From contig NC_135259.1 in assembly GCF_964204865.1 (NCBI RefSeq), forward strand, positions 19,664,974 to 19,728,973: a DNA stretch of 64,000 nucleotides, in the 5' to 3' direction. Below are positions 1 to 64,000 of this stretch, piece after piece. The notes below the pieces were generated by a model that did no database searches, was not told the origin of the DNA, and saw only the letters and a program-made list of their open reading frames with translations. Both the position numbers and the translations under genes were made by a program. The stretch comes from Styela clava (Eukaryota; Chordata; Ascidiacea; Stolidobranchia; Styelidae). Each line of letters begins with the position of its first letter. Position 1 is the stretch's first letter.

Positions 1-1012
1 TTCAACCAAAAAACTAGAAGCCAAAAGCATCAGTGTTATATTCACAGCATTTCTATCACCCCTTTTCCATTGTTCTCTTTAAACTTATGGCTAGGGAGCA
101 ATATTAAATGAACACATTCAACTAACTCGTTAGATAGAATTGCAATTTCCAAAATACCCAAATATAGATGTTTTTGCACAAAATTGTCCCATACCTAAGC
201 CTCCGTGAAAACCAGTATCCCCTTTCTATATATAAATACAGGTAGTGTGATTCAAATCAATTTCTAATCACTTAAAAACTGACAGCACATCACCCTAAGG
301 CACAATCCTGAGGTTTTAAGGAATTTCAGACTAAACCACAAATATGGTAAATCAGTCGATAGAAAATCAGCTGGTCTTTAAATTTTTGATTAGTATGTGG
401 TCAGATACAAGTATGGCTATTCATACTATACGTCCCGGTTTAGCCATGACAGTCACGATTTGATGGGGTTACCATATTTTTCTGACTAAAAGCGGGACGC
501 CTCCAAAGACCATAGCTGTGATTTTTTTAACTAAAAATTTAGATCTTTTACATTAGGGGCCTACATTTAAAACCATCATGGCTGTCTTCATTGACCATAT
601 TGTCACCGGGTGTTCATGCACTGTCTGTTTAAATAACACTACACTAGTATCGAGAGCTTTCTAAATGGTAATGTTCGTGTATTATGCTAACTAGCTGAAC
701 GCCAAAGCTGGACTATTGGGACAAGATGTTGAAAAGTGAGATTGTTCCGCGTAAAACGGGAGATATGGTAAGTCTACAATTTGACCAATTTGTCCCGTCG
801 TTTCTGACGGTAGACCTAAATATCTCCGTTATGCAGAATGACAGTCATAAATTGTTTTTAAACTGATGCAGCCGATCTACCACTGAGAGTTTTTCATTGA
901 GTTGAAATAAAATTTATATTATTTGAAGCAAAGACCAATAAAGGATATTTCAATAAGATTTACAGATAATTTTGATTCCTGTAATCTACCCATAATTGTT
1001 TGGAAAACTTAC
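1..1012. other. No supportable exon; probable intron or left flank
   Basis: AT-rich sequence downstream of exon 2 of the unidentified minus-strand gene. The gtaagt donor at 1012 implies that it begins as intron. I saw no further exon with paired splice sites and no recognisable repeat. Confidence 0.4.
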
Positions 1013-3220
1013 AGTATCGGTAGGAGTCTGTGGTTTCTTTGTTGTACTTTTGTTTTGGCCAGTTGTCGCAGACGTGCTGGTTGTTCGAGAATTCGGTGTA
1101 GTAGGCTGTTTACTCTTACTACTGCTGCTGCTGTCCCCTGGGTAATTTATATAAAATATGCGACATGATTATGAATCAAATGGTGAGTATTATGACACAG
1201 GAACCTTTCCAAACTGTGCTGATTAACACTAACCAACATAGTTATTCAAATCATTGAACGAGGGATTATGAAAAATGTCTAGAACAGGAGTTTTTGGATA
1301 TTGTAACAGTCCCAATGACCCGCTTATAATTTAAATGTAGTATGACACCAAAATCGTTCATATCCTGCTGATTAAACACAAACAAAGATAGTTATCTAAA
1401 TCATTGACCCAAGAAAATGTTGAAAGGTACAGAAGTTTAGTCCTCCATATCATGCTGATTGAACACCCACTAAGATAAGCATGATGGCCTAACAGTTTAA
1501 AGTGCTAGACTTCACTATATTGGCATCTCAGGTTACACATCACAGATTTAAATCCCACTCATAAAACCTTAGTCAGGGTATAATAAATCGAAGATCACCA
1601 AACATCATATGCTTGTAAAAAGACTCGTTCGGAGCAAAAATCGATTTAAAATAATACACAAATCATTATCCTAGGGTAATTTCAAAGAGGCACAAAGAGA
1701 TTAGGATACTAAAGGTGTTTTCGCATATTGCAAGAGTCCCATGAACATGAATCAAATAATGACCTCACGATATAGTGTATTGATTGATACCATTAGTCTG
1801 TAACAGGGATTTTCACATGGTTTATTTAAGTATGTAGCAGTATTTAGACCTAATAGGAACTGACATAAGGTAAATCCAATGGCATGATTGTGTTTTAAAC
1901 CATGACATCACATTATCCAGATGATCACACCTCTTAGCTATTATTATTTATAAGCTGTCTCATACTAACAATCTTCCTCAAAAGCAAAATCTATAACTAC
2001 AGCTTTCAAAGAGATTGCAGAATTATATATCAGAATTTTTTTCCAAACACTTATACTCAATTATCAGTTGAGGTTACGCAACACTAGCTGCATAAGGTTC
2101 CTATATGTGTTTATGCTGGTGGATTTGTATAATTCAATGATGCTGTAGCAGATTCTTTAATAAATACTAAATGCTTCCATGTTTATGAACTTTAACTTTA
2201 TTATGAACTATCTAGCACTAGATCAAAAAAGCTCAAAACAAAAGCAATGCAGCATATAGAACATGAAATATCATGGTATAAGTGGCTGAAACAAAGGTAG
2301 TGGCTAGACTGAAGGGTGCTTATCTGCACTTATATAAACAGTACCAGTCACATGATGTGCTTTGCACTTGAATTGCCTACGTGGCCAAATTGTGTTGTAT
2401 TGAAAATTTTATGATAATGCGGAAAATACAAGAGTTATATTAACTAAGATTTTAATATGCAATCTCAGGGCCGTACCCAGTTAACACTTGTCGCTGATGT
2501 ATTTCGTTGCTGTGGGATTTCATAACACTTGTTTACAATATTATAGTGTGATGTAATAATCCATCTTGTGGTTGCTTAGCACTTTGTTGTGTACATAAAT
2601 AAACTAAATTTCCTGTGTGGCCCAGCTAGATATCTGAAGGTGGTATATTATGACCCCCAGAAGAAAATGTTGTACACCCCTGTATTACACTATGAGTGGG
2701 ATGATGGACACGGGGGGTGATATTGTGAACCAGCAACACCAGAATCCCACTTTTTATCTGAAAGAGTGAACATACTTGAGCACTTTCATTGGCGCTCCAG
2801 AAGCATGTGTACCAATATGGAGGTAACTAATTTTGTTCGCCTACTTTACATCAAGTTGTGTAAAGGGACTGAAACCCATGGGCAGGCGGTATATTCACTT
2901 GGCTGACACAGACAGTCCTGAACTCGTAATAGAACTAAAATAAGGAAAATCGGAATAAAATTACGGTCTAACCCTAACCTGGTACATATACTACGGGAGT
3001 ACCCTTTCATTAGTAAAAAGTAAAACATAAAACTATAGTTCAATTTGAAACAAAAAACACCAAATAACCCACCTTTCTCATTTTCTTTATTATTCAAATC
3101 TAAGTGCAAAGCATAAGGAACTTTAGCTCTTGGACTCTTAGTTGAATCCTCACTTGCCGATGACCTGGATGTATCGAGTTTGTCAGAATCTGCTGTTCCA
3201 TTCATTGACTCATTCTCCAT
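1013..3220 (-). CDS. 5' part of an unidentified gene (two exons)
   Basis: I do not recognise this protein. Exon 1 runs 3220..3073, starts at an ATG (MENESMNG), and ends with AAAG followed by a gtgggt donor in phase 1. Exon 2 runs 1137..1013, follows a cag acceptor, keeps the reading frame and ends in phase 0 at ACT followed by gtaagt. The joined 91 residues are hydrophilic. They start acidic and Ser-rich (SRSSASEDSTKSPRAK), contain KVPYALHLDLNNKENEK, and continue into a Ser/Thr/Lys-rich low-complexity stretch (SSSSSKSKQPTT, then TTKKPQTPTDT). No domain, signal peptide or membrane segment is visible; a nuclear or cytoskeletal protein is possible but unproved. Support comes from two matched splice sites with conserved phase. 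Later exons were not found between 1 and 1012 and are probably beyond the left edge. A transposon sits in the intron. Confidence 0.6.
1483..1565 (+). repeat. Possible decayed tRNA-derived SINE head
   Basis: GATGGCCTAACAGTTTAAAG resembles a tRNA A box. About 50 bp later AGATTTAAATCCC resembles a degenerate B box. No clear tail was identified, so this is weak. Confidence 0.25.
2791..3003 (+). mobile_element. Non-autonomous element, family Z (copy 1, 213 bp)
   Basis: The termini are GGCGCTCC at the left and GGAGTACC at the right, an imperfect inverted repeat of about 22 bp (CTCC, then AG, then TGTACCA). The element is flanked by a perfect 8-bp direct repeat, CTTTCATT, at 2783-2790 and 3004-3011. 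The inside carries TTTACATCAAGTTGTGTAAA and AACCCTAACCTGGTAC, shared by many copies in this window. It lies in intron 1 of the unidentified gene and has no coding capacity. Eight-bp duplications with GG termini fit a Merlin-like or another 8-bp-duplication superfamily; the class is not proved. Confidence 0.85.
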
Positions 3221-4543
3221 TATGATTAAATAATGAGCAAACAATGTACGTTGCTCGATCTATTATTATCCTACAGTGAAATAAACTCTCTAGAAAACAC
3301 AAATAGATACATAAAGACAAACAGTGCAAAGCTAGAATAATTTGACACATATTACAGCCAATATCTAAACACACACCATGAATTTGGTACATCACACCAA
3401 ACGGAAACAGGTCAGAGCATTGGGTATTACTATAGACCGAGGTTTACCGCCATTATGTCCACTATACAGGTGCAGACTGAGGTCAATCATCTTATAGTTA
3501 GTGATCCATGCCATAAATCACTAGTGAATATATAGAGATAATTGATACATTGTCCCATAATGAATGAAACTCACAAAATTGGTTTCATTTGTTTTCGGAC
3601 ATCTTGCAAAGAGATGGAAGATGCAGTTGTGACTTCATGCTATAGTACTATATTGAGGTAAATCTAATGCTGTAATGTGGCATGTTAGGAGTGACATCAC
3701 GTCATATAGTAGCATCAAAAATTGAAGCAATATTCATTAACCACACATATTGATTTAAGGTAACAACTGAAAACTAAACTACTTTTTTAGTTTGTTTCAC
3801 AAATGGTTTCAAAACACTATTGCGTCATCACAATATTTAAGTGCATGTTAAAATAGGACAATAGGTTATAAACCATAACAGATATTTTAAGGCAATTGAG
3901 TGACTCAACAACAGAGTATGTAAACGATAATGAACACAAATATTGTTCGCTCAATATAAATGGTACTATTCTGAAACACAAACGATAACTACTGTAAGCA
4001 ATACTTTCCCAAAGAGTTTCGAGTATAAATGAAGTCAAAATTGAATTTGTATTTACAAAAAAGGGAGATGAATTATCAGTAAAGTTATTGCCAAATCTTA
4101 CTTTGCAAAATTAGACGCATATTCCGATATCATTTCATACAAAATGAAATTTCACCAATGCATAAAATAACAGAAATAAAAATCTAAGAGATTCTTTTTG
4201 CACACTAAGGCAAATATATTTCTACAATGCTTTCCCCAATAGATACAAATATCTTGAATCCTTTATTGGCAACTTTTTAATACAACCCACACTATCTATG
4301 AAAACAAAATCTATCTATAAAAATTTCTAATATCCATATTCCTGTAAAAAGTATTGCCATAATTACTAAATCCAGATTTCATTGAAAATAATTCCATTGT
4401 GGACGTTACTCCCTAGTTTACAAGTAAAATAAGAAACACAAAATGAAACTCGACATGGAATGAAATATAAAAAGATTTACTATAATATTTTTGTAACAAA
4501 TGATAACACTAAAGTGAAACGATCTTATCTAATCCAATCAAGT
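3221..4543. other. Intergenic between the unidentified gene and DYNLRB
   Basis: The 5' flank of the minus-strand gene on the left and the 3' flank of DYNLRB on the right. AT-rich; no ORF or repeat that I can support. Confidence 0.4.
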
Positions 4544-4837
4544 TTAATTATCAGTTGGATTCTGTATCACTATCAGAAGATATTCCTTATCGGGAGCGAC
4601 CATTATCTCATGTTTTTTCGATCGAAGTCGGAGAAACGTAAGGTCATTCTGGGGGTCAATATCTCGAATTGTGCTTCGTGCTTTCATCGTTAACATATTG
4701 ATGAGACCGGAGTATTGTACGGTTGTTGAATTATCCAAAGTTGTGCGAATTGGGATTCCTTCGTTGTTTACAACTATTATTCCGATAACTCCTTTATGAG
4801 CTTGGATTCTTTTTATAGTTTCTTCAACTTCAGACAT
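4544..4837 (-). CDS. DYNLRB: Dynein light chain roadblock-type (LC7/km23)
   Basis: A 97-residue single-exon protein that aligns over its whole length with the metazoan DYNLRB1/2 family, which is usually 96 residues. It starts [17 protein letters not shown]. It keeps the family's [15 protein letters not shown], the core [19 protein letters not shown], and the C-terminal [19 protein letters not shown]. In the family, two copies form a homodimer that binds the intermediate chains of cytoplasmic dynein and helps attach cargo. The fold is a small alpha-beta roadblock domain covering nearly the entire protein. The start is the only ATG in a position matching the family N terminus. No intron interrupts it. 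I cannot tell the DYNLRB1 from the DYNLRB2 type. A dynactin p150 gene lies 19 kb away but there is no sign of shared control. Confidence 0.96.
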
Positions 4838-6832
4838 TTTGAATTTTCTTTGGTATTTTTAGAAGGTTATTTACTAGTTGTTAAGAATAAAGCTGAAGGA
4901 AAATATTATTTTTCGTTTATTGATACAATAGTAGCTAGTTAATAAGTGAACAATTATTCAATGTCTTGATGAAGTGCGGTATAAAAAAATGTGTCTAACT
5001 TGATCATTAACGTGGCCAGAGATTTCCATACATTTTTCTTAAATTCTGAGAAAACAAATCATTTCAAAATTGTATCCTTACTGACAATACTTGGGAATTT
5101 AGTTAGTTTGATGAATCTGAGAAAGTTATTTACTTGGTAGCTTAGAATAAAGCTGAATGGAAATATAATTGTCGCTTTGAGAATACAATAAAAATGACCT
5201 TGTCAAAAACTGCATTTAGTTTTTTTTAGTTTTCGGTCTTAATTTAGAATGTATTGGATATTTCATATTCAAAATTTTTTCTCAGAATGTATTCGAAATA
5301 GCAAAATATTCGATTTCGGTCCTCCCATATCACTTCGTGTCCAATATTCGGATTTGCAGTAACAGTAATCCCCATCAACAGCATAGAATATGACTTTGTT
5401 ACTCAGACATTGGCAGACTATTCACTAATTCCTTCCTATGGGAATTGCCATTCACAAAAACACCTTTTCCACTTTCTATATGTTGATTCATACCACCATA
5501 GCCAGTGGTTTCTACTGGACTTACTCATCGCAAGCAAATGCATAACTGGTAACAACGTGATACAAAATTTACTAATATTCTGACAATGATGTTTAAGTAT
5601 TTTCAAAGCAAGGGTTTTAACCTCAAAAAGACGAAAACCTAAAAAAGGCGCTTTGAGAAAGAGTAAAGCTGTATTTTTGATTTTTGAACTTTTTCATTAA
5701 AATAATTTGATAAATACTATTTCAAACAGTGGTTAGATACCAACTTAAGGAGCTTCTTTGTTTGCAATATTTTGAAAATAAAATTTTTTTATTTTCATTT
5801 TGTCTCAGGTGATAATATCAGCACTTTTTCTGCCTATTTTATGGACCAGTAACTCTTTACAACCGTCTGTAGACAATTATAAATTAGGTAGTAACAACTA
5901 AAATTTTACTATCAAATTGCCACTTCCGATCAACCTTTACTCAGTCAGCAACTTTGCTTTGAAATAAAACTCGGTAGACAAATAAAACCTCGCAAAAGTA
6001 ACATGAATTTAACAGTTATTCAAACATATCCAAGTTCACTCTTTACAGTGAACCTTATTCAATTCATTGTGAACAGAAATTTATAGCCTATTATTATATG
6101 GTGCATGAATGAGTATACCCGAAACAGTATTACAAGATGTAATCAACTAATGCTATACATAGTACAACTCTAATTTTGAATTGTTCAAAAATATCAATAT
6201 TTTCTGATCTTTTTTTACAGTGTGCCACAGATGAATACCACACCCAGTAAGCAAGCAAAAGTCATTATCACTAAGAGGTCATAACTGATATACAGGCATC
6301 ATAAAACATAATGATAGTGCGACATTGTCTCATCACAATTAAAGAATGAATGGTAGTTACGGTAATTATAAAGCAATTATATTAACAAGGACAAGATACA
6401 TAAAGTTTATAATACTAAGACCCCAAAAAGCATTGCAACTGCCTTTGTGCTATAGATTCCAGTAATTAAGTTTCAAAATCGAGAAATTGATTTATTGAAT
6501 TTTTATATAAGTGAAGACAATCTTGACTGTAAACGAAAAAGATTGTTATTACCAAGGATATCTGATAATTTTGAAACATATTCATAAAACTGAGAATATG
6601 CAAAATCATATATAACTAATATTGATGGTTGGTCCCCTGAAAATTATTGATTTTATACTCTAGTAAATTATGTATTCTGTGTTAGTGTTGCTCAATAGTA
6701 ATTGCATATGTGAGTATAAGTATAATATGTAATATATAATAATATAATATGCCCGTTGTCTGATATACACAGTTTTATGAAATTAAATGAAACCACTTAT
6801 GATCTAAATGTGAGACTTTGATTGCTCTAAAT
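4838..6832. other. AT-rich intergenic region, nothing recognised
   Basis: Begins with the promoter side of DYNLRB. I see only short ORFs without family resemblance and no terminal inverted repeats. Confidence 0.4.
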
Positions 6833-7135
6833 CAGGGGCGGGAAAGGTTTTTGAACCAGAGCCCAAAATTTTGCCCACTCAGACTGGGGGGCCATGTAAG
6901 TATGACGTAAAAAGTTACATTTCATGAACAATATTTACAGTGTTAGCAAAGGTGGAAAACCATTAGCCTCTTGTCAAAACTATATTTAATCGCGATCTCA
7001 ACAAATTCCTTGATCTATTTTTTAGCTAAAACAACAAAATTTGGTTTTAGTTTGGTTGTGGCAGCATCAGATGGGCCAGATTGAATTACACAATGGGCCA
7101 GATTTGGCCCGTGGGCTGTAGTTTGCCCAGCCCTG
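6833..7135. mobile_element. hAT-type MITE (303 bp) with perfect 8-bp duplication
   Basis: CAGGGGCGGGAAAGG at the left and TTTGCCCAGCCCTG at the right form the terminal inverted repeats. The flanks are identical 8-bp repeats, CTCTAAAT, at 6825-6832 and 7136-7143. A CA...TG end with an 8-bp duplication is the hAT signature. No transposase is present. Relatives lie at 30494-30750 and 36333-36493. Confidence 0.9.
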
Positions 7136-7975
7136 CTCTAAATGAAAAGAAATCAAGAATTTTTGATATTATTTTATTTTGAATGAAGTCGCCTGGTAAA
7201 AATTCATTTGGGCATTTTTGGGTTCAATATATAATTAGGTGACATCTTGCAAACGAATAAATCCCGGCAACAACATGTGACACGAATAAATATTTGAACA
7301 CGCTCCACGTGAGGAGTGTCATGACATCGATTTCAAAAATTGTTAATATTTAATCAGTTATGGGATTACGTACAATCATAAAAGAGTATTTGTCGGTCTG
7401 ATGTTAGCAATATTGATAACCATTTGAGATCAGATGAGTCTGCGGTGTCATGTGATCTAGTCTTTGTTTACATTTTATTGCGGAACATGAATATTTTTTA
7501 TACGACGCTTGAAGCAGCTATTGATATAAAAGGAGATACTATTTTTCCACATTAAACATGAATAAACTAAAAATGTTGAACTTTAATAAAAAAATTTCTC
7601 TAGCACCAAAGACGTTCACAACCGAAAAATCTGCAATTTCAAATGCCCTTTGAAACAATATGTCCAAATATATCCACGGTAAAACTTACTAAATGAGCAA
7701 AACTTACAAAAATGTCGAATTTGTTTTCATGGAATATAATTTTGTCATTACTTTTTAAAGACAGATTTTCAAATCAGGATTTGGGATTTATTGAAACCTA
7801 AAACGTTTCTGCATCCCCAATAAGAACTAACATTATTAGGATAGGTTTTCAATTTATCCCGAAGAAAAGAAAGGCTGATAAGACAGCCTATAAATGCCAT
7901 ATGTTTAAACAAATTGTACATAAAAAGGGTCAAATATACATTTATTAACAAATATTACAATATTTCGTACTCCCG

Positions 7976-8151
7976 TAGTATGTGTACCAGGTAAGGGTTA
8001 GGCCATAATTTTATTCTGATTTTCCTTATTTTAGTTTCATTACCAGTTCGCACCACCTGCCCATAGAATTCCGTTCCTTTACACAACTTGATGTAAAACA
8101 GGCGAACAAAATTAGTTACCTCCATATTGGTACACATACTTCTAGAGCGCC
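7976..8151 (-). mobile_element. Family Z element (copy 2, reverse orientation)
   Basis: The reverse complement of the copy-1 layout: GTACTCCCGTAGTATGTGTA at the left and ACTTCTAGAGCGCC at the right. Flanks CAATATTT and GAGTATTT match at 6 of 8 positions, a decayed duplication. The internal stretch GTTACCTCCATATTGGTACA matches the other copies. Confidence 0.8.
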
Positions 8152-8583
8152 GAGTATTTTACCCTTTTAAAAAACTGAGCATTCAATCACTATGAGCTTT
8201 AAATTACTTGAAATAAAATTTGTCGATATATCTACTCTCAAGTCAACAATAATAAGCGCACACGGTCTAGTTAGGATCTCAATTATTCCACTAACAAAAC
8301 ATTACAGAACAAAAGATGAGTTTAAAAGATTGAATACTTGTTTCAACAAAGAGTGTGCCAATAACAATAGATGAGAAAACTGAGATATCTATCAATTGTG
8401 GAGGTGACAAAATGAGAAAATAAAATAGCATGTTATGTTGGGTCTGGTATGGCCAATTGTACATAACAGTCACCGGGATGGCACAATTTCTTTCGAAAAC
8501 AACTCGTATTGTAGAGTATGGAATACTAAATATATTTGAAATAGTGCTGTATTCGATTAAGAACATGCACAAAGCATATTGCA

Positions 8584-8661
8584 GGGAGCTACAGAAGTGT
8601 GTGTTCCAATAAAATTTTGCTCCAACCCTACCTAACCTGATAAACACACTATGGGAGTACC
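8584..8661 (+). mobile_element. Internally deleted family Z fragment
   Basis: About 78 bp: GGAGCTACAGAAGTGTGTGT at the left and CACTATGGGAGTACC at the right, with most of the centre missing. The flanks show no clear duplication. Confidence 0.6.
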
Positions 8662-9213
8662 CAGTAACACTACACTCATAATATAAAATAAAAATCCTTT
8701 TCCTAAAGCAATCATATTTCGCCATGGAAAAAATTACTTCTGATTTGAAAATCTGCTCTAACATTAATCAATTGTTTGTTCCTCTAACCACCTGAACAGC
8801 AACAAAAAAGTATTGATTTTGCCAAACAAGAATCATTGAATGCGACATCAGGGAATAATGCAAATCAATAAAACGATATAATCAATGATGCGTGAATAAA
8901 AAGACTGTCAAGTACTTGCGTGCATGTTAGTTTTTGAATCTGTCGGAGACACAGATTAGAAGACGAAGCTACTAAAACCTTCCATGCATTAAGCCACAGT
9001 TCTCTAACGCCAACAGTGAGTGCAAAAGGCTCCTTTACGAGTATATCTGGGCCTCCATATTGGCACAAACTGACACTGCGCAATATAAACGTAAAATAAG
9101 TGCAATCCAAAAAAGTTTCCAATGGATTCATCAGGAAAAATTATCCAATTTACCAAATGAAAAATTTGCCTGTAGCATTCAAGAGTTTTTAACAAAAGAA
9201 AACAATTTTAGTC

Positions 9214-9345
9214 AACAATGATTTATTTTATTACCGAGACAAGCACTGAAACATGGCACGATCTGCCACACCTGCCATTGTGTCAGACGTCCTCGTCGGG
9301 ATCTTGGAATTGGAGAACTTTGCCCTACTGCATAAGTAGAGAAGT
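9214..9345. other. Unassigned GC-richer block, open on both strands
   Basis: On the plus strand an ATG at 9219 opens a frame that reaches a gtaagt at 9344. On the minus strand an acceptor-like ag precedes a short frame ending QDPDEDV and a stop, with AATAAA about 45 bases further on. Neither reading can be joined in frame to a second convincing exon. It may be a terminal exon or a piece of an old retroelement. Confidence 0.25.
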
Positions 9346-9959
9346 AAGTAATAATACAGTAATAGGGCAATAATTATCATTTACTGTAAATTTTAATTGG
9401 TGACAATATGGTGAGAGCTGACTTTCGCGGTTGCACTGGAGAAACGTTACTGGTATTCATATTGCTTTACTTTATTCATCATGTATTTATTACAGCATGA
9501 CTGTTTTTTCTAGTTGGCGAACAATTAATCCTTCTCTCTCTCTAATGTAGAGCATGTTCTTAAAGCTCAAAGTTCATTTATCAATAACAAATCCCCTTTT
9601 ATTAAAAATTGACTTTACTAAAATATTTTCTTCATTTGTATTAATTTGTACATGCAACTCAACCCATTCCCTCATTTTGTTCTTAATCATTGCAATTGTT
9701 GTTGGCTTTAAAATTTGTAGTGCAATCACAGGCAATCTAAATCTGATGAAGGCTTTGAATATGGATGCAATATTTCTTTTGATGAAAGATAGTACGGTAA
9801 TGGTATTGCTAGTTCAGTAGTTGCATCATACGACACTCATTTTGTTAGCTTCATAACTTATTCTAAATTACTGATTGTATATTCAACATGTCCTGATGTC
9901 AGCATGTGCATTTGTATAAATAGATGTTAACGTCCTGAACAATTGCTTGTCCATTTTTC

Positions 9960-10145
9960 TTTTCTTTTTCATTTCATTTCAGGAACTTCAACCACTTCAG
10001 TAATAGTCATATTTTACTGTGAACTTATCAACGCGAACTTGGAGGCTGACTCCGATGACTACCAAAAAAAGTGTTTTTTGTAGCCATTTTTTATTGTTAT
10101 GACTATTTTTTTCTGTTTGACGAAATAAAATCTATCTCTCAGCCC
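9960..10145 (+). repeat. Possible retroposon 3' end
   Basis: Ends in ACGAAATAAAATCTATCTCT. Similar AATAAA-then-CT tails occur near 12812 and near 17690. A shared tail is consistent with a poorly preserved retroposon family; it has no intact ORF. Confidence 0.3.
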
Positions 10146-10613
10146 AATGCGCCTCCAACAACAGAACAATGGCGTATCAAACCTGTCATATCTACGCAAT
10201 GTCACTATTTAGCTATTAGTTGCTCGGTCAAATTATCTAACAACTAGTACTGCAGTATATAACCTCGAAACAGTTGCACGTAAATTTATACGCGTGGTAA
10301 AACCTAACAAAAATCGTGATGTTGCGATAAAGTGATACGGTACGTACGGTACCGGTAGCGGTAACGATGAATGCGAACGCGGGTCAGCTGTGGCCAATAA
10401 AATCAAGATAATTCCAAATTTTGGAACACTTTTCGATGGTTTAAAATTATGAAAATTCTATAAACAAAAAAGATTTTTACAAATTGATAATTACACTATT
10501 TAACTTTGGCACCATGCAACAATTTCGCTAAATAAAAACGATAAAAAAATACAATTTTAAACCTCGGTAGCCGTTGTCGCCAGCTCGGTCAGCTGCTAAT
10601 GATGGAATGTTAA

Positions 10614-10621
10614 TGACGTCA
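10614..10621. promoter_or_regulatory. CRE palindrome upstream of JAGN1
   Basis: A perfect TGACGTCA lies 193 bp upstream of the JAGN1 start codon. CREB/ATF-family factors bind this site in animals. Use of the site here is inferred from position only. Confidence 0.45.
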
Positions 10622-10813
10622 CATCAATTTCCGTTACGCATCAGTTCACAATTTCTGCAACAGCCCTCTAGCACTACAAGTGGTAAAAACTCCAACGTGA
10701 AAGTATTTCCGACTTCTCCCTGAAGCACCTTCTTGCTGACATTTTACTTGTCGCGTATGGAAAATCGGCGCTGCAGGATACCGGTACCGTAATCTTTAAC
10801 ACGGAAAAGGAAA

Positions 10814-13421
10814 ATGGCTTCAAGAGGGAAAACGGTGGCTGGAACTGATGGTACAGATCATACATTTCGGGAAAAAGTTGCTTCTCAGTATCGTGAAAGG
10901 TAACTCTCCTTGCTGAATATTGTTTGTTCGCTTTCCTGATTCTGTAATCAGTTTTATTTTTCTGTTTTTATCAATTTTTTTTTATCATCTTTTATGCTGA
11001 TTATGGAGTCAAAAAAAATTTATACTTAAATTGGCTAGGGACAGGAAGTTGAAAATTAAATTTGCTTCTAAATAGACTAGATATTCATGTTCAACATTTT
11101 TTAATAATATACACTCCACATTTCAATATTTTTAGAGTTTCTAGTTTGCTTTGAGTGTTTGTATCAATGGTTTCAAATCGTCAACCCAGGCTTCTTCGGT
11201 TATATAGTATGGTTTGTGCTGTTGTGTGTGTCAGTGCAGACTATTTATATAAAAAATATTCAAAATAAAATTATTATTCTATGTCTATTATTTGGGTCTC
11301 ATGTAGTTTCTTACCTAACATATTTCTAGTGGGCGTAGCATAACAATTTCTTTACGTGTCAAACCTAACCCCCACCTGACTACGCCATCCAAACTATAAA
11401 CTTCAAACTATAAGAACTGCCATCCAAGACGCGCAGACGAGCACCCGAAATCGAACAGCTATTTCTCTCGTTTTCTTGTCGCTACGATCTCAATACAGAT
11501 CGATGACGTTTGTCAGTTCTTTAGCGTTGGCGCTGATGTCATTTCGGGCAATCGTACGTATATTTGGCAAGCTCTATGACGTAATTGTGGTGTCGTAGTG
11601 ACGTATTTTTTGGATGGCGTAGTCAGATGGGGGTTAGGATTGACATATCAAAAAATTGTTTTGCTACGCTTACTAGAAGTACGTTAGGTACGAAACTACT
11701 CGAGACCCCTTTATTTGATGCCAACTTTTTTGCAAGGAATATAAAAAAGTCATTGCTTGATAACCAGTATTGGTTTTTGACGCCTTCACTAGGCCCTGAA
11801 ATCACATTTTTACTCCCATTTTATATCCGGTTCGTACAGAGTGCCTATTTTTTGTAAATTACTGATCAAGTTGAAAAAGTTCTTTTTAATTCTTTCAGTG
11901 CGAAATTGAAAAGAAACCTTCGAACAATGTTCATGCTGTTAACAATCCCACTTGCAATGCTGGCAATTCATGTTTCAAAAATAAATGACAATATCAAACT
12001 TACAAATCAGGCAAGTATCTGGTTCCTGAACGCTGTAGTAGGAAATTAATGGAGCTTAACTGATAACTCATATCCAGAGATGACAAGAAATAATCCACTA
12101 TTCCGAATACATTTTGGAATAATATACTTTTATATGGGTTGCTCTAAATTGGGTTCTAGAAATCAATGTATATTCAATGACTTTGAATATGTAAACGCGA
12201 ATAATTTACTGATATTCTTTGATTTGATTGGTTTTCATTTTATTAAATTCACAGTAATGGTGTGAGCATTTTCCCAGTCTAGCATTTTCCCAGATGGCTA
12301 AGCATGACCAGTGATGTCATCAGTTACAGATGACTGATCATGACCAACTAGCTGCAAAGTGCCATTGTGCTCTGTTAGTGGAGTGCTCAATCCAGTTGGT
12401 GTGTCTTGCGAATTGCTTTGGTTGAGGTTATGGATATTTACTGATTATACATTTATTCTGAGTTAACATTCTATTCCTTCAAATGAATCTATTCTAAGTT
12501 ATTTGTTAACAAAAATCCTAACTTTCCCTTTGATAACATTCATAATAATAAATTTAAATTGCCGACTCATTCACTCATTTTTTTTTCTTTTCTTATTTTA
12601 TTTAATCTCATTTGCATTCACCCATGGTACTATACTATGCTATGGTGAGCTTATATACAGCTTATACACAATGGTCGAGGGCTCGAGAGCCTAGATGACC
12701 TTAATCGGTCCTGCACATTGATCCGCACAAAACAATAATCAATCACTGTTATTACTGCTGAAAAATTTTCTTTGTTGTGTTATGTTATATTAGTGTTGTT
12801 TTTGTGGCAATAAAGCTCTCTCTCTCTGTAAACTCAAGAATTTTTAGTTATTTATATTAATATCTTCAAATTCAATTCTGGGCATCCTTGGCTATTTCCT
12901 CGATATATGAGAGGATTAGCAAATAGGAGTGTTGGTTTCTAGCTTCAGCCCAGCTTTACTCCCTGTGTGAGAATTTGTGTGTATTCTATCCTGAAACTGC
13001 AGTAACCTTTATGTAAAAAAATACAAACCCTCGCATTTATATCTTCTTTTGATGAATCAAATATTCTTTCTAGGTTTTGCCAAAACCTGAACCTTGGGAA
13101 TATGTTTACCTTGTAAGTGGGATCTTCAATCTAATTGGTTATTCATCGCTGTCAAGAAACAACACTCAGAGACTGACAATATATTTCTACGGAACAGCAA
13201 TGGCCGCTTTTGGCGGAATAGTTTGGGGCGCAGTCGCTCATGCACGAGAAGTAGAAGCTTTCGTTATGAGAGGCCAAGTGAAGGCGTTCCTATTCCGCCA
13301 ACCTTTGGTCATTTTGACTTATTTATTCCTAGCTTTGTCAATGCAATTGAATATTTTTGCTATTAATTATGCAAGAAGTTTGCTCAAGGCGTGGAAAGCT
13401 AAAGGATTTAAGACTGATTAA
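10814..13421 (+). CDS. JAGN1: Jagunal homolog (ER membrane protein)
   Basis: Three exons, 10814..10899, 11899..12010 and 13074..13421, join in frame to 181 residues; the human protein has 183. The N terminus MASRGKTVAGTDGTDHTFRE matches the conserved start of Jagunal proteins. Four hydrophobic segments follow, for example TMFMLLTIPLAMLAIHV and FLFRQPLVILTYLFLALS. The motifs WEYVYLVSGIFNLIG and SRNN are family hallmarks. Jagunal sits in the endoplasmic reticulum, is needed for ER organisation and secretory traffic (oocytes in flies, neutrophils in humans), and has a Lys-rich C terminus. Intron 2 begins with GC instead of GT (CAG then gcaagt). The frame of exon 3 requires that donor. The start is the only ATG matching the family. 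Confidence 0.95.
11294..11708. mobile_element. MITE with ~95-bp inverted repeats in JAGN1 intron 1
   Basis: GGGTCTCATGTAGTTTCTTA at the left is mirrored by the reverse complement GGGTCTCGAGTAGTTTCGTA at the right. Pairing continues for about 95 bp, through CTTCTAGT..GCGTAGCA and CTGACTACGCCATCCAAA. TTATTTG occurs at both edges. Long inverted repeats suggest a Mutator-like element; no ORF is present. Confidence 0.7.
12700..12835 (+). repeat. Possible retroposon 3' end with CT-repeat tail
   Basis: Ends GCAATAAAGCTCTCTCTCTC inside JAGN1 intron 2. It resembles the tails near 10128 and 17690. No ORF. Confidence 0.35.
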
Positions 13422-14074
13422 ATTTTTTGTCTATCATGTACCGGTACTTTTGCAATCATATGTGTTTTATTGAGCTGCCTGTGTTAGAGGTTTGCATTCT
13501 TAGATTGTTAAAAAGTCATTTTGCTTGCAATTTGAATCTTCTTGCAGTGGTGTAGGTGATAATGAAAATTTCAAAATCCTCATCTATTTAAATATGGACT
13601 AATTTTGATCCAACTGAAAGGCTGACTTGAAATCTTTGTCATCTCCAACTCCAGTCCGGATCTTAATATCACATACAGCTATAGAAAATCACTCTATTTC
13701 ATTGGAAATCCTTGTGGATCATTAGTTGGTGAGAACATAGCTTGTTATGGGACGAATAAATTTTAACCTATTGGATATTTTTTACATTTATGTATGGAAG
13801 ATCAGTTTTCAGATCTCCCGTTTTTCAGCATGTCCATGTAACAATGTTGTTCCTAATGTTAGGTAATTATATTTTCTGGGTCTGCTGAGTTAATATATGC
13901 TAGCTAGTAACCAGACTCTTGTTACTGATGTTTTTTTTCAAGTCCAATTTAGACAAAAATATTGATTGGATACTTGTTCAATAGTTCTGGATGTTGAACA
14001 ATTTAGTGAATTATGAAAGTCAACAAAAAGTTGTTGGCTGATGAGAGCTCTGAAAGAAAACTGATATCCTACAT
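13422..14074 (+). other. JAGN1 3' flank with candidate poly(A) signal
   Basis: An AATAAA at 13755-13760, 334 bp past the stop, is the nearest canonical polyadenylation signal. No other feature was seen. Confidence 0.4.
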
Positions 14075-14470
14075 CGGGGGTTCCCAAGCTTTTTTCAGGA
14101 TGGCCCCAAACACAACTTTCAAGTGTCCAGTGCGACCCCAAGTCAATATATATATTTTTCATAAAAAAAACTTCAGAGCTTCTTTTACTGGGCTTTTGAG
14201 TTTGGTCATGTGGTGGTATTAAGTAAAATAAGCTGCAACAAAACAGTGATGTCACAAGCACCAAAGCATAAGCATGGAGCGATGCCTATGGGCCTGTTCT
14301 ACAGTGAGCCATGCTGAAAACTGCTGAATTTAACATGGTTTGTCAAATTTTAGATGTTTTGTACATCCATCCTCTACCATAACTCAGCGTCCCCATGACC
14401 CGTTTGCGATACTACCTAAATATCACTCCGACCCAATTTGGGGTCGCGACCCCTGGTTTGGGAACTCCTG
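14075..14470. mobile_element. hAT-type MITE (396 bp)
   Basis: CGGGGGTTCCCAAGC at the left pairs with GTTTGGGAACTCCTG at the right. Flanks TCCTACAT and TCCTACAG agree at 7 of 8 positions. Non-coding. Confidence 0.85.
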
Positions 14471-14853
14471 TCCTACAGCATTGGTAGACTTTTTTCGCCA
14501 GTGTTGGAAGACTCTGGTCCAGGGGCAGACGTACCGTATATATCCTTATGTCTGAAGCACCTAGGCCGTGTTCCTAACTGGATGGGAATCTCGGAGACCC
14601 TGGCCACTGCAACATCTCAGTTGCCTGCCTATTAGTGATCAGGAATGAGGTTATGAGCAAGCTTTTTACTACAAGACCCTAATATGGAGGCCACGATCAT
14701 TATTCTCACAATAATTACAAAGTTGTAAGAGAATGTACTTCGCGAGAGCAGGGGTTTTGAAACTTTCAGCAATATGGTGCCTGCAAAGAGGTTGACTATT
14801 GTTTACGGAGGACAAGAATAAATTTACATACATCTATATTGGAACCTATAGAT

Positions 14854-15133
14854 AAGAAGTTCTCAACTTTTTTTTTTTCGCGGCCCATTTCTGTTGCTCA
14901 AAAATTCACATGGCCCATTACCTTTTTATTACAAGGGGAAAACTACAAAAAAAAAAATCAAGATCTTTCTGCGGAAATGGACCCTTAAAACGTTTATAAT
15001 TAGAATAAAAATTACCACTCAGTTGCATCGTCATAATCTAAATTGACTATTTTGACATAAATAAAACTAGCAATTTTCAATAGTCCTGTGGCTCAAAATC
15101 ATCTTTTTGTGGCCCACCGGTCGAGAACCAGTG
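14854..15133. mobile_element. hAT-type MITE (280 bp), decayed
   Basis: AAGAAGTTCTCAACTTTT at the left pairs with TCGAGAACCAGTG at the right. Flanks CTATAGAT and CTCTAGAA agree at 6 of 8 positions. Confidence 0.7.
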
Positions 15134-15328
15134 CTCTAGAATAGACAATGTCATATTCGAATTAACTCCTTGTTGCATTCCTACGCTACCGTCGTCAAAT
15201 ATTATCAATATAATTAATGCTTCTCGCCATGTCAGTATTTTGATAAATGAATAGCTCGAAGAGCTCGCTCACAGAGACTCGAGCCTCCCGATGAAGCACT
15301 TTGAGAACCTATAGGATAGAGGAAAATG

Positions 15329-15555
15329 GGGGCTCCCGAAGTATGTGAACCAAGATGGCGGACTTCGGAATGTAATATGTGTACTAGGTTAGGGTTAGGC
15401 CATAATTTTAGGTATAAATATTACGGGAGGCTCTTGGCTAGTCTTCGAACTGATAATAGGACTGAAATAAGGAAAATTGGAAAAAAATTATGGCCTAACC
15501 CTAACCTGTTACGTTCCGATGTCCGCCATCTTGGTTCGCATACTTCGGGAGCACC
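15329..15555. mobile_element. Family Z element, long-TIR subfamily (227 bp)
   Basis: Inverted repeats of about 40 bp: GGGGCTCCCGAAGTATGTGA then ACCAAGATGGCGGAC, mirrored at the right end as GTCCGCCATCTTGGT. A perfect 8-bp duplication, GGAAAATG, occupies 15321-15328 and 15556-15563. Both arms carry GGTTAGGGTTAGGCC, as in copy 1, which ties the two subfamilies together. CCAAGATGGCGG resembles a YY1 site. Confidence 0.9.
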
Positions 15556-15563
15556 GGAAAATG

Positions 15564-16732
15564 TGAATGCTATTTACAAAGCTACCTACCGCTGCTAAAT
15601 TGGAATGGATCGCTAATTGATCTTCCTATTAACACAAAAACAAAAAGTCTACAATGGTAAATTATATTTGAACGACTCAAATAAGAGAATCCAGATAAAA
15701 ACTGAATAACCGATATAAATTACAAAAAAACTTTCGCCTTACAAGAGATGAATCAATGTTTAGGTTCTAGAGAAGGCTTAAGAACAACGCCAGAATTTAA
15801 AATACAAGTTCTGCAGGTATTACCGGCGGACCAGGATAGACACTTATCAATAGAATCCTTGTTTTAACTCCGAAATAGGCGAACAGTCGATTAATAGAAT
15901 CTCCCTATTTTTCTTCGAAATGGGCAAACAGTTGAATACATTAGCCTCGAGTCATCACCATTAAAAATATAAGCATTCATGTTAAATAACATTTCAAATC
16001 AGAAATGAGCTTTCATATGTGTGTAAGCCTACAGTTTTAGCTGGAGAATTTGGACACCTATCCTCGGCTCTTTTTTGCCCACTATCATGGAGTGGTACTG
16101 TAGTGGATTATATTTTCAACAACTCTAATAAATTTAACAACTATTATGAGAGTATTCATTGGAAAGTCACCAACTCTGGAAACGAACAGAAAACCATCAG
16201 TTTCCGTAGAAAATTAAGAATCCCATACTGGACTTATATGAACCCCCCATGATGGGACTTTAAAAATTACATTCCAGCTAAATAAATAAACCTTGATTCC
16301 AGGGAACAGAAATCTTGTATCAGAAGGCCACTGCTTTTGCTCCAAAGTCCCAGTTCAAATTGTCTGATGCCCATAACCAGTATAAAAGCACACCAAATGA
16401 AAATGCTGTTCACTAAAATAATTGTTAAAACTACATGCAGCATTCAGTCCCACAACCAGCACTGCAATGCACCGAAATAATTGAAAAAAAAAATATGGCT
16501 ATAATTCATCTTTACTTTCGAATAATTTAAACGGGGATAAATTTCCTAAAAAGTTTACGACCCAGCGATACATGTAACAAAAATAATCAAAAACGTAATT
16601 CAGGATTGTCTTAGGTGGTGAGTTACCACCGTTGTCATCGACAACAGAGTTTGGTGATGCATGACGCTTATCATCATCAATGATGACATCATCATGTTCC
16701 AGTTGATCGATTTCATCCGAAGTCCGTCTTGT
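15564..16732. other. Intergenic, nothing recognised
   Basis: The 3' flank of SDF2 (minus strand). Only short unrelated ORFs; no repeat ends found. Confidence 0.35.
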
Positions 16733-19700
16733 CTATTCTTTGTCCATAGCTTCGCTGGGTTTTATAAACACACCTTCCACAGCCTTCCAATAATTGCTGG
16801 CTTTCGTGGGGGCGCCAAGAGCAACTATTTCGTTTTGGCCATTGATGGGCCTTCCATATGTTTTAGCTAAATGTTTAAAAATAACCAAATTCAGTCTATT
16901 ATTATGTAATTTATGATAATTTTCGAATGGGTTCATTAGATCACAATTAATTTATAAACACCCAGATTATTTTATTACCAACCACACAGTGAATTCTGCT
17001 TTTTCCAAAAAGAGGTTTTAGTAATTGTTTTACAATAGAATCGAATAGCAATCACTCGATTAGTTCACAACAATCGCACAAAATTTTTTGCTCAAGTAAA
17101 ATCCTATGAAACAATAATTAATTACCAGAAGGCATTGGCAGGGTATCCTTATGCATTTTTAGGAAATTCTGTAGCTGTGTTGCAATAGGATGAAAATAAA
17201 GACTATTAAGCAAAAAATTACTATTCCAAATAGATTTAATAAAAGATATATTTTTCTAAAATTATTTGAAATGGTAAATTATTCAATTATAACTATAATT
17301 ATGATTTTCAAGTTGAAAATGTCAACATAGATGGGTTAGTATACTGAAGAACTATTTGAATTTACTCATGATTAGAAATCAAAGATGCATATTGTTAATG
17401 CATATTTCTCTCCAAATGAGATAAAATGATAAGCAACTAAAAGCATGCATGTTATTGCTATTTAAGTATTTAAAACTAAGTCACAAACACAACAAATATA
17501 GCTTACTAAAATCTCCAAGCAAACAAATTGAAGTTTAAAATTATTCAAAAATTAAATATCACAAAAACACTCAAAATCATTCAATTATTCAATTTTAGTC
17601 CAAATTGAAACTGATATTGAAAAAACATGCCGTAATAGTAGGTTGTCTTTGTATCATGGGTTTTGATGAAAAAATAAATAAAATCTCTCTCTCAGTAGAC
17701 ATCAGGGTTTGAGCCGAAATAAGGAGAACAATATAAAAATTCAAATTTTTCTAGACATGTGATCTTCTGCTTATTTAAAATGGCCAGCACACATCTGATT
17801 ATTCTGTACTGGTTTGCAAGTTTGGATCAGACTGATTAAATTATGAATACGGATTGCTGGACTTCCCGACTTCATAGGGTTGTTCTCATAACTAACCGCT
17901 GGTCGATAAGAGCTTCTTGCAGGGTTGCAGCATCCACAGAAATTAAGAAAACAGGCAGAATTCCACAGCTATGCTTATTTATATTGAATTCCAATTGTAC
18001 GAACTGTTAGGAAATAGACAATTAATTTGCCCCGAAAACCTTGCCAAATCGCCATTCAAGGCATTTTACATAACTTATGGTAACCAGAGGTCCAGTAATC
18101 CTTTCAAATTTGGGTATCAACCATGGAATTTGGACCTACAGAGTCACATGCCATAATCGACTGTACGTTAGGATAGGATTTACATATTTATCCCGGGTAT
18201 TTACCAGATATTTGCTTTACGGAAGCATAGACTTGATGGTGGAGGAAGCCATAACCTACCAACAGTTACATGAACCACCCTACGGTAGCGAGGAGTCCAG
18301 CAATCTTCTCGCACATCACTATCTCCGCATGGAATTCGAACATGCTTACCCACATCAGCATATCCCGGAATTTCATTTAACACAAACCATAGAGAGTTAT
18401 CTTGATTCTCTCCAATACTTACAAGTGCAAGACAGATAATTCTCGGTTTCTTTGTGTTTCAATCTAATGTGGTCATTCCTGCTCCAGTAATCGTTGTCAC
18501 ACAAAACAATCCAGTTGTCCAAATTATCTCCCTCACCTTCTTCTCCAAAGGCACTGACTTCCTGGAATTCAATAGGATTTTTACTGATAATTTTAATTAT
18601 ATGGTTGCTTTGGAATGGATGAACTTGAAATTCTTCCTTTATGGCAATTGTTCCAAATCTTCTATGGCTCGTGGCCCCCTTCTGTAGGTTTTAGCACTCA
18701 TGGCTGCCCTGTATATTACCCCAGTTATATCCAGAGTGTAATTTTGATTAATAGATTCCAAATCCCAATATGTTTAAACAATTCATGCTCAACAGAGTGA
18801 AAACACCCTGTGAAATAACCTCATTAAGCAATGAAACTGTGAAGAGTTTTCCTGTAAATTGGGATGTAAGAGCAGTTCAGCGCCCAGTATTGTGGTCCCC
18901 GATTAGTAATCCCTGATTTATGGTTTAATATTATGAAATTCACTGCTCCTGACAAGTGCAGTTTTAAGTATTTCGTGGCGTCTGAAGCTGCTGCAAAACC
19001 ATGGCGATATTTCCAAGATATGGCCAAACTCATGGCGATTGATTTTTTAGCTGCCACAAACCAATGATGAGCTGCCGTTACCGCTGCAGCAATTTGAAAA
19101 CCAATGGTGGCTAAAATTTTGCTGCCGTAACTACGGCAGGTCAGCCGTGAAGACAGGGCTTCCCCTGGTGGTGACAAATATTAGATAAGTTGGAGCATTT
19201 TTTATAGATACAGTTTTGATGAATTTGGGGTTAGGTTTCAGGTTTAAGTACATATAATTCTGTATGGTAAACTAAAATATGGTACATAACCTTGTGAATA
19301 TGCCAGTAATAGCGCCATAAACCATGGCAAGAGACGCCGCGGTTCGTTCGTGGCAGGAGCTGCCATGAAGTGATAAGAACTGCAATTCGCTTCTGATCTG
19401 TTTTCCTGAATTAATTTGAATTTCTTGGGATCTCACATTAATCAGTATTCACAGAAACCGCCGCATTTCTGAATAATTTCAATAACGCTAGGCATTTCAA
19501 GGTCGCTAGTACCTTTGCTACGGAGTGTTGAATTGTCAAGATAGATCCCAGACTGTTTCGTAAAGGAGGGGTATACACTCACTGTTATAATTGATGTTGG
19601 CTATTCAAGGAATCGGAGAACTGTACAATACTGTAATTGAGGTTATTAATACGAACTAAAGTTGACACTATTTTTTTCTGTTTTCTCTTACCTGCTCTTG

Positions 19701-20646
19701 AGTCATTGGTGCAGAGAAATGATGAGTATGCAAATTCTTCTGTGTTGAAAGATGTGTCAATCTGATTGTTTGGCCACATTTTATTGGGGATCCTCGTTTA
19801 CAAAATTTCTTCATTGCAGCCCTAACTTGCCAATAACTGTTCGCATCAAGTTGATCCTGCATTCCTGTAACTGACTGTTGGCCACTTCCTGAAAATTTAG
19901 AAAATACATATGAATATTAAATTGTTGTGGTCAGGTCAGAACAGTTAGTTCAATTCCAAGAATATCCCGATATTAAATGCTATAGTATAATTTTTTTCCT
20001 TCAATGAACTGGATCATGTTGTCTGATGAATATTATATTATAACTGATTGATAATGATGAACTTTTTTGAATCCTTGTTCAGTGAATTTCTGGATAAGGT
20101 GAAAAAAACACATTCTGACATCATAATATAAAAAAGATCATTGACTAAATAATAATAAAGTTTGTTTAAAGACAGTACGGCGCACTATACAGATCGAGCG
20201 ACATGGTCTCGTTTCAGAGAAACCCATTTACAGATGATCAGACACCCCTCCATTGGGAGACGTCTGGACATTGCAATATCTGTAAAAATACAGTTAAATG
20301 AAGCAAAATAATACAAAAAAGCGCAATTTATCACATCATCATTTAGTTAGGGGGAAATAATCTGATTAATCAAAAGGGTAATTAGAATAAACATAATACT
20401 TGATGATAAAATACTCTTCTCTCAGAAGTAGGCCCTATTGCAGTATTTCAAACGGGAAAACGTAAATTCCATTTTCTTACCCGAGCCATATTTTACATCA
20501 TGCGAGTGCAGACGAATGCCATAAGCTTTGTTGACAAGTTTTACAGCCGAGCCGCAGGTTACATAATCATAATCAAATCCCAGTGTTTCACAGATGTGGA
20601 TCAAGAATAATAAAAATACAGTGTGTGTATATTTTCTTGCATCCAT
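16733..20646 (-). CDS. SDF2: Stromal cell-derived factor 2 (ER MIR-domain protein)
   Basis: Four exons, 20646..20481, 19888..19692, 18561..18423 and 16866..16733, join in frame to 211 residues, the length of human SDF2. Residues 1 to about 23 form a signal peptide (VFLLFLIHICETLG). Three MIR repeats follow, with hallmarks VTCGSAVKLVN, RLHSHDVKYGSGSGQQSVTG, SPIKCGQTIRLTHL, EVSAFGEEGEGDNLDNW and YGRPINGQNEI, ending SNYWKAVEGVFIKPSE. In the family the protein works in the ER lumen with DnaJB11-type co-chaperones and resembles the MIR part of protein O-mannosyltransferases. All junction phases agree (1, 0, 1). The C terminus is SEAMDKE, with no HDEL-type retrieval signal. A SINE lies in the last intron. 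Confidence 0.96.
17640..17700 (+). repeat. Retroposon-like tail
   Basis: GAAAAAATAAATAAAATCTC followed by CT repeats, in the last intron of SDF2. It resembles the tails near 10128 and 12812. Confidence 0.3.
18166..18360 (-). mobile_element. tRNA-derived SINE, reverse copy in SDF2 intron 3
   Basis: The reverse complement of the SINE at 37245-37596: TAGGATAGGATTTACATATT is the tail side, GACTTGATGGTGGAGGAAGC the body, and GCATGGAATTCGAACATGC the remnant B box. It stops about 60 bp from the exon 3 splice donor of SDF2. A degenerate fragment of the same family may lie at 17840-17925. Confidence 0.75.
18955..19375. repeat. Palindrome-rich unclassified repeat in SDF2 intron 2
   Basis: CTGCCGTAACTACGGCAG is a near-perfect palindrome around 19130. 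Nearby segments repeat AGCTGCC and CATGG cores on both strands. It looks like a decayed foldback element; ends are not defined. Confidence 0.3.
20175..20275 (+). repeat. 100-bp repeat, arm 1 of an inverted pair
   Basis: AGTACGGCGCACTATACAGA through GGGAGACGTCTGGACATTGC. It is about 88 percent identical by eye to the reverse complement of 22895-22995. It lies in SDF2 intron 1, so the pair cannot be the two ends of one ordinary transposon unless that transposon captured SDF2 exon 1. Confidence 0.7.
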
Positions 20647-20839
20647 TTTACTTTAAATAAATAGGTAAACCTGGATTGTTAAACAAATTGAGTTGGCATT
20701 AAATTAAGCTAATATTTAATTATATCAACTTATGAGCTCCCCCGATTCATCAACTAAACAGACTGACAGAAAAACGTAAAAAATTGTCACCACGCAGACG
20801 AAAAATGACATGGACCTGAAGAATGAAAATTACAAACGT

Positions 20840-20845
20840 ACGTCA
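20840..20845 (-). promoter_or_regulatory. CRE/UPRE-like half site upstream of SDF2
   Basis: TGACGT on the SDF2 strand (ACGTCA on plus), 194 bp upstream of the ATG. ATF6- and XBP1-type factors use TGACGT cores. Function is inferred from position only. Confidence 0.3.
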
Positions 20846-20846
20846 C

Positions 20847-22050
20847 AAATCTTATTCCGGGTTGTCACATAACCTTTGAACTACAATTCAAATTAAAATG
20901 TTTTTAAGAAATTTCAGTTTTTTTTTATTAGAAAATTTTAGAATTACCTTAATAAAATTTTATCAGATAAAAAGACTTATTTTAATCTATTACAAAGGTT
21001 GACAAATTTTAGACATGATTCTTTGTGAATTCATTTCCTCCAGTTGTCCCTGTCGAGCAGTAACAGGATTATTTTGTGAGGTTGCCAGATTGCCTGTGGC
21101 TTATAATTTTAACATTGTAAAATCCACTTGTCGAAAATATATTGTCAGTGGATTTTTTTGCCAAATAGCATTTTTTCGTATGCTCAATGTAAGCATAAAT
21201 TTTTCAAATATTAACATCATGTTTAAACACCCAACTAAAATCAATTGGGTTGAATTTTATTTTCATATCTGGTAAGCAATCCACGACTGACTGACATTTT
21301 GACAACAGTATTAAATCTGCTTTGCGACAATCGCCCTTATATTTTTTTGTATACTTGGGGATGTAGAACTGAAGGTATATGCAATAGTTAAGAGTTATAT
21401 TAAGTCGATGCTTTGCGATGCGATGCGATGAATTGCTGGATAATACTGAATGATGTTTACGAATATATTTGTTTATTATATGTAACTATGTTCTATGATC
21501 ATTATTTTTTCATCATTTATTTATTTTTACAAAACTGTTATGAATCCACAACGTGGACCTTTAAAAAAAAAAAAAAAAAAGTCGATGCAATAATTTAAAT
21601 TCTCAATTACTCTAGTGAAATTTTTGCACCACTTTTCGTTTTGCTAAAAACCTCCCACTTAGGTCTGTAGGTGAGTGAATAGGTTCTCCTACAACAAGGA
21701 GTGCTGAAATAATAAATCTGCTGCAAACTCTGTTATATCTGAAGCGATTACCCCTGGGCCTGGTGACATATATTTAAATTGTAGATAACTTGTGAATCTA
21801 AGAGTCTTTGTTTTAAAAATAAATACTGAAATACATCTAATAAGTTTAATTTTTTGTTATTTTTCACATATTACAGTATTAAAATTTACCATTTTAAAAA
21901 TGAATAAACTCAGAAACTGTATGCTGATATGATATCAACTCCACAATTATGGAAAATTATACTGCAGTACTGAAATATAAGAAATGAATAGCAGATTTAC
22001 ATCATGATTCAGTGAATGTTCGTGTGATTACTGGATTATGTATTTTTGGT
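20847..22050. other. Intergenic; poly(A) run only
   Basis: SDF2 promoter side, then AT-rich DNA with an A-run at 21563-21580. No gene supported. Confidence 0.4.
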
Positions 22051-22343
22051 TATTACTTATCGATCTTAAGATCGGTAAGTATGTTGATAGGTATTTGTTT
22101 GTTTGTCTGTTAGATGCACGCGATATCTCACGAGAGCGAGGTTCAATCTGCTCCAAATTTTGCATGAGCTTTCATCATAGCTCGGATCAGAAGCCTATTG
22201 ATTTTGAATGGATTATGTCGTATAATTAGCGAGGTATTAATTAATTAGTGATGGGACATATGGTGTCACTATGGAGTAAGACCACTGTTTTGGGGGATCC
22301 CCTAACCTTCGATCGATAAGTCTTCGGTTTCCAACCGAATTTC
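22051..22343 (+). repeat. Family E repeat (copy 1)
   Basis: Starts CTTATCGATCTTAAGATCGG, continues through AGATGCACGCGATATCTCAC and GCTCCAAATTTTGCATG, and ends GTCTTCGGTTTCCAACC. The same sequence in reverse orientation is at 53592-53844; copy 1 has about 70 extra bases near its end. Class unknown. Confidence 0.7.
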
Positions 22344-22894
22344 TAGTATTTTATATCATTAAAAAAAATGCTCTTCTGCCTATTTTTGCTAACTTTGGTT
22401 GTGTTTTCGTGTCTGAATTGGTCAACTTCAATACAATATTGTATGCTTCAATTTTGATGATTCGATCGTCAGACTGTCGCAGGAATAAAAATGACGAGTA
22501 CAACATTAAGGTATACTGATATAATTTGAAAGTGCCAGTATTGCTACACACCAGCCCTAAATTATATTTCAGTATGGCACACTATCAAAATCCAAGAATT
22601 TACCTCCATTTGGTTCAATTAAACGAACACTCCATGTGTCTCATAAACAAGGGGCATCTGGCACCACGTCAGATCACGCCATGCTTGTCTCAATAATAAT
22701 CTAAATTAATCGGGCCGTCATGTGACCAAAATTGCCGTTTTTTTGCTCTTGAATGCCACGGTAAAATTTTGTTACCTTCTGTAAATCGGATTTTTTTTTC
22801 CAAGGAATTCAATGATCACGTTATTAGATTGCGCTTTTTTTGTAGTATTTTGTGCAACTTCATTATACTGTATTTTTATCGATATGGAGGGACA

Positions 22895-22995
22895 GCAATG
22901 TCCAAACGTCTCCTAAAGGAGGGGTGTCCGATCGTCTGTAAAATGGGGTTCTCTGAAAGAGACAATGTCGCTCGATCTGTATAGTGTGCTGTACT
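22895..22995 (-). repeat. 100-bp repeat, arm 2 of an inverted pair
   Basis: Starts GCAATGTCCAAACGTCTCCT and ends GCTCGATCTGTATAGTGTGC. It is the reverse-complement counterpart of 20175-20275. No coding frame; family unknown. Confidence 0.7.
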
Positions 22996-23690
22996 GTATT
23001 TCAATGTTTCGAGTGATATGTTACACAATTACACACTGACGTATCTGTTGATTTGCATCAACTTTCAGTTAAAGTAGGGAATCTTTTGACTGGCTACCTA
23101 ATTCCATACAATTTATTTTGTTTCATCTAATTCCATATAATTTATTTGTTTCTTATTTTGTTGTTAATGTAACTTGGATGGGACTTTTCATCTGGGCTGG
23201 TGCCGTCTTTAAACGGGTTTATAAAGAAACTCAGAAGAGTTATGAAAATGATCAGTTCAAAACTAAGTATCCTAACTAGAATTTGTAGTTTATCCATCTC
23301 ATACATGAAAGCATCAGCGAATGGCGTGGTGTGCTTAACGTTGTATTGCCTGGTGTGCTTAACTGTACATTGTAATATGTACAGATGTACCTATGTTATT
23401 ATGAAAGTTTTAGCCTATTGGGGGATAGATAGAAAAACAAATAAAATAAAACTGTTTACAGAATCAGGAAAGCGAACTAAAATCTAGGTTCAAAACGGAC
23501 AGATTTTAGATTAAAAGGTCTTGTCAAAAGAACTAGTACATGTTTGCTCACCCAAGTGTATTCGAATACACATAAAATACAATGAACATCCTTACTGCGG
23601 TAAAAATCGAAAAAGTGCCAATGATGAATAAAAATTAAATTTCACCAAATAAGTTTTTGTTCTAAAAAAAAGGTTATTTTATATTTTTTG
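22996..23690. other. DCTN1 5' flank
   Basis: AT-rich; probably contains the DCTN1 promoter. No specific site can be supported. Confidence 0.35.
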
Positions 23691-23715
23691 CAGTCTTGCA
23701 TTTCTCTTATTCTAG
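23676..23715 (+). promoter_or_regulatory. Acceptor-like sites just upstream of the DCTN1 ATG
   Basis: TATATTTTTTGCAG ends at 23693 and CTCTTATTCTAG ends at 23715, 41 and 19 bp before the ATG. They could be the acceptor of a 5' UTR intron, or a spliced-leader acceptor if the organism is a tunicate. RNA data would be needed to choose. Confidence 0.35.
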
Positions 23716-23734
23716 TATCTGCTAGTTAGGAAAA

Positions 23735-26700
23735 ATGGCGGAGGGAATGAAGATTGGGGCGAGGGTTAATATTATTGGAAAAAATTTGAAAGGAACAATT
23801 GCTTACATTGGCGCAACGATGTTCGCAAGTGGGAAATGGATCGGCGTTGTTCTGGATGTTCCTAAAGGAAAAAACGATGGCACAGTGCAAGGGAAAAGAT
23901 ATTTTGAATGTGGAGAGAATTTTGGTGTCTTTGTTAGACAGCAACATATTAATGTGATTCCGCAAGATTCTGGCGGAGAGCAGGCTAGTGAATTAAAGAC
24001 TCCTAAGTCTGTCTCTAAGAATGTAAAGAGGGTTTCAGAACCTGGTGCTCGTGCTCCGAGCCCTTCTCAACTTCCTACACCAAGTTCGAAAACATCAAGC
24101 CTGCCGATTCCATCATCGTTACAAAAACCGTCAGCAAAATCTGGGATTTCACCACCAAGCAGCAGAACACCGGCACCAGTATCTTCTGCTCCAGCTCAAG
24201 AAGAAACAACTGAAGCTGTTGCAATGCCTCAGCATCATGAACCACAGCCATCTGCGCTTTCAAGCATATCTGCACTGGCAGGGGGAGTGTCAATGGCGGA
24301 AGTTGAAATGCTAAAAGCTCAAGCTAAGGATTGGAAAGACAAATTCGAAGCGATCAGATTGAAACGACAAGCGGATAGGGACAAATTAAAAGATCTAGAA
24401 AAATCGAAGCTTCAAGTACAACAGTTAATGGAATTTAAGAACCGCATGAGCGAACAAAATCAAGATTTATCGAAGCAACTTCGGGAAGCTAAAAAGGAAG
24501 CGACAGAAGCTGTCGAGTCTAAGGAACACTACATAGAAGAGATGTCCGACGTCCACGAAACTGTCGAAATGGCGACCCTTGATAAAGAGATGGCAGAAGA
24601 AAAAGTTGAAACTCTTCAAGTTGAAGTTACTTCTCTCAAAGAAAGGGTTGAAGAATTACAAACTGATTTAGAAATCATGAAAGCGGAGATTGAGGATAAA
24701 GGATCCGATGGTGCTGCATCCAGTTATCAGTTAAAACAACTCGAAGAACAGAACGCTAGATTGAAAGAAGCGTTGCTGAGATTGAGAGATTTATCTGCTG
24801 CAGAGAAAACGGAACGGTTAGGAATGGAGAAACAAATTGAAAAGAAAACAAAAGAACTAGATGAAGCATTGAACAAAAAAGAAAAAATCTCCGCTGAACT
24901 GGAAAAAGCAGAATCTGTTATCGATGAGTTAAAAGAGCAAGTGGATGCTGCTCTCGTAGCGGAAGAAATGGTTGAAGAATTAACAGATAAAAACTTAACT
25001 TTGGAAGAAAAACTCGCCGATTATGAAGAACAAATTCATGATTTAGAAACGATGAACGAAATGAATGAGGAATTGCAAGAAAATGCTCGAGAGAACGAAA
25101 TGGAATTAAGAGAGGAAGTTGATCTCGCTCGATCGAACATGAGAGAAGCAAGACGAGAGACTGAGGCAGCGAACGAAGCGATTAATGATTATCAGGATAC
25201 CATCGGAAAATTCCGCAAACTTGTGCAAGAGCTACAAGAAGCAAATCAAGATTTGCGTCAACAAAATTCAGATGATGGCAAACCTGAAGAACCGGAAATA
25301 CCGGCCCCTGCTTTCAATTACCAAATTAAAATGGGGGGAACAAAAGCTGCTGCTCGCTCTATAGATCTCGATTTGCGAAAATTGGAAGCGCAACAAGCGA
25401 ACGAACATGTAAAATTTTTATCTATGTTTATGCCTGGTTTGTTCTCGAAACGTGGTGGAGATAACGACTGCGTTCAGGTTTTACTGCTGGTTCAACGAGT
25501 TGCTAGAAAAGCTGAAATAATAGCTAAACATGTTGCGGATCGTTTCGAGGTTTCTGTGGCTGTTGATAACGTGGCTGATTATCGCGGAGCAAGAGGAGAG
25601 CAGTTAACTTTTTCTACAGGATTTGTAAACACATTAACACAACTTAAAATTCTTATGGAGAAATTTGAAACTGCTTTGGGACATTGTTCCGTTGAGCTTT
25701 TTCAAAAAATTGGAACTTTACATGCTGAGATGTCTCCCCATGAGTTGGTTCTGGATGTCTTAGCTGAACAACTCAGAAAAGATACTTTGGACGAAACTAC
25801 GAAAGTTGACCAACTTACTAAATCAGTAGACTTTTTCAAGCATTTATACAGTGTTCACCTAAGTAAAGAACCGTATTTGGATTGTTGGAAGCTTATTGAT
25901 GAATATATCAACCAATCTACCGCTCTTCTACAAAATATTCATAATAACGCCTCAAGAATGAAGTCTTATTTGAAGACAGGTCAAGAAACAAGCGACATTG
26001 GCCTCCTACTTCGTGATATTGACACAGCTTCTTCTGACGTGAAACAATTTTGTAAGAAGTTACGGCGTCGAATCCCACAACCTCCGGGAGGAGAGGACGG
26101 AAAAATGCAGTCAAACAAATTACCAATGCTTAAATTTAGTCATGATACAGTTGGTAAGATCCAAGAAAGTGAAAACAACCTTTTCAAAATCTCAGTCGCA
26201 TTAAATACTGCAATAAGTCAGTGTTCACTTCAATCTGGTCCTGATTACAGACAACTTTCTCACCAAGAACTACAAGCAATTTTTGAAAGATCAGCCAAGC
26301 CCGTATTTACCACAGAGAAAGATGGTTATGAAGGTGTCAGACTATCTATAGGGAACGTAATGGCAACAATGAATTCACTTATTACTTCTCTACAAGAAGG
26401 GGAATTTGATACGAAAGAGAAAAGACCTGAGGTGTCACCACCAGTTAAGAAACGCGCCCAAGCTGTTAAATCTGAAATAACAGACTCTGAAGGGCTTGCA
26501 ACGAAATTAAGCGATAAGGATACAGTAATTCAAGAACTAAGAAAATCTTTGAAACTGAAATCGGCTGAAATGGGGGAAACGAAAATCAGAATTGGAATGC
26601 TAGAGAGAAAACTAGAAAAAAGTGGAAAATTTGGAGAAGAACAAGTCAGCAGATTGCAACAAGAAAACGATAACATGAAAGAAGAATTGAAAAAGAAAGA

Positions 26701-27535
26701 TAGAGAATATGATGAAACGTTAGACACTCTTCAGCATGACATTGACACGCTCGAATATGAAAAGTCCGAACTTAAGCAGCGTCTTATCGCACAATCTAAA
26801 CGCTCGTACGCTGATGTAAAAGGAGATACAGACCGCGCATCACCTTTGAAATCAAATATAGCTTCACTATTAGCTGGAGCTACGACAGCGTCTGGTGGGA
26901 CGCCAGGTACTCAGATTGTCGTTGAAGACTCTCCGTTAATGAAAGAACAAATTCAAGCACTTGAAGTCGCGTTGCGATCCCTGAGAGCAGAAAAATACAA
27001 ACTCTTAGGCAAGAGTTTACATGATAGAATGAAGAGATTAACTCCAATTAACGTCCAGCGAAAAACAAAAATGGAAAAAGATGAAACTAATACTGAGTTA
27101 CGAAAACTTCATCTTAACCTTGAAAAATTGAAAGAGCATGTTGTATCAGTCGTTTGTCCAAAAGTTGTGAACATTAGTATAAAGAAATCTGGCGCGGAAC
27201 TAATCGGAAGCAAGTCACCATCTCAACAATTGGTGCAAGAGCAACTAAAATTACAAATAGCAAGAGAAAAAGTCGCTGAATTACAAATCAAAGCTCGCCA
27301 ACTTATGGCGGCAACTAAAATGGGAAACCGTGTGGAACGACAGTTCACTTCGTTCCCCACCACTGAGTTTTCGAAGAGTTTGCTCACAGCTGGTGCAGTG
27401 GAGATAGGACGACTATCACTACCGTCAGATTCATCTCAGAAAGCTCAAGAGTCATTCAAACCATTAGTTCTGCAACCTGAAGAGCTGATGCAACTTCATA
27501 ACAAAGTTGTCCAACCATATTTAATACAACAGTAA
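23735..27535 (+). CDS. DCTN1: Dynactin subunit 1 (p150Glued), single exon
   Basis: An uninterrupted ORF of 1266 residues; human p150Glued has about 1278. Residues 5-75 form the CAP-Gly domain, with the microtubule- and EB1-binding GKNDG motif at 45-49. A basic Ser/Pro-rich linker follows (about 78-180). A long coiled coil (about 186-513) is the dynein intermediate-chain-binding CC1 region. The helical p150 core follows (about 530-890, with LRKLEAQQANEHVKFLSMFM near its start), then a second coiled coil (about 915-1025). The C-terminal part ends in LHNKVVQPYLIQQ. The protein is the largest dynactin subunit and joins dynein to microtubules and cargo. Start: first ATG, with A at -3. The unusual point is that no intron breaks the gene, whereas vertebrate DCTN1 has about 30 exons. 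Confidence 0.97.
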   Translation: MAEGMKIGARVNIIGKNLKGTIAYIGATMFASGKWIGVVLDVPKGKNDGTVQGKRYFECGENFGVFVRQQHINVIPQDSGGEQASELKTPKSVSKNVKRVSEPGARAPSPSQLPTPSSKTSSLPIPSSLQKPSAKSGISPPSSRTPAPVSSAPAQEETTEAVAMPQHHEPQPSALSSISALAGGVSMAEVEMLKAQAKDWKDKFEAIRLKRQADRDKLKDLEKSKLQVQQLMEFKNRMSEQNQDLSKQLREAKKEATEAVESKEHYIEEMSDVHETVEMATLDKEMAEEKVETLQVEVTSLKERVEELQTDLEIMKAEIEDKGSDGAASSYQLKQLEEQNARLKEALLRLRDLSAAEKTERLGMEKQIEKKTKELDEALNKKEKISAELEKAESVIDELKEQVDAALVAEEMVEELTDKNLTLEEKLADYEEQIHDLETMNEMNEELQENARENEMELREEVDLARSNMREARRETEAANEAINDYQDTIGKFRKLVQELQEANQDLRQQNSDDGKPEEPEIPAPAFNYQIKMGGTKAAARSIDLDLRKLEAQQANEHVKFLSMFMPGLFSKRGGDNDCVQVLLLVQRVARKAEIIAKHVADRFEVSVAVDNVADYRGARGEQLTFSTGFVNTLTQLKILMEKFETALGHCSVELFQKIGTLHAEMSPHELVLDVLAEQLRKDTLDETTKVDQLTKSVDFFKHLYSVHLSKEPYLDCWKLIDEYINQSTALLQNIHNNASRMKSYLKTGQETSDIGLLLRDIDTASSDVKQFCKKLRRRIPQPPGGEDGKMQSNKLPMLKFSHDTVGKIQESENNLFKISVALNTAISQCSLQSGPDYRQLSHQELQAIFERSAKPVFTTEKDGYEGVRLSIGNVMATMNSLITSLQEGEFDTKEKRPEVSPPVKKRAQAVKSEITDSEGLATKLSDKDTVIQELRKSLKLKSAEMGETKIRIGMLERKLEKSGKFGEEQVSRLQQENDNMKEELKKKDREYDETLDTLQHDIDTLEYEKSELKQRLIAQSKRSYADVKGDTDRASPLKSNIASLLAGATTASGGTPGTQIVVEDSPLMKEQIQALEVALRSLRAEKYKLLGKSLHDRMKRLTPINVQRKTKMEKDETNTELRKLHLNLEKLKEHVVSVVCPKVVNISIKKSGAELIGSKSPSQQLVQEQLKLQIAREKVAELQIKARQLMAATKMGNRVERQFTSFPTTEFSKSLLTAGAVEIGRLSLPSDSSQKAQESFKPLVLQPEELMQLHNKVVQPYLIQQ

Positions 27536-28103
27536 TAATTAACTTTCCAAATTGAGAGAGAATTTAAATTGCACATTTTTTTCCTGTTAAAGCGGGTCTG
27601 TTTCAATAACTATTACCGGTATGGTATATATTACATTCAATATTTAATTGAATAATTAATTTGGTTACTGTTTACCCCAGCTATCATAACGCCCAATTCT
27701 ATTTTGTTTGAATTCCTGAATTAATTTTTTTTTTTCATCTTTAATTAGAATTTAATATTTAACTTGATACATATTTTCATTTACTTTCTAGGGCTGGGCA
27801 TTTTCTTGACGAGTATTCATTTAGTTTGTGATCAGTCTGTATGATTTGATTGAATCGATTCACTTTTCTTAATTGCTATTCACCCGCAAGTACCAGCAAT
27901 TATAAATATATACCAAAAATGCCATTACCTAACTTCCTTTGTTTATATCCAGCACTGATGGCACAGTACAATAGCCTGCTAATCATGACGAATTTTCATT
28001 TCACGCATAATTACATTATGAATTGAAGGTGGCAATTTTAGTTGAATAATTTGGATATATTCTCTCATCCCTAGTTATAACATTATATCTCATTATATCA
28101 GCG
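27536..28103. other. DCTN1 3' flank, nothing recognised
   Basis: AT-rich. No canonical AATAAA close to the stop codon and no poly(A) tract. Confidence 0.35.
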
Positions 28104-28389
28104 CAGTGGTTCTTAAACATTTCAGGCCACGCCCCTTTTTGCACGCCCCACCTCAAAAATAACTAGCTAACAATGAGCTACAAAAAACAGATAGAACCGG
28201 GGAAAGTATGTTTCATTCCAAAAACACGTTGAAAATGTGTACATAATAAAAAAAATATGAATATTCAAAATAAGACAGGTAAGATCATATGTACCTGTAA
28301 TACATTTTTTTTTTGAATTGGCTTCACGCCCCCTTAAAAAATTGTCTACGACCCCCTTGTGGGGCGCACCTCACCGTTTGGGAACCACG
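28104..28389. mobile_element. hAT-type MITE (286 bp)
   Basis: CAGTGGTTCTTAAAC at the left pairs with CGTTTGGGAACCACG at the right. The possible duplication TATCAGCG / GATCTAGG is decayed. GACCCCCTTGTGGGGCGCAC near the right end matches the type seen at 60894-61154. Confidence 0.75.
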
Positions 28390-29641
28390 GATCTAGGGTC
28401 AATCAATATTTACTTACACTATGATTTATATTCTCAGTAGCTCATGGCACTTTAGTGGGCCGCCCATAATTTCGCTCACAAACCAGTCCCCTTTGTTTCA
28501 GAGTGAAAGCTCTGAACTTTGCTTGAAGTAAATATCCTTTAAAAATCCATGACTGTAAAAATAGTGGTCGTTTAGTTGTCTATTTATCGTCACTATAGTG
28601 TATATTATGTATGGTGCTTGCCAGATATGTATTATTTGTTGGTTGGCAATGTCATCCATGGAATGAGAGCTCAATTCACGACAATTTTTTCACACTTAAC
28701 AAAGTGCAACTAACTTTTTCACTCAAACAATTCAGATTTGTCAAGCATAGTCACTGCATAAACTGTGCTTAAATTTGTTAAAAAATTATGAATTTCTGAT
28801 CGGATTCCAAATAATTTTCTTTGGCCTTCCATGGTTGAGATTTCACCTTCATTAGTGTCACTTTATAGTTTATAGCCCCATATAGTTTATCTGTCAGTAC
28901 TCGTATTATATACCTATTTTGTGTATTTTCATTGCTTGTAATTCATTTTGTTCCGAAACAAAGTTCCTTTGCTTTAGGGTATATACCGCATGCAGTGTTT
29001 CAGTCCTGTACAGTCACCTATTTATCCATTGAAACCACTTAGAATATTGTTTACAATCTTTGTTAGGCTTTGTATTATCCGCCACAAAACATAGGGAACT
29101 ATTCATCTTGAAAAAAAAAAATTGACTTCCTCAATTTGTTTACATCCCGGGTGAGGTGGTGGACTAGTATTAGTGGGCTAATAACTACCAGGGTTTGAGC
29201 CAGAAATTCTCGTATATAGTTAGACAAACATCCCAACTTTCAGACCATCATACTCCTTATGGAGGCAAAATTATCGAATATATTCTGAAGGGGTTTTGAT
29301 AATTACTGAAAACAACAGAAAGACACAGTTTGGGAGAATTTATCAAGTTCAAAATTGAGGTCGAATCCAATCTTAAAGGACATAATATGTCACATTCACA
29401 TTCGAAATAGCATGGCAAAAAATGAGCATTATTGGGGCAAGAACTGAGAGGAAGTGTTTTTCGGCTCTAGTGGTTAAAGCGCCCATTGTTAGTCTTTTTC
29501 CGCTTTTTTCAGTAATTATCAATTCTCCCAATTTTGTTTCTCCTCACATACATTTAAAGATATTGGTTCTAATACTTGTTCAATTGTGTATTTAAATATA
29601 GCATAACTGAGTTATAGTTAGTTACATGGTCTAGAAAAATC
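28390..29641. other. Intergenic between DCTN1 and MRPS7
   Basis: No gene seen. A stretch around 29146-29215 (GGTGAGGTGG, then GGGTTTGAGCC) is faintly SINE-like but too degraded to call. Confidence 0.35.
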
Positions 29642-30385
29642 ATGCTCTCATTGGTAAAGAATGCTGTTACTTTGCAAAGAGTTTGCTTCAGGCATTTGAA
29701 TGCTAAATTGAAACTGAACAGCTTGAATGTATTATCGGCCAATCAAAAAGCTGCACATCTCTCTACAACTGGTATGGTTAACTCTGTTTGGGAAGAAGAC
29801 TGGGCTGCTCCAGTGCCTGATCGAGAATTTTATCGTCAACATCCACCAGAGGAGGGCGATGCGCTCTACAGAACGAACGTTCGAGCAGCTCCAACGCGAC
29901 ATTTTTACTCGTATTTTTACGATCCTGTGCTTCAGAAATTTGAAAAAATGATTTTGAAAAAGGGACAGGGATATACAGCTTACCAAATATTAAGTAATAC
30001 TTTGCGAAAAATAAAATTAACGCAGGTGACAAAATATCACAGAGCGTCTGAAGAAGAAAAGTTGGATATTGAAACGGACCCCGTTGTTATTTTTCATCAA
30101 GCGATTCAAAACGCCACTCCAGCGATGAGTTTAAAACGAACTGTCAAGGGTGGGTCGGCATTCCAGGTTCCCGTTCCTATTTCAGATAATAAAAAGTTTT
30201 TTTTGACGTCAAGCTGGATTTTAAAACATTGTCGACAGCGCAGGCAAAGGACGCCAATATCAGATCGCTTGGCTAAGGAAATACTAGCCGCATATAACAA
30301 TGAAGGAGTCGCAGTAAAAAAAAAGCAAGACCTTCACAGACAAATCCTTGCCAACAGGGCTTATGTTCATCTAAGATGGAAATGA
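29642..30385 (+). CDS. MRPS7: Mitochondrial ribosomal protein uS7m
   Basis: A 247-residue single-exon protein; human MRPS7 has 242. Residues 1 to about 45 are basic and Ser-rich with no acid (MLSLVKNAVTLQRVCFRHLN), as in a mitochondrial targeting peptide. The uS7 fold covers about 95-245. It includes PAMSLKRTVKGGSAFQVPVP, the RNA-contacting segment RQRTPISDRLAKEILAAY, and the family's ending ILANRAYVHLRWK. uS7 is a head protein of the mitochondrial small subunit and contacts the E-site tRNA and 12S rRNA. The chosen ATG gives the targeting peptide. A two-codon upstream ORF (ATGGTCTAG) lies just before it. MRPS7 sits 1 kb upstream of SIRT7 on the same strand. Confidence 0.95.
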   Translation: MLSLVKNAVTLQRVCFRHLNAKLKLNSLNVLSANQKAAHLSTTGMVNSVWEEDWAAPVPDREFYRQHPPEEGDALYRTNVRAAPTRHFYSYFYDPVLQKFEKMILKKGQGYTAYQILSNTLRKIKLTQVTKYHRASEEEKLDIETDPVVIFHQAIQNATPAMSLKRTVKGGSAFQVPVPISDNKKFFLTSSWILKHCRQRRQRTPISDRLAKEILAAYNNEGVAVKKKQDLHRQILANRAYVHLRWK

Positions 30386-30493
30386 AATAATGAATCAAAC
30401 AATTGTTGAATTAGGATTTATTAATGCTTGCTGGGAAATAACTTGAGTGATTGGCTTGGCGCCTGTTGTACACCCCAAATCTAGGGTCTGGTC

Positions 30494-30750
30494 CAGGGGT
30501 GGGCAAGGTGTTTGGACCAGGAGCCAAAAATTTTGCCCATCTCGACACCTAGACTGGCTGGCCATGCAGTAGGCCCTATTACAAAAGGAAAAGTTGAAAA
30601 CAATAAGCCTCGTGCCAAAACTAAATTTAATCGCAATCTCAAATTCTTTGAGGTATTTTTTAGCTAAAACATCAAAATTTAGTTTAGTTTGGTTGTTGGA
30701 GCATCAGGTGGGCCGGATTTGGCCCACGGGCCGTAGTTTGCCCATGCCAG
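30494..30750. mobile_element. hAT-type MITE (257 bp)
   Basis: CAGGGGTGGGCAAGG at the left pairs with TTTGCCCATGCCAG at the right. Flanks GTCTGGTC and GTCTAGTC agree at 7 of 8 positions. Same family as 6833-7135, sharing GGCCGGATTTGGCCC and AAAATTTTGCCCA. Confidence 0.9.
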
Positions 30751-31075
30751 GTCTAGTCCATTGATATTTCACCATTTGTATGAAATATTCAGTTGATTGG
30801 GGATCTATTTAAAACTTGTGAACGTCCTTTCATTATCATTATTGTGAACCTTTTGTCCGAGAAGTCTGACTTTTCAGACGAAAAATTTGTGGAAGTCTGA
30901 TGCAAAACCGCCTAACCACTTACTATGAATTATTTAACAGTTTTTCACTGAGATAATTTTACAATACTGATGTGTGTCAATTCTAGTATATACCGGTTTG
31001 GCATGGGGCTTGAAACAAGCCTTGTTCAAACTATTAAATGTTGACCCTTCCAAGTTTTGTTTGATGTGTTCAGCC

Positions 31076-31275
31076 AGTACTCTCGTAGTATGTGTACCAG
31101 GTTAGGGTTAGGCTTTAATTTTATTCCAATTTTCCTCATTTTAGTTCGGGGACTGTCTGTGTTAGCCAAGTGAATATCTCCCTGCTCATAGGTTTCCGTC
31201 CCTTTACACAACTTGATGTAAAGTAGGCAAACAATATTAGTAATTCCACATTGGTACACACACTTCTGGAGCGCC
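31076..31275 (-). mobile_element. Family Z element (200 bp) with perfect duplication
   Basis: Left AGTACTCTCGTAGTATGTGT, right CACACTTCTGGAGCGCC. The 8-bp repeat GTTCAGCC lies at 31068-31075 and 31276-31283. It sits just upstream of SIRT7 and could influence its promoter. Confidence 0.9.
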
Positions 31276-31344
31276 GTTCAGCCAGCTGTGTAGGATTTAT
31301 ATCCCTTCTCTAAGTTCTCTTCCAACAATTACTGTTCACTTTTT

Positions 31345-31365
31345 CATTTTTTTTTTGTATTTTAG
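31345..31365 (+). promoter_or_regulatory. Acceptor-like pyrimidine tract upstream of the SIRT7 ATG
   Basis: A T-rich tract (TTTTTTGTATTTTAG) ends at 31365, 54 bp before the ATG. It could be a 5' UTR or spliced-leader acceptor. Confidence 0.4.
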
Positions 31366-31419
31366 ATTTAAATTTGTGATTTATTATGACCAAAAGAATG
31401 ATTTTAAAATAGTTTTGAC

Positions 31420-34400
31420 ATGGGAAGGTATGATGGTAGATTAAGAAAAGAGAGAAAGACAAGTACAATACAACACAATGAAGTTTCTTCTAAACAAACA
31501 ATTAGGAATAACATTAAAACCATCTTGAAGAAAGACGCGAGTTTACTGACGAAAAACGAGAAAGAACTACTGACTAAAAATGAAGATTTTGTTCAAAAAT
31601 TGGATAAACATCAAAAGGCAGCGACTCTCAGAAAATCCAGACTTTTGGAGATTGAAGATGACGCTTGTATTGTGATGGAACAATGCAAAAAACTTGCTGA
31701 GGCGTTAAAAACGAACAAGCATGTGATTGTATACACGGGAGCTGGAATGAGCACTTCAGCGAATATCCCGGACTTCAGAGGTACGGAAGGAGTTTGGACC
31801 AAGTTGAGCTCAAATGTGAAAATCAACCTTGAGCATAGCTTGACTAAAGCGGAACCCACTGTCGCTCACATGGTACTGAAGAAACTGTATGATGAAGGTA
31901 GGTGGGCTTTTAAATATCCAGTTTAAATAAAATTTGAGGTCAGGAATAAAAATAATGATTTATCTAATCTACTGTTGTTATGCAAGGTGCCCAAAAAATT
32001 TCGCCCGATTTTATAGTAATTACAATTGTAGTTCTCAATTATCATACAATAAAATTTATTTAAACTCACGATTAGTATTGCTATAAAATTAGGCAAAGTT
32101 TTCTGGACACCCTGTATATAGGCTACATATTGGAATAATTCATTCGAACAGTTTATTTCCATATATAACGTAGAGCATGTAAAATAATGTACCTATATTT
32201 AATATATTTTGAACTCCCTGAAAAATTGAAAATGGCCAAGTCATAGTCTATGTTTAGTCATAACACCTGTGCAATAAAACTTGAGTTGTTGTTGTTGGAT
32301 TGTTTTCAATGTACAACGTTATTTTGTTTTTCCATATTATTTGTAAGGAGTAAAATACAAAACACATATTTGTTTTAAATCTCAGGAATTGTGAAACACA
32401 TAGTGTCTCAAAACTGTGATGGACTTCATCTTCGTAGTGGTCTTCCTCAGAATGCATTGTCTGAAATCCATGGAAATATGTATCTAGAAATTTGCACTGA
32501 ATGTGATAATAAGGTATGGATTGTTGGAAATAAATATTATATTGAAACTTTTGTACCTTTACCTAATGCTGTTGATGTTCCTGAAACTGTTAGAAGCCTA
32601 AGAAAAACATAAGTTTTTGTAGTGAATTGGTCATATTGAAAATCGATGAAATAAACTGAAATACATTTTTGAGCCACTCGAAACCAAGCCCATTTTTTGC
32701 TGAAAAGTGATTTTTTAGTAAGATATCTGATTCCGAGATATAAGAAATTACTATAGAAACTGCCAGAAGCACAATACAACTCAAATTTCTAACTTCCAGT
32801 AAATAAGGAATTGGATTTTGAATATACACATATGGATTTACTCAAAAATCATCAATAAATAAAAATAATATACTAGTAGTAAAACAATCTCAAATTTATC
32901 GTTGGTTCAGATTAAAACCTCATAATCTCCCGAACCAAATGCATCCTAAAATAATATCTCTCAAAATAGAATAAAGAATACTTTCTAAATTAATTTATGT
33001 TCACAATCATAACAAAACTATTTATTCGAAAAGAAAGTAAATATTGATCATGTGATGACCATGACCACTATATAAAAATCATTGCTATTTCATGTGTTTC
33101 TAGATTTATCGCATTTTTGATGTGACTGAAAAGACTTCTCTTCGTCGACACAATACCGGAAGGATTTGTGAATCATGTCAGGAGGAGTTGAAAGATACGA
33201 TTGTTCATTTTGGAGAGAGAAGCAAGTTAAGGTATTTACGAAGTGACATCTTTTACAAAATAGAATTCTCTTCAAGAATATGCTATTTAACTATCCAACT
33301 GTGCGTGCTTTCTCCTTGTTTGGAGTGATGGTATGGAAACATATCGTAAAAAATTGTGACCAAAATCGACGGACCAATTTTTTAGTTCACTTATTGGCTA
33401 TGGGGGAATGAGAACTTACATAATAACGTTTCAGACTCATCGATATGGCTTAGACATGTGGTTTTTGTTTTAGTTTTTTTTGAAAAAAAAAATCAATTAC
33501 TCAGATGTTAAAAAGCAATCTGAGAAGAGAAAGACTAATTATATCATATGACGAGCCATTCCTTTCTCATATTCATATGTGTGCAGCACTAGTGTGGAAA
33601 TAGCTATTCAATGTGTACTCCCGTAGTATATGTACCAGGTTAGGCCATAATTTTATTCCAATTTTCCCTTATTTTAGTTCTATTACGAGTTCGGGGACTA
33701 GTCAAGTGACTTCCGTAGTATTTGTTCTTGAAATTATGGCCTAACCCCAAACTGAAAGTATATTACTTTCTGCTGTCCGCCATCTTGGTTCACATACTAC
33801 GGGCGTGCCATTTATTGGCTTGTCCCTGTCAACATAGCACATGGTGCCCCCATTATTCAGACAATCAATGTTTAATATTATCATTGATTTTAGGTGGCCT
33901 CATAACTGGCAAGGTGCTGTTGAAAATGCTGAAAAATCAGATTTGATTCTCTGCCTTGGTTCAAGCTTGAAGGTTCTCAGATCTTACAAACATTTGTGGA
34001 TGACTGACAGACCGAAGCATAAGCGACCACAACTGTATATCGTTAACTTGCAATGGACACCCAAAGACACTCAGGTAAGAATATGAAGTATTGTTTTTCT
34101 TCAAATCTGGACTCCTAATGAATGGAGCAAAACTCCAGTGGTTCTCAATCTTCTACTGACTGAGTGCCACTTTGTGTTTTTTACTCTGATAGCGTACCAC
34201 CGATAACTTCCCAGCTTTTGGAGCGTGGAACAATGGCACAGTAAACGTGATATGGGAGTACTTTATATTGTGGCACTACATCTATTTTCAGAGCTTCTCT
34301 TAGAGCACAATGGAAAGAGAAAGCGTTGCTGGCTGCTGCCCTATTTTAGCCATCTCAAATTATTCAAAGATTCTCAGTGACCACACTTACCACTCGCATA

Positions 34401-35230
34401 GCACAGGTTGAGAACCATTGCTTTACTCAAATGCAACTCGATATCCCACGAAGTGTGATTAGCGGTGTAATGGCGAGCGTCTAACGTAGGCTTACCATAT
34501 ATACCATATATAGGCTTACCATACCGAGACTATGCAGATCGGACAAACTTTGATTTAGATTCTGAAACTTGAAATATCTGAAACTCCTGTCATATCTTTG
34601 CGAGTGGATACCGGGTATCTAATATAGCCATGAATTAGTTTGCACGAGGGGTCGCCAAACATCTTTTATAAGATTCATAGGTAAATTTGATGCTTCTATT
34701 AAAAAAGTGAATTCTCGTGATTTTTATGTTTACAGGCTTCTATGAAGATCCACAGCCGAATAGATTTTGTCATGGAAACAGTATGCAATATACTTGGACT
34801 CTCTATCCCCACCTATTCCAGTGAACAGGATCCTCTGTACTCTCTCGCGACACCTAGCAACTACGAAGGACAGAGAATGCCCATACCTCATGCTTTTGTA
34901 GAAAAATTCAAAAGTTCTAAATTACTTGAAAGTGCAAATTTTACTGCTAAAAATGAAACAGAAAGCACCTTAGAACATTTTCAGTGCACCAACAGCATAG
35001 ATCCTGTTATTAAAAATGAGTTTGGAACTATAAAAATGTTTTCAGAGAAAGCCATACTACCTCATACCCCTTGCACAACAGATGACAACCCGACGCAGTA
35101 TTCTCAGGAAAGTGATGTGTCTTCCACCTCAACCAATGCAAACAATGTACCAGCATGGTTCGGAAAAGGCGTAAAGTCAAAAATAAATTCTATCAAGAAA
35201 AAGAAAAGATGGAAAAACAGGAGAAAATAA
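31420..35230 (+). CDS. SIRT7: NAD-dependent protein deacylase sirtuin-7
   Basis: Five exons, 31420..31897, 32386..32513, 33104..33231, 33894..34074 and 34736..35230, join with matching phases (1, 0, 2, 0) to 469 residues; human SIRT7 has 400. Residues 1-100 are basic and charged, as in class IV sirtuins. The Rossmann core has [17 protein letters not shown] for NAD binding, [14 protein letters not shown], the catalytic His in EIHGN, and zinc ligands CTEC and [20 protein letters not shown] and [11 protein letters not shown] follow, all SIRT7-specific in form. The tail keeps AWFGKG and ends in a Lys/Arg-rich segment, a likely nuclear or nucleolar signal. The family deacetylates H3K18 and promotes rRNA transcription. 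The N terminus has a small duplication ([15 protein letters not shown]). The C-terminal linker is longer than in vertebrates. Introns contain several transposons. Confidence 0.97.
31981..32116. mobile_element. Tc1/mariner-like MITE in SIRT7 intron 1 (136 bp)
   Basis: TGCAAGGTGCCCAAAAAATT at the left pairs with GCAAAGTTTTCTGGACACCC at the right. TA lies at both edges. AGGGTGTCC termini are typical of mariner elements. No transposase. Confidence 0.65.
33615..33809. mobile_element. Family Z element in SIRT7 intron 3
   Basis: GTACTCCCGTAGTATATGTA at the left; CGCCATCTTGGTTCACATAC and then GGGCGTGCC at the right. It combines one short-type and one long-type end. No clear duplication. Confidence 0.7.
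34136..34420. mobile_element. hAT-type MITE in SIRT7 intron 4 (285 bp)
   Basis: CAGTGGTTCTCAATC at the left pairs with GGTTGAGAACCATTG at the right. Flanks CAAAACTC and CTTTACTC agree at 5 of 8 positions. Confidence 0.8.
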
Positions 35231-35315
35231 TATTTTTGTGCAGATATGTCTCTCGCCCATTTGTCAACCTATCTTCCCGCACTCAGCATATCTTCATCTC
35301 TTAGCATTGGTAGTA

Positions 35316-35455
35316 GCTGTTGTATATTTATCCCAGGGGAGAGAAAAGAGGATACGACGGCTTAATCATATGGCGAACCACGGCCTCTCGTCCAGTTACC
35401 AGTTCATGTCGGGTATGGGATTAGTTAGCCATTATTTGTTTACGAAAGCTTGTTA
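35316..35455 (-). mobile_element. SINE fragment downstream of SIRT7
   Basis: The reverse complement of the 3' half of the SINE at 37245-37596: ATTTATCCCAGGGGAGAGAA, then ATGGCGAACCACGGCCTCTC. It probably lies in the SIRT7 3' UTR or flank. Confidence 0.7.
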
Positions 35456-35789
35456 GTTCTCTTCCAGCGAATTATCCGAGGAATTGATATCATGACCCTG
35501 TTCTCAGTGCTTTACATTGAGAACAATTAACAATAGCGTAGAATTTATCATTTGCCTTCACAGAGATAAAATTTGATAAAACTTAGCATATGGCAACCTC
35601 TCGCTCTGTTACCTGTTCGAATATAGGGATAGTACACCAGTTTATTCATATTTAAGCAGAATGTTGAGCATTCCATCATTTTTAATATCATCCAGTCAAT
35701 TTGCGAACACACTCAGGATATTCAGCTGTGTGATACTGATAGCAAGCGTGCCCTCAATGCATATCATGCTGAACTCCTTGCAGCTGCAG

Positions 35790-35945
35790 GGTGGTTCACG
35801 TAACTGTTATAGCTTCTTTTACCATCAAGTGGTCCATGCATCTGAAACAAATAACTGGCCAACTAATCCCATACCTGACATGAACTGGTAACCGGACGAT
35901 AGGCCAGGGTATATGTGATTAAGTGGTCTTCTTGACTTTCCCCTC
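35790..35945 (+). mobile_element. SINE fragment, forward
   Basis: GGGTGGTTCACGTAACTG through GGTAACCGGACGATAGGCC and CTTTCCCCTCCCCC; the tRNA head is missing. Confidence 0.65.
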
Positions 35946-36332
35946 CCCCTTTTACCAATCAACATTTTTTCAATATGCATCAGCTCAGGGATGAATTTGT
36001 TTTACAACCTTTTTATATTAAACAGAATAGCATTTTATTTCTTGTATGTAGGACTTTGATTAAACCAGGGTTGATAACAGTGTGTTTAAAACCTTTATTC
36101 GTTTTATCTTTTATTTTATTATTTATCATTCCCTGAAATGGTCTTATAATTTTCTGAGCCTGGTAATGGTACGGATTTTAATGAATAAATAATGTTTTGC
36201 ATTCCCCACAGTCAAAAAATTGCAAATGCTGATTTATTCAAGTTTATTTCTTTCTGTCGTACAAAAATACCAAAAAAGGTGATCATGATTTTTATGGGTA
36301 GGGAAGCCAGCTGACTAAAGGTGGCTATAGAG

Positions 36333-36493
36333 CAAGGATGGGCATAGACTGGCGGGCTATGTAAGTGTGACTTAAAAGTTACATTTTTGAACAATATTTA
36401 CATTGTTGCAAAAGTAAAAGACAATAGGCCTCATGTCAAAACTAAATTAATCGCGCAATCTTTGGCCAACGGTACATAGTTTACCCATATCTG
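36333..36493. mobile_element. hAT-type MITE (161 bp)
   Basis: CAAGGATGGGCATAG at the left and GTTTACCCATATCTG at the right. Flanks CTATAGAG and CTATAGAC agree at 7 of 8 positions. A deleted relative of 6833-7135. Confidence 0.8.
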
Positions 36494-36554
36494 CTATAGA
36501 CCTACTGCACACAATTTTTCTGAATCTGATTAAGATAGGATTCTACATCTGTAT

Positions 36555-36870
36555 CTCGGGAGAAAAGAGAAGTTTATACGAGGGCTTAAAAGTATGGGTA
36601 ACCGAGCACTCTCTATGTCTGAAATTTTTTCAGATGCGTGGACTTGATAGTGAAGGGAGCCATAGCGACCAGCGTTTTCGTGAACCAGGCGCATCCAACG
36701 AGGGAGCGGACCCGCTCTGGGTAATCGGAGGTAGATGAGGAGTGTGTTCGTGATGCACGATGTGGCCTAAGTTTTAAATATTCATCCAGGGGGAGAAATA
36801 ATCCGATAAAGACTTCTTAAAAATGCGGCGAACCACGGCCAGTCCATTTCGGCTGTATGATTAATTAGCC
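36555..36870 (-). mobile_element. Two decayed SINE fragments
   Basis: CTCGGGAGAAAAGAGAAG to about 36740, then CCAGGGGGAGAAATAATCCG to 36870. Both match the SINE 3' half in reverse. They form part of a SINE cluster at 35.3-37.6 kb. Confidence 0.5.
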
Positions 36871-36912
36871 AGTTATTTTTATTTTCAGATGCATGAAAAA
36901 ATATTTTGCTAT

Positions 36913-37631
36913 CTTGTTTCCCCGAAAATAAGACCTACTCTGAAAATAAGCCCTGGTCTGACTTTTAAAAATGATTTTAATATGAGTTCTCCCCTTAAAA
37001 CAATACCTACTCAATAAAGCGATTTTTTTTACCTATTCGATAGCAAGAAATCTTTCTCCTATACCTTAATCATATATGTTTTGCAGTTATTTGAATGAAA
37101 ACTTGTTATTCATGAGTAAATAGATATCGGTTTTCTTATTTGTATATTTAAAAATCTCGTAGTGTTTTTTTTTCTGTTAAATGAAAATATAAGACATCCC
37201 CCATAAATAGGCCTTAGTGTTATTTTTCAAAAGAAAATTGAAACGCGCGGCGGTGTGGCTCAACGGGCTAAGCGTTAGGAATACGCTCGCCACCGCACCT
37301 CTAATTACTCTGCGTGGGTTCGCAGGTTCGAATCCCATGCAGGGGTGGTTATGTGCGAGAGGATTGCTGGACTCCTCGCCGTCGTTGGGTGGTTCACGTA
37401 ACCGCTGGTCGGTTACGGCTTCCTCCACCACCAAGTCCATGCTTCCGAAAAAAAAAAAAAACAATACAGTAAAAAACTAATCCCATACCCGACTTGGAAT
37501 GGTAACCGGACGAGAGGCCGTGGTTCGCCATATGGATAAGCCGTCTTATCGGCTTTCCTCTCCCCCGGGATAAATATGTAAATCCTATCCTATCCTAAAC
37601 AAGACCCCGTCTTATTTTCGGGGAAACACGG
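36913..37631. mobile_element. TIR element split by a SINE
   Basis: CTTGTTTCCCCGAAAATAAG at the left pairs with CTTATTTTCGGGGAAACACG at the right, about 22 bp. A 352-bp SINE is inserted near the right end. The element at 60537-60732 shares the CCGTGTTTCC end and is flanked by TA, so the family is Tc1/mariner-like. Confidence 0.75.
37245..37596 (+). mobile_element. tRNA-derived SINE (best copy)
   Basis: The head GTGTGGCTCAACGGGCTAAG is the A box and GGTTCGAATCCCATG the B box, about 60 bp apart, as in a tRNA. The body contains ATTGCTGGACTCCTCGCC, GGTTCACGTAACCGCTGGTC and, after a short A-run, GTAACCGGACGAGAGGCC. The tail is TAAATCCTATCCTATCCTA. Pol III transcription is inferred. Other copies lie at 18.2, 35.3-36.9 and 46.3 kb. 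Confidence 0.9.
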
Positions 37632-37715
37632 TAGAAGTTCCAAGCCACCATTAACCAATATTTATAACCCTACTTGAGGCTGTCACTATATCTTTCAAAA
37701 GTGTGTTGTCTTGTA

Positions 37716-38694
37716 GGGGAAGGTGGGGTACGTTGGGACATGGGGCACAGTGGAAAATCAGCTATCACACTGATACTATATCCGCAATCCTGTCCGCGGC
37801 TCGATGTTCCAATCCGCCCTTCGGTGAGTTACAACGTCCCCGCGAACGGACAACGGACGGGTAGAGCGGCGCAAGCTATGGGGTGAAATTGGTTTTGGGA
37901 GGTTGAAAAAAAAATTTCACCGTTCTAGTTTTTTTCTTTTTTTTAGTTTAGCCTTTCCAACGAGACAAACCATCGTCTGATATTCTTTAGCTCTCCACTG
38001 TAAAATATTCCTAACGTTAGCCATTGGCTGTGCCTTCCGAATTTTGCCGTGGGATGGTCTGAAAGTATTTGTTTCCTATGGGGAACAATGAACCGGGGTT
38101 CAGTGGGACATGTCCTACAGGGCACAATTCGACAGTGTTTGATACAATAAGTGCTTAGAGACTTAGAGATGCGTTATATTTTGTGTAATATAATGGTTTC
38201 TTTCAACCCAAACCCATGGCCCAATATGGAATATATTCGAGAATCGATAATATTTCCAGATTTAGATTCGAGGGGGGAAATAATCAAATTGTTTTGCAAA
38301 ATGTTTTGTCAAAATATCTGAACTATTTCAGTTGAACATTGATTTTAAAAATATTAAATCTTCAAATTCGAAGTTTCCCCGTACTTTAGACGATTATGCT
38401 GATTAATTGCTTATTTTTAAGGGCAAACTTCGTTGAATTTTGACAGACTGACCCATTGTGCCCCAGGGTCTGACCGATTGTGCCCCACAAGTGGGGTACA
38501 GTGGGACACTTGACAGACGTTTTTCAAAGCCTCTTGGTAGTAAGATGTGTGTCGCAAGGGAATTTCTTTGTTGCTGAATAAAAAGTACATTTACCCCTCT
38601 ATACATTAGTCCCGCAAACTTAAGAGAATATGCAGAATTAACGGCTCAAAATATGCAAAAGAAAAAAAGTGTCCCAACCTTCCCCACTTTCCCC
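37716..38694. mobile_element. 979-bp TIR element flanked by TA
   Basis: GGGGAAGGTGGGGTACGTTG at the left pairs with CAACCTTCCCCACTTTCCCC at the right. TA lies at 37714-37715 and 38695-38696. Inside, GTGGGGTACAGTGGGACA and TTGTGCCCC motifs recur as subterminal repeats. No transposase ORF; superfamily uncertain. Confidence 0.75.
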
Positions 38695-38696
38695 TA

Positions 38697-39222
38697 AATA
38701 TTATAATCCAATTCTATATTTTTTCCAAGTAAACTTAAGTACCGTAGCCTTGCATAGACTTATTCGAATCGAAAGACGCATAAACACGTTGTATAAAAAT
38801 GTTTTGACCGCTAGAATAGTTTTTGAAATCTGGCATCACTTTAATCAAGGTCTTAGTTTATCTATGTACTGGATTTCCTTGTTGTTACGTCATAAATAAA
38901 AAGTAACGAATGAAAAATAAGCCATTTCATTTTGATAAAATTATTGCGTGGAGGATCGTATGGCTAACTGTAAGTACAAATACAATGGATATTACTTTAC
39001 CCTGTTGCCTATTTTGGATATAAACGCTCTGCGGGAGCATTCTCAGAATAATTTGACCTCGAAATAAAAGTGCAAGATACTCGGATTTGATTCGTGAGTA
39101 AAAGTAGACTATATTTTCGAATGTGTTACCGGTACTGGGAAGTAGGAACTGACAGTAGGCCTAATGAATCGTACGTAACCAGAGCGTACTTCGGGTATAT
39201 GAAGCAGTGTCATTAAAGCGAC
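38697..39222. other. Intergenic, nothing recognised
   Basis: AT-rich sequence between two transposons; no supportable gene. Confidence 0.4.
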
Positions 39223-39438
39223 GGCGCTCCATGAGAGGGTGTTTACCAATATGAAGGTAACTAAATTTGTTCGCCTACTTTACATCAAGTTGTGTAAAGA
39301 TAAAGGGACTGATTACTATGGGCAGGGTGTGTATTCACTTGACTAACACAGGCAGTCCCCGAACTCGTAATAGAACTAACATATGGAAAATCGGAATAAA
39401 ATTACGGTCTAACCTGGTACACATACTACGGGAGTACC
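39223..39438 (+). mobile_element. Family Z element (216 bp)
   Basis: GGCGCTCC at the left, GGGAGTACC at the right. Flanks AAAGCGAC (39215-39222) and GAAGCGAC (39439-39446) agree at 7 of 8 positions. Confidence 0.88.
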
Positions 39439-39529
39439 GAAGCGACAGTAATAAATAAAAATCTGAGCGCAAGCTGTTTCAGCCCCAAACTATTTCAGTC
39501 GACGCCGTCACCTAGTCGTGGCGTACAGG

Positions 39530-39600
39530 AGCGTAGCCAGGAATTTTCAAGAGGGGGAGGGGGTCCTGAAGTTGCGTCCTTTCACTCCGAACTTATGGAA
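39530..39600. repeat. Fragment of an unclassified transposon
   Basis: AGGAGCGTAGCCAGGAATTT followed by a G-rich run is typical of the end of a DNA transposon found in many animals. The other end was not found. Confidence 0.35.
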
Positions 39601-39873
39601 GACAGATTTCTGAGCGAAGTTGTGGGCGGGCATTCACTGAAGTGCCAGGAGTTGCTAAAATTTTATAAAATTATGGCTTACATTGCGCGATAGCGTAGCA
39701 ATTGACCCGAGATTTATAACACTTAAAATCAAATCAATACGATCAAGAAAACAGCTAAGAGTAGTGAATTCCACATACATAAAGTGTGGGTTATGGCCGG
39801 TGTGTCTAAAATGGCTACATGTAATGATATACCAGTTTAATAAAGCCCCGTGGACTGACGTGGTAGCATAGGT

Positions 39874-40189
39874 CAGGGCTACTCAACTGGCGGCCCGCGG
39901 TCCGAATCCGGACCTTTCGAGTATTTGATTCGGACCGCACCTAATTCTTTATTTTGGACCATTAGCATCACTTTTAAAGTTTCATTTTATAAAGTGACTT
40001 TTATTGTTTCGAATATATATGAAAAAATCTATAACACCATAACAAACAAGCTTGATTAGCTAATAATCATTAGCCGGTCGAGGAAGTGTGCGTTTGAGGA
40101 TGCCGAAATATAATTTGTGAAAACACCGGCCCCAAATAATTTTGAAGTTTTGTATGCGGATCTTCGATAAAAATAGTTGAGTAGCCCTG
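39874..40189. mobile_element. hAT-type MITE (316 bp), perfect duplication
   Basis: CAGGGCTACTCAACTGG at the left pairs with AGTTGAGTAGCCCTG at the right. GCATAGGT is repeated exactly at 39866-39873 and 40190-40197. A young-looking insertion. Confidence 0.93.
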
Positions 40190-40197
40190 GCATAGGT

Positions 40198-41617
40198 TAC
40201 CTGATTAACCTCCAGTCCAAACAAAAATGTACAAAATTAACCTTCAATAATAAGCCAATCACAATAGCCACAAACTGAAAGTACAACAAGAAAACAGAAG
40301 TATATTGTTTCAAATTTGTTAAATACAATAAAAATATTAACATATATTGCAAGTTCACAGAAAATAAAATGAAACTATTAGCGCCTGCGCAAAAGATAGG
40401 CTAACTCTGTTTACAAATGAAAAAACGCTATCTCATGGTGAGGAAAAGTAAATAAAAAATAACCTATTACTTACTGCCTTTAGTTTTGATAAGGGTTAGA
40501 ATCTTTTCTAGGTAACCTAGACCCTGTAGCCGTTGATATTTTTCTAGAATTTACATCCGTCATTTACCAAGAATAGAATATAAGAGCCGAACTGGCGTGA
40601 TAGTTGATTTTTACTGTTTAATAATTTGGTCTATACTTCGCTCTGAAAATAGATCTGGACAAGTATATATCAATTCGCTTACTTAGTGGTAATGCCGAGT
40701 TTAGAAATATATTTGTATATTATACGCTGTCAAATATAAACGTCCGATTGCAGAAATTTCGTCGACACTTTAATCTATGCATTATATTTATACTGTTCAA
40801 TGATACATTTGCATATAATATATATCATAAATAGTTCAACCCAGTGAGTAATTAATAACGCAACGGAAGTTCAAAGAAATTTTGATGAATAATTATACCA
40901 TACTGGACTGCATTAGTAATTAATCTAGCTATATTGGCAAATTAGCTGAATCACGATGAAAATCAAGACATTGGGTTGCAAGGCCAAACTAGTCTTGATT
41001 ACTATTTTCGAGCTGGCGGGTTTTGTATAATTAATAATAATTGATTTCCTCACGCCGTTAGCCAAGAGTTTTAAAGCTCTTCAATGGGCGTTTAACTGAG
41101 TTCGCCCGTGTGGGAATATAAGTAAATTTGGTGCTCCTTCTTTATTATGTCTCGAAATCGCTGTCCTTCATGAACATTTATAGACACGCAGTTTCGATAC
41201 TATACAAAGCACTTTCAAGGGTTAAATACATGTATAGACGTGATCTATCAAAATGAGGCATACTTGTCTTCAAGCAATATGTAAAACGACAATTTACAGT
41301 GTGCAATGATCTCTTAGAACGTCATCAATCACGTGACTTGAGACGTTTGTTCATATTTGGCGATTGATTGCTTACATTTATATTTTAATTCTCTGCACAA
41401 CGTGAGTTTCTGTTTCCGTAGATACAACAAGATTCGTGTTAAAAAGGTATTCTTTTCCACGGAGTTTTACCACCTTGCAGGAATTGACCAATGCGGAACA
41501 AACAGCGCATGTTCAATCATTTTCTCGCCTCTTTTGAGGTTACTCCTTATGAAGCTTACGTAATGGCGTTTAGCAGCGTCTTCTGCTTAATCGCCGATTT
41601 TGATATTTCGATAACAT
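40198..41617. other. 3' flank of the CUB-like receptor gene
   Basis: On the minus strand an AATAAA (41146..41141) lies about 470 bp past the receptor stop codon and is the first canonical poly(A) signal. Otherwise nothing is recognised. Confidence 0.35.
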
Positions 41618-44600
41618 TCACATTTTCAGTGATTGCTCATCTCGCTTGATTGTATCATACAATACATTTTCCACCATTCTATTGCGGTCAGGAACTGGTC
41701 CCGGAAGATTGAAGTCATCATCGACGGTTTCGTATGTTGGTGGTGGTTGTCGATGTCCGTTAATTTTTTGTCTTCCCTGATTTATATCTGTTTGTTTTGG
41801 TGTATATTTCCCTGCACTTTCCGACAGTGAAGTTCTAGTCTTTCTGATCTCGTTATCCGATCCACTTCTGTAGTTTCTTTAGAATTAAATAAAAATGTAA
41901 TTTTATTTAAGTTGAAAATTTTTATTTCATGGAAGGGAAAAGCGAATGGCACAACGAGCGAACTGCCGCGTGGGTAACAATCCCACTTGGTTATTAGGCA
42001 TCGAATTGTAATCTTTCGAATGTTTTAGACAAAATGCCACCAAATAAAAATATCAAGAACAAAATGTCGTAATCTCTACTAGACACCATACCGATTGTTA
42101 TCAAACATACACGAACGCAAGTGGGTACCACGTAATGTGTGTGCCCGGTTAGAGTTAGGCCATAATTTTAGTCTAATTTTCCTCATTTTAGTTCTATTAC
42201 AAGTTTGGAGACTGTCTGTGTTAGCCAAGTGAATATACCCTCTGTTCATAGGTTTCAGTCCCTTTACACAACTTGATGTAAAGTAGGCGAACAAAATTAG
42301 TTATCTCCATATTGGTACACACACTTCTGGAGCGCCGCCATGCGAAACAGAAGAAGTTTGCAAGTTGAATGCGTCGTATCTATTGCGATTTGTATGTAAT
42401 TCACATATACCGTGTACTGATAACTGATATTTGATTCATCGATTTTGGCACCATATTTAGTCAAAATTGTCTTCTGTAATTGATAGATTTTGATGAATAA
42501 AAAACAAACTTACTTTATTGACATTGCGATTATGACTATGATGCAGATGAACAAAATTGCTCCCAGTGCCACGAATATTATCAACACATGAATATCATGT
42601 AATGATCCAAGAAATCTAGAACTTTTTTGGTTTTCTGAAAAAATCAAAATAACATAATATTACGAATATATTCTAACACACAATTTCAAAATACTAAATT
42701 GTTTCGAAGTGGGTTATAGATATAACAAAATAGCAAAGAAGATTTTTAGCTACCGATTGATTAGCTGCTTATTGTCACTCCTGACGTTTTTTGAGTTCGG
42801 TGTATTTTGGTCACCAATCCATAGATATCCCACACTAAAACTTCGTACCATACAGACGGTATGTCATACCGTAGAAATATGATGCCAACTATAGTGGCAT
42901 CTGTAAGAGGATATTCGTCTATGTAGGAATATGTACAACTCGAATTCGAAATAAATTGAGCCGGGTCGAGTTTTTGAAGTGTTTACGACAAGTCGACAAC
43001 AAAATATATTATCACTACCATGTAGTTATTTTAATTATTATGATTCAGCATTTGGTTTTATATCTTGGGTAAACACTGCAATCACCATACCCCGCTTCTT
43101 CGGAATTAGATAGATTTTAAGTTTTGCCTTTAGAAATACAGACCTGGGTTTTCGTTGCCTGAAGTAGTAGGTTCGTCTGATGGCAATGGTGTCGTGCTTT
43201 CTGAAACATATAAATGATGATAAATTTTTTTGTTTGCTTGTTTAGAGATACATTCACGAGTCTTTGCGGATTTGATGTTTCGATCAATACTTTTATGTTA
43301 GATTGTTAGTTTGTCTATACCAGGCGTAGGCAACCTTTTACGGCTCGGGTGTCAAATTCGGCCAAATTTAACGACAAAATTCCTCTGCGCGCCGACCGAA
43401 ATTGAAAACAATGCTTTGTTACTTTCAAAGCAAAAATACACAATAATAAACCCTTTAAACATGTACAGACATATTCATATTCGGGAAAAATCAGTCCGAC
43501 AAATAGATTTGATTACTTTTCTTATTCTATATCAGAGAGACTTGCTGCATTACCGCTGATAGAAATTTTACATTGAGTTTATATTTTTCAACTTTCATAT
43601 ATATACACAAACTACTGGTTTCGTCTTTCCGGCTACTCCTGTTACAAAACTTAATAAAGTTCATAACTGAGAACAGAGATGCGCAATTATATGTATATGA
43701 AAACATGGAGCGTAATGCAGATGCGAAGCTTTTAAAACACGAAAATTTTCGGGAATGACATCTCAATCACGCAATAGTTCGTTTTCTGCACTTCTCTCCT
43801 GTATTCCTTTCCCTAATAGCTTATATATATTTCTTTTGACATCAATTTACTAGTACGTTAGCAAGTAAATATAACCAACATGAGCTGTATAGTTTCATAA
43901 ATCAAACAGAAGTGAAGAAAAGGGGTGGCAAAGAGACGAACTATTACGCCAGAATGTAGCCAAATGAATGCTGCGCTCTTCTCGACAAAATTTCTCGAGA
44001 GTTGACTCATTTGTACGTCATAATATATTCCATTGTAGCCATATGTCATGGAAGGACAAAAAGAGTTTAAATATATTATCATCAAATTTAATCAGATAAT
44101 TCAGAGTATTGAAACTTTTATTTGGATAATGATCTCGCTTCCGAGCCTCGCTCGCGTGCCGAATAAATGAGCTCGCGTGCCAACTTTGGCACGCGTGCCG
44201 GGGGTTGCCCGCCCTTGGTCTATACTATATAAAAATGATAATTACTGTGCGATGACGTTACTTCGCGATACAGTACAGATATTTTACGTCATTGTGATAT
44301 TGTCTGGTATTTTATTTATCAAATAAATGATGGATCGATTTTCCTTTTCAACGTGACTAATAATAATAAGTAAGAATATTTCCACACGCGCTTAAATTCT
44401 GATATAATTTTCTATAATGAGATAGTTGACATGTTTCCGGAAATGATTAGTGAATGTTCATATCTACATTGCAGTCATAATTAGATTTCATCTTTATGAT
44501 TTGGTGCTATGTCTAAATGTCGGATTTTACTCAAAAATAAAGCAGGCCGAATAAGTAATAAATTTCTGTTACGATCACAAATTGAGTTTTATATAAATGC

Positions 44601-47600
44601 AGAAAATTGCGCGGTCAATTTTTTCCTGATAATTTGGCACCGCGCTAACAAAAAGCTTGATGGCATAGTGTATACCAGGGGTGGCCAACCTACTTGCGAC
44701 CGCAATCGACTAAAATCCTCAAAATAGTGCCCGATCCACTGATCAATAATAAGGTCACGCAAAAAAACAATGAGTACTGAATTTGCAGATACCTGCACAT
44801 ACGCATACAAAAAATTCCGCCGCTGCCAATAAGCTCGGTTCCTTGGCGCATTTTTAATGAAATAGCTATAATTTCTTTTATTTTTCATGTTCCATTTAAT
44901 TTTTCAATTTGAATATGCAGTTGTACCTGGGGTTAATGCCTCATCATTTATTCAGGATTTCAAATCATACAATTTTGATTAAAGACCTGCCTAATTTTTA
45001 TTCGTAAGTGTTGAGAATTCCTCAAAAAACCTTGCTATGTAATCATCTATTATCTAAACAGCCAAAATAAATATTCCCAAACTATAAATGTTACATGACT
45101 GCTCAAACTTCCCAATTTACACTTTCCTCCGAGTACGATTCTTCGCTCACTTGGAATTAGAAAAAAATTGGCATTCTGATACCACTGCTACCGTTGCGAA
45201 TAAAATGTATCACACTACTATCGGAATTAGACAATTACTTTTGCATAGTGCAGAAGTTATTGTACGATCGTACGTGAGTCGAGGCACATGATATTCGGCA
45301 AGTTCATTTTTTAACATCGGCAGCGGCGAAACTTCATTTTAGTACGTTATAATATGCTCCTCCGGCCTCGCCCAGGCTCAAATACTATATGTGTTTATCG
45401 TATTTTGCGCATGCACAGTATACTGTATTATTCCTGTTTTAAAATACACAACAAGCGTTATGAAAATGGTTCAAGGCATTTTTTTGAGGAAGGCCTATGT
45501 TCTCTCAACATCCGACACGATCGACTACTCAAGACGTGTCGATCAACCTATGGGCCACCACTGGCGTATACAGTGCGTGAACATACTTTTACTCCAACTG
45601 CTCCATACGCCCTTTCCTTTCAGGAATAACAATTTACATACCCAGTTAATGCTTTCGCGTATCAATCATAAAAACATACCTGGCTCAGGATAAGAACATT
45701 GAATGAATTTATATTTCATTGTGAACGATTTTGGTTCATCCTTGTAAGAGGTAACAGCAATTCTTTTTGGAAGTTCCTCAACGTTCACGAAATTGATCTT
45801 CCCATCACAATGACTGAAGTGGTTAAATAATTCCTTGTTGATGAATTTCAAATTGCAAGATAATTCTGGTGTGGCGTAGATATGACAGAACGGTGGTTCA
45901 TGCTGACACGTTACTCTGTCTGTAAAATATTCCGATTATTTCGTTTCTTGAAAACAATTACGGACCTCCAAATCACATAATTATAGCGGATCGTGGCCTA
46001 TTATAAATTGATAATAAAGAATGCTGATAGTCATCCGTTGGTTAAGTGCTTCAAATACAATTTAGTCTGAACTAATCTATTTATTTAATTTTTAACTTCT
46101 GAAAAGTCGCTATTAAATAACGATTTTTGTACTTGTACTTAAAATAACACAGTACCGATGAAATAAATATGTGGGCTGCATAAAAAGCGCCTTGATTTGA
46201 GATTTTGAATTATCTTGAATTACAAATGCCATACTCAAAAATTAAATTTGGCTACTTGAGTTTCAAACTAGCGCCTTGCGACTGAGTTATAAAAATAATG
46301 ACGTAGTGCTATAGTTGTCAGCGGTGATATTGTAGTCGCACTTCTGATTACTCTGCGTGGGTTCGCAGGATCGAATCACACGCGGGGTAGTAAATTATGT
46401 GCGAAAGGGCTGCTGGACTCCTCGTCACCGTAGGGTGGTTCACGTAACCGCTGATTGGTTACGGCTTCCCCTGCCATCTCTCCCATGCATTTGAAAACAA
46501 AGAACTGACTAACTAATTCTATAGCCGTGGTTTACCACATAGTATTATCAGCATTATTATTTCTTTCCTCTCTCCGGGATAAGTATGTATATTCTAAACT
46601 TTATCCTAGTATCTTAGTTTGTTGCTATTACGATGTATCCGTGCTATGCCACCACTACCTCACATTGGCACAGAAAAGGAGGGAAATTGTTGACTCCCTT
46701 TTTTGAAACTTGCATTGTTCAAATACCTGGTAAATACAATCTCGCGCTGCATTCTTTTCCATTTGGTCCATCGTACGACATTCCCAATGATTTCACGTGT
46801 ATCACGGCCACGAAATGTTTGCTTGGTAAGATAGGAAATTGCCATAATCGAGTATCGTTTGCAGAAAATCCAAAGTAACTTATTTCGTCCTCAAGCTCCG
46901 TAAGTTTTATTTGATACAGCGGGTGAGCAGTTGAGTAAAATCCAGCCAATGCGGAATTGAACGAAACTGCAATTACAAAGTAGAAAATTCATTTACTCCT
47001 AGTGAGTCTTCAGAAAAGTGAGATCACTTTGTACAAGTCCGAGTCAGGCCTAATCTTATAGCCTTTAATTTGTGAATCAACAGAGCGCGCTTACCCCGCG
47101 AGCATTTTTTAGCACGCTTGATCATTCACGGTAATAGGTTTGAAACTTTGACAAACTACCGTGTGAACCTGCGGAGCGAACCGTCAGCTCCAGTGGCGCA
47201 ATTTGTTAGCGCGCCGTACTTATATGACAGAGATGCGGACGTTGTGAGTTCGAGCCTCACCTGGAGCGATTTTTAGTACGCCCAATCAATCATTCACGGT
47301 ATTAGGTTCGAAACTTTGACAAACTACCGCGTGAACATGCACGACGAACCGTCAGCTCCAGTGGCGCAATCGGTTAGCGCCGCGCTTATATCACAGCTAC
47401 GGACTGATGCGGAGTTGTGAGTTCGAGCCTCACCCGGAGCAATTTTTAGTACGCTTAATCTTTCATGGTACTAAGTTCGAAACCTTGACAAACTGCGAAC
47501 CCGCAAAATCGGTCGTCAGCTCCAGTGGCGCAATCGGTTAGCGCGCCGTACTTATATGACAGCTACGGAGTGATGCGGAGGTTGTGAGTTCGAGCCTCAC

Positions 47601-48273
47601 CTGGAGCAGTTTTTAGTACGCTTATTCTTTCACGGTGCTAGGTTCGAAACCTTGACAAACTGCCGAACCTGCAAAATCAGTCGTCAGCTCCAGTGGCGCA
47701 ATTGGTTAGCGCGCCGTACTTATATGACAGCTACGGAGTGATGCGGAGGTTGTGAGTTCGAGCCTCACCTGGAGCAGTTTTTAGTACGCTCAATCTTTCA
47801 TGGTACTAGGTTCGAAACCTTGACAAACTGCCGAACCTGCAAAATCAGTCGTCAGCTCCAGTGGCGCAATCAGTTAGCGCGCCGTACTTATAGGACAGCT
47901 ACGGAGTGACGCGGAGGTTGTGAGTTCGAGCCTCACCTGGAGGAACTTTTGGTACGCCCAATCAATCATCCACGGTATTAGGTTCGAAACCTTCACAAAC
48001 TGCCACGTGAGCCAGCAAAATAAATCGTCCGCTCTAGTCGCGAAATCGGTGATTGCGCCGTTCTTGTATGTAAGATAGTTCAACAAGCTATTTCGTTTTC
48101 TATTCAACGAAACATTTTTTATCTACCAGTCAAATTTTACCGATGCGGCACACTGTCAAAAATGACCTTAGTTCTTTACTGTATCTTGACTATTTATCTT
48201 CTTCAAAGCAATGTATCAATAAATACTGAGTTCACTTACCATGAATAAGAATGAAAAAATAAATCCGATTCAT
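41618..48273 (-). CDS. CUB-like type I membrane receptor with PPxY and ITIM-like tail
   Basis: An unnamed gene predicted from six exons: 48273..48240, 46966..46727, 45919..45680, 43200..43144, 42634..42514 and 41876..41618. Every junction has gt-ag signals and agreeing phase (1,1,1,1,2). The protein has 316 residues. Residues 1-19 form a signal peptide (MNRIYFFILIHVSFNSALA). The ectodomain, encoded by two 240-nt exons, has six cysteines and looks CUB-like (KLTELEDEISYFGFS; LWQFPILP; SFTMKYKFIQC), but the match is weak. Exon 4 encodes a Ser/Thr/Pro stalk. Exon 5 encodes the membrane helix HVLIIFVALGAILFICIIVI. The tail of about 85 residues has PPPTYETV (PPxY type) and NVLYDTI (ITIM form V-x-Y-x-x-I). 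The plan fits a signalling surface receptor; ligand and function are unknown. Intron 1 contains the tRNA array; intron 3 contains a hAT element. Confidence 0.72.
42124..42336 (-). mobile_element. Family Z element in the receptor's last intron
   Basis: GGTACCACGTAATGTGTG at the left, CACTTCTGGAGCGCC at the right. The inside matches copy 1. No clean duplication remains. Confidence 0.8.
43321..44217. mobile_element. hAT element (897 bp), perfect duplication
   Basis: CAGGCGTAGGCAACC at the left pairs with GGGTTGCCCGCCCTTG at the right. GTCTATAC is repeated exactly at 43313-43320 and 44218-44225. It is longer than the other hAT elements here but no transposase motif was recognised. It lies in intron 3 of the receptor gene. 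Confidence 0.9.
44676..44930. mobile_element. Partial hAT-type element
   Basis: One end only: CAGGGGTGGCCAACC, followed by GCGACCGCAATCGAC. The partner end was not found, so the right limit is a guess. Confidence 0.45.
46333..46610 (+). mobile_element. SINE copy, head truncated
   Basis: GTGGGTTCGCAGGATCGAATC keeps the B-box side. GGCTGCTGGACTCCTCGTC and GGTGGTTCACGTAACCGC match the 37245 SINE. It lies in intron 2 of the receptor gene. Confidence 0.75.
47187..47268 (+). pseudogene. tRNA-Ile(UAU), array copy 1, altered
   Basis: Starts GCTCCAGTGGCGCAA and ends CACCTGGAGC. The D loop reads TTTG where copy 3 has CGG, and the intron is about 8 nt shorter. The anticodon arm CCGTA/TGCGG still pairs. 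Functional state doubtful. Confidence 0.6.
47355..47441 (+). pseudogene. tRNA-Ile(UAU), array copy 2, probably defective
   Basis: About two bases are lost between the D arm and the anticodon arm, and one in the variable loop (GGAGTTGTGAG). The acceptor and T arms remain. Confidence 0.6.
47519..47608 (+). tRNA. tRNA-Ile: tRNA-Ile(UAU) with intron, array copy 3
   Basis: A 90-nt gene. GCTCCAG pairs with CTGGAGC, the D arm is GCGC/GCGC, and the B box is GTTCGAGCC. The anticodon TAT is at 47553-47555 in the loop CTTATAA. A 16-nt intron occupies 47557-47572 directly after base 37. Spliced, it gives 74 nt including the discriminator A. TTTTT follows as the Pol III terminator. It closely resembles animal tRNA-Ile-UAU genes, which normally carry an intron. 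Confidence 0.93.
47687..47776 (+). tRNA. tRNA-Ile: tRNA-Ile(UAU) with intron, array copy 4
   Basis: Identical to copy 3 except T for C in the D loop (AATTGGTTAG). The intron, anticodon TAT, acceptor stem and terminator are intact, so it is probably functional. Confidence 0.92.
47855..47944 (+). pseudogene. tRNA-Ile(UAU), array copy 5, mutated
   Basis: CAGTTAGC replaces CGGTTAGC in the D loop. The 3' acceptor arm ends CTGGAGG, which breaks pairing with G1. Probably non-functional. Confidence 0.6.
48031..48080 (+). pseudogene. Degenerate sixth tRNA-Ile copy
   Basis: GCTCTAGTCGCGAAATCGGT resembles the 5' half of the array tRNAs and is then lost after the anticodon stem. Confidence 0.5.
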
Positions 48274-48708
48274 TTTGCTAAATTTGTTGTACTATTTAAA
48301 GTTTATTCTAATTTGTAAGCTGAAAAGTAATACAAAATAGCTTTGATATGTATGAATAGTTTTTCTGCGCATTCTGGTGCATTTTATGATCGGCTGTTAG
48401 TACATTGTCTTAATCAGTTGTTCCCAAATAAGTTGGACCGAATAAATAATTCAAAAACGTTCCACAAGAATTGTTACCGAACGTTACAAGGTGGGGTTGG
48501 AGCCTAATATTTAATTAAAACTTAAAAATTGGAAAATGCCTAATAATAACACAATACCAGTGAAGACTTCTGCAAAGCTTATACCTAGCCAAGACCTTTT
48601 TTTGTCACCAACGGAAAATCGCTCAGCGCCTCGCTCCAACTAGAGGGTCAATGGCCAGTTTTGAGAAACCCATGCTTTGCATTTCGCAAAGGAATATGTT
48701 AGAATTGG

Positions 48709-48740
<32 letters not shown>

Positions 48741-51700
48741 CTGAACAACTGTTGGCCATTCCAAAAGCTATCCACACTTATAAGCAGCAGGGCCCCGATA
48801 TGAAAACACGTTATGCAACGATTTTCTATTTTACATTTCTCGCGCAAATTTGATTATAAATACGCATAGAAACATTGTAAGTTTAAAGACATATAATCAG
48901 GTAATAGAAATCATAGACTAGTTCTGTCCAGGATATCTAAATCCAGTCTAACTAGAAAATAAAAGTACAATAGACTGCTCAAAATTCCCACCTATTTTTA
49001 CCATATACCACGATTGCTTCTTTACCTCGAAAATTCGGACCTCCAGAAGTATATGCACCAAGATGGCGCACAACCTGAACATAGTATGTGTACCAGGTTA
49101 GGGTTTAGGTTGTTCGCCATCTTGGTGCACATACTTCGGGAGCGCTGAAAATTCTATATAAAATCCAGTAACATCAACAGCCGGAAACAAACAAGTGCGC
49201 TGTTCACAAATCTTTCTACGAAAAACAGTGTTGTAGAGACATAGGAAGGGTTAAGAGAGGTTCTAACTATTAGGCGTCAATCCAATATACACTCCGGTTA
49301 TTCCACCATTCTTGCTGACTGTCTCTTTCAAATTAAGTAGATAATCGGTTTCAAAAGTTTAAGTTTATTAAGTTAGACTGGAATTTCTAATCTACCTTAA
49401 ATTCTTTGAATTTTTGTACTCCCGATATTTGTTTACAATCACTGCGCGGTTTTACGAAGCTAGAAATCTGAAACGGTTGAACAAATTAGGCTCGAGTATC
49501 AGATGCGAAACAAGGTCTCGCACGATAAACTGTCTGAAACATCACATCATGCTTATTACAATTAAATGATCTAGAATAGTTTCTCGGTAACATAAAGCGA
49601 TGGCCAATTAGCAATTGACGTGATGTTTATAAATACTTTGTATCTTTAATTTTAGACGTCTCGCGGTATATTACAACCGAGCGGAAACATAAAGGGATTC
49701 ACATTACTATCACTTTTTTTTCGAAAATAAACACATATTTGTGGGAAGCTTCTATCTAAAATAGATAGTAGTGTTTTTTTTTTATAAATAAGCTCTTAAC
49801 TAGAATACAAGCAGGCTAGAATAAAACATTCTATATGCAATTCTACTTCATCTTGTTTTCTAAAATTCACACCAGTGTTGATTCTAAAATTTTGAATTTT
49901 TGAAGCATATGAAAAAGCATTCATGAAAATTTTATAATATGTCCACCTTTTCTTCAGTTTTGAGTGACATTTTAGTGTATATATTCGAAGTCGTTTACAA
50001 TATTGTACCAAGGTTATGTCCACTGAATTGAAACCGTTAGTTTTGCCTTATTATTAAGTAAACCCACCGATCGAAAAGTCTTTTTTTTTCAAAACCCTGT
50101 AGTGTTTGGCATCGATTTCTTCAATTTATAATTTTGTAAAATCTTAAACGCATGAATATTATGTCAGCAGTGAAGGTATTTTGGTGAAGGTCATATTGTG
50201 TTCTCGTTCAATGCTATTAACATCTACAGATCACGAATCAGACTAATGTTTTGATTTGAAATTAATTTATGTGTGACGTCAATGTTTCAAATATAACCAA
50301 TCAGTGAAGTTCAACTTTATTATTTGTATGTCAGTATATATATTCATGTCTGATAGAACTTAATACACATACAACATGACTCTTTTATTCGCAGGAGAAA
50401 TAACTTATTGCAACTTTTGTCATTTCTAATTGTGTTTTACCGTTCGCGTAATATGGGGAATATTTCAAATACGAATTTATTCCTTTCTATAAACAAAGTA
50501 ATTGTAATTGTCAAAAATGACATGCTGATAACCAAACTATCCTGTATTTCTATAGACCTATATTTTCCATATATATATGGCAATTTTATCATCATTTAAA
50601 ATAATACCTCAAAGTAAAACTGTATAATCGCTTCTACCATCCAATATATTTCTAACAACTCCCAAAAGCTAATGCTAGGAATATCCTCTTAACTATGCTA
50701 AGCTCAATGATCTGATATTACAAAATTCCGTTAGGGTTAGGGTTAGCAACGTGCGATTTTACAGTTCTAAGGTAATGAACTTCAGCAAATTCAGGAATTC
50801 TGAACTATTGTAATATGCATTCATACCTCAGCCTTCTGATTACACTCACTTTGTCACTGAATATTTCATTGTATCTGAATAAACTTAAGCCAGAAATTTC
50901 TCTGTTGCTTTATTTTTACCTTTCGCGGAACTTTTGAATGATCAATGGAGTACGCGCACGCTATTCATATTTCACGTGTGCCAAGGTATTCAGGCTTCCA
51001 ATTATTTTGTGATATAGTATATGTAAAATATACCTGGTAAAGAGACGGCAATTTATTACCAATTCGTCAAAGTTCCATTTAACAAAATATCATTAATCTT
51101 TCGTCTTGCGTGACATTAATAGTTGCTATCGATAACCTTTTTTATTTACAAGTGGCCGCGACCGGACTACACATACAGTGCGTAGCTTATGCATGGTTTA
51201 CTTGTACAATTACTGAATTTAGTAGGTAAATCGGTAATGTTTGTCGTACGTTTATTTGTACGTAAAAGCCCCGCGTTATTTTTACTGAAATTATTCAGCC
51301 ACATGGCACATACTCGGATAGCTAAGTACTAGACTCTGACGCTTTATGATACTTTTCCTACAAACGAATAGTTTAATGCTTGTAATAGAAAAAACATTGG
51401 CGGGAACTTGTTAACGCACTTCAACATTAGACTATATTTGGCAATTATCTCGAGGTATGCCGCGAAACTTTGATTAAAGCAAATAAAAAAGTTTCAATTA
51501 AAAGCCATAGCAATCGCGTGTCATTTTTCCAGTTTCTGCTGTAAAAGCCTTTTCTTAGCCGACTGTTGTATAGCTTACGTATAAATCGCGAATTAACTCC
51601 ATCATATGAATTGTGTTATCGTTTTTGGCGGTGAAAGTTGTATAAGTTTCAATCATTTTGCTCAAATTTTTAAGTTACAATTTAAGAATAAATCAATCGT

Positions 51701-52789
51701 GTGGGACCTGTCATCTAAATATGTGTTTGCTGTTATAAATACAATGCGAAATCAAAGGCCTATTTACAAGTTTCTTCACACTTCAAAATTTCAAAATGCA
51801 AGATCAACCTTGTATCACTTCTTAACCAAACGTAATTTTATATAAACAATTAAACTTGCGACGCTCACGACGGTCTACTGATTATTATACGTGTTTGATT
51901 TTTTCCGACGACGCAATCCTACGTTCAAAGCAACAAGTGTTCACGACGTCATAACATATCGATTGTGTCTATTTGTAGAAAGTCAACGCACGTATCTTAC
52001 AAAAGATAGAAGCGAGCCTTTTCACTGAAATAAACCTTTGTTTTTCCTCCTAAAGGACCTTTTGTTGCTTATTGATTAACAACGTTACGGAACAGCAAAG
52101 TTGTAAAATTTCTGCCATCTTCAAATTTTCTGGTAACGCACTATCCTGACTACGCCTCTATTATAGGCTTGGATTACAAGCAAGAATACGACTGTATAAA
52201 AGGGTAAAATTTCGTGCATTGGGGGCGGGCAGATTTTTTCATTTGGCCAACTTGTGCCTGCAGAAATTTATGACTATAGTTTTTATGAATATAAATTTAC
52301 GTCGAAAATATCGATGAACGTCATATTACCCACGATTGTCACATTGTGCTTCTTATTATTATGTAAACGTTAGCCTAGCTGTAAATAATTTATTTTTTTA
52401 TTCATAATTTTTCATATTGAGTTTTGAGTCTCTGATCCGTTAACCAAGAATATTATATGTAACCGACACACTCGGAAAAGTAATTGGCCACTCGTGGACT
52501 ACATGTTAGTCGCAACAATCGGAACAACCCTGCTTACGTATATTATATAAAATCTTTATATATCTATCTATAACATTGTTCAACGAAGTGAATATTTATT
52601 TATATTTCTATAAACGGATTAAAAAATAGCACAACGATCATTCAAAAATAGAAATATACACTCAAAATAATATAATTACAAAAAAACGCAGCAGTAAATT
52701 ATAAAGCATTAAAAAACTAAATACAAAGTACTAAAGATGTACCAAACCATCTGTAAACTAATTTCACTCAAGAGGTATATTCGTCATGT
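48274..52789. other. Intergenic between receptor and fibrinogen genes
   Basis: About 4.5 kb, AT-rich. It holds a (TA)n microsatellite at 48713-48740, a family Z element at 49037-49146 and otherwise only short ORFs. TTAGGGTTAGGGTTAG near 50732 is too short to be an interstitial telomere. Confidence 0.45.
49037..49146. mobile_element. Short family Z element (110 bp), perfect duplication
   Basis: GGACCTCCAGAAGTATATGC then ACCAAGATGGCG at the left; CGCCATCTTGGTGCACATAC then GGGAGCGCT at the right. GAAAATTC is repeated exactly at 49029-49036 and 49147-49154. A minimal form, almost all inverted repeat. Confidence 0.92.
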
Positions 52790-53591
52790 GAAGTAGGAGT
52801 CATACAGCGGTATATCTCATATAAAAATATTTTAAAAGTATGAATATTTGTGTCGTAGTTATTGAATTAAGAGGGAAATTATTTGTTCCAACTTTTCAAA
52901 AGATTTTAAAATTGATTGAATTTTAATTAATGCCAGAACAATTTCCTGTATATGACAAAATATTTGTACCGAAAGTGATATGAAAGTGTGTACCGATTTT
53001 CATATGAGGTTGTTACTGTAAAATTTTAAAAACACCAAAAGATCAGTAATCAGAGAAAAATAAAATATAGAAGTAATTTTTCCATTTTCAAGCAGCTAAT
53101 AACCAAGTAATTGCGGAGAAAAGCCTACTAATTTATTAAATCCCAAGTGAAACAGTTGATTTCATGGCTTCATTTATGATACCAAATTTAGATATGCACT
53201 AAGTACCGTATGTAAATCATTAGGAATTCATTTATTAGTGAGTTTTTTCTCTGTCGAGTAAATGGGGCGCTAAAGAGCACTTTAGAAAGTAGCCGCAGTG
53301 GCGACAAGGCATGGAAAAAAGCAAAATACCGTTCGAACTAGAAATCATTGATCGAAAGCAAATAACAATTCTTGGTAATTAGAAAGAAATCATTACTTTA
53401 ATAAAAGAGGATAAATATTGAAAAAACTATTAAATTTTCCAAAATTAGTGGAATTGTTATTACTTTTGGCGCTCAGACGGGTTCGAATTTTGTTTACCAA
53501 ATATTGTAAACAGCCTTGTTATGAAAATCAGACAAAATAAAAATTCAAGAAAATTACTACTACCAAATCTACGATAAAACTTAAACGAGAA
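52790..53591. repeat. Direct repeat A (3' flank of the fibrinogen gene)
   Basis: Matches 63205-63990 over its full length in the same orientation, for example TTTGTGTCGTAGTTATTGAA, GTGTGTACCGATTTTCATAT and AATTGCGGAGAAAAGCCTAC. It ends where the family E insertion begins. Confidence 0.9.
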
Positions 53592-53844
53592 TATCGGTCG
53601 GAGACCGAAGACTTATCGATCTTAGATCGGTAATTAGTTAATAACTCGCTAATTATACGACATAATTAACCCAAAATCTATAGGCTTCTGGTCCGAGGTA
53701 AGATGCATGCACATGCAAAATTTGGAGCAGATCGCGTTCGTGAGATATCGCGTTCATCTAACAGACAAACATACAAACAGACAGACAGACAAACAGACAA
53801 ATACCTATCAACATACTTACCGATCTAAGATCGATAAGTAATAA
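53592..53844 (-). mobile_element. Family E insertion
   Basis: Starts TATCGGTCGGAGACCGAAG and ends CTAAGATCGATAAGTAATA. The other A copy, ending near 64000, runs straight from GATAAAACTCAAG into ATGTTAACAGGAAT, so it is an empty site. This shows that family E is mobile. Class unknown. Confidence 0.8.
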
Positions 53845-53927
53845 ATGTTAACAGGAATACATCCTAAATATGCATCGCTAATGTCTCTGTAAATCTGAGT
53901 TTATACGTCAGTGTTTGATATGCCTTT

Positions 53928-56900
53928 TTATTCGCAACGGAACTTCATTTCCACCGCTTTCAGAGATTCCTCAGACAAAGTGGACCAGTAAATTCCTGGT
54001 AGAACTCTGACATCTTCCGAGCGATAAATACCATTGAGGTGTGACGTGTACGGGGTCCCGAACCACCATGCGCCATTGTGTTCTTCCGCTTCGGTGCATT
54101 CCGAGGGAGAACCGATGCTGCAGAACTGTACACCTGAGCTGGAATTCAAAGCATCTCCAGCATTGCCTGTGTAGTTGTGGACGGATAACGTGTAGAGCGA
54201 TGACGGATCACCAACGGAGAACGCACTACATAATACACAATACAAAATATTATTACTTGACGTCAAAATCGGTAATTCGTTCCTGTTCATAAATTACCCG
54301 AAATCAAATGGTTAGATCAGTGGTTCGCAAACATTTCAATACCGCCACCCCTAAATCGAATTATTAAAAGCTTACCATCCATTCATAAAAATACATTTAA
54401 ACATACATCACAACGGTGATAATACCGATAGCTATTGCATCTTCTGATCAAAATTTGCTCGGCGAAGTATTGTTATTGTGTTCCTACCAGCCGCATGACT
54501 AGGTAAAGGCATTGCAAGTCCAGCTTTTTTCAGACTAGTCATAAGTAAGGGATTCTAAAAGAGACTGTTGGAACAGTGAACATCTTAATTACCTCTCAAA
54601 ATTGCCAAATTTCAAATAAATACCCCAGAGGGGTAATTAACCATGCCATTGGTTATACTTGGGCCAGGGACCAGGGTATTCATATTCGATACAATCAATT
54701 CACTTCTTGACCTGGTTTCAATTTTAAATGTATGGCGCGTAATAGGAATATAGTTTGCCAGTGCGACAGCCTGATATACCACCTGATCGTTTTAAACTTA
54801 TGTTCTATTCCCTGACTTCTCAATTCTAGCTAATGACTTAACGTTGACCGGGTAAGACTCGGCTTTGTTAATATAACTGATATAGAGCGCAGGCCCAATT
54901 TTTTTAAGATCAGCAGAGTAAAGTTTCAAAACTTTACTCAATGTTGGAAGATTACTGAAGTTGCAAACGATGCGCTAAAAACTACCCCAATGCGGCACTA
55001 CACTTGAAAAAAATCAGGTCATCACTTCTAAGGAACAAACAGTATGGTTGTCATGCATTCCTACCTGTATTCTGCGTAGTGTGCTGTTGAGTTCCAATCC
55101 AATATATCAACTCTGAGCGAACACTTACCTCTTCGTGTGAACTGGTTTAATGTTTCCAAACCTGGAATAAATTGCTACAATGAATTATAAGCATTATTGA
55201 TCCCTTTTCGGTGAAATTTAAAACTATGAGAACCTGCGACACAAAAAACTCAAATCAACCAAAAAAAAGCATAGTTAGCAACAAGTATAAGAATTATTCA
55301 ATTCAATGACACCTAATATTGATGTGAAAGTATAGAATTTAGGCAATTCGCGCATTCATATTTTGTATTTATATGATATATATCCTAGAGCTAAGATCTG
55401 AAGGTCGGGCCTGAAATGTCAATCACTACGTTCGGGTCGGGTCGAGCCGTTTTTTTTTAATAAATATATGTTTTTAAAAAAATATATACTAAAACTATGT
55501 GTGGAATTCAGAGAACTCCAAAATAAAATATGAAATTTCGGGTTTGCTTCGGGCTCGAGCCTGCAAATCCAGTTAATTAGTCGGGCTCAGGTCGGGTTTG
55601 ATACCCACGGGCCCGGGTCGGGCCGGGCTGGAATTTTTGGCCCCGATTTGACCTCTAATTTATTCTGGTCAAATGAACTTGAGAAAAATTTCTTTTGGAG
55701 GAACTTGTCCAAAATGTTATTTTAAGAGCGTTTGTCCAAAGCAAGGTCACACGGACTCGCTCATATTGGAATTTAGAAAACTCATTTCTGAGCAACGATA
55801 TGAGTGGCCACTGAAATGTCAAAAGCTATATGTATTGATGTTGATGCATTACGCGACGCTCCAGAATCGTGTGTAACAATATGGAGGTAACTAATTTTGT
55901 TCGCCTACTACACCAAGTTGTGTGAAGGAACGAAAGTCTATAGGCAGGAGATATATTCAGTGGTGGAATTCAAATTTTTTTGTCAGCCGTATTTTTCAGC
56001 CGGTTCTGTTACAAAAAGTCATATTTTTCCAGCAAATAAACCAGTAATGCTAACCGGTTCGCTAATCTTATAAAATTCCGTGAGACGGTTCTATACAACC
56101 GGTGCGACCGACTGAATCCCACCACTTGGTATATTCACTTGGCTAACACAGACAGTTCCCGAACTCGTAACTAAAATGAGGAAAATCATGGCCTAACCCT
56201 GACGTGGAACACACACTACGGAAGTACCCATTACCCACCATAAAATTGCTTATTGAAATTATCAGTGATTTATGAAACTAGTGCTATCTTTACCTAACCA
56301 GTAATCTTCATCGAATTTTCCAAACCCGTCAACATAGCTTTGCCAGTTTCTATAAAAATTTACATTTCCTTCCCGTCTTCTTTGAAAAACCTTAAAAAAA
56401 GTAATCAAAATTTCATTCATATTTAGGGGCTTTGCCAGATTAGAGAGAATTGTTTTTCAGATGTAGCCAGTATTTTCGAATAAACTTGTCTTGGTGTTGT
56501 CCACGAGTCGAAAGAGTCTTTTTGTGAACCGCGTTTAGTATTTACCAAATCATTTAGTAAAATTATTGTGAATTTAAGGCGACGGTTAACTACTATTTGC
56601 AAATTGGGCAGACGTACATTGGAAAACAGAGCATATCCTAGGTTGGTAGGTAACTATCAAAATTAATTGTCTAGTATCTAAAATCGGTGAATTATTAACA
56701 CTCGAACATGAGTTTGCTGCAAATGAATACAACGAAAACGACTCTTACCGTCCATACATTATTCGAGTCAGGCGAACAGTCACAGTATACGTCAACACCG
56801 GTCTTGTATGTGAATTCTGGGTAAATTGTCACGGGGGCGCCTTGGGTGGCGAATCCAATGGGTTTGTTTTGATGATTCCCTTTCTCTATACCATCACACC

Positions 56901-59032
56901 AGACAGAACAATTTTCGACTTTTATTGCTGCAATAAAGAACAGGATTAATTGCAATTTGTGGTAAGTAATCAATTATCGATACAATGCGTACAATATACT
57001 TGTATTGGACCAAGGGCCAATAAATATTTGTCTCCGACGAATAAAATCGAATTCAATAAACTGGTTTACGTAAAATATTTGACATAGGGAAAAAATGTAA
57101 AGTTACAAGCAGCAAGCAAGTTATTTTTATGAAAAGACAATTTTTGAATATTTTTACGGAAATTTTACTGCCATAGATTTATAGATGGTTTTATTTAAAA
57201 AAGCCAATGCAATTGATTAAAACTTTTTTCTATGCTTGGAAGTTTGTTAAAATTAACAAAATCAGGGATGCTCCAAAAAGTTTGAACATGCATACCTGGG
57301 GTGTTGCAGCGTCTATCTCCCCACTAAACAAAATATAAACAATCAATAGGTTTACGAGACACTGTAGATATTCTCTCAGAATAAGGCTGTAAATAGGCAG
57401 CTGAAAAAAAACTGCTATTTTTGGAAGAGGAAAGGGAATCTATTCTAAATATTCGACGCAAAACACTGATATTTAACTCGTCACATATTAGGACCTGAGA
57501 TATCAACCGCCGCCACCCTGAAATAGGTCGCCACGCACATTAAAAGTCAATATAAAAGTATACGTGCCAGTGAATGGACTGTTATTGCAACCAGTTACTC
57601 GGCGTCAAATTTCTTTGGAATGGCACTCACGTTATGTTGTTATTACCGAAGAAACTATTTCAAGATCTATTATGTAACTGAGAGCCATACTCGTCAGAAT
57701 ATAAACAATGATAAATGTCGCAATTGTAGGTGGAAAGTTACAGCCCCGCAATCGAAGCTAGGTACTCAGTAAACCGAAAACGGGAATTCCCACGTTTGTT
57801 TCTCCAAATTTGGGCATTGTTATTTGTGATCTTTATTACTGAACCCATCCAGTATAAATGAATATATACTGTAAATAGCAAAACAATTTATTTTCCAGGT
57901 TGTCTGCTTACATAACCTTGACAAAAATATTTTTGCAAAATTACTTGTATTTCAGAAGTTTTTGTACCAAATACAAGTAACCGCTTCATGATTAAAAAAT
58001 AATGACTTAGTTGGCCTTCATTGACATGACTCGTGAACAATAGTCGACTGAACAAAAACCTAAATTTACACACAATTTATTCCAGTCGATGCTAACTTAT
58101 AGTACTCACCAAAACGCCAAACGGCAAAGATATCCCAAAAGTTACAGCTATAACAAGCAGGTACAAGAAAATATTCTCTCTTTCTCTTGGCTGGACAAAT
58201 TGATCTAGAAAAAGAAAAAATTATTTTTAATATTTTGCACAATACCACAACAAGCAAGGCATGTACACTGATATTACAAAATTATCCAAGTTGGATTTTA
58301 GAACGTTTTCTAACATACCTAATCAAATAGTTGCAAGTTAAATATTTCACGTAGGCAGTGGGACCCCACTGGAGTCTTGATTGGTATGCTAAAGGCTGAT
58401 AGACGGTGGCACAAAAATGCCGTGTCCCAAATGTTTGAATCTCACTTCATATCTCAAAATCTTCTGCCAAAGTATTATATTCAGTCTAACCCAGAATATA
58501 ATACGATAATCGATTGCCCCATAATATTCACAACCACAGGTATGGGATGCGACATTTTTAAGACGCCGCAAATAAGCTACGTGGACATAGAAGTTCGTGT
58601 TTCGCAATATGAGCGATTCTTTTTTTTTATTTTGTTGTCAAAAATTTGATTTTCAAGAAAACTTGGCGGGTCACAAATTCTCTTTTGTACTCGATCTTGC
58701 CATATTATAACAACTTTTTGGGGCAAACGGCATTTTTATTATCGTATTCAGTGTTGGTGTCTAGTAATTATAAGATTAGACCTCGATTAAATTATTGCCC
58801 ACCTCCACCTCTTTGTCTTTCTGCACGTTCAGGAGACTGCATTTCTGAAATTTGAAAGATAGCACTCGTATGAATTCAAAGATGTTCACGTAGTATTTAT
58901 TACTAGTCCGATATTAACATATTTATTGATGATGTCCAAAAAGTATTAACGTAGCCCTAGGTTAACTTACCCACCTATCTCTATTTCTTCAAGTTCAGTA
59001 GACAATGCTGATTTTTGACAGATAGCAGTCAT
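53928..59032 (-). CDS. Signal-anchored fibrinogen-related protein
   Basis: Seven exons, 59032..58975, 58204..58110, 57323..57296, 56927..56749, 56390..56294, 55161..55065 and 54225..53928, join with agreeing phases (1,0,1,0,1,2) to 283 residues. A short cytoplasmic N terminus (MTAICQKSALSTELEEIEID) precedes a membrane anchor, NIFLYLLVIAVTFGISLPFG. A 9-residue exon with one Cys (GDRRCNTP) follows. The fibrinogen C-terminal domain then runs from NCSVWCDGIEKG to the end: TIYPEFTYKTGVDVYCD, FQRRREGNVNFYRNWQSYVD, GKCSLRVDILDW, YTGNAGDAL, HNGAWWFG, LNGIY and GIYWSTL. The layout resembles FIBCD1-like or ficolin-type recognition lectins. The usual Asp-rich calcium loop is replaced by FCSIGSPSE, and the Cys after WWY is missing, so ligand binding may differ. 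Exon 1 is the least certain part. Confidence 0.85.
54318..54500. mobile_element. Partial hAT-type end in a fibrinogen-gene intron
   Basis: CAGTGGTTCGCAAACATTTC is a hAT-type terminus. Its partner was not found; the right limit is approximate. Confidence 0.4.
55399..55656. mobile_element. GC-rich TIR element in a fibrinogen-gene intron
   Basis: TGAAGGTCGGGCCTG at the left pairs roughly with GGCCCCGATTTGACCTC at the right. The inside is rich in GGGTCGGGCC motifs, unlike its surroundings. Probably hAT-like; no clear duplication. Confidence 0.5.
55855..56228 (+). mobile_element. Family Z element interrupted by a hAT MITE
   Basis: GACGCTCCAGAATCGTGTG at the left, CACTACGGAAGTACC at the right. 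Flanks CATTACGC (55847-55854) and CATTACCC (56229-56236) agree at 7 of 8 positions. Without the nested insert it measures 196 bp. Confidence 0.9.
55958..56127. mobile_element. Nested hAT-type MITE (170 bp)
   Basis: CAGTGGTGGAATTCA at the left pairs with TGAATCCCACCACTT at the right. The 8-bp duplication is GATATATT (55950-55957) and GGTATATT (56128-56135); other Z copies contain GGTATATT only once. Confidence 0.92.
58797..58920 (-). repeat. Second copy of the fibrinogen-gene first exon region
   Basis: Aligns with 58973-59095: both have CCACCT, an ATG-bearing stretch, GATAGCA(C/G)TC and GTTCACGTAGTATTTATTA. This copy holds an ATG at 58842 opening a frame MQSPERAERQR and a G|gtgg donor at 58809, in the same phase as exon 1. 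It may be an alternative first exon or a relic. Confidence 0.55.
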
Positions 59033-59159
59033 ATGGATTCAAAAAAGTTCACGTAGTATTTATTATTAATCCGATATTACAAACTTTCTTGTGATATCTA
59101 CGAACCGAGAGCTAATATAAAATAGTGTCTATAATTAATTAGGATAAATGAATGATACT

Positions 59160-59955
59160 TTTGAAGTGAAACATAATTTCAGCCAAGTTTGATAGCACTG
59201 CATCGTAAACGACGGGTTTTTCATGAACCGTTAATAGTTTTTGAGTTACGGTCGCTTTCTAGAGATTTCAGTGAATGAAATTCTAATATCTTTTATTATC
59301 GTAGATTTACAATACTGAAGCAAGTCATTCAGAAAACGGCGCGCACAACGCTTACGATGACTGTATACAAGATTGAACTATAAACTACGGAACTATTGAC
59401 ATAGTCATTCCATTCATGTGGGATTTATAGGTGACACGCCATGCACTCGCATTTTAAATTTATTCATGAAAGCTGGCAGCACGGGAGTGTTCAAGTTAGC
59501 TTCATACACCTCATACATCGCTTGTCTAACAAATCGAACAAAGGTTTGGTTGCGAATGATCATAGAAATATAACAACTTGATATATATATATATACATAA
59601 GACTTCTGCTACCATACCCGGGAATATAGAAGGGGAATGCTGAGGTTCATAGTACCCTGCTAGTACCCTAGGTCGATCTCCCGGAGTTTCACTATATCAT
59701 TCATCATTTTACCCTTTCCGTGTTTTTTTTTTTGTAATATGAGAATTATTTTGTTCATAGGAAGATCAAAGTGGTGCAATAATATGCTATTTCCTCGCAA
59801 TATTCGGAAAATGGATGATTTGAAATTTGAATATGCTGTTAAATTTCATTATCAGGTGCTTAGTAAATATAACTGGTATAAATACCGATTTAATGGGTCA
59901 TGAAAGGCATATTAATTAAAACATGTCGCGGAGCTCATATGTGATATGAATACCC
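59160..59955. repeat. Direct repeat B (5' flank of the fibrinogen gene)
   Basis: Matches 62085-63165 in the same orientation: CATAATTTCAGCCAAGTTTG, TAGACATAGTCATTCCA-type and AAACATGTCGCGGAGCTCAT segments. It begins about 130 bp upstream of exon 1, so it is promoter-side DNA. Confidence 0.85.
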
Positions 59956-59961
59956 TCCAGG

Positions 59962-60177
59962 GCCTCCTCCGCCATCTTGGCTACCGTAACGTAGTATATG
60001 CAGCAGGTTAGGCCATAATTGCATGTACAAATACTACGGGACTCACTTGGCTCGTCCCCGACCTTGTAATAGAACTAAAATAAAGAAAATTGGAATCAAT
60101 TATGGCCTAACCCTAACATGGCACACATACTACGTTCCGATGTCCGCCATCTTGGTTAAAATACTTCGGAAGTACCC
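59962..60177. mobile_element. Family Z element, long-TIR type
   Basis: CCGCCATCTTGGCTACCG at the left; TCCGCCATCTTGGTTAAAAT then GGAAGTACC at the right; AAATACTACGGGACTCACTT inside. It lies at the right end of repeat B. Confidence 0.75.
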
Positions 60178-60536
60178 AGTAATCTATTAAGAGAATGCTT
60201 CGGTCCAGGCACTTACAGTCTCATGGTATTATTACTTCTGTTGTTTTTTTACCATGTAACCTTTTTGTTCATATTTAGAACCCAGTTGCACCACAAGTTT
60301 CCTTTTTGTGTAATAGTGGATATTTCAATACGCCGGTGGCGCCATATTATTCAAACATATTTACTTTTAATAAACAGTAGTAATATAGTCAGAACAAAAG
60401 GCAGTGTAAACATCTCGTGCTGTTTGTTGGCAGGATTTTTGTTTGCCATTTCTAAAACCGAGATATTGTATTCAAAATGTTTTGTGTTTTATTTTTAAAG
60501 AAAGCGGAACTCCTCGTATGTAAACCTTACTCTGTA
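60178..60536. other. Nothing recognised
   Basis: Part of the gap between repeats B and B'. Only short unrelated ORFs. Confidence 0.35.
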
Positions 60537-60732
60537 CCGTGTTTCCATGAACACAAGATGGGGCCTTATTTCAATTTTCTTTCAAAAAATAACACAGGGG
60601 GTTATTTTGAAGAACTGGGTTTTATTTTCATTTATCAAAAACAAAATCACAAAAGGGCTCATATTAAAATCATTTTTAAAATTCATGATAGGTGCTATTT
60701 TCAGGATAGGTCTCGTTTTGGGGAAAACACGG
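60537..60732. mobile_element. Tc1/mariner-like MITE (196 bp)
   Basis: CCGTGTTTCC at the left pairs with GGGAAAACACGG at the right. TA lies at 60535-60536 and 60733-60734. Same end family as 36913-37631. Confidence 0.75.
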
Positions 60733-60893
60733 TATTGTGGCAACCGTTTATAAAAAGGCTCAACTGAAATCTCGGCTTTTGCAATCCCAATGTTTACATT
60801 TTCGATATTTATTAGTAATCACGCGACTGTTAAATAATTGTACAATCAAAATACCTCCAATACCACTCATCAAATGAAAAGAAGCTCATTCCT

Positions 60894-61154
60894 CGTGGTT
60901 CTCAACCAATGGGGCGCGCCACACAAGGGGGGCGTGAAGCTAATTAATAATAAAAATATTTGTTAGATTTGATCTTGCCCCTCTTATTTTGAATATTTAC
61001 ATTTCTTTATTGTTTAAAGATTGCGATTCCATCCACGTATTTCAACGTGTTGTTTGAATAAAACATACTTTCGCCTTACTAACTTTATATTTATTTTTGA
61101 GGTTGACAAATTTCAAAAAGGGGGTGCGCGACTTAAATAGATTGATAACCACTG
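60894..61154. mobile_element. hAT-type MITE, decayed
   Basis: CGTGGTTCTCAACC at the left pairs with TTGATAACCACTG at the right. GGGGCGCGCCACACAAGGGG inside resembles the element at 28104. No clean duplication. Confidence 0.6.
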
Positions 61155-62084
61155 TTTTAAAGGATCCGGAATCAAAAAAGAGTTTAAACCTCACTTTTAA
61201 AAGATCTTTAATTTTATATTTTTTGTTTATCAGAAAATTTCGACTCAGAATTTTATTTTTTTTAAATATAAATTTCGACAACCGCTCCTACACTTTGACT
61301 CAAATACCAGCCTTGCGACGCCGTAGTTCGATTTGCGACGATTGATCGTACTTGCTGCTTTACAAATTTAGAAATCTTATCTGCTTTCTCAAAGTCACGG
61401 TTTCTTTTATCGGAATGCGAAATTTTTATTGTGTGAAAAATACACAATGTACTATGTTAGAAAACAATACAGCAAAAATATTTTGAATAACAACATTTTG
61501 AGAGTGTGGGTAATTGAGAATTTCGTCACCAGTTCGCGGGAATCAGAAATGTCGATGCCCGCCCTGGGGATATTTCGGTTTCCGACTCCGATCAATACTG
61601 AGGCCTAGCCAAGGCCGGCGTGTTTTTTTTCACGCATGATACATGGCGTCGTAGTTGAAATGTAAAATATTCTGGCGTTATGTCCTATGACCTATAGTGG
61701 TTGAAAGACCACCGACGAACTAAATGTAAGCAAAACGACTATCAAAATTACCGTCCCACTCGGCAAATAGATGGATTTAGTTTTGCAAAATTTCCGTACC
61801 ATTTTATTCCCTTTCGACATTGTGCAACAGCTGAAATACAATTTTCCATGATTATCCGGGTGTCCTAGAATATTCTCAATCTATATCGCAAGTAAATCCT
61901 ACACTGGCTCATAACATTTGAACGTATCTAAACGAGCGCGGGGGCATTTTGTTAAAGCCGGCCTACTTAGGTATGATGCGAAACCATGTTGGAATATCGT
62001 TTCAAATCCTTGGCCCCCAGGGTGTAATAAATTAGGTAGATCAGCTTTTCTTGAACTGTGTTCCGCGGAACACCGCTATTGCAG
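61155..62084. other. Gap left of repeat B'
   Basis: If the array were intact, a fibrinogen first exon would be expected near 61950-62080. None was found. TGTTCCGCGGAACAC at about 62060 looks like a transposon remnant. Confidence 0.35.
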
Positions 62085-63165
62085 AGAAACATAATTTCAG
62101 CAAAGTTTGATAGGACAGAATCATTCACGACGATTGTTTCATGAACCTTAATAGTTTTTTAAGTTGTTTTCGCTTTCAAGAGAGTTTGATAAATCTTAAT
62201 ATCTTTGATTTGTGGATTGGTCCAATTATAAAGAATTTAGTTTTAGTAGCTTAGGCAAAAGCCGGAATTTCCCCTTAACATACATCTTCATCAGTTCGTA
62301 ATTACTGTTCTGTTTGTACGAAATGCTAATTTGCTATGAACCCTCCTTCTTAAGCTAAATCAATAAGTTTAAACTCTAAATCCGCTCAACCCATAACATA
62401 CAATAAAATCCATTTTCCTCGCTAAGCTTCAAATCAGGTATTGGCCCAACAATACTGCTCTATGTTTCGCTAAAACAAATAAAATTAACTACTTCAATTT
62501 TAAAATATTCGTAACAATAGAATACACTGAGCGAGTCATTCAGAAAACAGTGCACACAACGCTTACCATACCATTGAACAAGATTGAACTATAAAATACG
62601 GAACTATAGACATAGTCATTCCACTGATGTGGGATTTATAGGTGACACAGCATACGCACACATATTGAATGGATTTATGAGAACTAGCGGCACGGGAGTG
62701 TCCAAGGTTTTAAAATGCATACATCCCTTGTCTTATAAATCGAACGGAGGTTTGTTTGCGAATGATCATAGAAATAGAAAACAATTGGAGATATATATAT
62801 ATAAGACTACTGTTTCTATAACCGGGAATATACATGGGAATGCTACGGTCCAGCATTCCTAGGTCGACCAGTTCCCCAGGTCGTTCTCCCAGAATTTCAC
62901 GATATCTTTCATCATTTAATCTTCCCATGTTTTTTTTGCACCATGAAAATTATTTTGTTCAAATGAAGACCACAGGGATGCAATAATATGCTATCTTCTT
63001 TCAATAATCAGAAAATAGATGATATGGAAGATGGATATGATGTGAAATTTCATCATCAGGTCCTTAGTAAATATAATTGGTATAAATACCTATTTGACGG
63101 GTCATGAATAGCATAATCTAATTAAAAACATGTCGCGGAGCTCATCGAGGATTTGAATACCCTAG
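62085..63165. repeat. Direct repeat B' (second copy)
   Basis: The counterpart of 59160-59955, with about 290 extra bases at 62218-62507. It ends AAACATGTCGCGGAGCTCAT, then GAATACCCT, and repeat A' follows almost at once. Confidence 0.85.
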
Positions 63166-63204
63166 TCTGGTGAAAAAAAGCGAAGCGTGATTAGAGTTTG
63201 CTGG

Positions 63205-64000
63205 GGTAAGATCATGGTACATCTCCTATAAAATATTTTTAAAATATAGATATTTGTGTCGTAGTTATTGAATTAATACGGAAATTCTTTGTTCCAATTT
63301 TTCAAAGGATTTTAAATTTGAATGAATTTTCAAACCGTAATGCCAAATAAATTTCCCGTATACTTCAAAAGAATTGTACCGAATGTCATATGAAAGTGTG
63401 TACCTATTTTCATATGAGGTTGTTACTGTAAAATATAAAAAACAACAAAAGCTCAGTAATCAGAGAAAATTAAAAATATAGAAGTAATTTTTCCATCTTT
63501 AAGGACCTATTGTTCAAGTAATTGCGGAGAAAAGCCTACTAATTTATCGAACCCCAAGTGAGATAGTCGATTTCAAGGCTTCAATTATGAAATTAAATTT
63601 AAATATGCACCTGGTATATTAATTATAAAGAAATCATACAATAGGGAGTTTTTCGCTGTCTAGCAGATGGGGGCGCTAAAGAGTCACTTTAGAAAGTGGC
63701 CGAAGTGGCGACAAAGCATGTAAAAAAGCAATTATTATTGGAACTAGAGATCGATTGATCGTAAGCAAATAACAAGGCTTGGTAATTAGAAAAAAATCTT
63801 CTCTTTAATATAAAGAGGATAAATATTGAAAAACTATTTAATTTTCTGAAAATAGTGGAATTGTTATTAATTTTGGTGCTTAAAAAGGGAATTAATCATT
63901 GTACGCAGCCATGTTATGAAAATCAGACAAAATAAAAATTCAACCAAATTACTACTACTGAATCTGCGATAAAACTCAAGAAAATGTTAACAGGAATGCA
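63205..64000. repeat. Direct repeat A' (second copy, cut by the window end)
   Basis: The counterpart of 52790-53591 continuing into the base matching 53856. It lacks the family E insertion. In copy A the fibrinogen stop codon lies about 70 bp beyond this point. Confidence 0.9.

Follow-up and report, generated by a model that had tools for sequence, protein, structure and literature searches.

Vertebrate paired receptors such as LILR, KIR and SIRP are encoded in gene clusters and are single-pass proteins with Ig ectodomains and tyrosine-bearing tails. Two comparable systems are found in invertebrate chordates. In the tunicate Botryllus schlosseri, the fester co-receptors (FcoR) form a clustered multigene family of type I receptors of 520–610 residues with Ig and sushi ectodomains, and their tails bear ITIM, hemITAM or core Y-x-x-I/L/V motifs, according to the available part of an ascidian review (PMC12065747). 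In amphioxus, BbLcLRR carries the ITIM-like motifs DDYATV and HDYSEV; in Jurkat cells it reportedly associates with SHIP1 and, to a lesser degree, with SHP1/2, as described in the accessible portion of that paper (PMC8211107).

The gene considered here lies in a stretch of 64,000 nucleotides of Styela clava DNA, hereafter the window. Its family shares with LILR, KIR and SIRP the organization as clustered single-pass receptors with tyrosine tails, whereas their ectodomains are of the Ig type, and the likeness is one of analogy. FcoR and the new family are both tunicate multigene clustered type I receptors with core Y-x-x-I/L/V tails, but the window protein has one CUB-like domain and 316 residues in place of the longer Ig and sushi chain, and in the available text on FcoR the term CUB occurs only within reference identifiers (PMC12065747). 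With BbLcLRR it has in common that both are invertebrate chordate receptors with ITIM-like tyrosines, in this case on a CUB-like instead of an LRR ectodomain, as far as the amphioxus receptor is described in the portion at hand (PMC8211107). No description of such a gene or family was found in the literature searched, in keeping with an earlier note on this DNA which called the receptor undescribed. We suggest that the gene probably encodes a single-pass tunicate surface receptor, a diverged member of a large family, with a ligand-binding degenerate CUB domain and phosphotyrosine-dependent SH2 signalling.

Structure of the gene and its predicted protein

The minus-strand gene spans positions 41618–48273 of the window and comprises six exons with 951 nt of open sequence, coding for a predicted type I membrane protein of 316 residues (Table 1). 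All five introns are of the GT-AG type and their phases are, in order, 1, 1, 1, 1 and 2, so that the six exons with consistent splice phases claimed in the earlier note were borne out. The predicted protein also has the parts read there, that is a signal peptide, a six-cysteine ectodomain, a stalk, a membrane helix and a tail with YETV, YDTI and PPTY. Besides the cysteines listed in Table 1 the ectodomain contains a single N-glycosylation site, N48, and the hydropathy peak of the protein (3.53) covers residues 208–226. Upstream of the receptor gene, on the same strand, a Pfam search found a Fibrinogen_C exon. A GH6 domain is a sign of tunicate DNA, whereas COX1, sought for reading the mitochondrial code, had no counterpart in the assembly.

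Table 1. Exons and tail motifs of the receptor gene (positions in the window)
Feature	Position	Strand	Content
Exon 1	48240..48273	−	Start codon (ATG) and bulk of the signal peptide (MNRIYFFILIH); donor GTAAGT, phase 1
Exon 2	46727..46966	−	Last part of signal peptide (..SALA), then the N-half of the CUB-like domain, C84; match to N-half paralogue profile
Exon 3	45680..45919	−	C-half of CUB-like domain: C96, C103, C113, C129, C166; match to C-half paralogue profile
Exon 4	43144..43200	−	Ser/Thr/Pro stalk
Exon 5	42514..42634	−	End of stalk and transmembrane helix, residues ~207–228
Exon 6	41618..41876	−	Cytoplasmic tail and stop codon
PPTYETV	41723..41743	−	PPxY motif of the WW type (PPTY, 276–279) overlapping YETV (279–282), sharing Y279
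VLYDTI	41648..41665	−	Residues 302–307, strict ITIM form, Y304, 25 residues beyond Y279

When the 64 kb were scanned with a custom splice score for open minus-strand acceptor-to-donor segments of 230–330 nt with phases 1-1, only exons 2 and 3 were found. Among the 113 ORFs with 75 or more codons, exon 6 has the third-best coding score. Exons 1, 3 and 5 score at or below zero, as might be said in favor of a prediction artefact or a pseudogene; against this, the frame and the splice sites are intact and exon 3 matches the paralogue profile at 5e-18, and we give this explanation hardly any weight. The locus is very likely a real gene because paralogue profiles made without it rank its exons 3 and 2 first.

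The paralogue family and the origin of the ectodomain

At the level of sequence the window gene is one diverged member of a large multigene family in the same genome, whose exons occupy 12 scattered loci and, in addition, a tandem array of ~34 C-half exons across 260 kb. The matches of the first genome search are individually weak (E 0.009 to 5.3); 19 of the 20 non-self matches were classed as family exons, L011 being the sole exception, and the minus-strand matches L008, L016, L017, L020 and L024 are family members. Weak matches at C3:13.06, C14:3.79 and 3.23, C2:10.58 (two entries), C14:11.4, C10:14.1 and C5:9.3 Mb stand outside this reading. With profiles built without the window gene, the C-half profile places exon 3 first of 1155 window ORFs (E 5.3e-18, next 0.1) and the N-half profile does the same for exon 2 (E 0.0019, next 0.066). 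A profile of three members initially found via another query gives exon 3 an E of 8.2e-5 (next ORF 0.25), and the family profiles also pick up four loci that had not gone into them, with E of 4.8e-13, 3.5e-5, 4.4e-7 and 7e-6.

In the common layout of the family, into which the window gene fits, the N-half and the C-half each have a phase-1 exon, and a stalk, a membrane helix and a tail with tyrosines come after them. Hydrophobic stretches of membrane type and tyrosine-bearing tails lie close to those relatives for which they were located; for L027 and the members of the C14 cluster the membrane helix was not located. The proposal of a surface receptor in an invertebrate gains support from these predicted paralogues. 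For exons of the tandem-cluster subfamily the median dN/dS is 0.48–0.60, and positive selection was not seen (dN > dS in 4/55, 1/28 and 1/10 pairs). Relatives of exon 3 in viral contigs were also considered: six pattern matches were obtained, none of which was confirmed.

The earlier note had described the ectodomain as CUB-like. The paralogue family supports this, whereas the window protein itself matches no CUB model. In Pfam it matches neither CUB (PF00431) nor an Ig or sushi domain at E up to 10, and its score against a local CUB profile is equalled or exceeded by 26 of 162 scored shuffles. It has neither the first CUB cysteine pair (C1–C2) nor the cysteine that stands at the W or immediately precedes it, and its C-half contains extra cysteines. 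No relative was found in the PDB for the window ectodomain or for the family profile, and the single-sequence fold of exon 3 alone is unusable (pLDDT 41). The CUB reading of the window protein is taken from its relatives, since the family resembles CUB profiles more than chance would give. Against the local profile, ranks 1–5 of 1166 sequences are all family members (five of the 11 members tested), namely L038 at 1.1e-4, L070 at 0.0065 and then L027, L037 and L069 at 0.14–0.52. Nine members searched against Pfam yielded, in one member, one weak match to a relative of CUB (CUB_M02D8_5_3rd, E 0.021, below its cut-off). In hhalign the family scored 26.2 against CUB vs 22.8 for the best of 50 column shuffles, with a probability of only 24%. 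The first cysteine pair together with the cysteine at or just before W is present in L037, L038 (as CW), L069, L070 and C14-type members; several paralogues show CxW or CW in the N-half, and the domain size is roughly that of CUB. L039, L008, L016 and L020 likewise lack the cysteine before W. An intron position common with canonical CUB exons was rejected: the window intron is near the split of this genome's canonical half-CUB exons but in phase 1, whereas the best donor of 16 such exons is in phase 0 in eight, in phase 1 in one and in phase 2 in one, with none found in six. We regard the CUB ancestry of the family as likely but weak.

Tail motifs and possible signalling

The window tail has four tyrosines (233, 255, 279 and 304), of which two stand in core Y-x-x-I/L/V motifs (YETV and YDTI); only VLYDTI conforms to the strict pattern (S/I/V/L)xYxx(I/V/L). 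The ITIM form ascribed to it is correct, yet about a tenth of shuffled tails also contain one: at least two YxxI/L/V motifs occur in 8.8% of the shuffles, a strict ITIM in 10.3% and PPxY in 2.0%. Taken alone, the motifs of this tail are not beyond chance. The tail is without the YxxV[NQD]K signature seen in relatives, and residues 229–316 have no other match anywhere in the genome by genome search.

Ten family tails were compared with 2000 shuffles. YxxI/L/V occurs 19 times vs 9.5 expected (reached in 4/2000 shuffles), and within the last 25 residues it is found in 10/10 tails vs 2.1 expected (0/2000), whereas strict ITIMs number four vs 2.2 expected (364/2000). Over the family, strict ITIMs are thus not enriched; the core motif is enriched and lies near the C terminus, with a selection bias in these counts because 6/10 tails were chosen through a tyrosine-motif search. 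Residues outside the searched motif recur in 6/10 tails (YATVNK, YAAVNKK, YSVVNKSK, YSVVDK, YAVVNKDKK and YAVVQK). Outside the ten-tail set are L070 (no tail found in 8 kb), L028, L030 and L031 (close duplicates of L029), L033–L036 (tail not found at the loci examined) and L008, L016, L017 and L020 (no tail identified). The tails of the paralogues argue for the SH2-type tail that had been proposed.

The tail would be compatible with trafficking as well as with SH2 docking, whether inhibitory or activating. In the trafficking reading the protein would be a receptor for endocytosis or adhesion that does not signal through SH2 proteins, and its tail would use the sorting-type motifs present here, as YxxPhi is the AP-2 consensus and PPxY that of WW domains (Nedd4-type in the case of PPTY). 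We consider this unlikely: the motifs of the L039 tail (YEIP, YEIP, YEVP, YEVP and YIIP) suit SH2 docking and not AP-2, and several family tails carry YAVV, YAAV or YSVV, close to SHP-type motifs.

That Y304 is a working ITIM which recruits a SHP-type phosphatase seems possible but somewhat doubtful. VLYDTI has the form and relatives bear the strict motifs SIYAVV and VVYAAV. The Asp at +1 in VLYDTI is atypical of SHP-binding motifs, strict ITIMs are unenriched as given above, and PPxY is present in only 1/10 tails; on these points the inhibitory role suggested in the earlier note stays conjectural. In Botryllus, homologues of shp-1 and SHIP are expressed in ampullae, but in the co-receptors the core Y-x-x-I/L/V motif occurs either by itself or alongside ITIMs or hemITAMs, so that, on the available part of the review, the motif does not fix the sign of the signal (PMC12065747).

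For the receptor with SH2 signalling that we prefer, the ectodomain, as a degenerate CUB fold, would bind a ligand, whereupon a Src-type kinase would phosphorylate Y279 and Y304. Spaced by 25 residues, the phosphorylated pair could dock an SH2 protein, perhaps through the paired SH2 domains of a SHP-type phosphatase, or an adaptor, and an inhibitory or activating signal would be passed on. As Y279 belongs to PPTY as well, this site may switch between WW and SH2 binding: bare, it may bind a WW-domain (Nedd4-type) ubiquitin ligase for turnover, and phosphorylated, an SH2 protein.

A candidate recognition system

With its tandem cluster the family is reminiscent of the gene clusters for vertebrate immune receptors, and this clustering suggests a recognition system, which may be of the immune, allo- or gamete type. 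Fibrinogen-related genes are common in animals, which weakens the Fibrinogen_C exon upstream of the receptor gene as a sign of gamete or tissue recognition instead of immunity. Ascidian fertilisation does involve CUB and fibrinogen-like proteins, according to the part of the source available (PMC9265791); we think such a non-immune receptor improbable.

It is quite possible, though short of probable, that we are dealing with unreported, tandemly expanded tunicate receptors with more than 40 loci in a single genome, which would combine a degenerate CUB domain, not Ig, C-type lectin or LRR, with ITIM or core-tyrosine tails, and that the window gene, as a single copy that has diverged, couples ubiquitin-ligase and SH2 docking on one tyrosine through its PPTYETV site. 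Receptors of invertebrate chordates with ITIM-type tails have Ig and sushi (Botryllus, PMC12065747) or LRR ectodomains (amphioxus, PMC8211107), as far as the available parts of these sources go. New here is the family itself, with its dispersed loci and tandem C-half exons. If the reading is true, so large a group of CUB-like receptors with this type of tail would show that the tail logic has been recombined with a different binding fold, and the CUB-like cluster would offer a candidate recognition cluster which can be tested for polymorphism and blood-cell expression.

The window gene and its surroundings

The earlier note had proposed a six-exon receptor gene, and this gene is confirmed. It lies on the minus strand, its introns are of the GT-AG type with phases 1, 1, 1, 1 and 2, and its product has 316 residues. 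The translated exons hold a signal peptide (ending at ALA, as judged by eye), an ectodomain with six cysteines and one N-glycosylation site, a Ser/Thr/Pro stalk followed by a single strong membrane helix, and a tail of 86 residues whose tyrosines are at 233, 255, 279 and 304. In codon usage the correct frame of the full reading frame beats the other five. By coding score the tail exon ranks third among the 113 window ORFs with 75 or more codons, ranks 1, 2 and 4 being ORFs of the training set; for exons 1, 3 and 5 this score does not exceed zero. When the whole window was scanned with a splice score of our own making for phase 1-1 open segments of 230–330 nt bounded by an acceptor and a donor, the minus strand yielded exons 2 and 3 only, which encode the N-half and the C-half of the ectodomain, and the plus strand yielded five segments, four of them within the dynactin and ribosomal S7 ORFs.

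The tRNA-Ile(TAT) cluster runs on the strand opposite to the receptor gene, within its intron 1, and the length of these tRNA genes suggests that they contain introns. The segment 56695-56973 on the minus strand is perhaps an earlier part of the Fibrinogen_C domain (by eye; no Pfam match). GH6 is not known from animals other than tunicates; the genome holds one match, which points to a tunicate (35.4 bits, cut-off 27; E 1.5e-6). Tunicates are described as the animals that have GH6 genes (PMC7464555, PMC10334666) and bacterial-type cellulose synthase (PMC6523144).

Neighbours of the receptor gene in the window, and dispersed family members on contigs (C) of the same genome
Feature	Location	Strand	Remarks
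Roadblock/LC7 domain	4547-4858	-	ordinary neighbour
Jagunal domain	13074-13418	+	ordinary neighbour
Dynactin p150-type protein	23726-27532	+	CAP_GLY and Dynactin domains; single open frame, 1269 codons
Ribosomal S7 domain	29618-30382	+	ordinary neighbour
Sir2 domain	31408-31923	+	ordinary neighbour
Five tandem tRNA-Ile(TAT) genes	47187-47944	+	starts 164-168 bases apart, each 82-90 bases
Fibrinogen_C exon	53928-54293	-	Pfam E 9.6e-12; upstream of receptor gene, same strand
Dispersed members	C1 (two), C2, C4 (two), C5, C6 (two), C13:18.93 Mb, C14:3.80 and 3.36 Mb, C16

A family of paralogues in the genome

A search of the genome (376.6 Mb, 379 contigs) with the window protein returned, besides five of its six own exons, 20 matches that were all weak (E 0.009 to 5.3). 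Read on the correct strands, 19 of these we class as exons of one family; the remaining one, locus L011, was classed outside it. Exon finding around the matches gave two phase-1 exons, an N-half whose end resembles CSGEIRFP or CSARLYLP, and a C-half that ends in FT..Y..[IV].C and carries conserved cysteines. Besides the window gene there are 12 dispersed members; for three of them (the one on C5 and the two on C6) the evidence is the C-half only, and the N-half of the C16 member is a weak match (E 0.015).

The C13:18.93 Mb member as genome query gave at least 86 matches. A hand count of its search table places at least 34 C-half exons in a tandem array at C14:5.529-5.787 Mb, two rows being merged as one exon and two exons holding internal stop codons; at least three further C-half exons lie at 6.16-6.19 Mb, and at least two plus a fragment at 19.04-19.05 Mb. 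The array is a candidate for a polymorphic recognition cluster. Within this subfamily the median dN/dS is 0.48 for the N-half (55 pairs), 0.60 for the C-half (28 pairs) and 0.55 for the tail (10 pairs), as in protein-coding exons.

Profiles of paralogues without the window sequence were run over every window ORF that has 30 codons or more (1155 in total). With the C-half profile exon 3 ranks first (E 5.3e-18, runner-up 0.1), a test that is partly circular because most C-half members came via exon 3; with a profile of three members first found by another query, exon 3 is still first (8.2e-5, runner-up 0.25). The N-half profile places exon 2 first (E 0.0019, runner-up 0.066) and is not circular, as its members were reached through the query L037, another family locus, or through splice sites close to the C-half, and not through exon 2. 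Four loci that had turned up as weak hits of the window query, and that the profiles do not contain, also match these profiles (L008 4.8e-13, L017 3.5e-5, L016 4.4e-7, L020 7e-6). Three of the four, L008, L016 and L020, resemble the window copy in having no cysteine in front of the conserved W. In reverse searches from members L037, C13 and L038, window exon 3 appears only as a weak match (E 0.18, 0.295 and 0.5, respectively).

Relation to CUB domains

The CUB-like nature that the earlier note ascribed to the ectodomain stands as a resemblance of the family to CUB profiles, but the window protein itself matches no CUB model of Pfam and has no relative in the PDB; the family profile likewise found no PDB chain. 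Against a local CUB profile built from 14 domains (ten of the same genome and four seminal-fluid or PCPE domains) the window protein scores 0.0 bits, equalled by 26 of 162 scored shuffles. The members L038 and L070 reach 18.8 and 13.1, and five of 11 members occupy ranks 1 to 5 among 1166 sequences, two with E below 0.01. In hhalign an alignment of eight members scores 26.2 against CUB (probability 24%), the best of 50 column shuffles 22.8. From these comparisons the ectodomain is probably a degenerate CUB domain with extra disulphides in the C-half. The CUB family has at least 150 matches in the genome (150 of 350 candidates scored).

Tyrosine tails and possible function

Strongly hydrophobic segments follow the ectodomain at eight family loci (L037, L038, L039, L040, L069, L070, L072 and L016), the splice joins to these segments being worked out for part of the loci. 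YxxI/L/V occurs 19 times in ten tails where 9.5 would be expected (a count of 19 is reached in 4 of 2000 shuffles) and within the last 25 residues of all ten against 2.1 expected (0 of 2000), counts that are inflated because six tails (L037, L038, L040, L069, L072, L027) were picked via a tyrosine-motif search. Of the other four, the window tail was fixed from the start, that of L039 was picked up along with its membrane helix, and the mutually related L029 and L032 tails were obtained through an exon scan and its BLAST relatives. Six tails (L037, L038, L040, L069, L029, L032) share V[NQD]K beyond their last tyrosine, letters that had not been searched for. The strict ITIM form is not enriched over the ten tails (4 found; 364 of 2000 shuffles reach 4), PPxY occurs in the window tail only, and the window tail motifs by themselves are near the level given by shuffling. 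The L039 tail (positions 7413-7922 of L039) is an array of YEIP/YEVP/YIIP motifs; such arrays are seen in SH2 (Crk-type) docking proteins.

In openly licensed papers we found no description of an ascidian CUB receptor with an ITIM-type tail, which is weak evidence of novelty since preprints and most subscription papers fall outside this scope. The closest published systems are the Botryllus fester co-receptors (FcoR) and amphioxus BbLcLRR.

Judged by its parts, the window protein is compatible with a ligand-binding receptor: the ectodomain would bind a ligand, and the phosphorylated tail would then dock SH2 proteins. The 25 residues between Y279 and Y304 are a spacing similar to the one in bivalent SHP docking sites. 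PPTY and YETV have one tyrosine in common, Y279, which suggests that this residue may bind a ubiquitin ligase of the WW type or else an SH2 protein, each excluding the other. This idea is worth testing because in Botryllus polymorphic HECT ligases adjoin the pairs of fester and co-receptor (PMC12065747).
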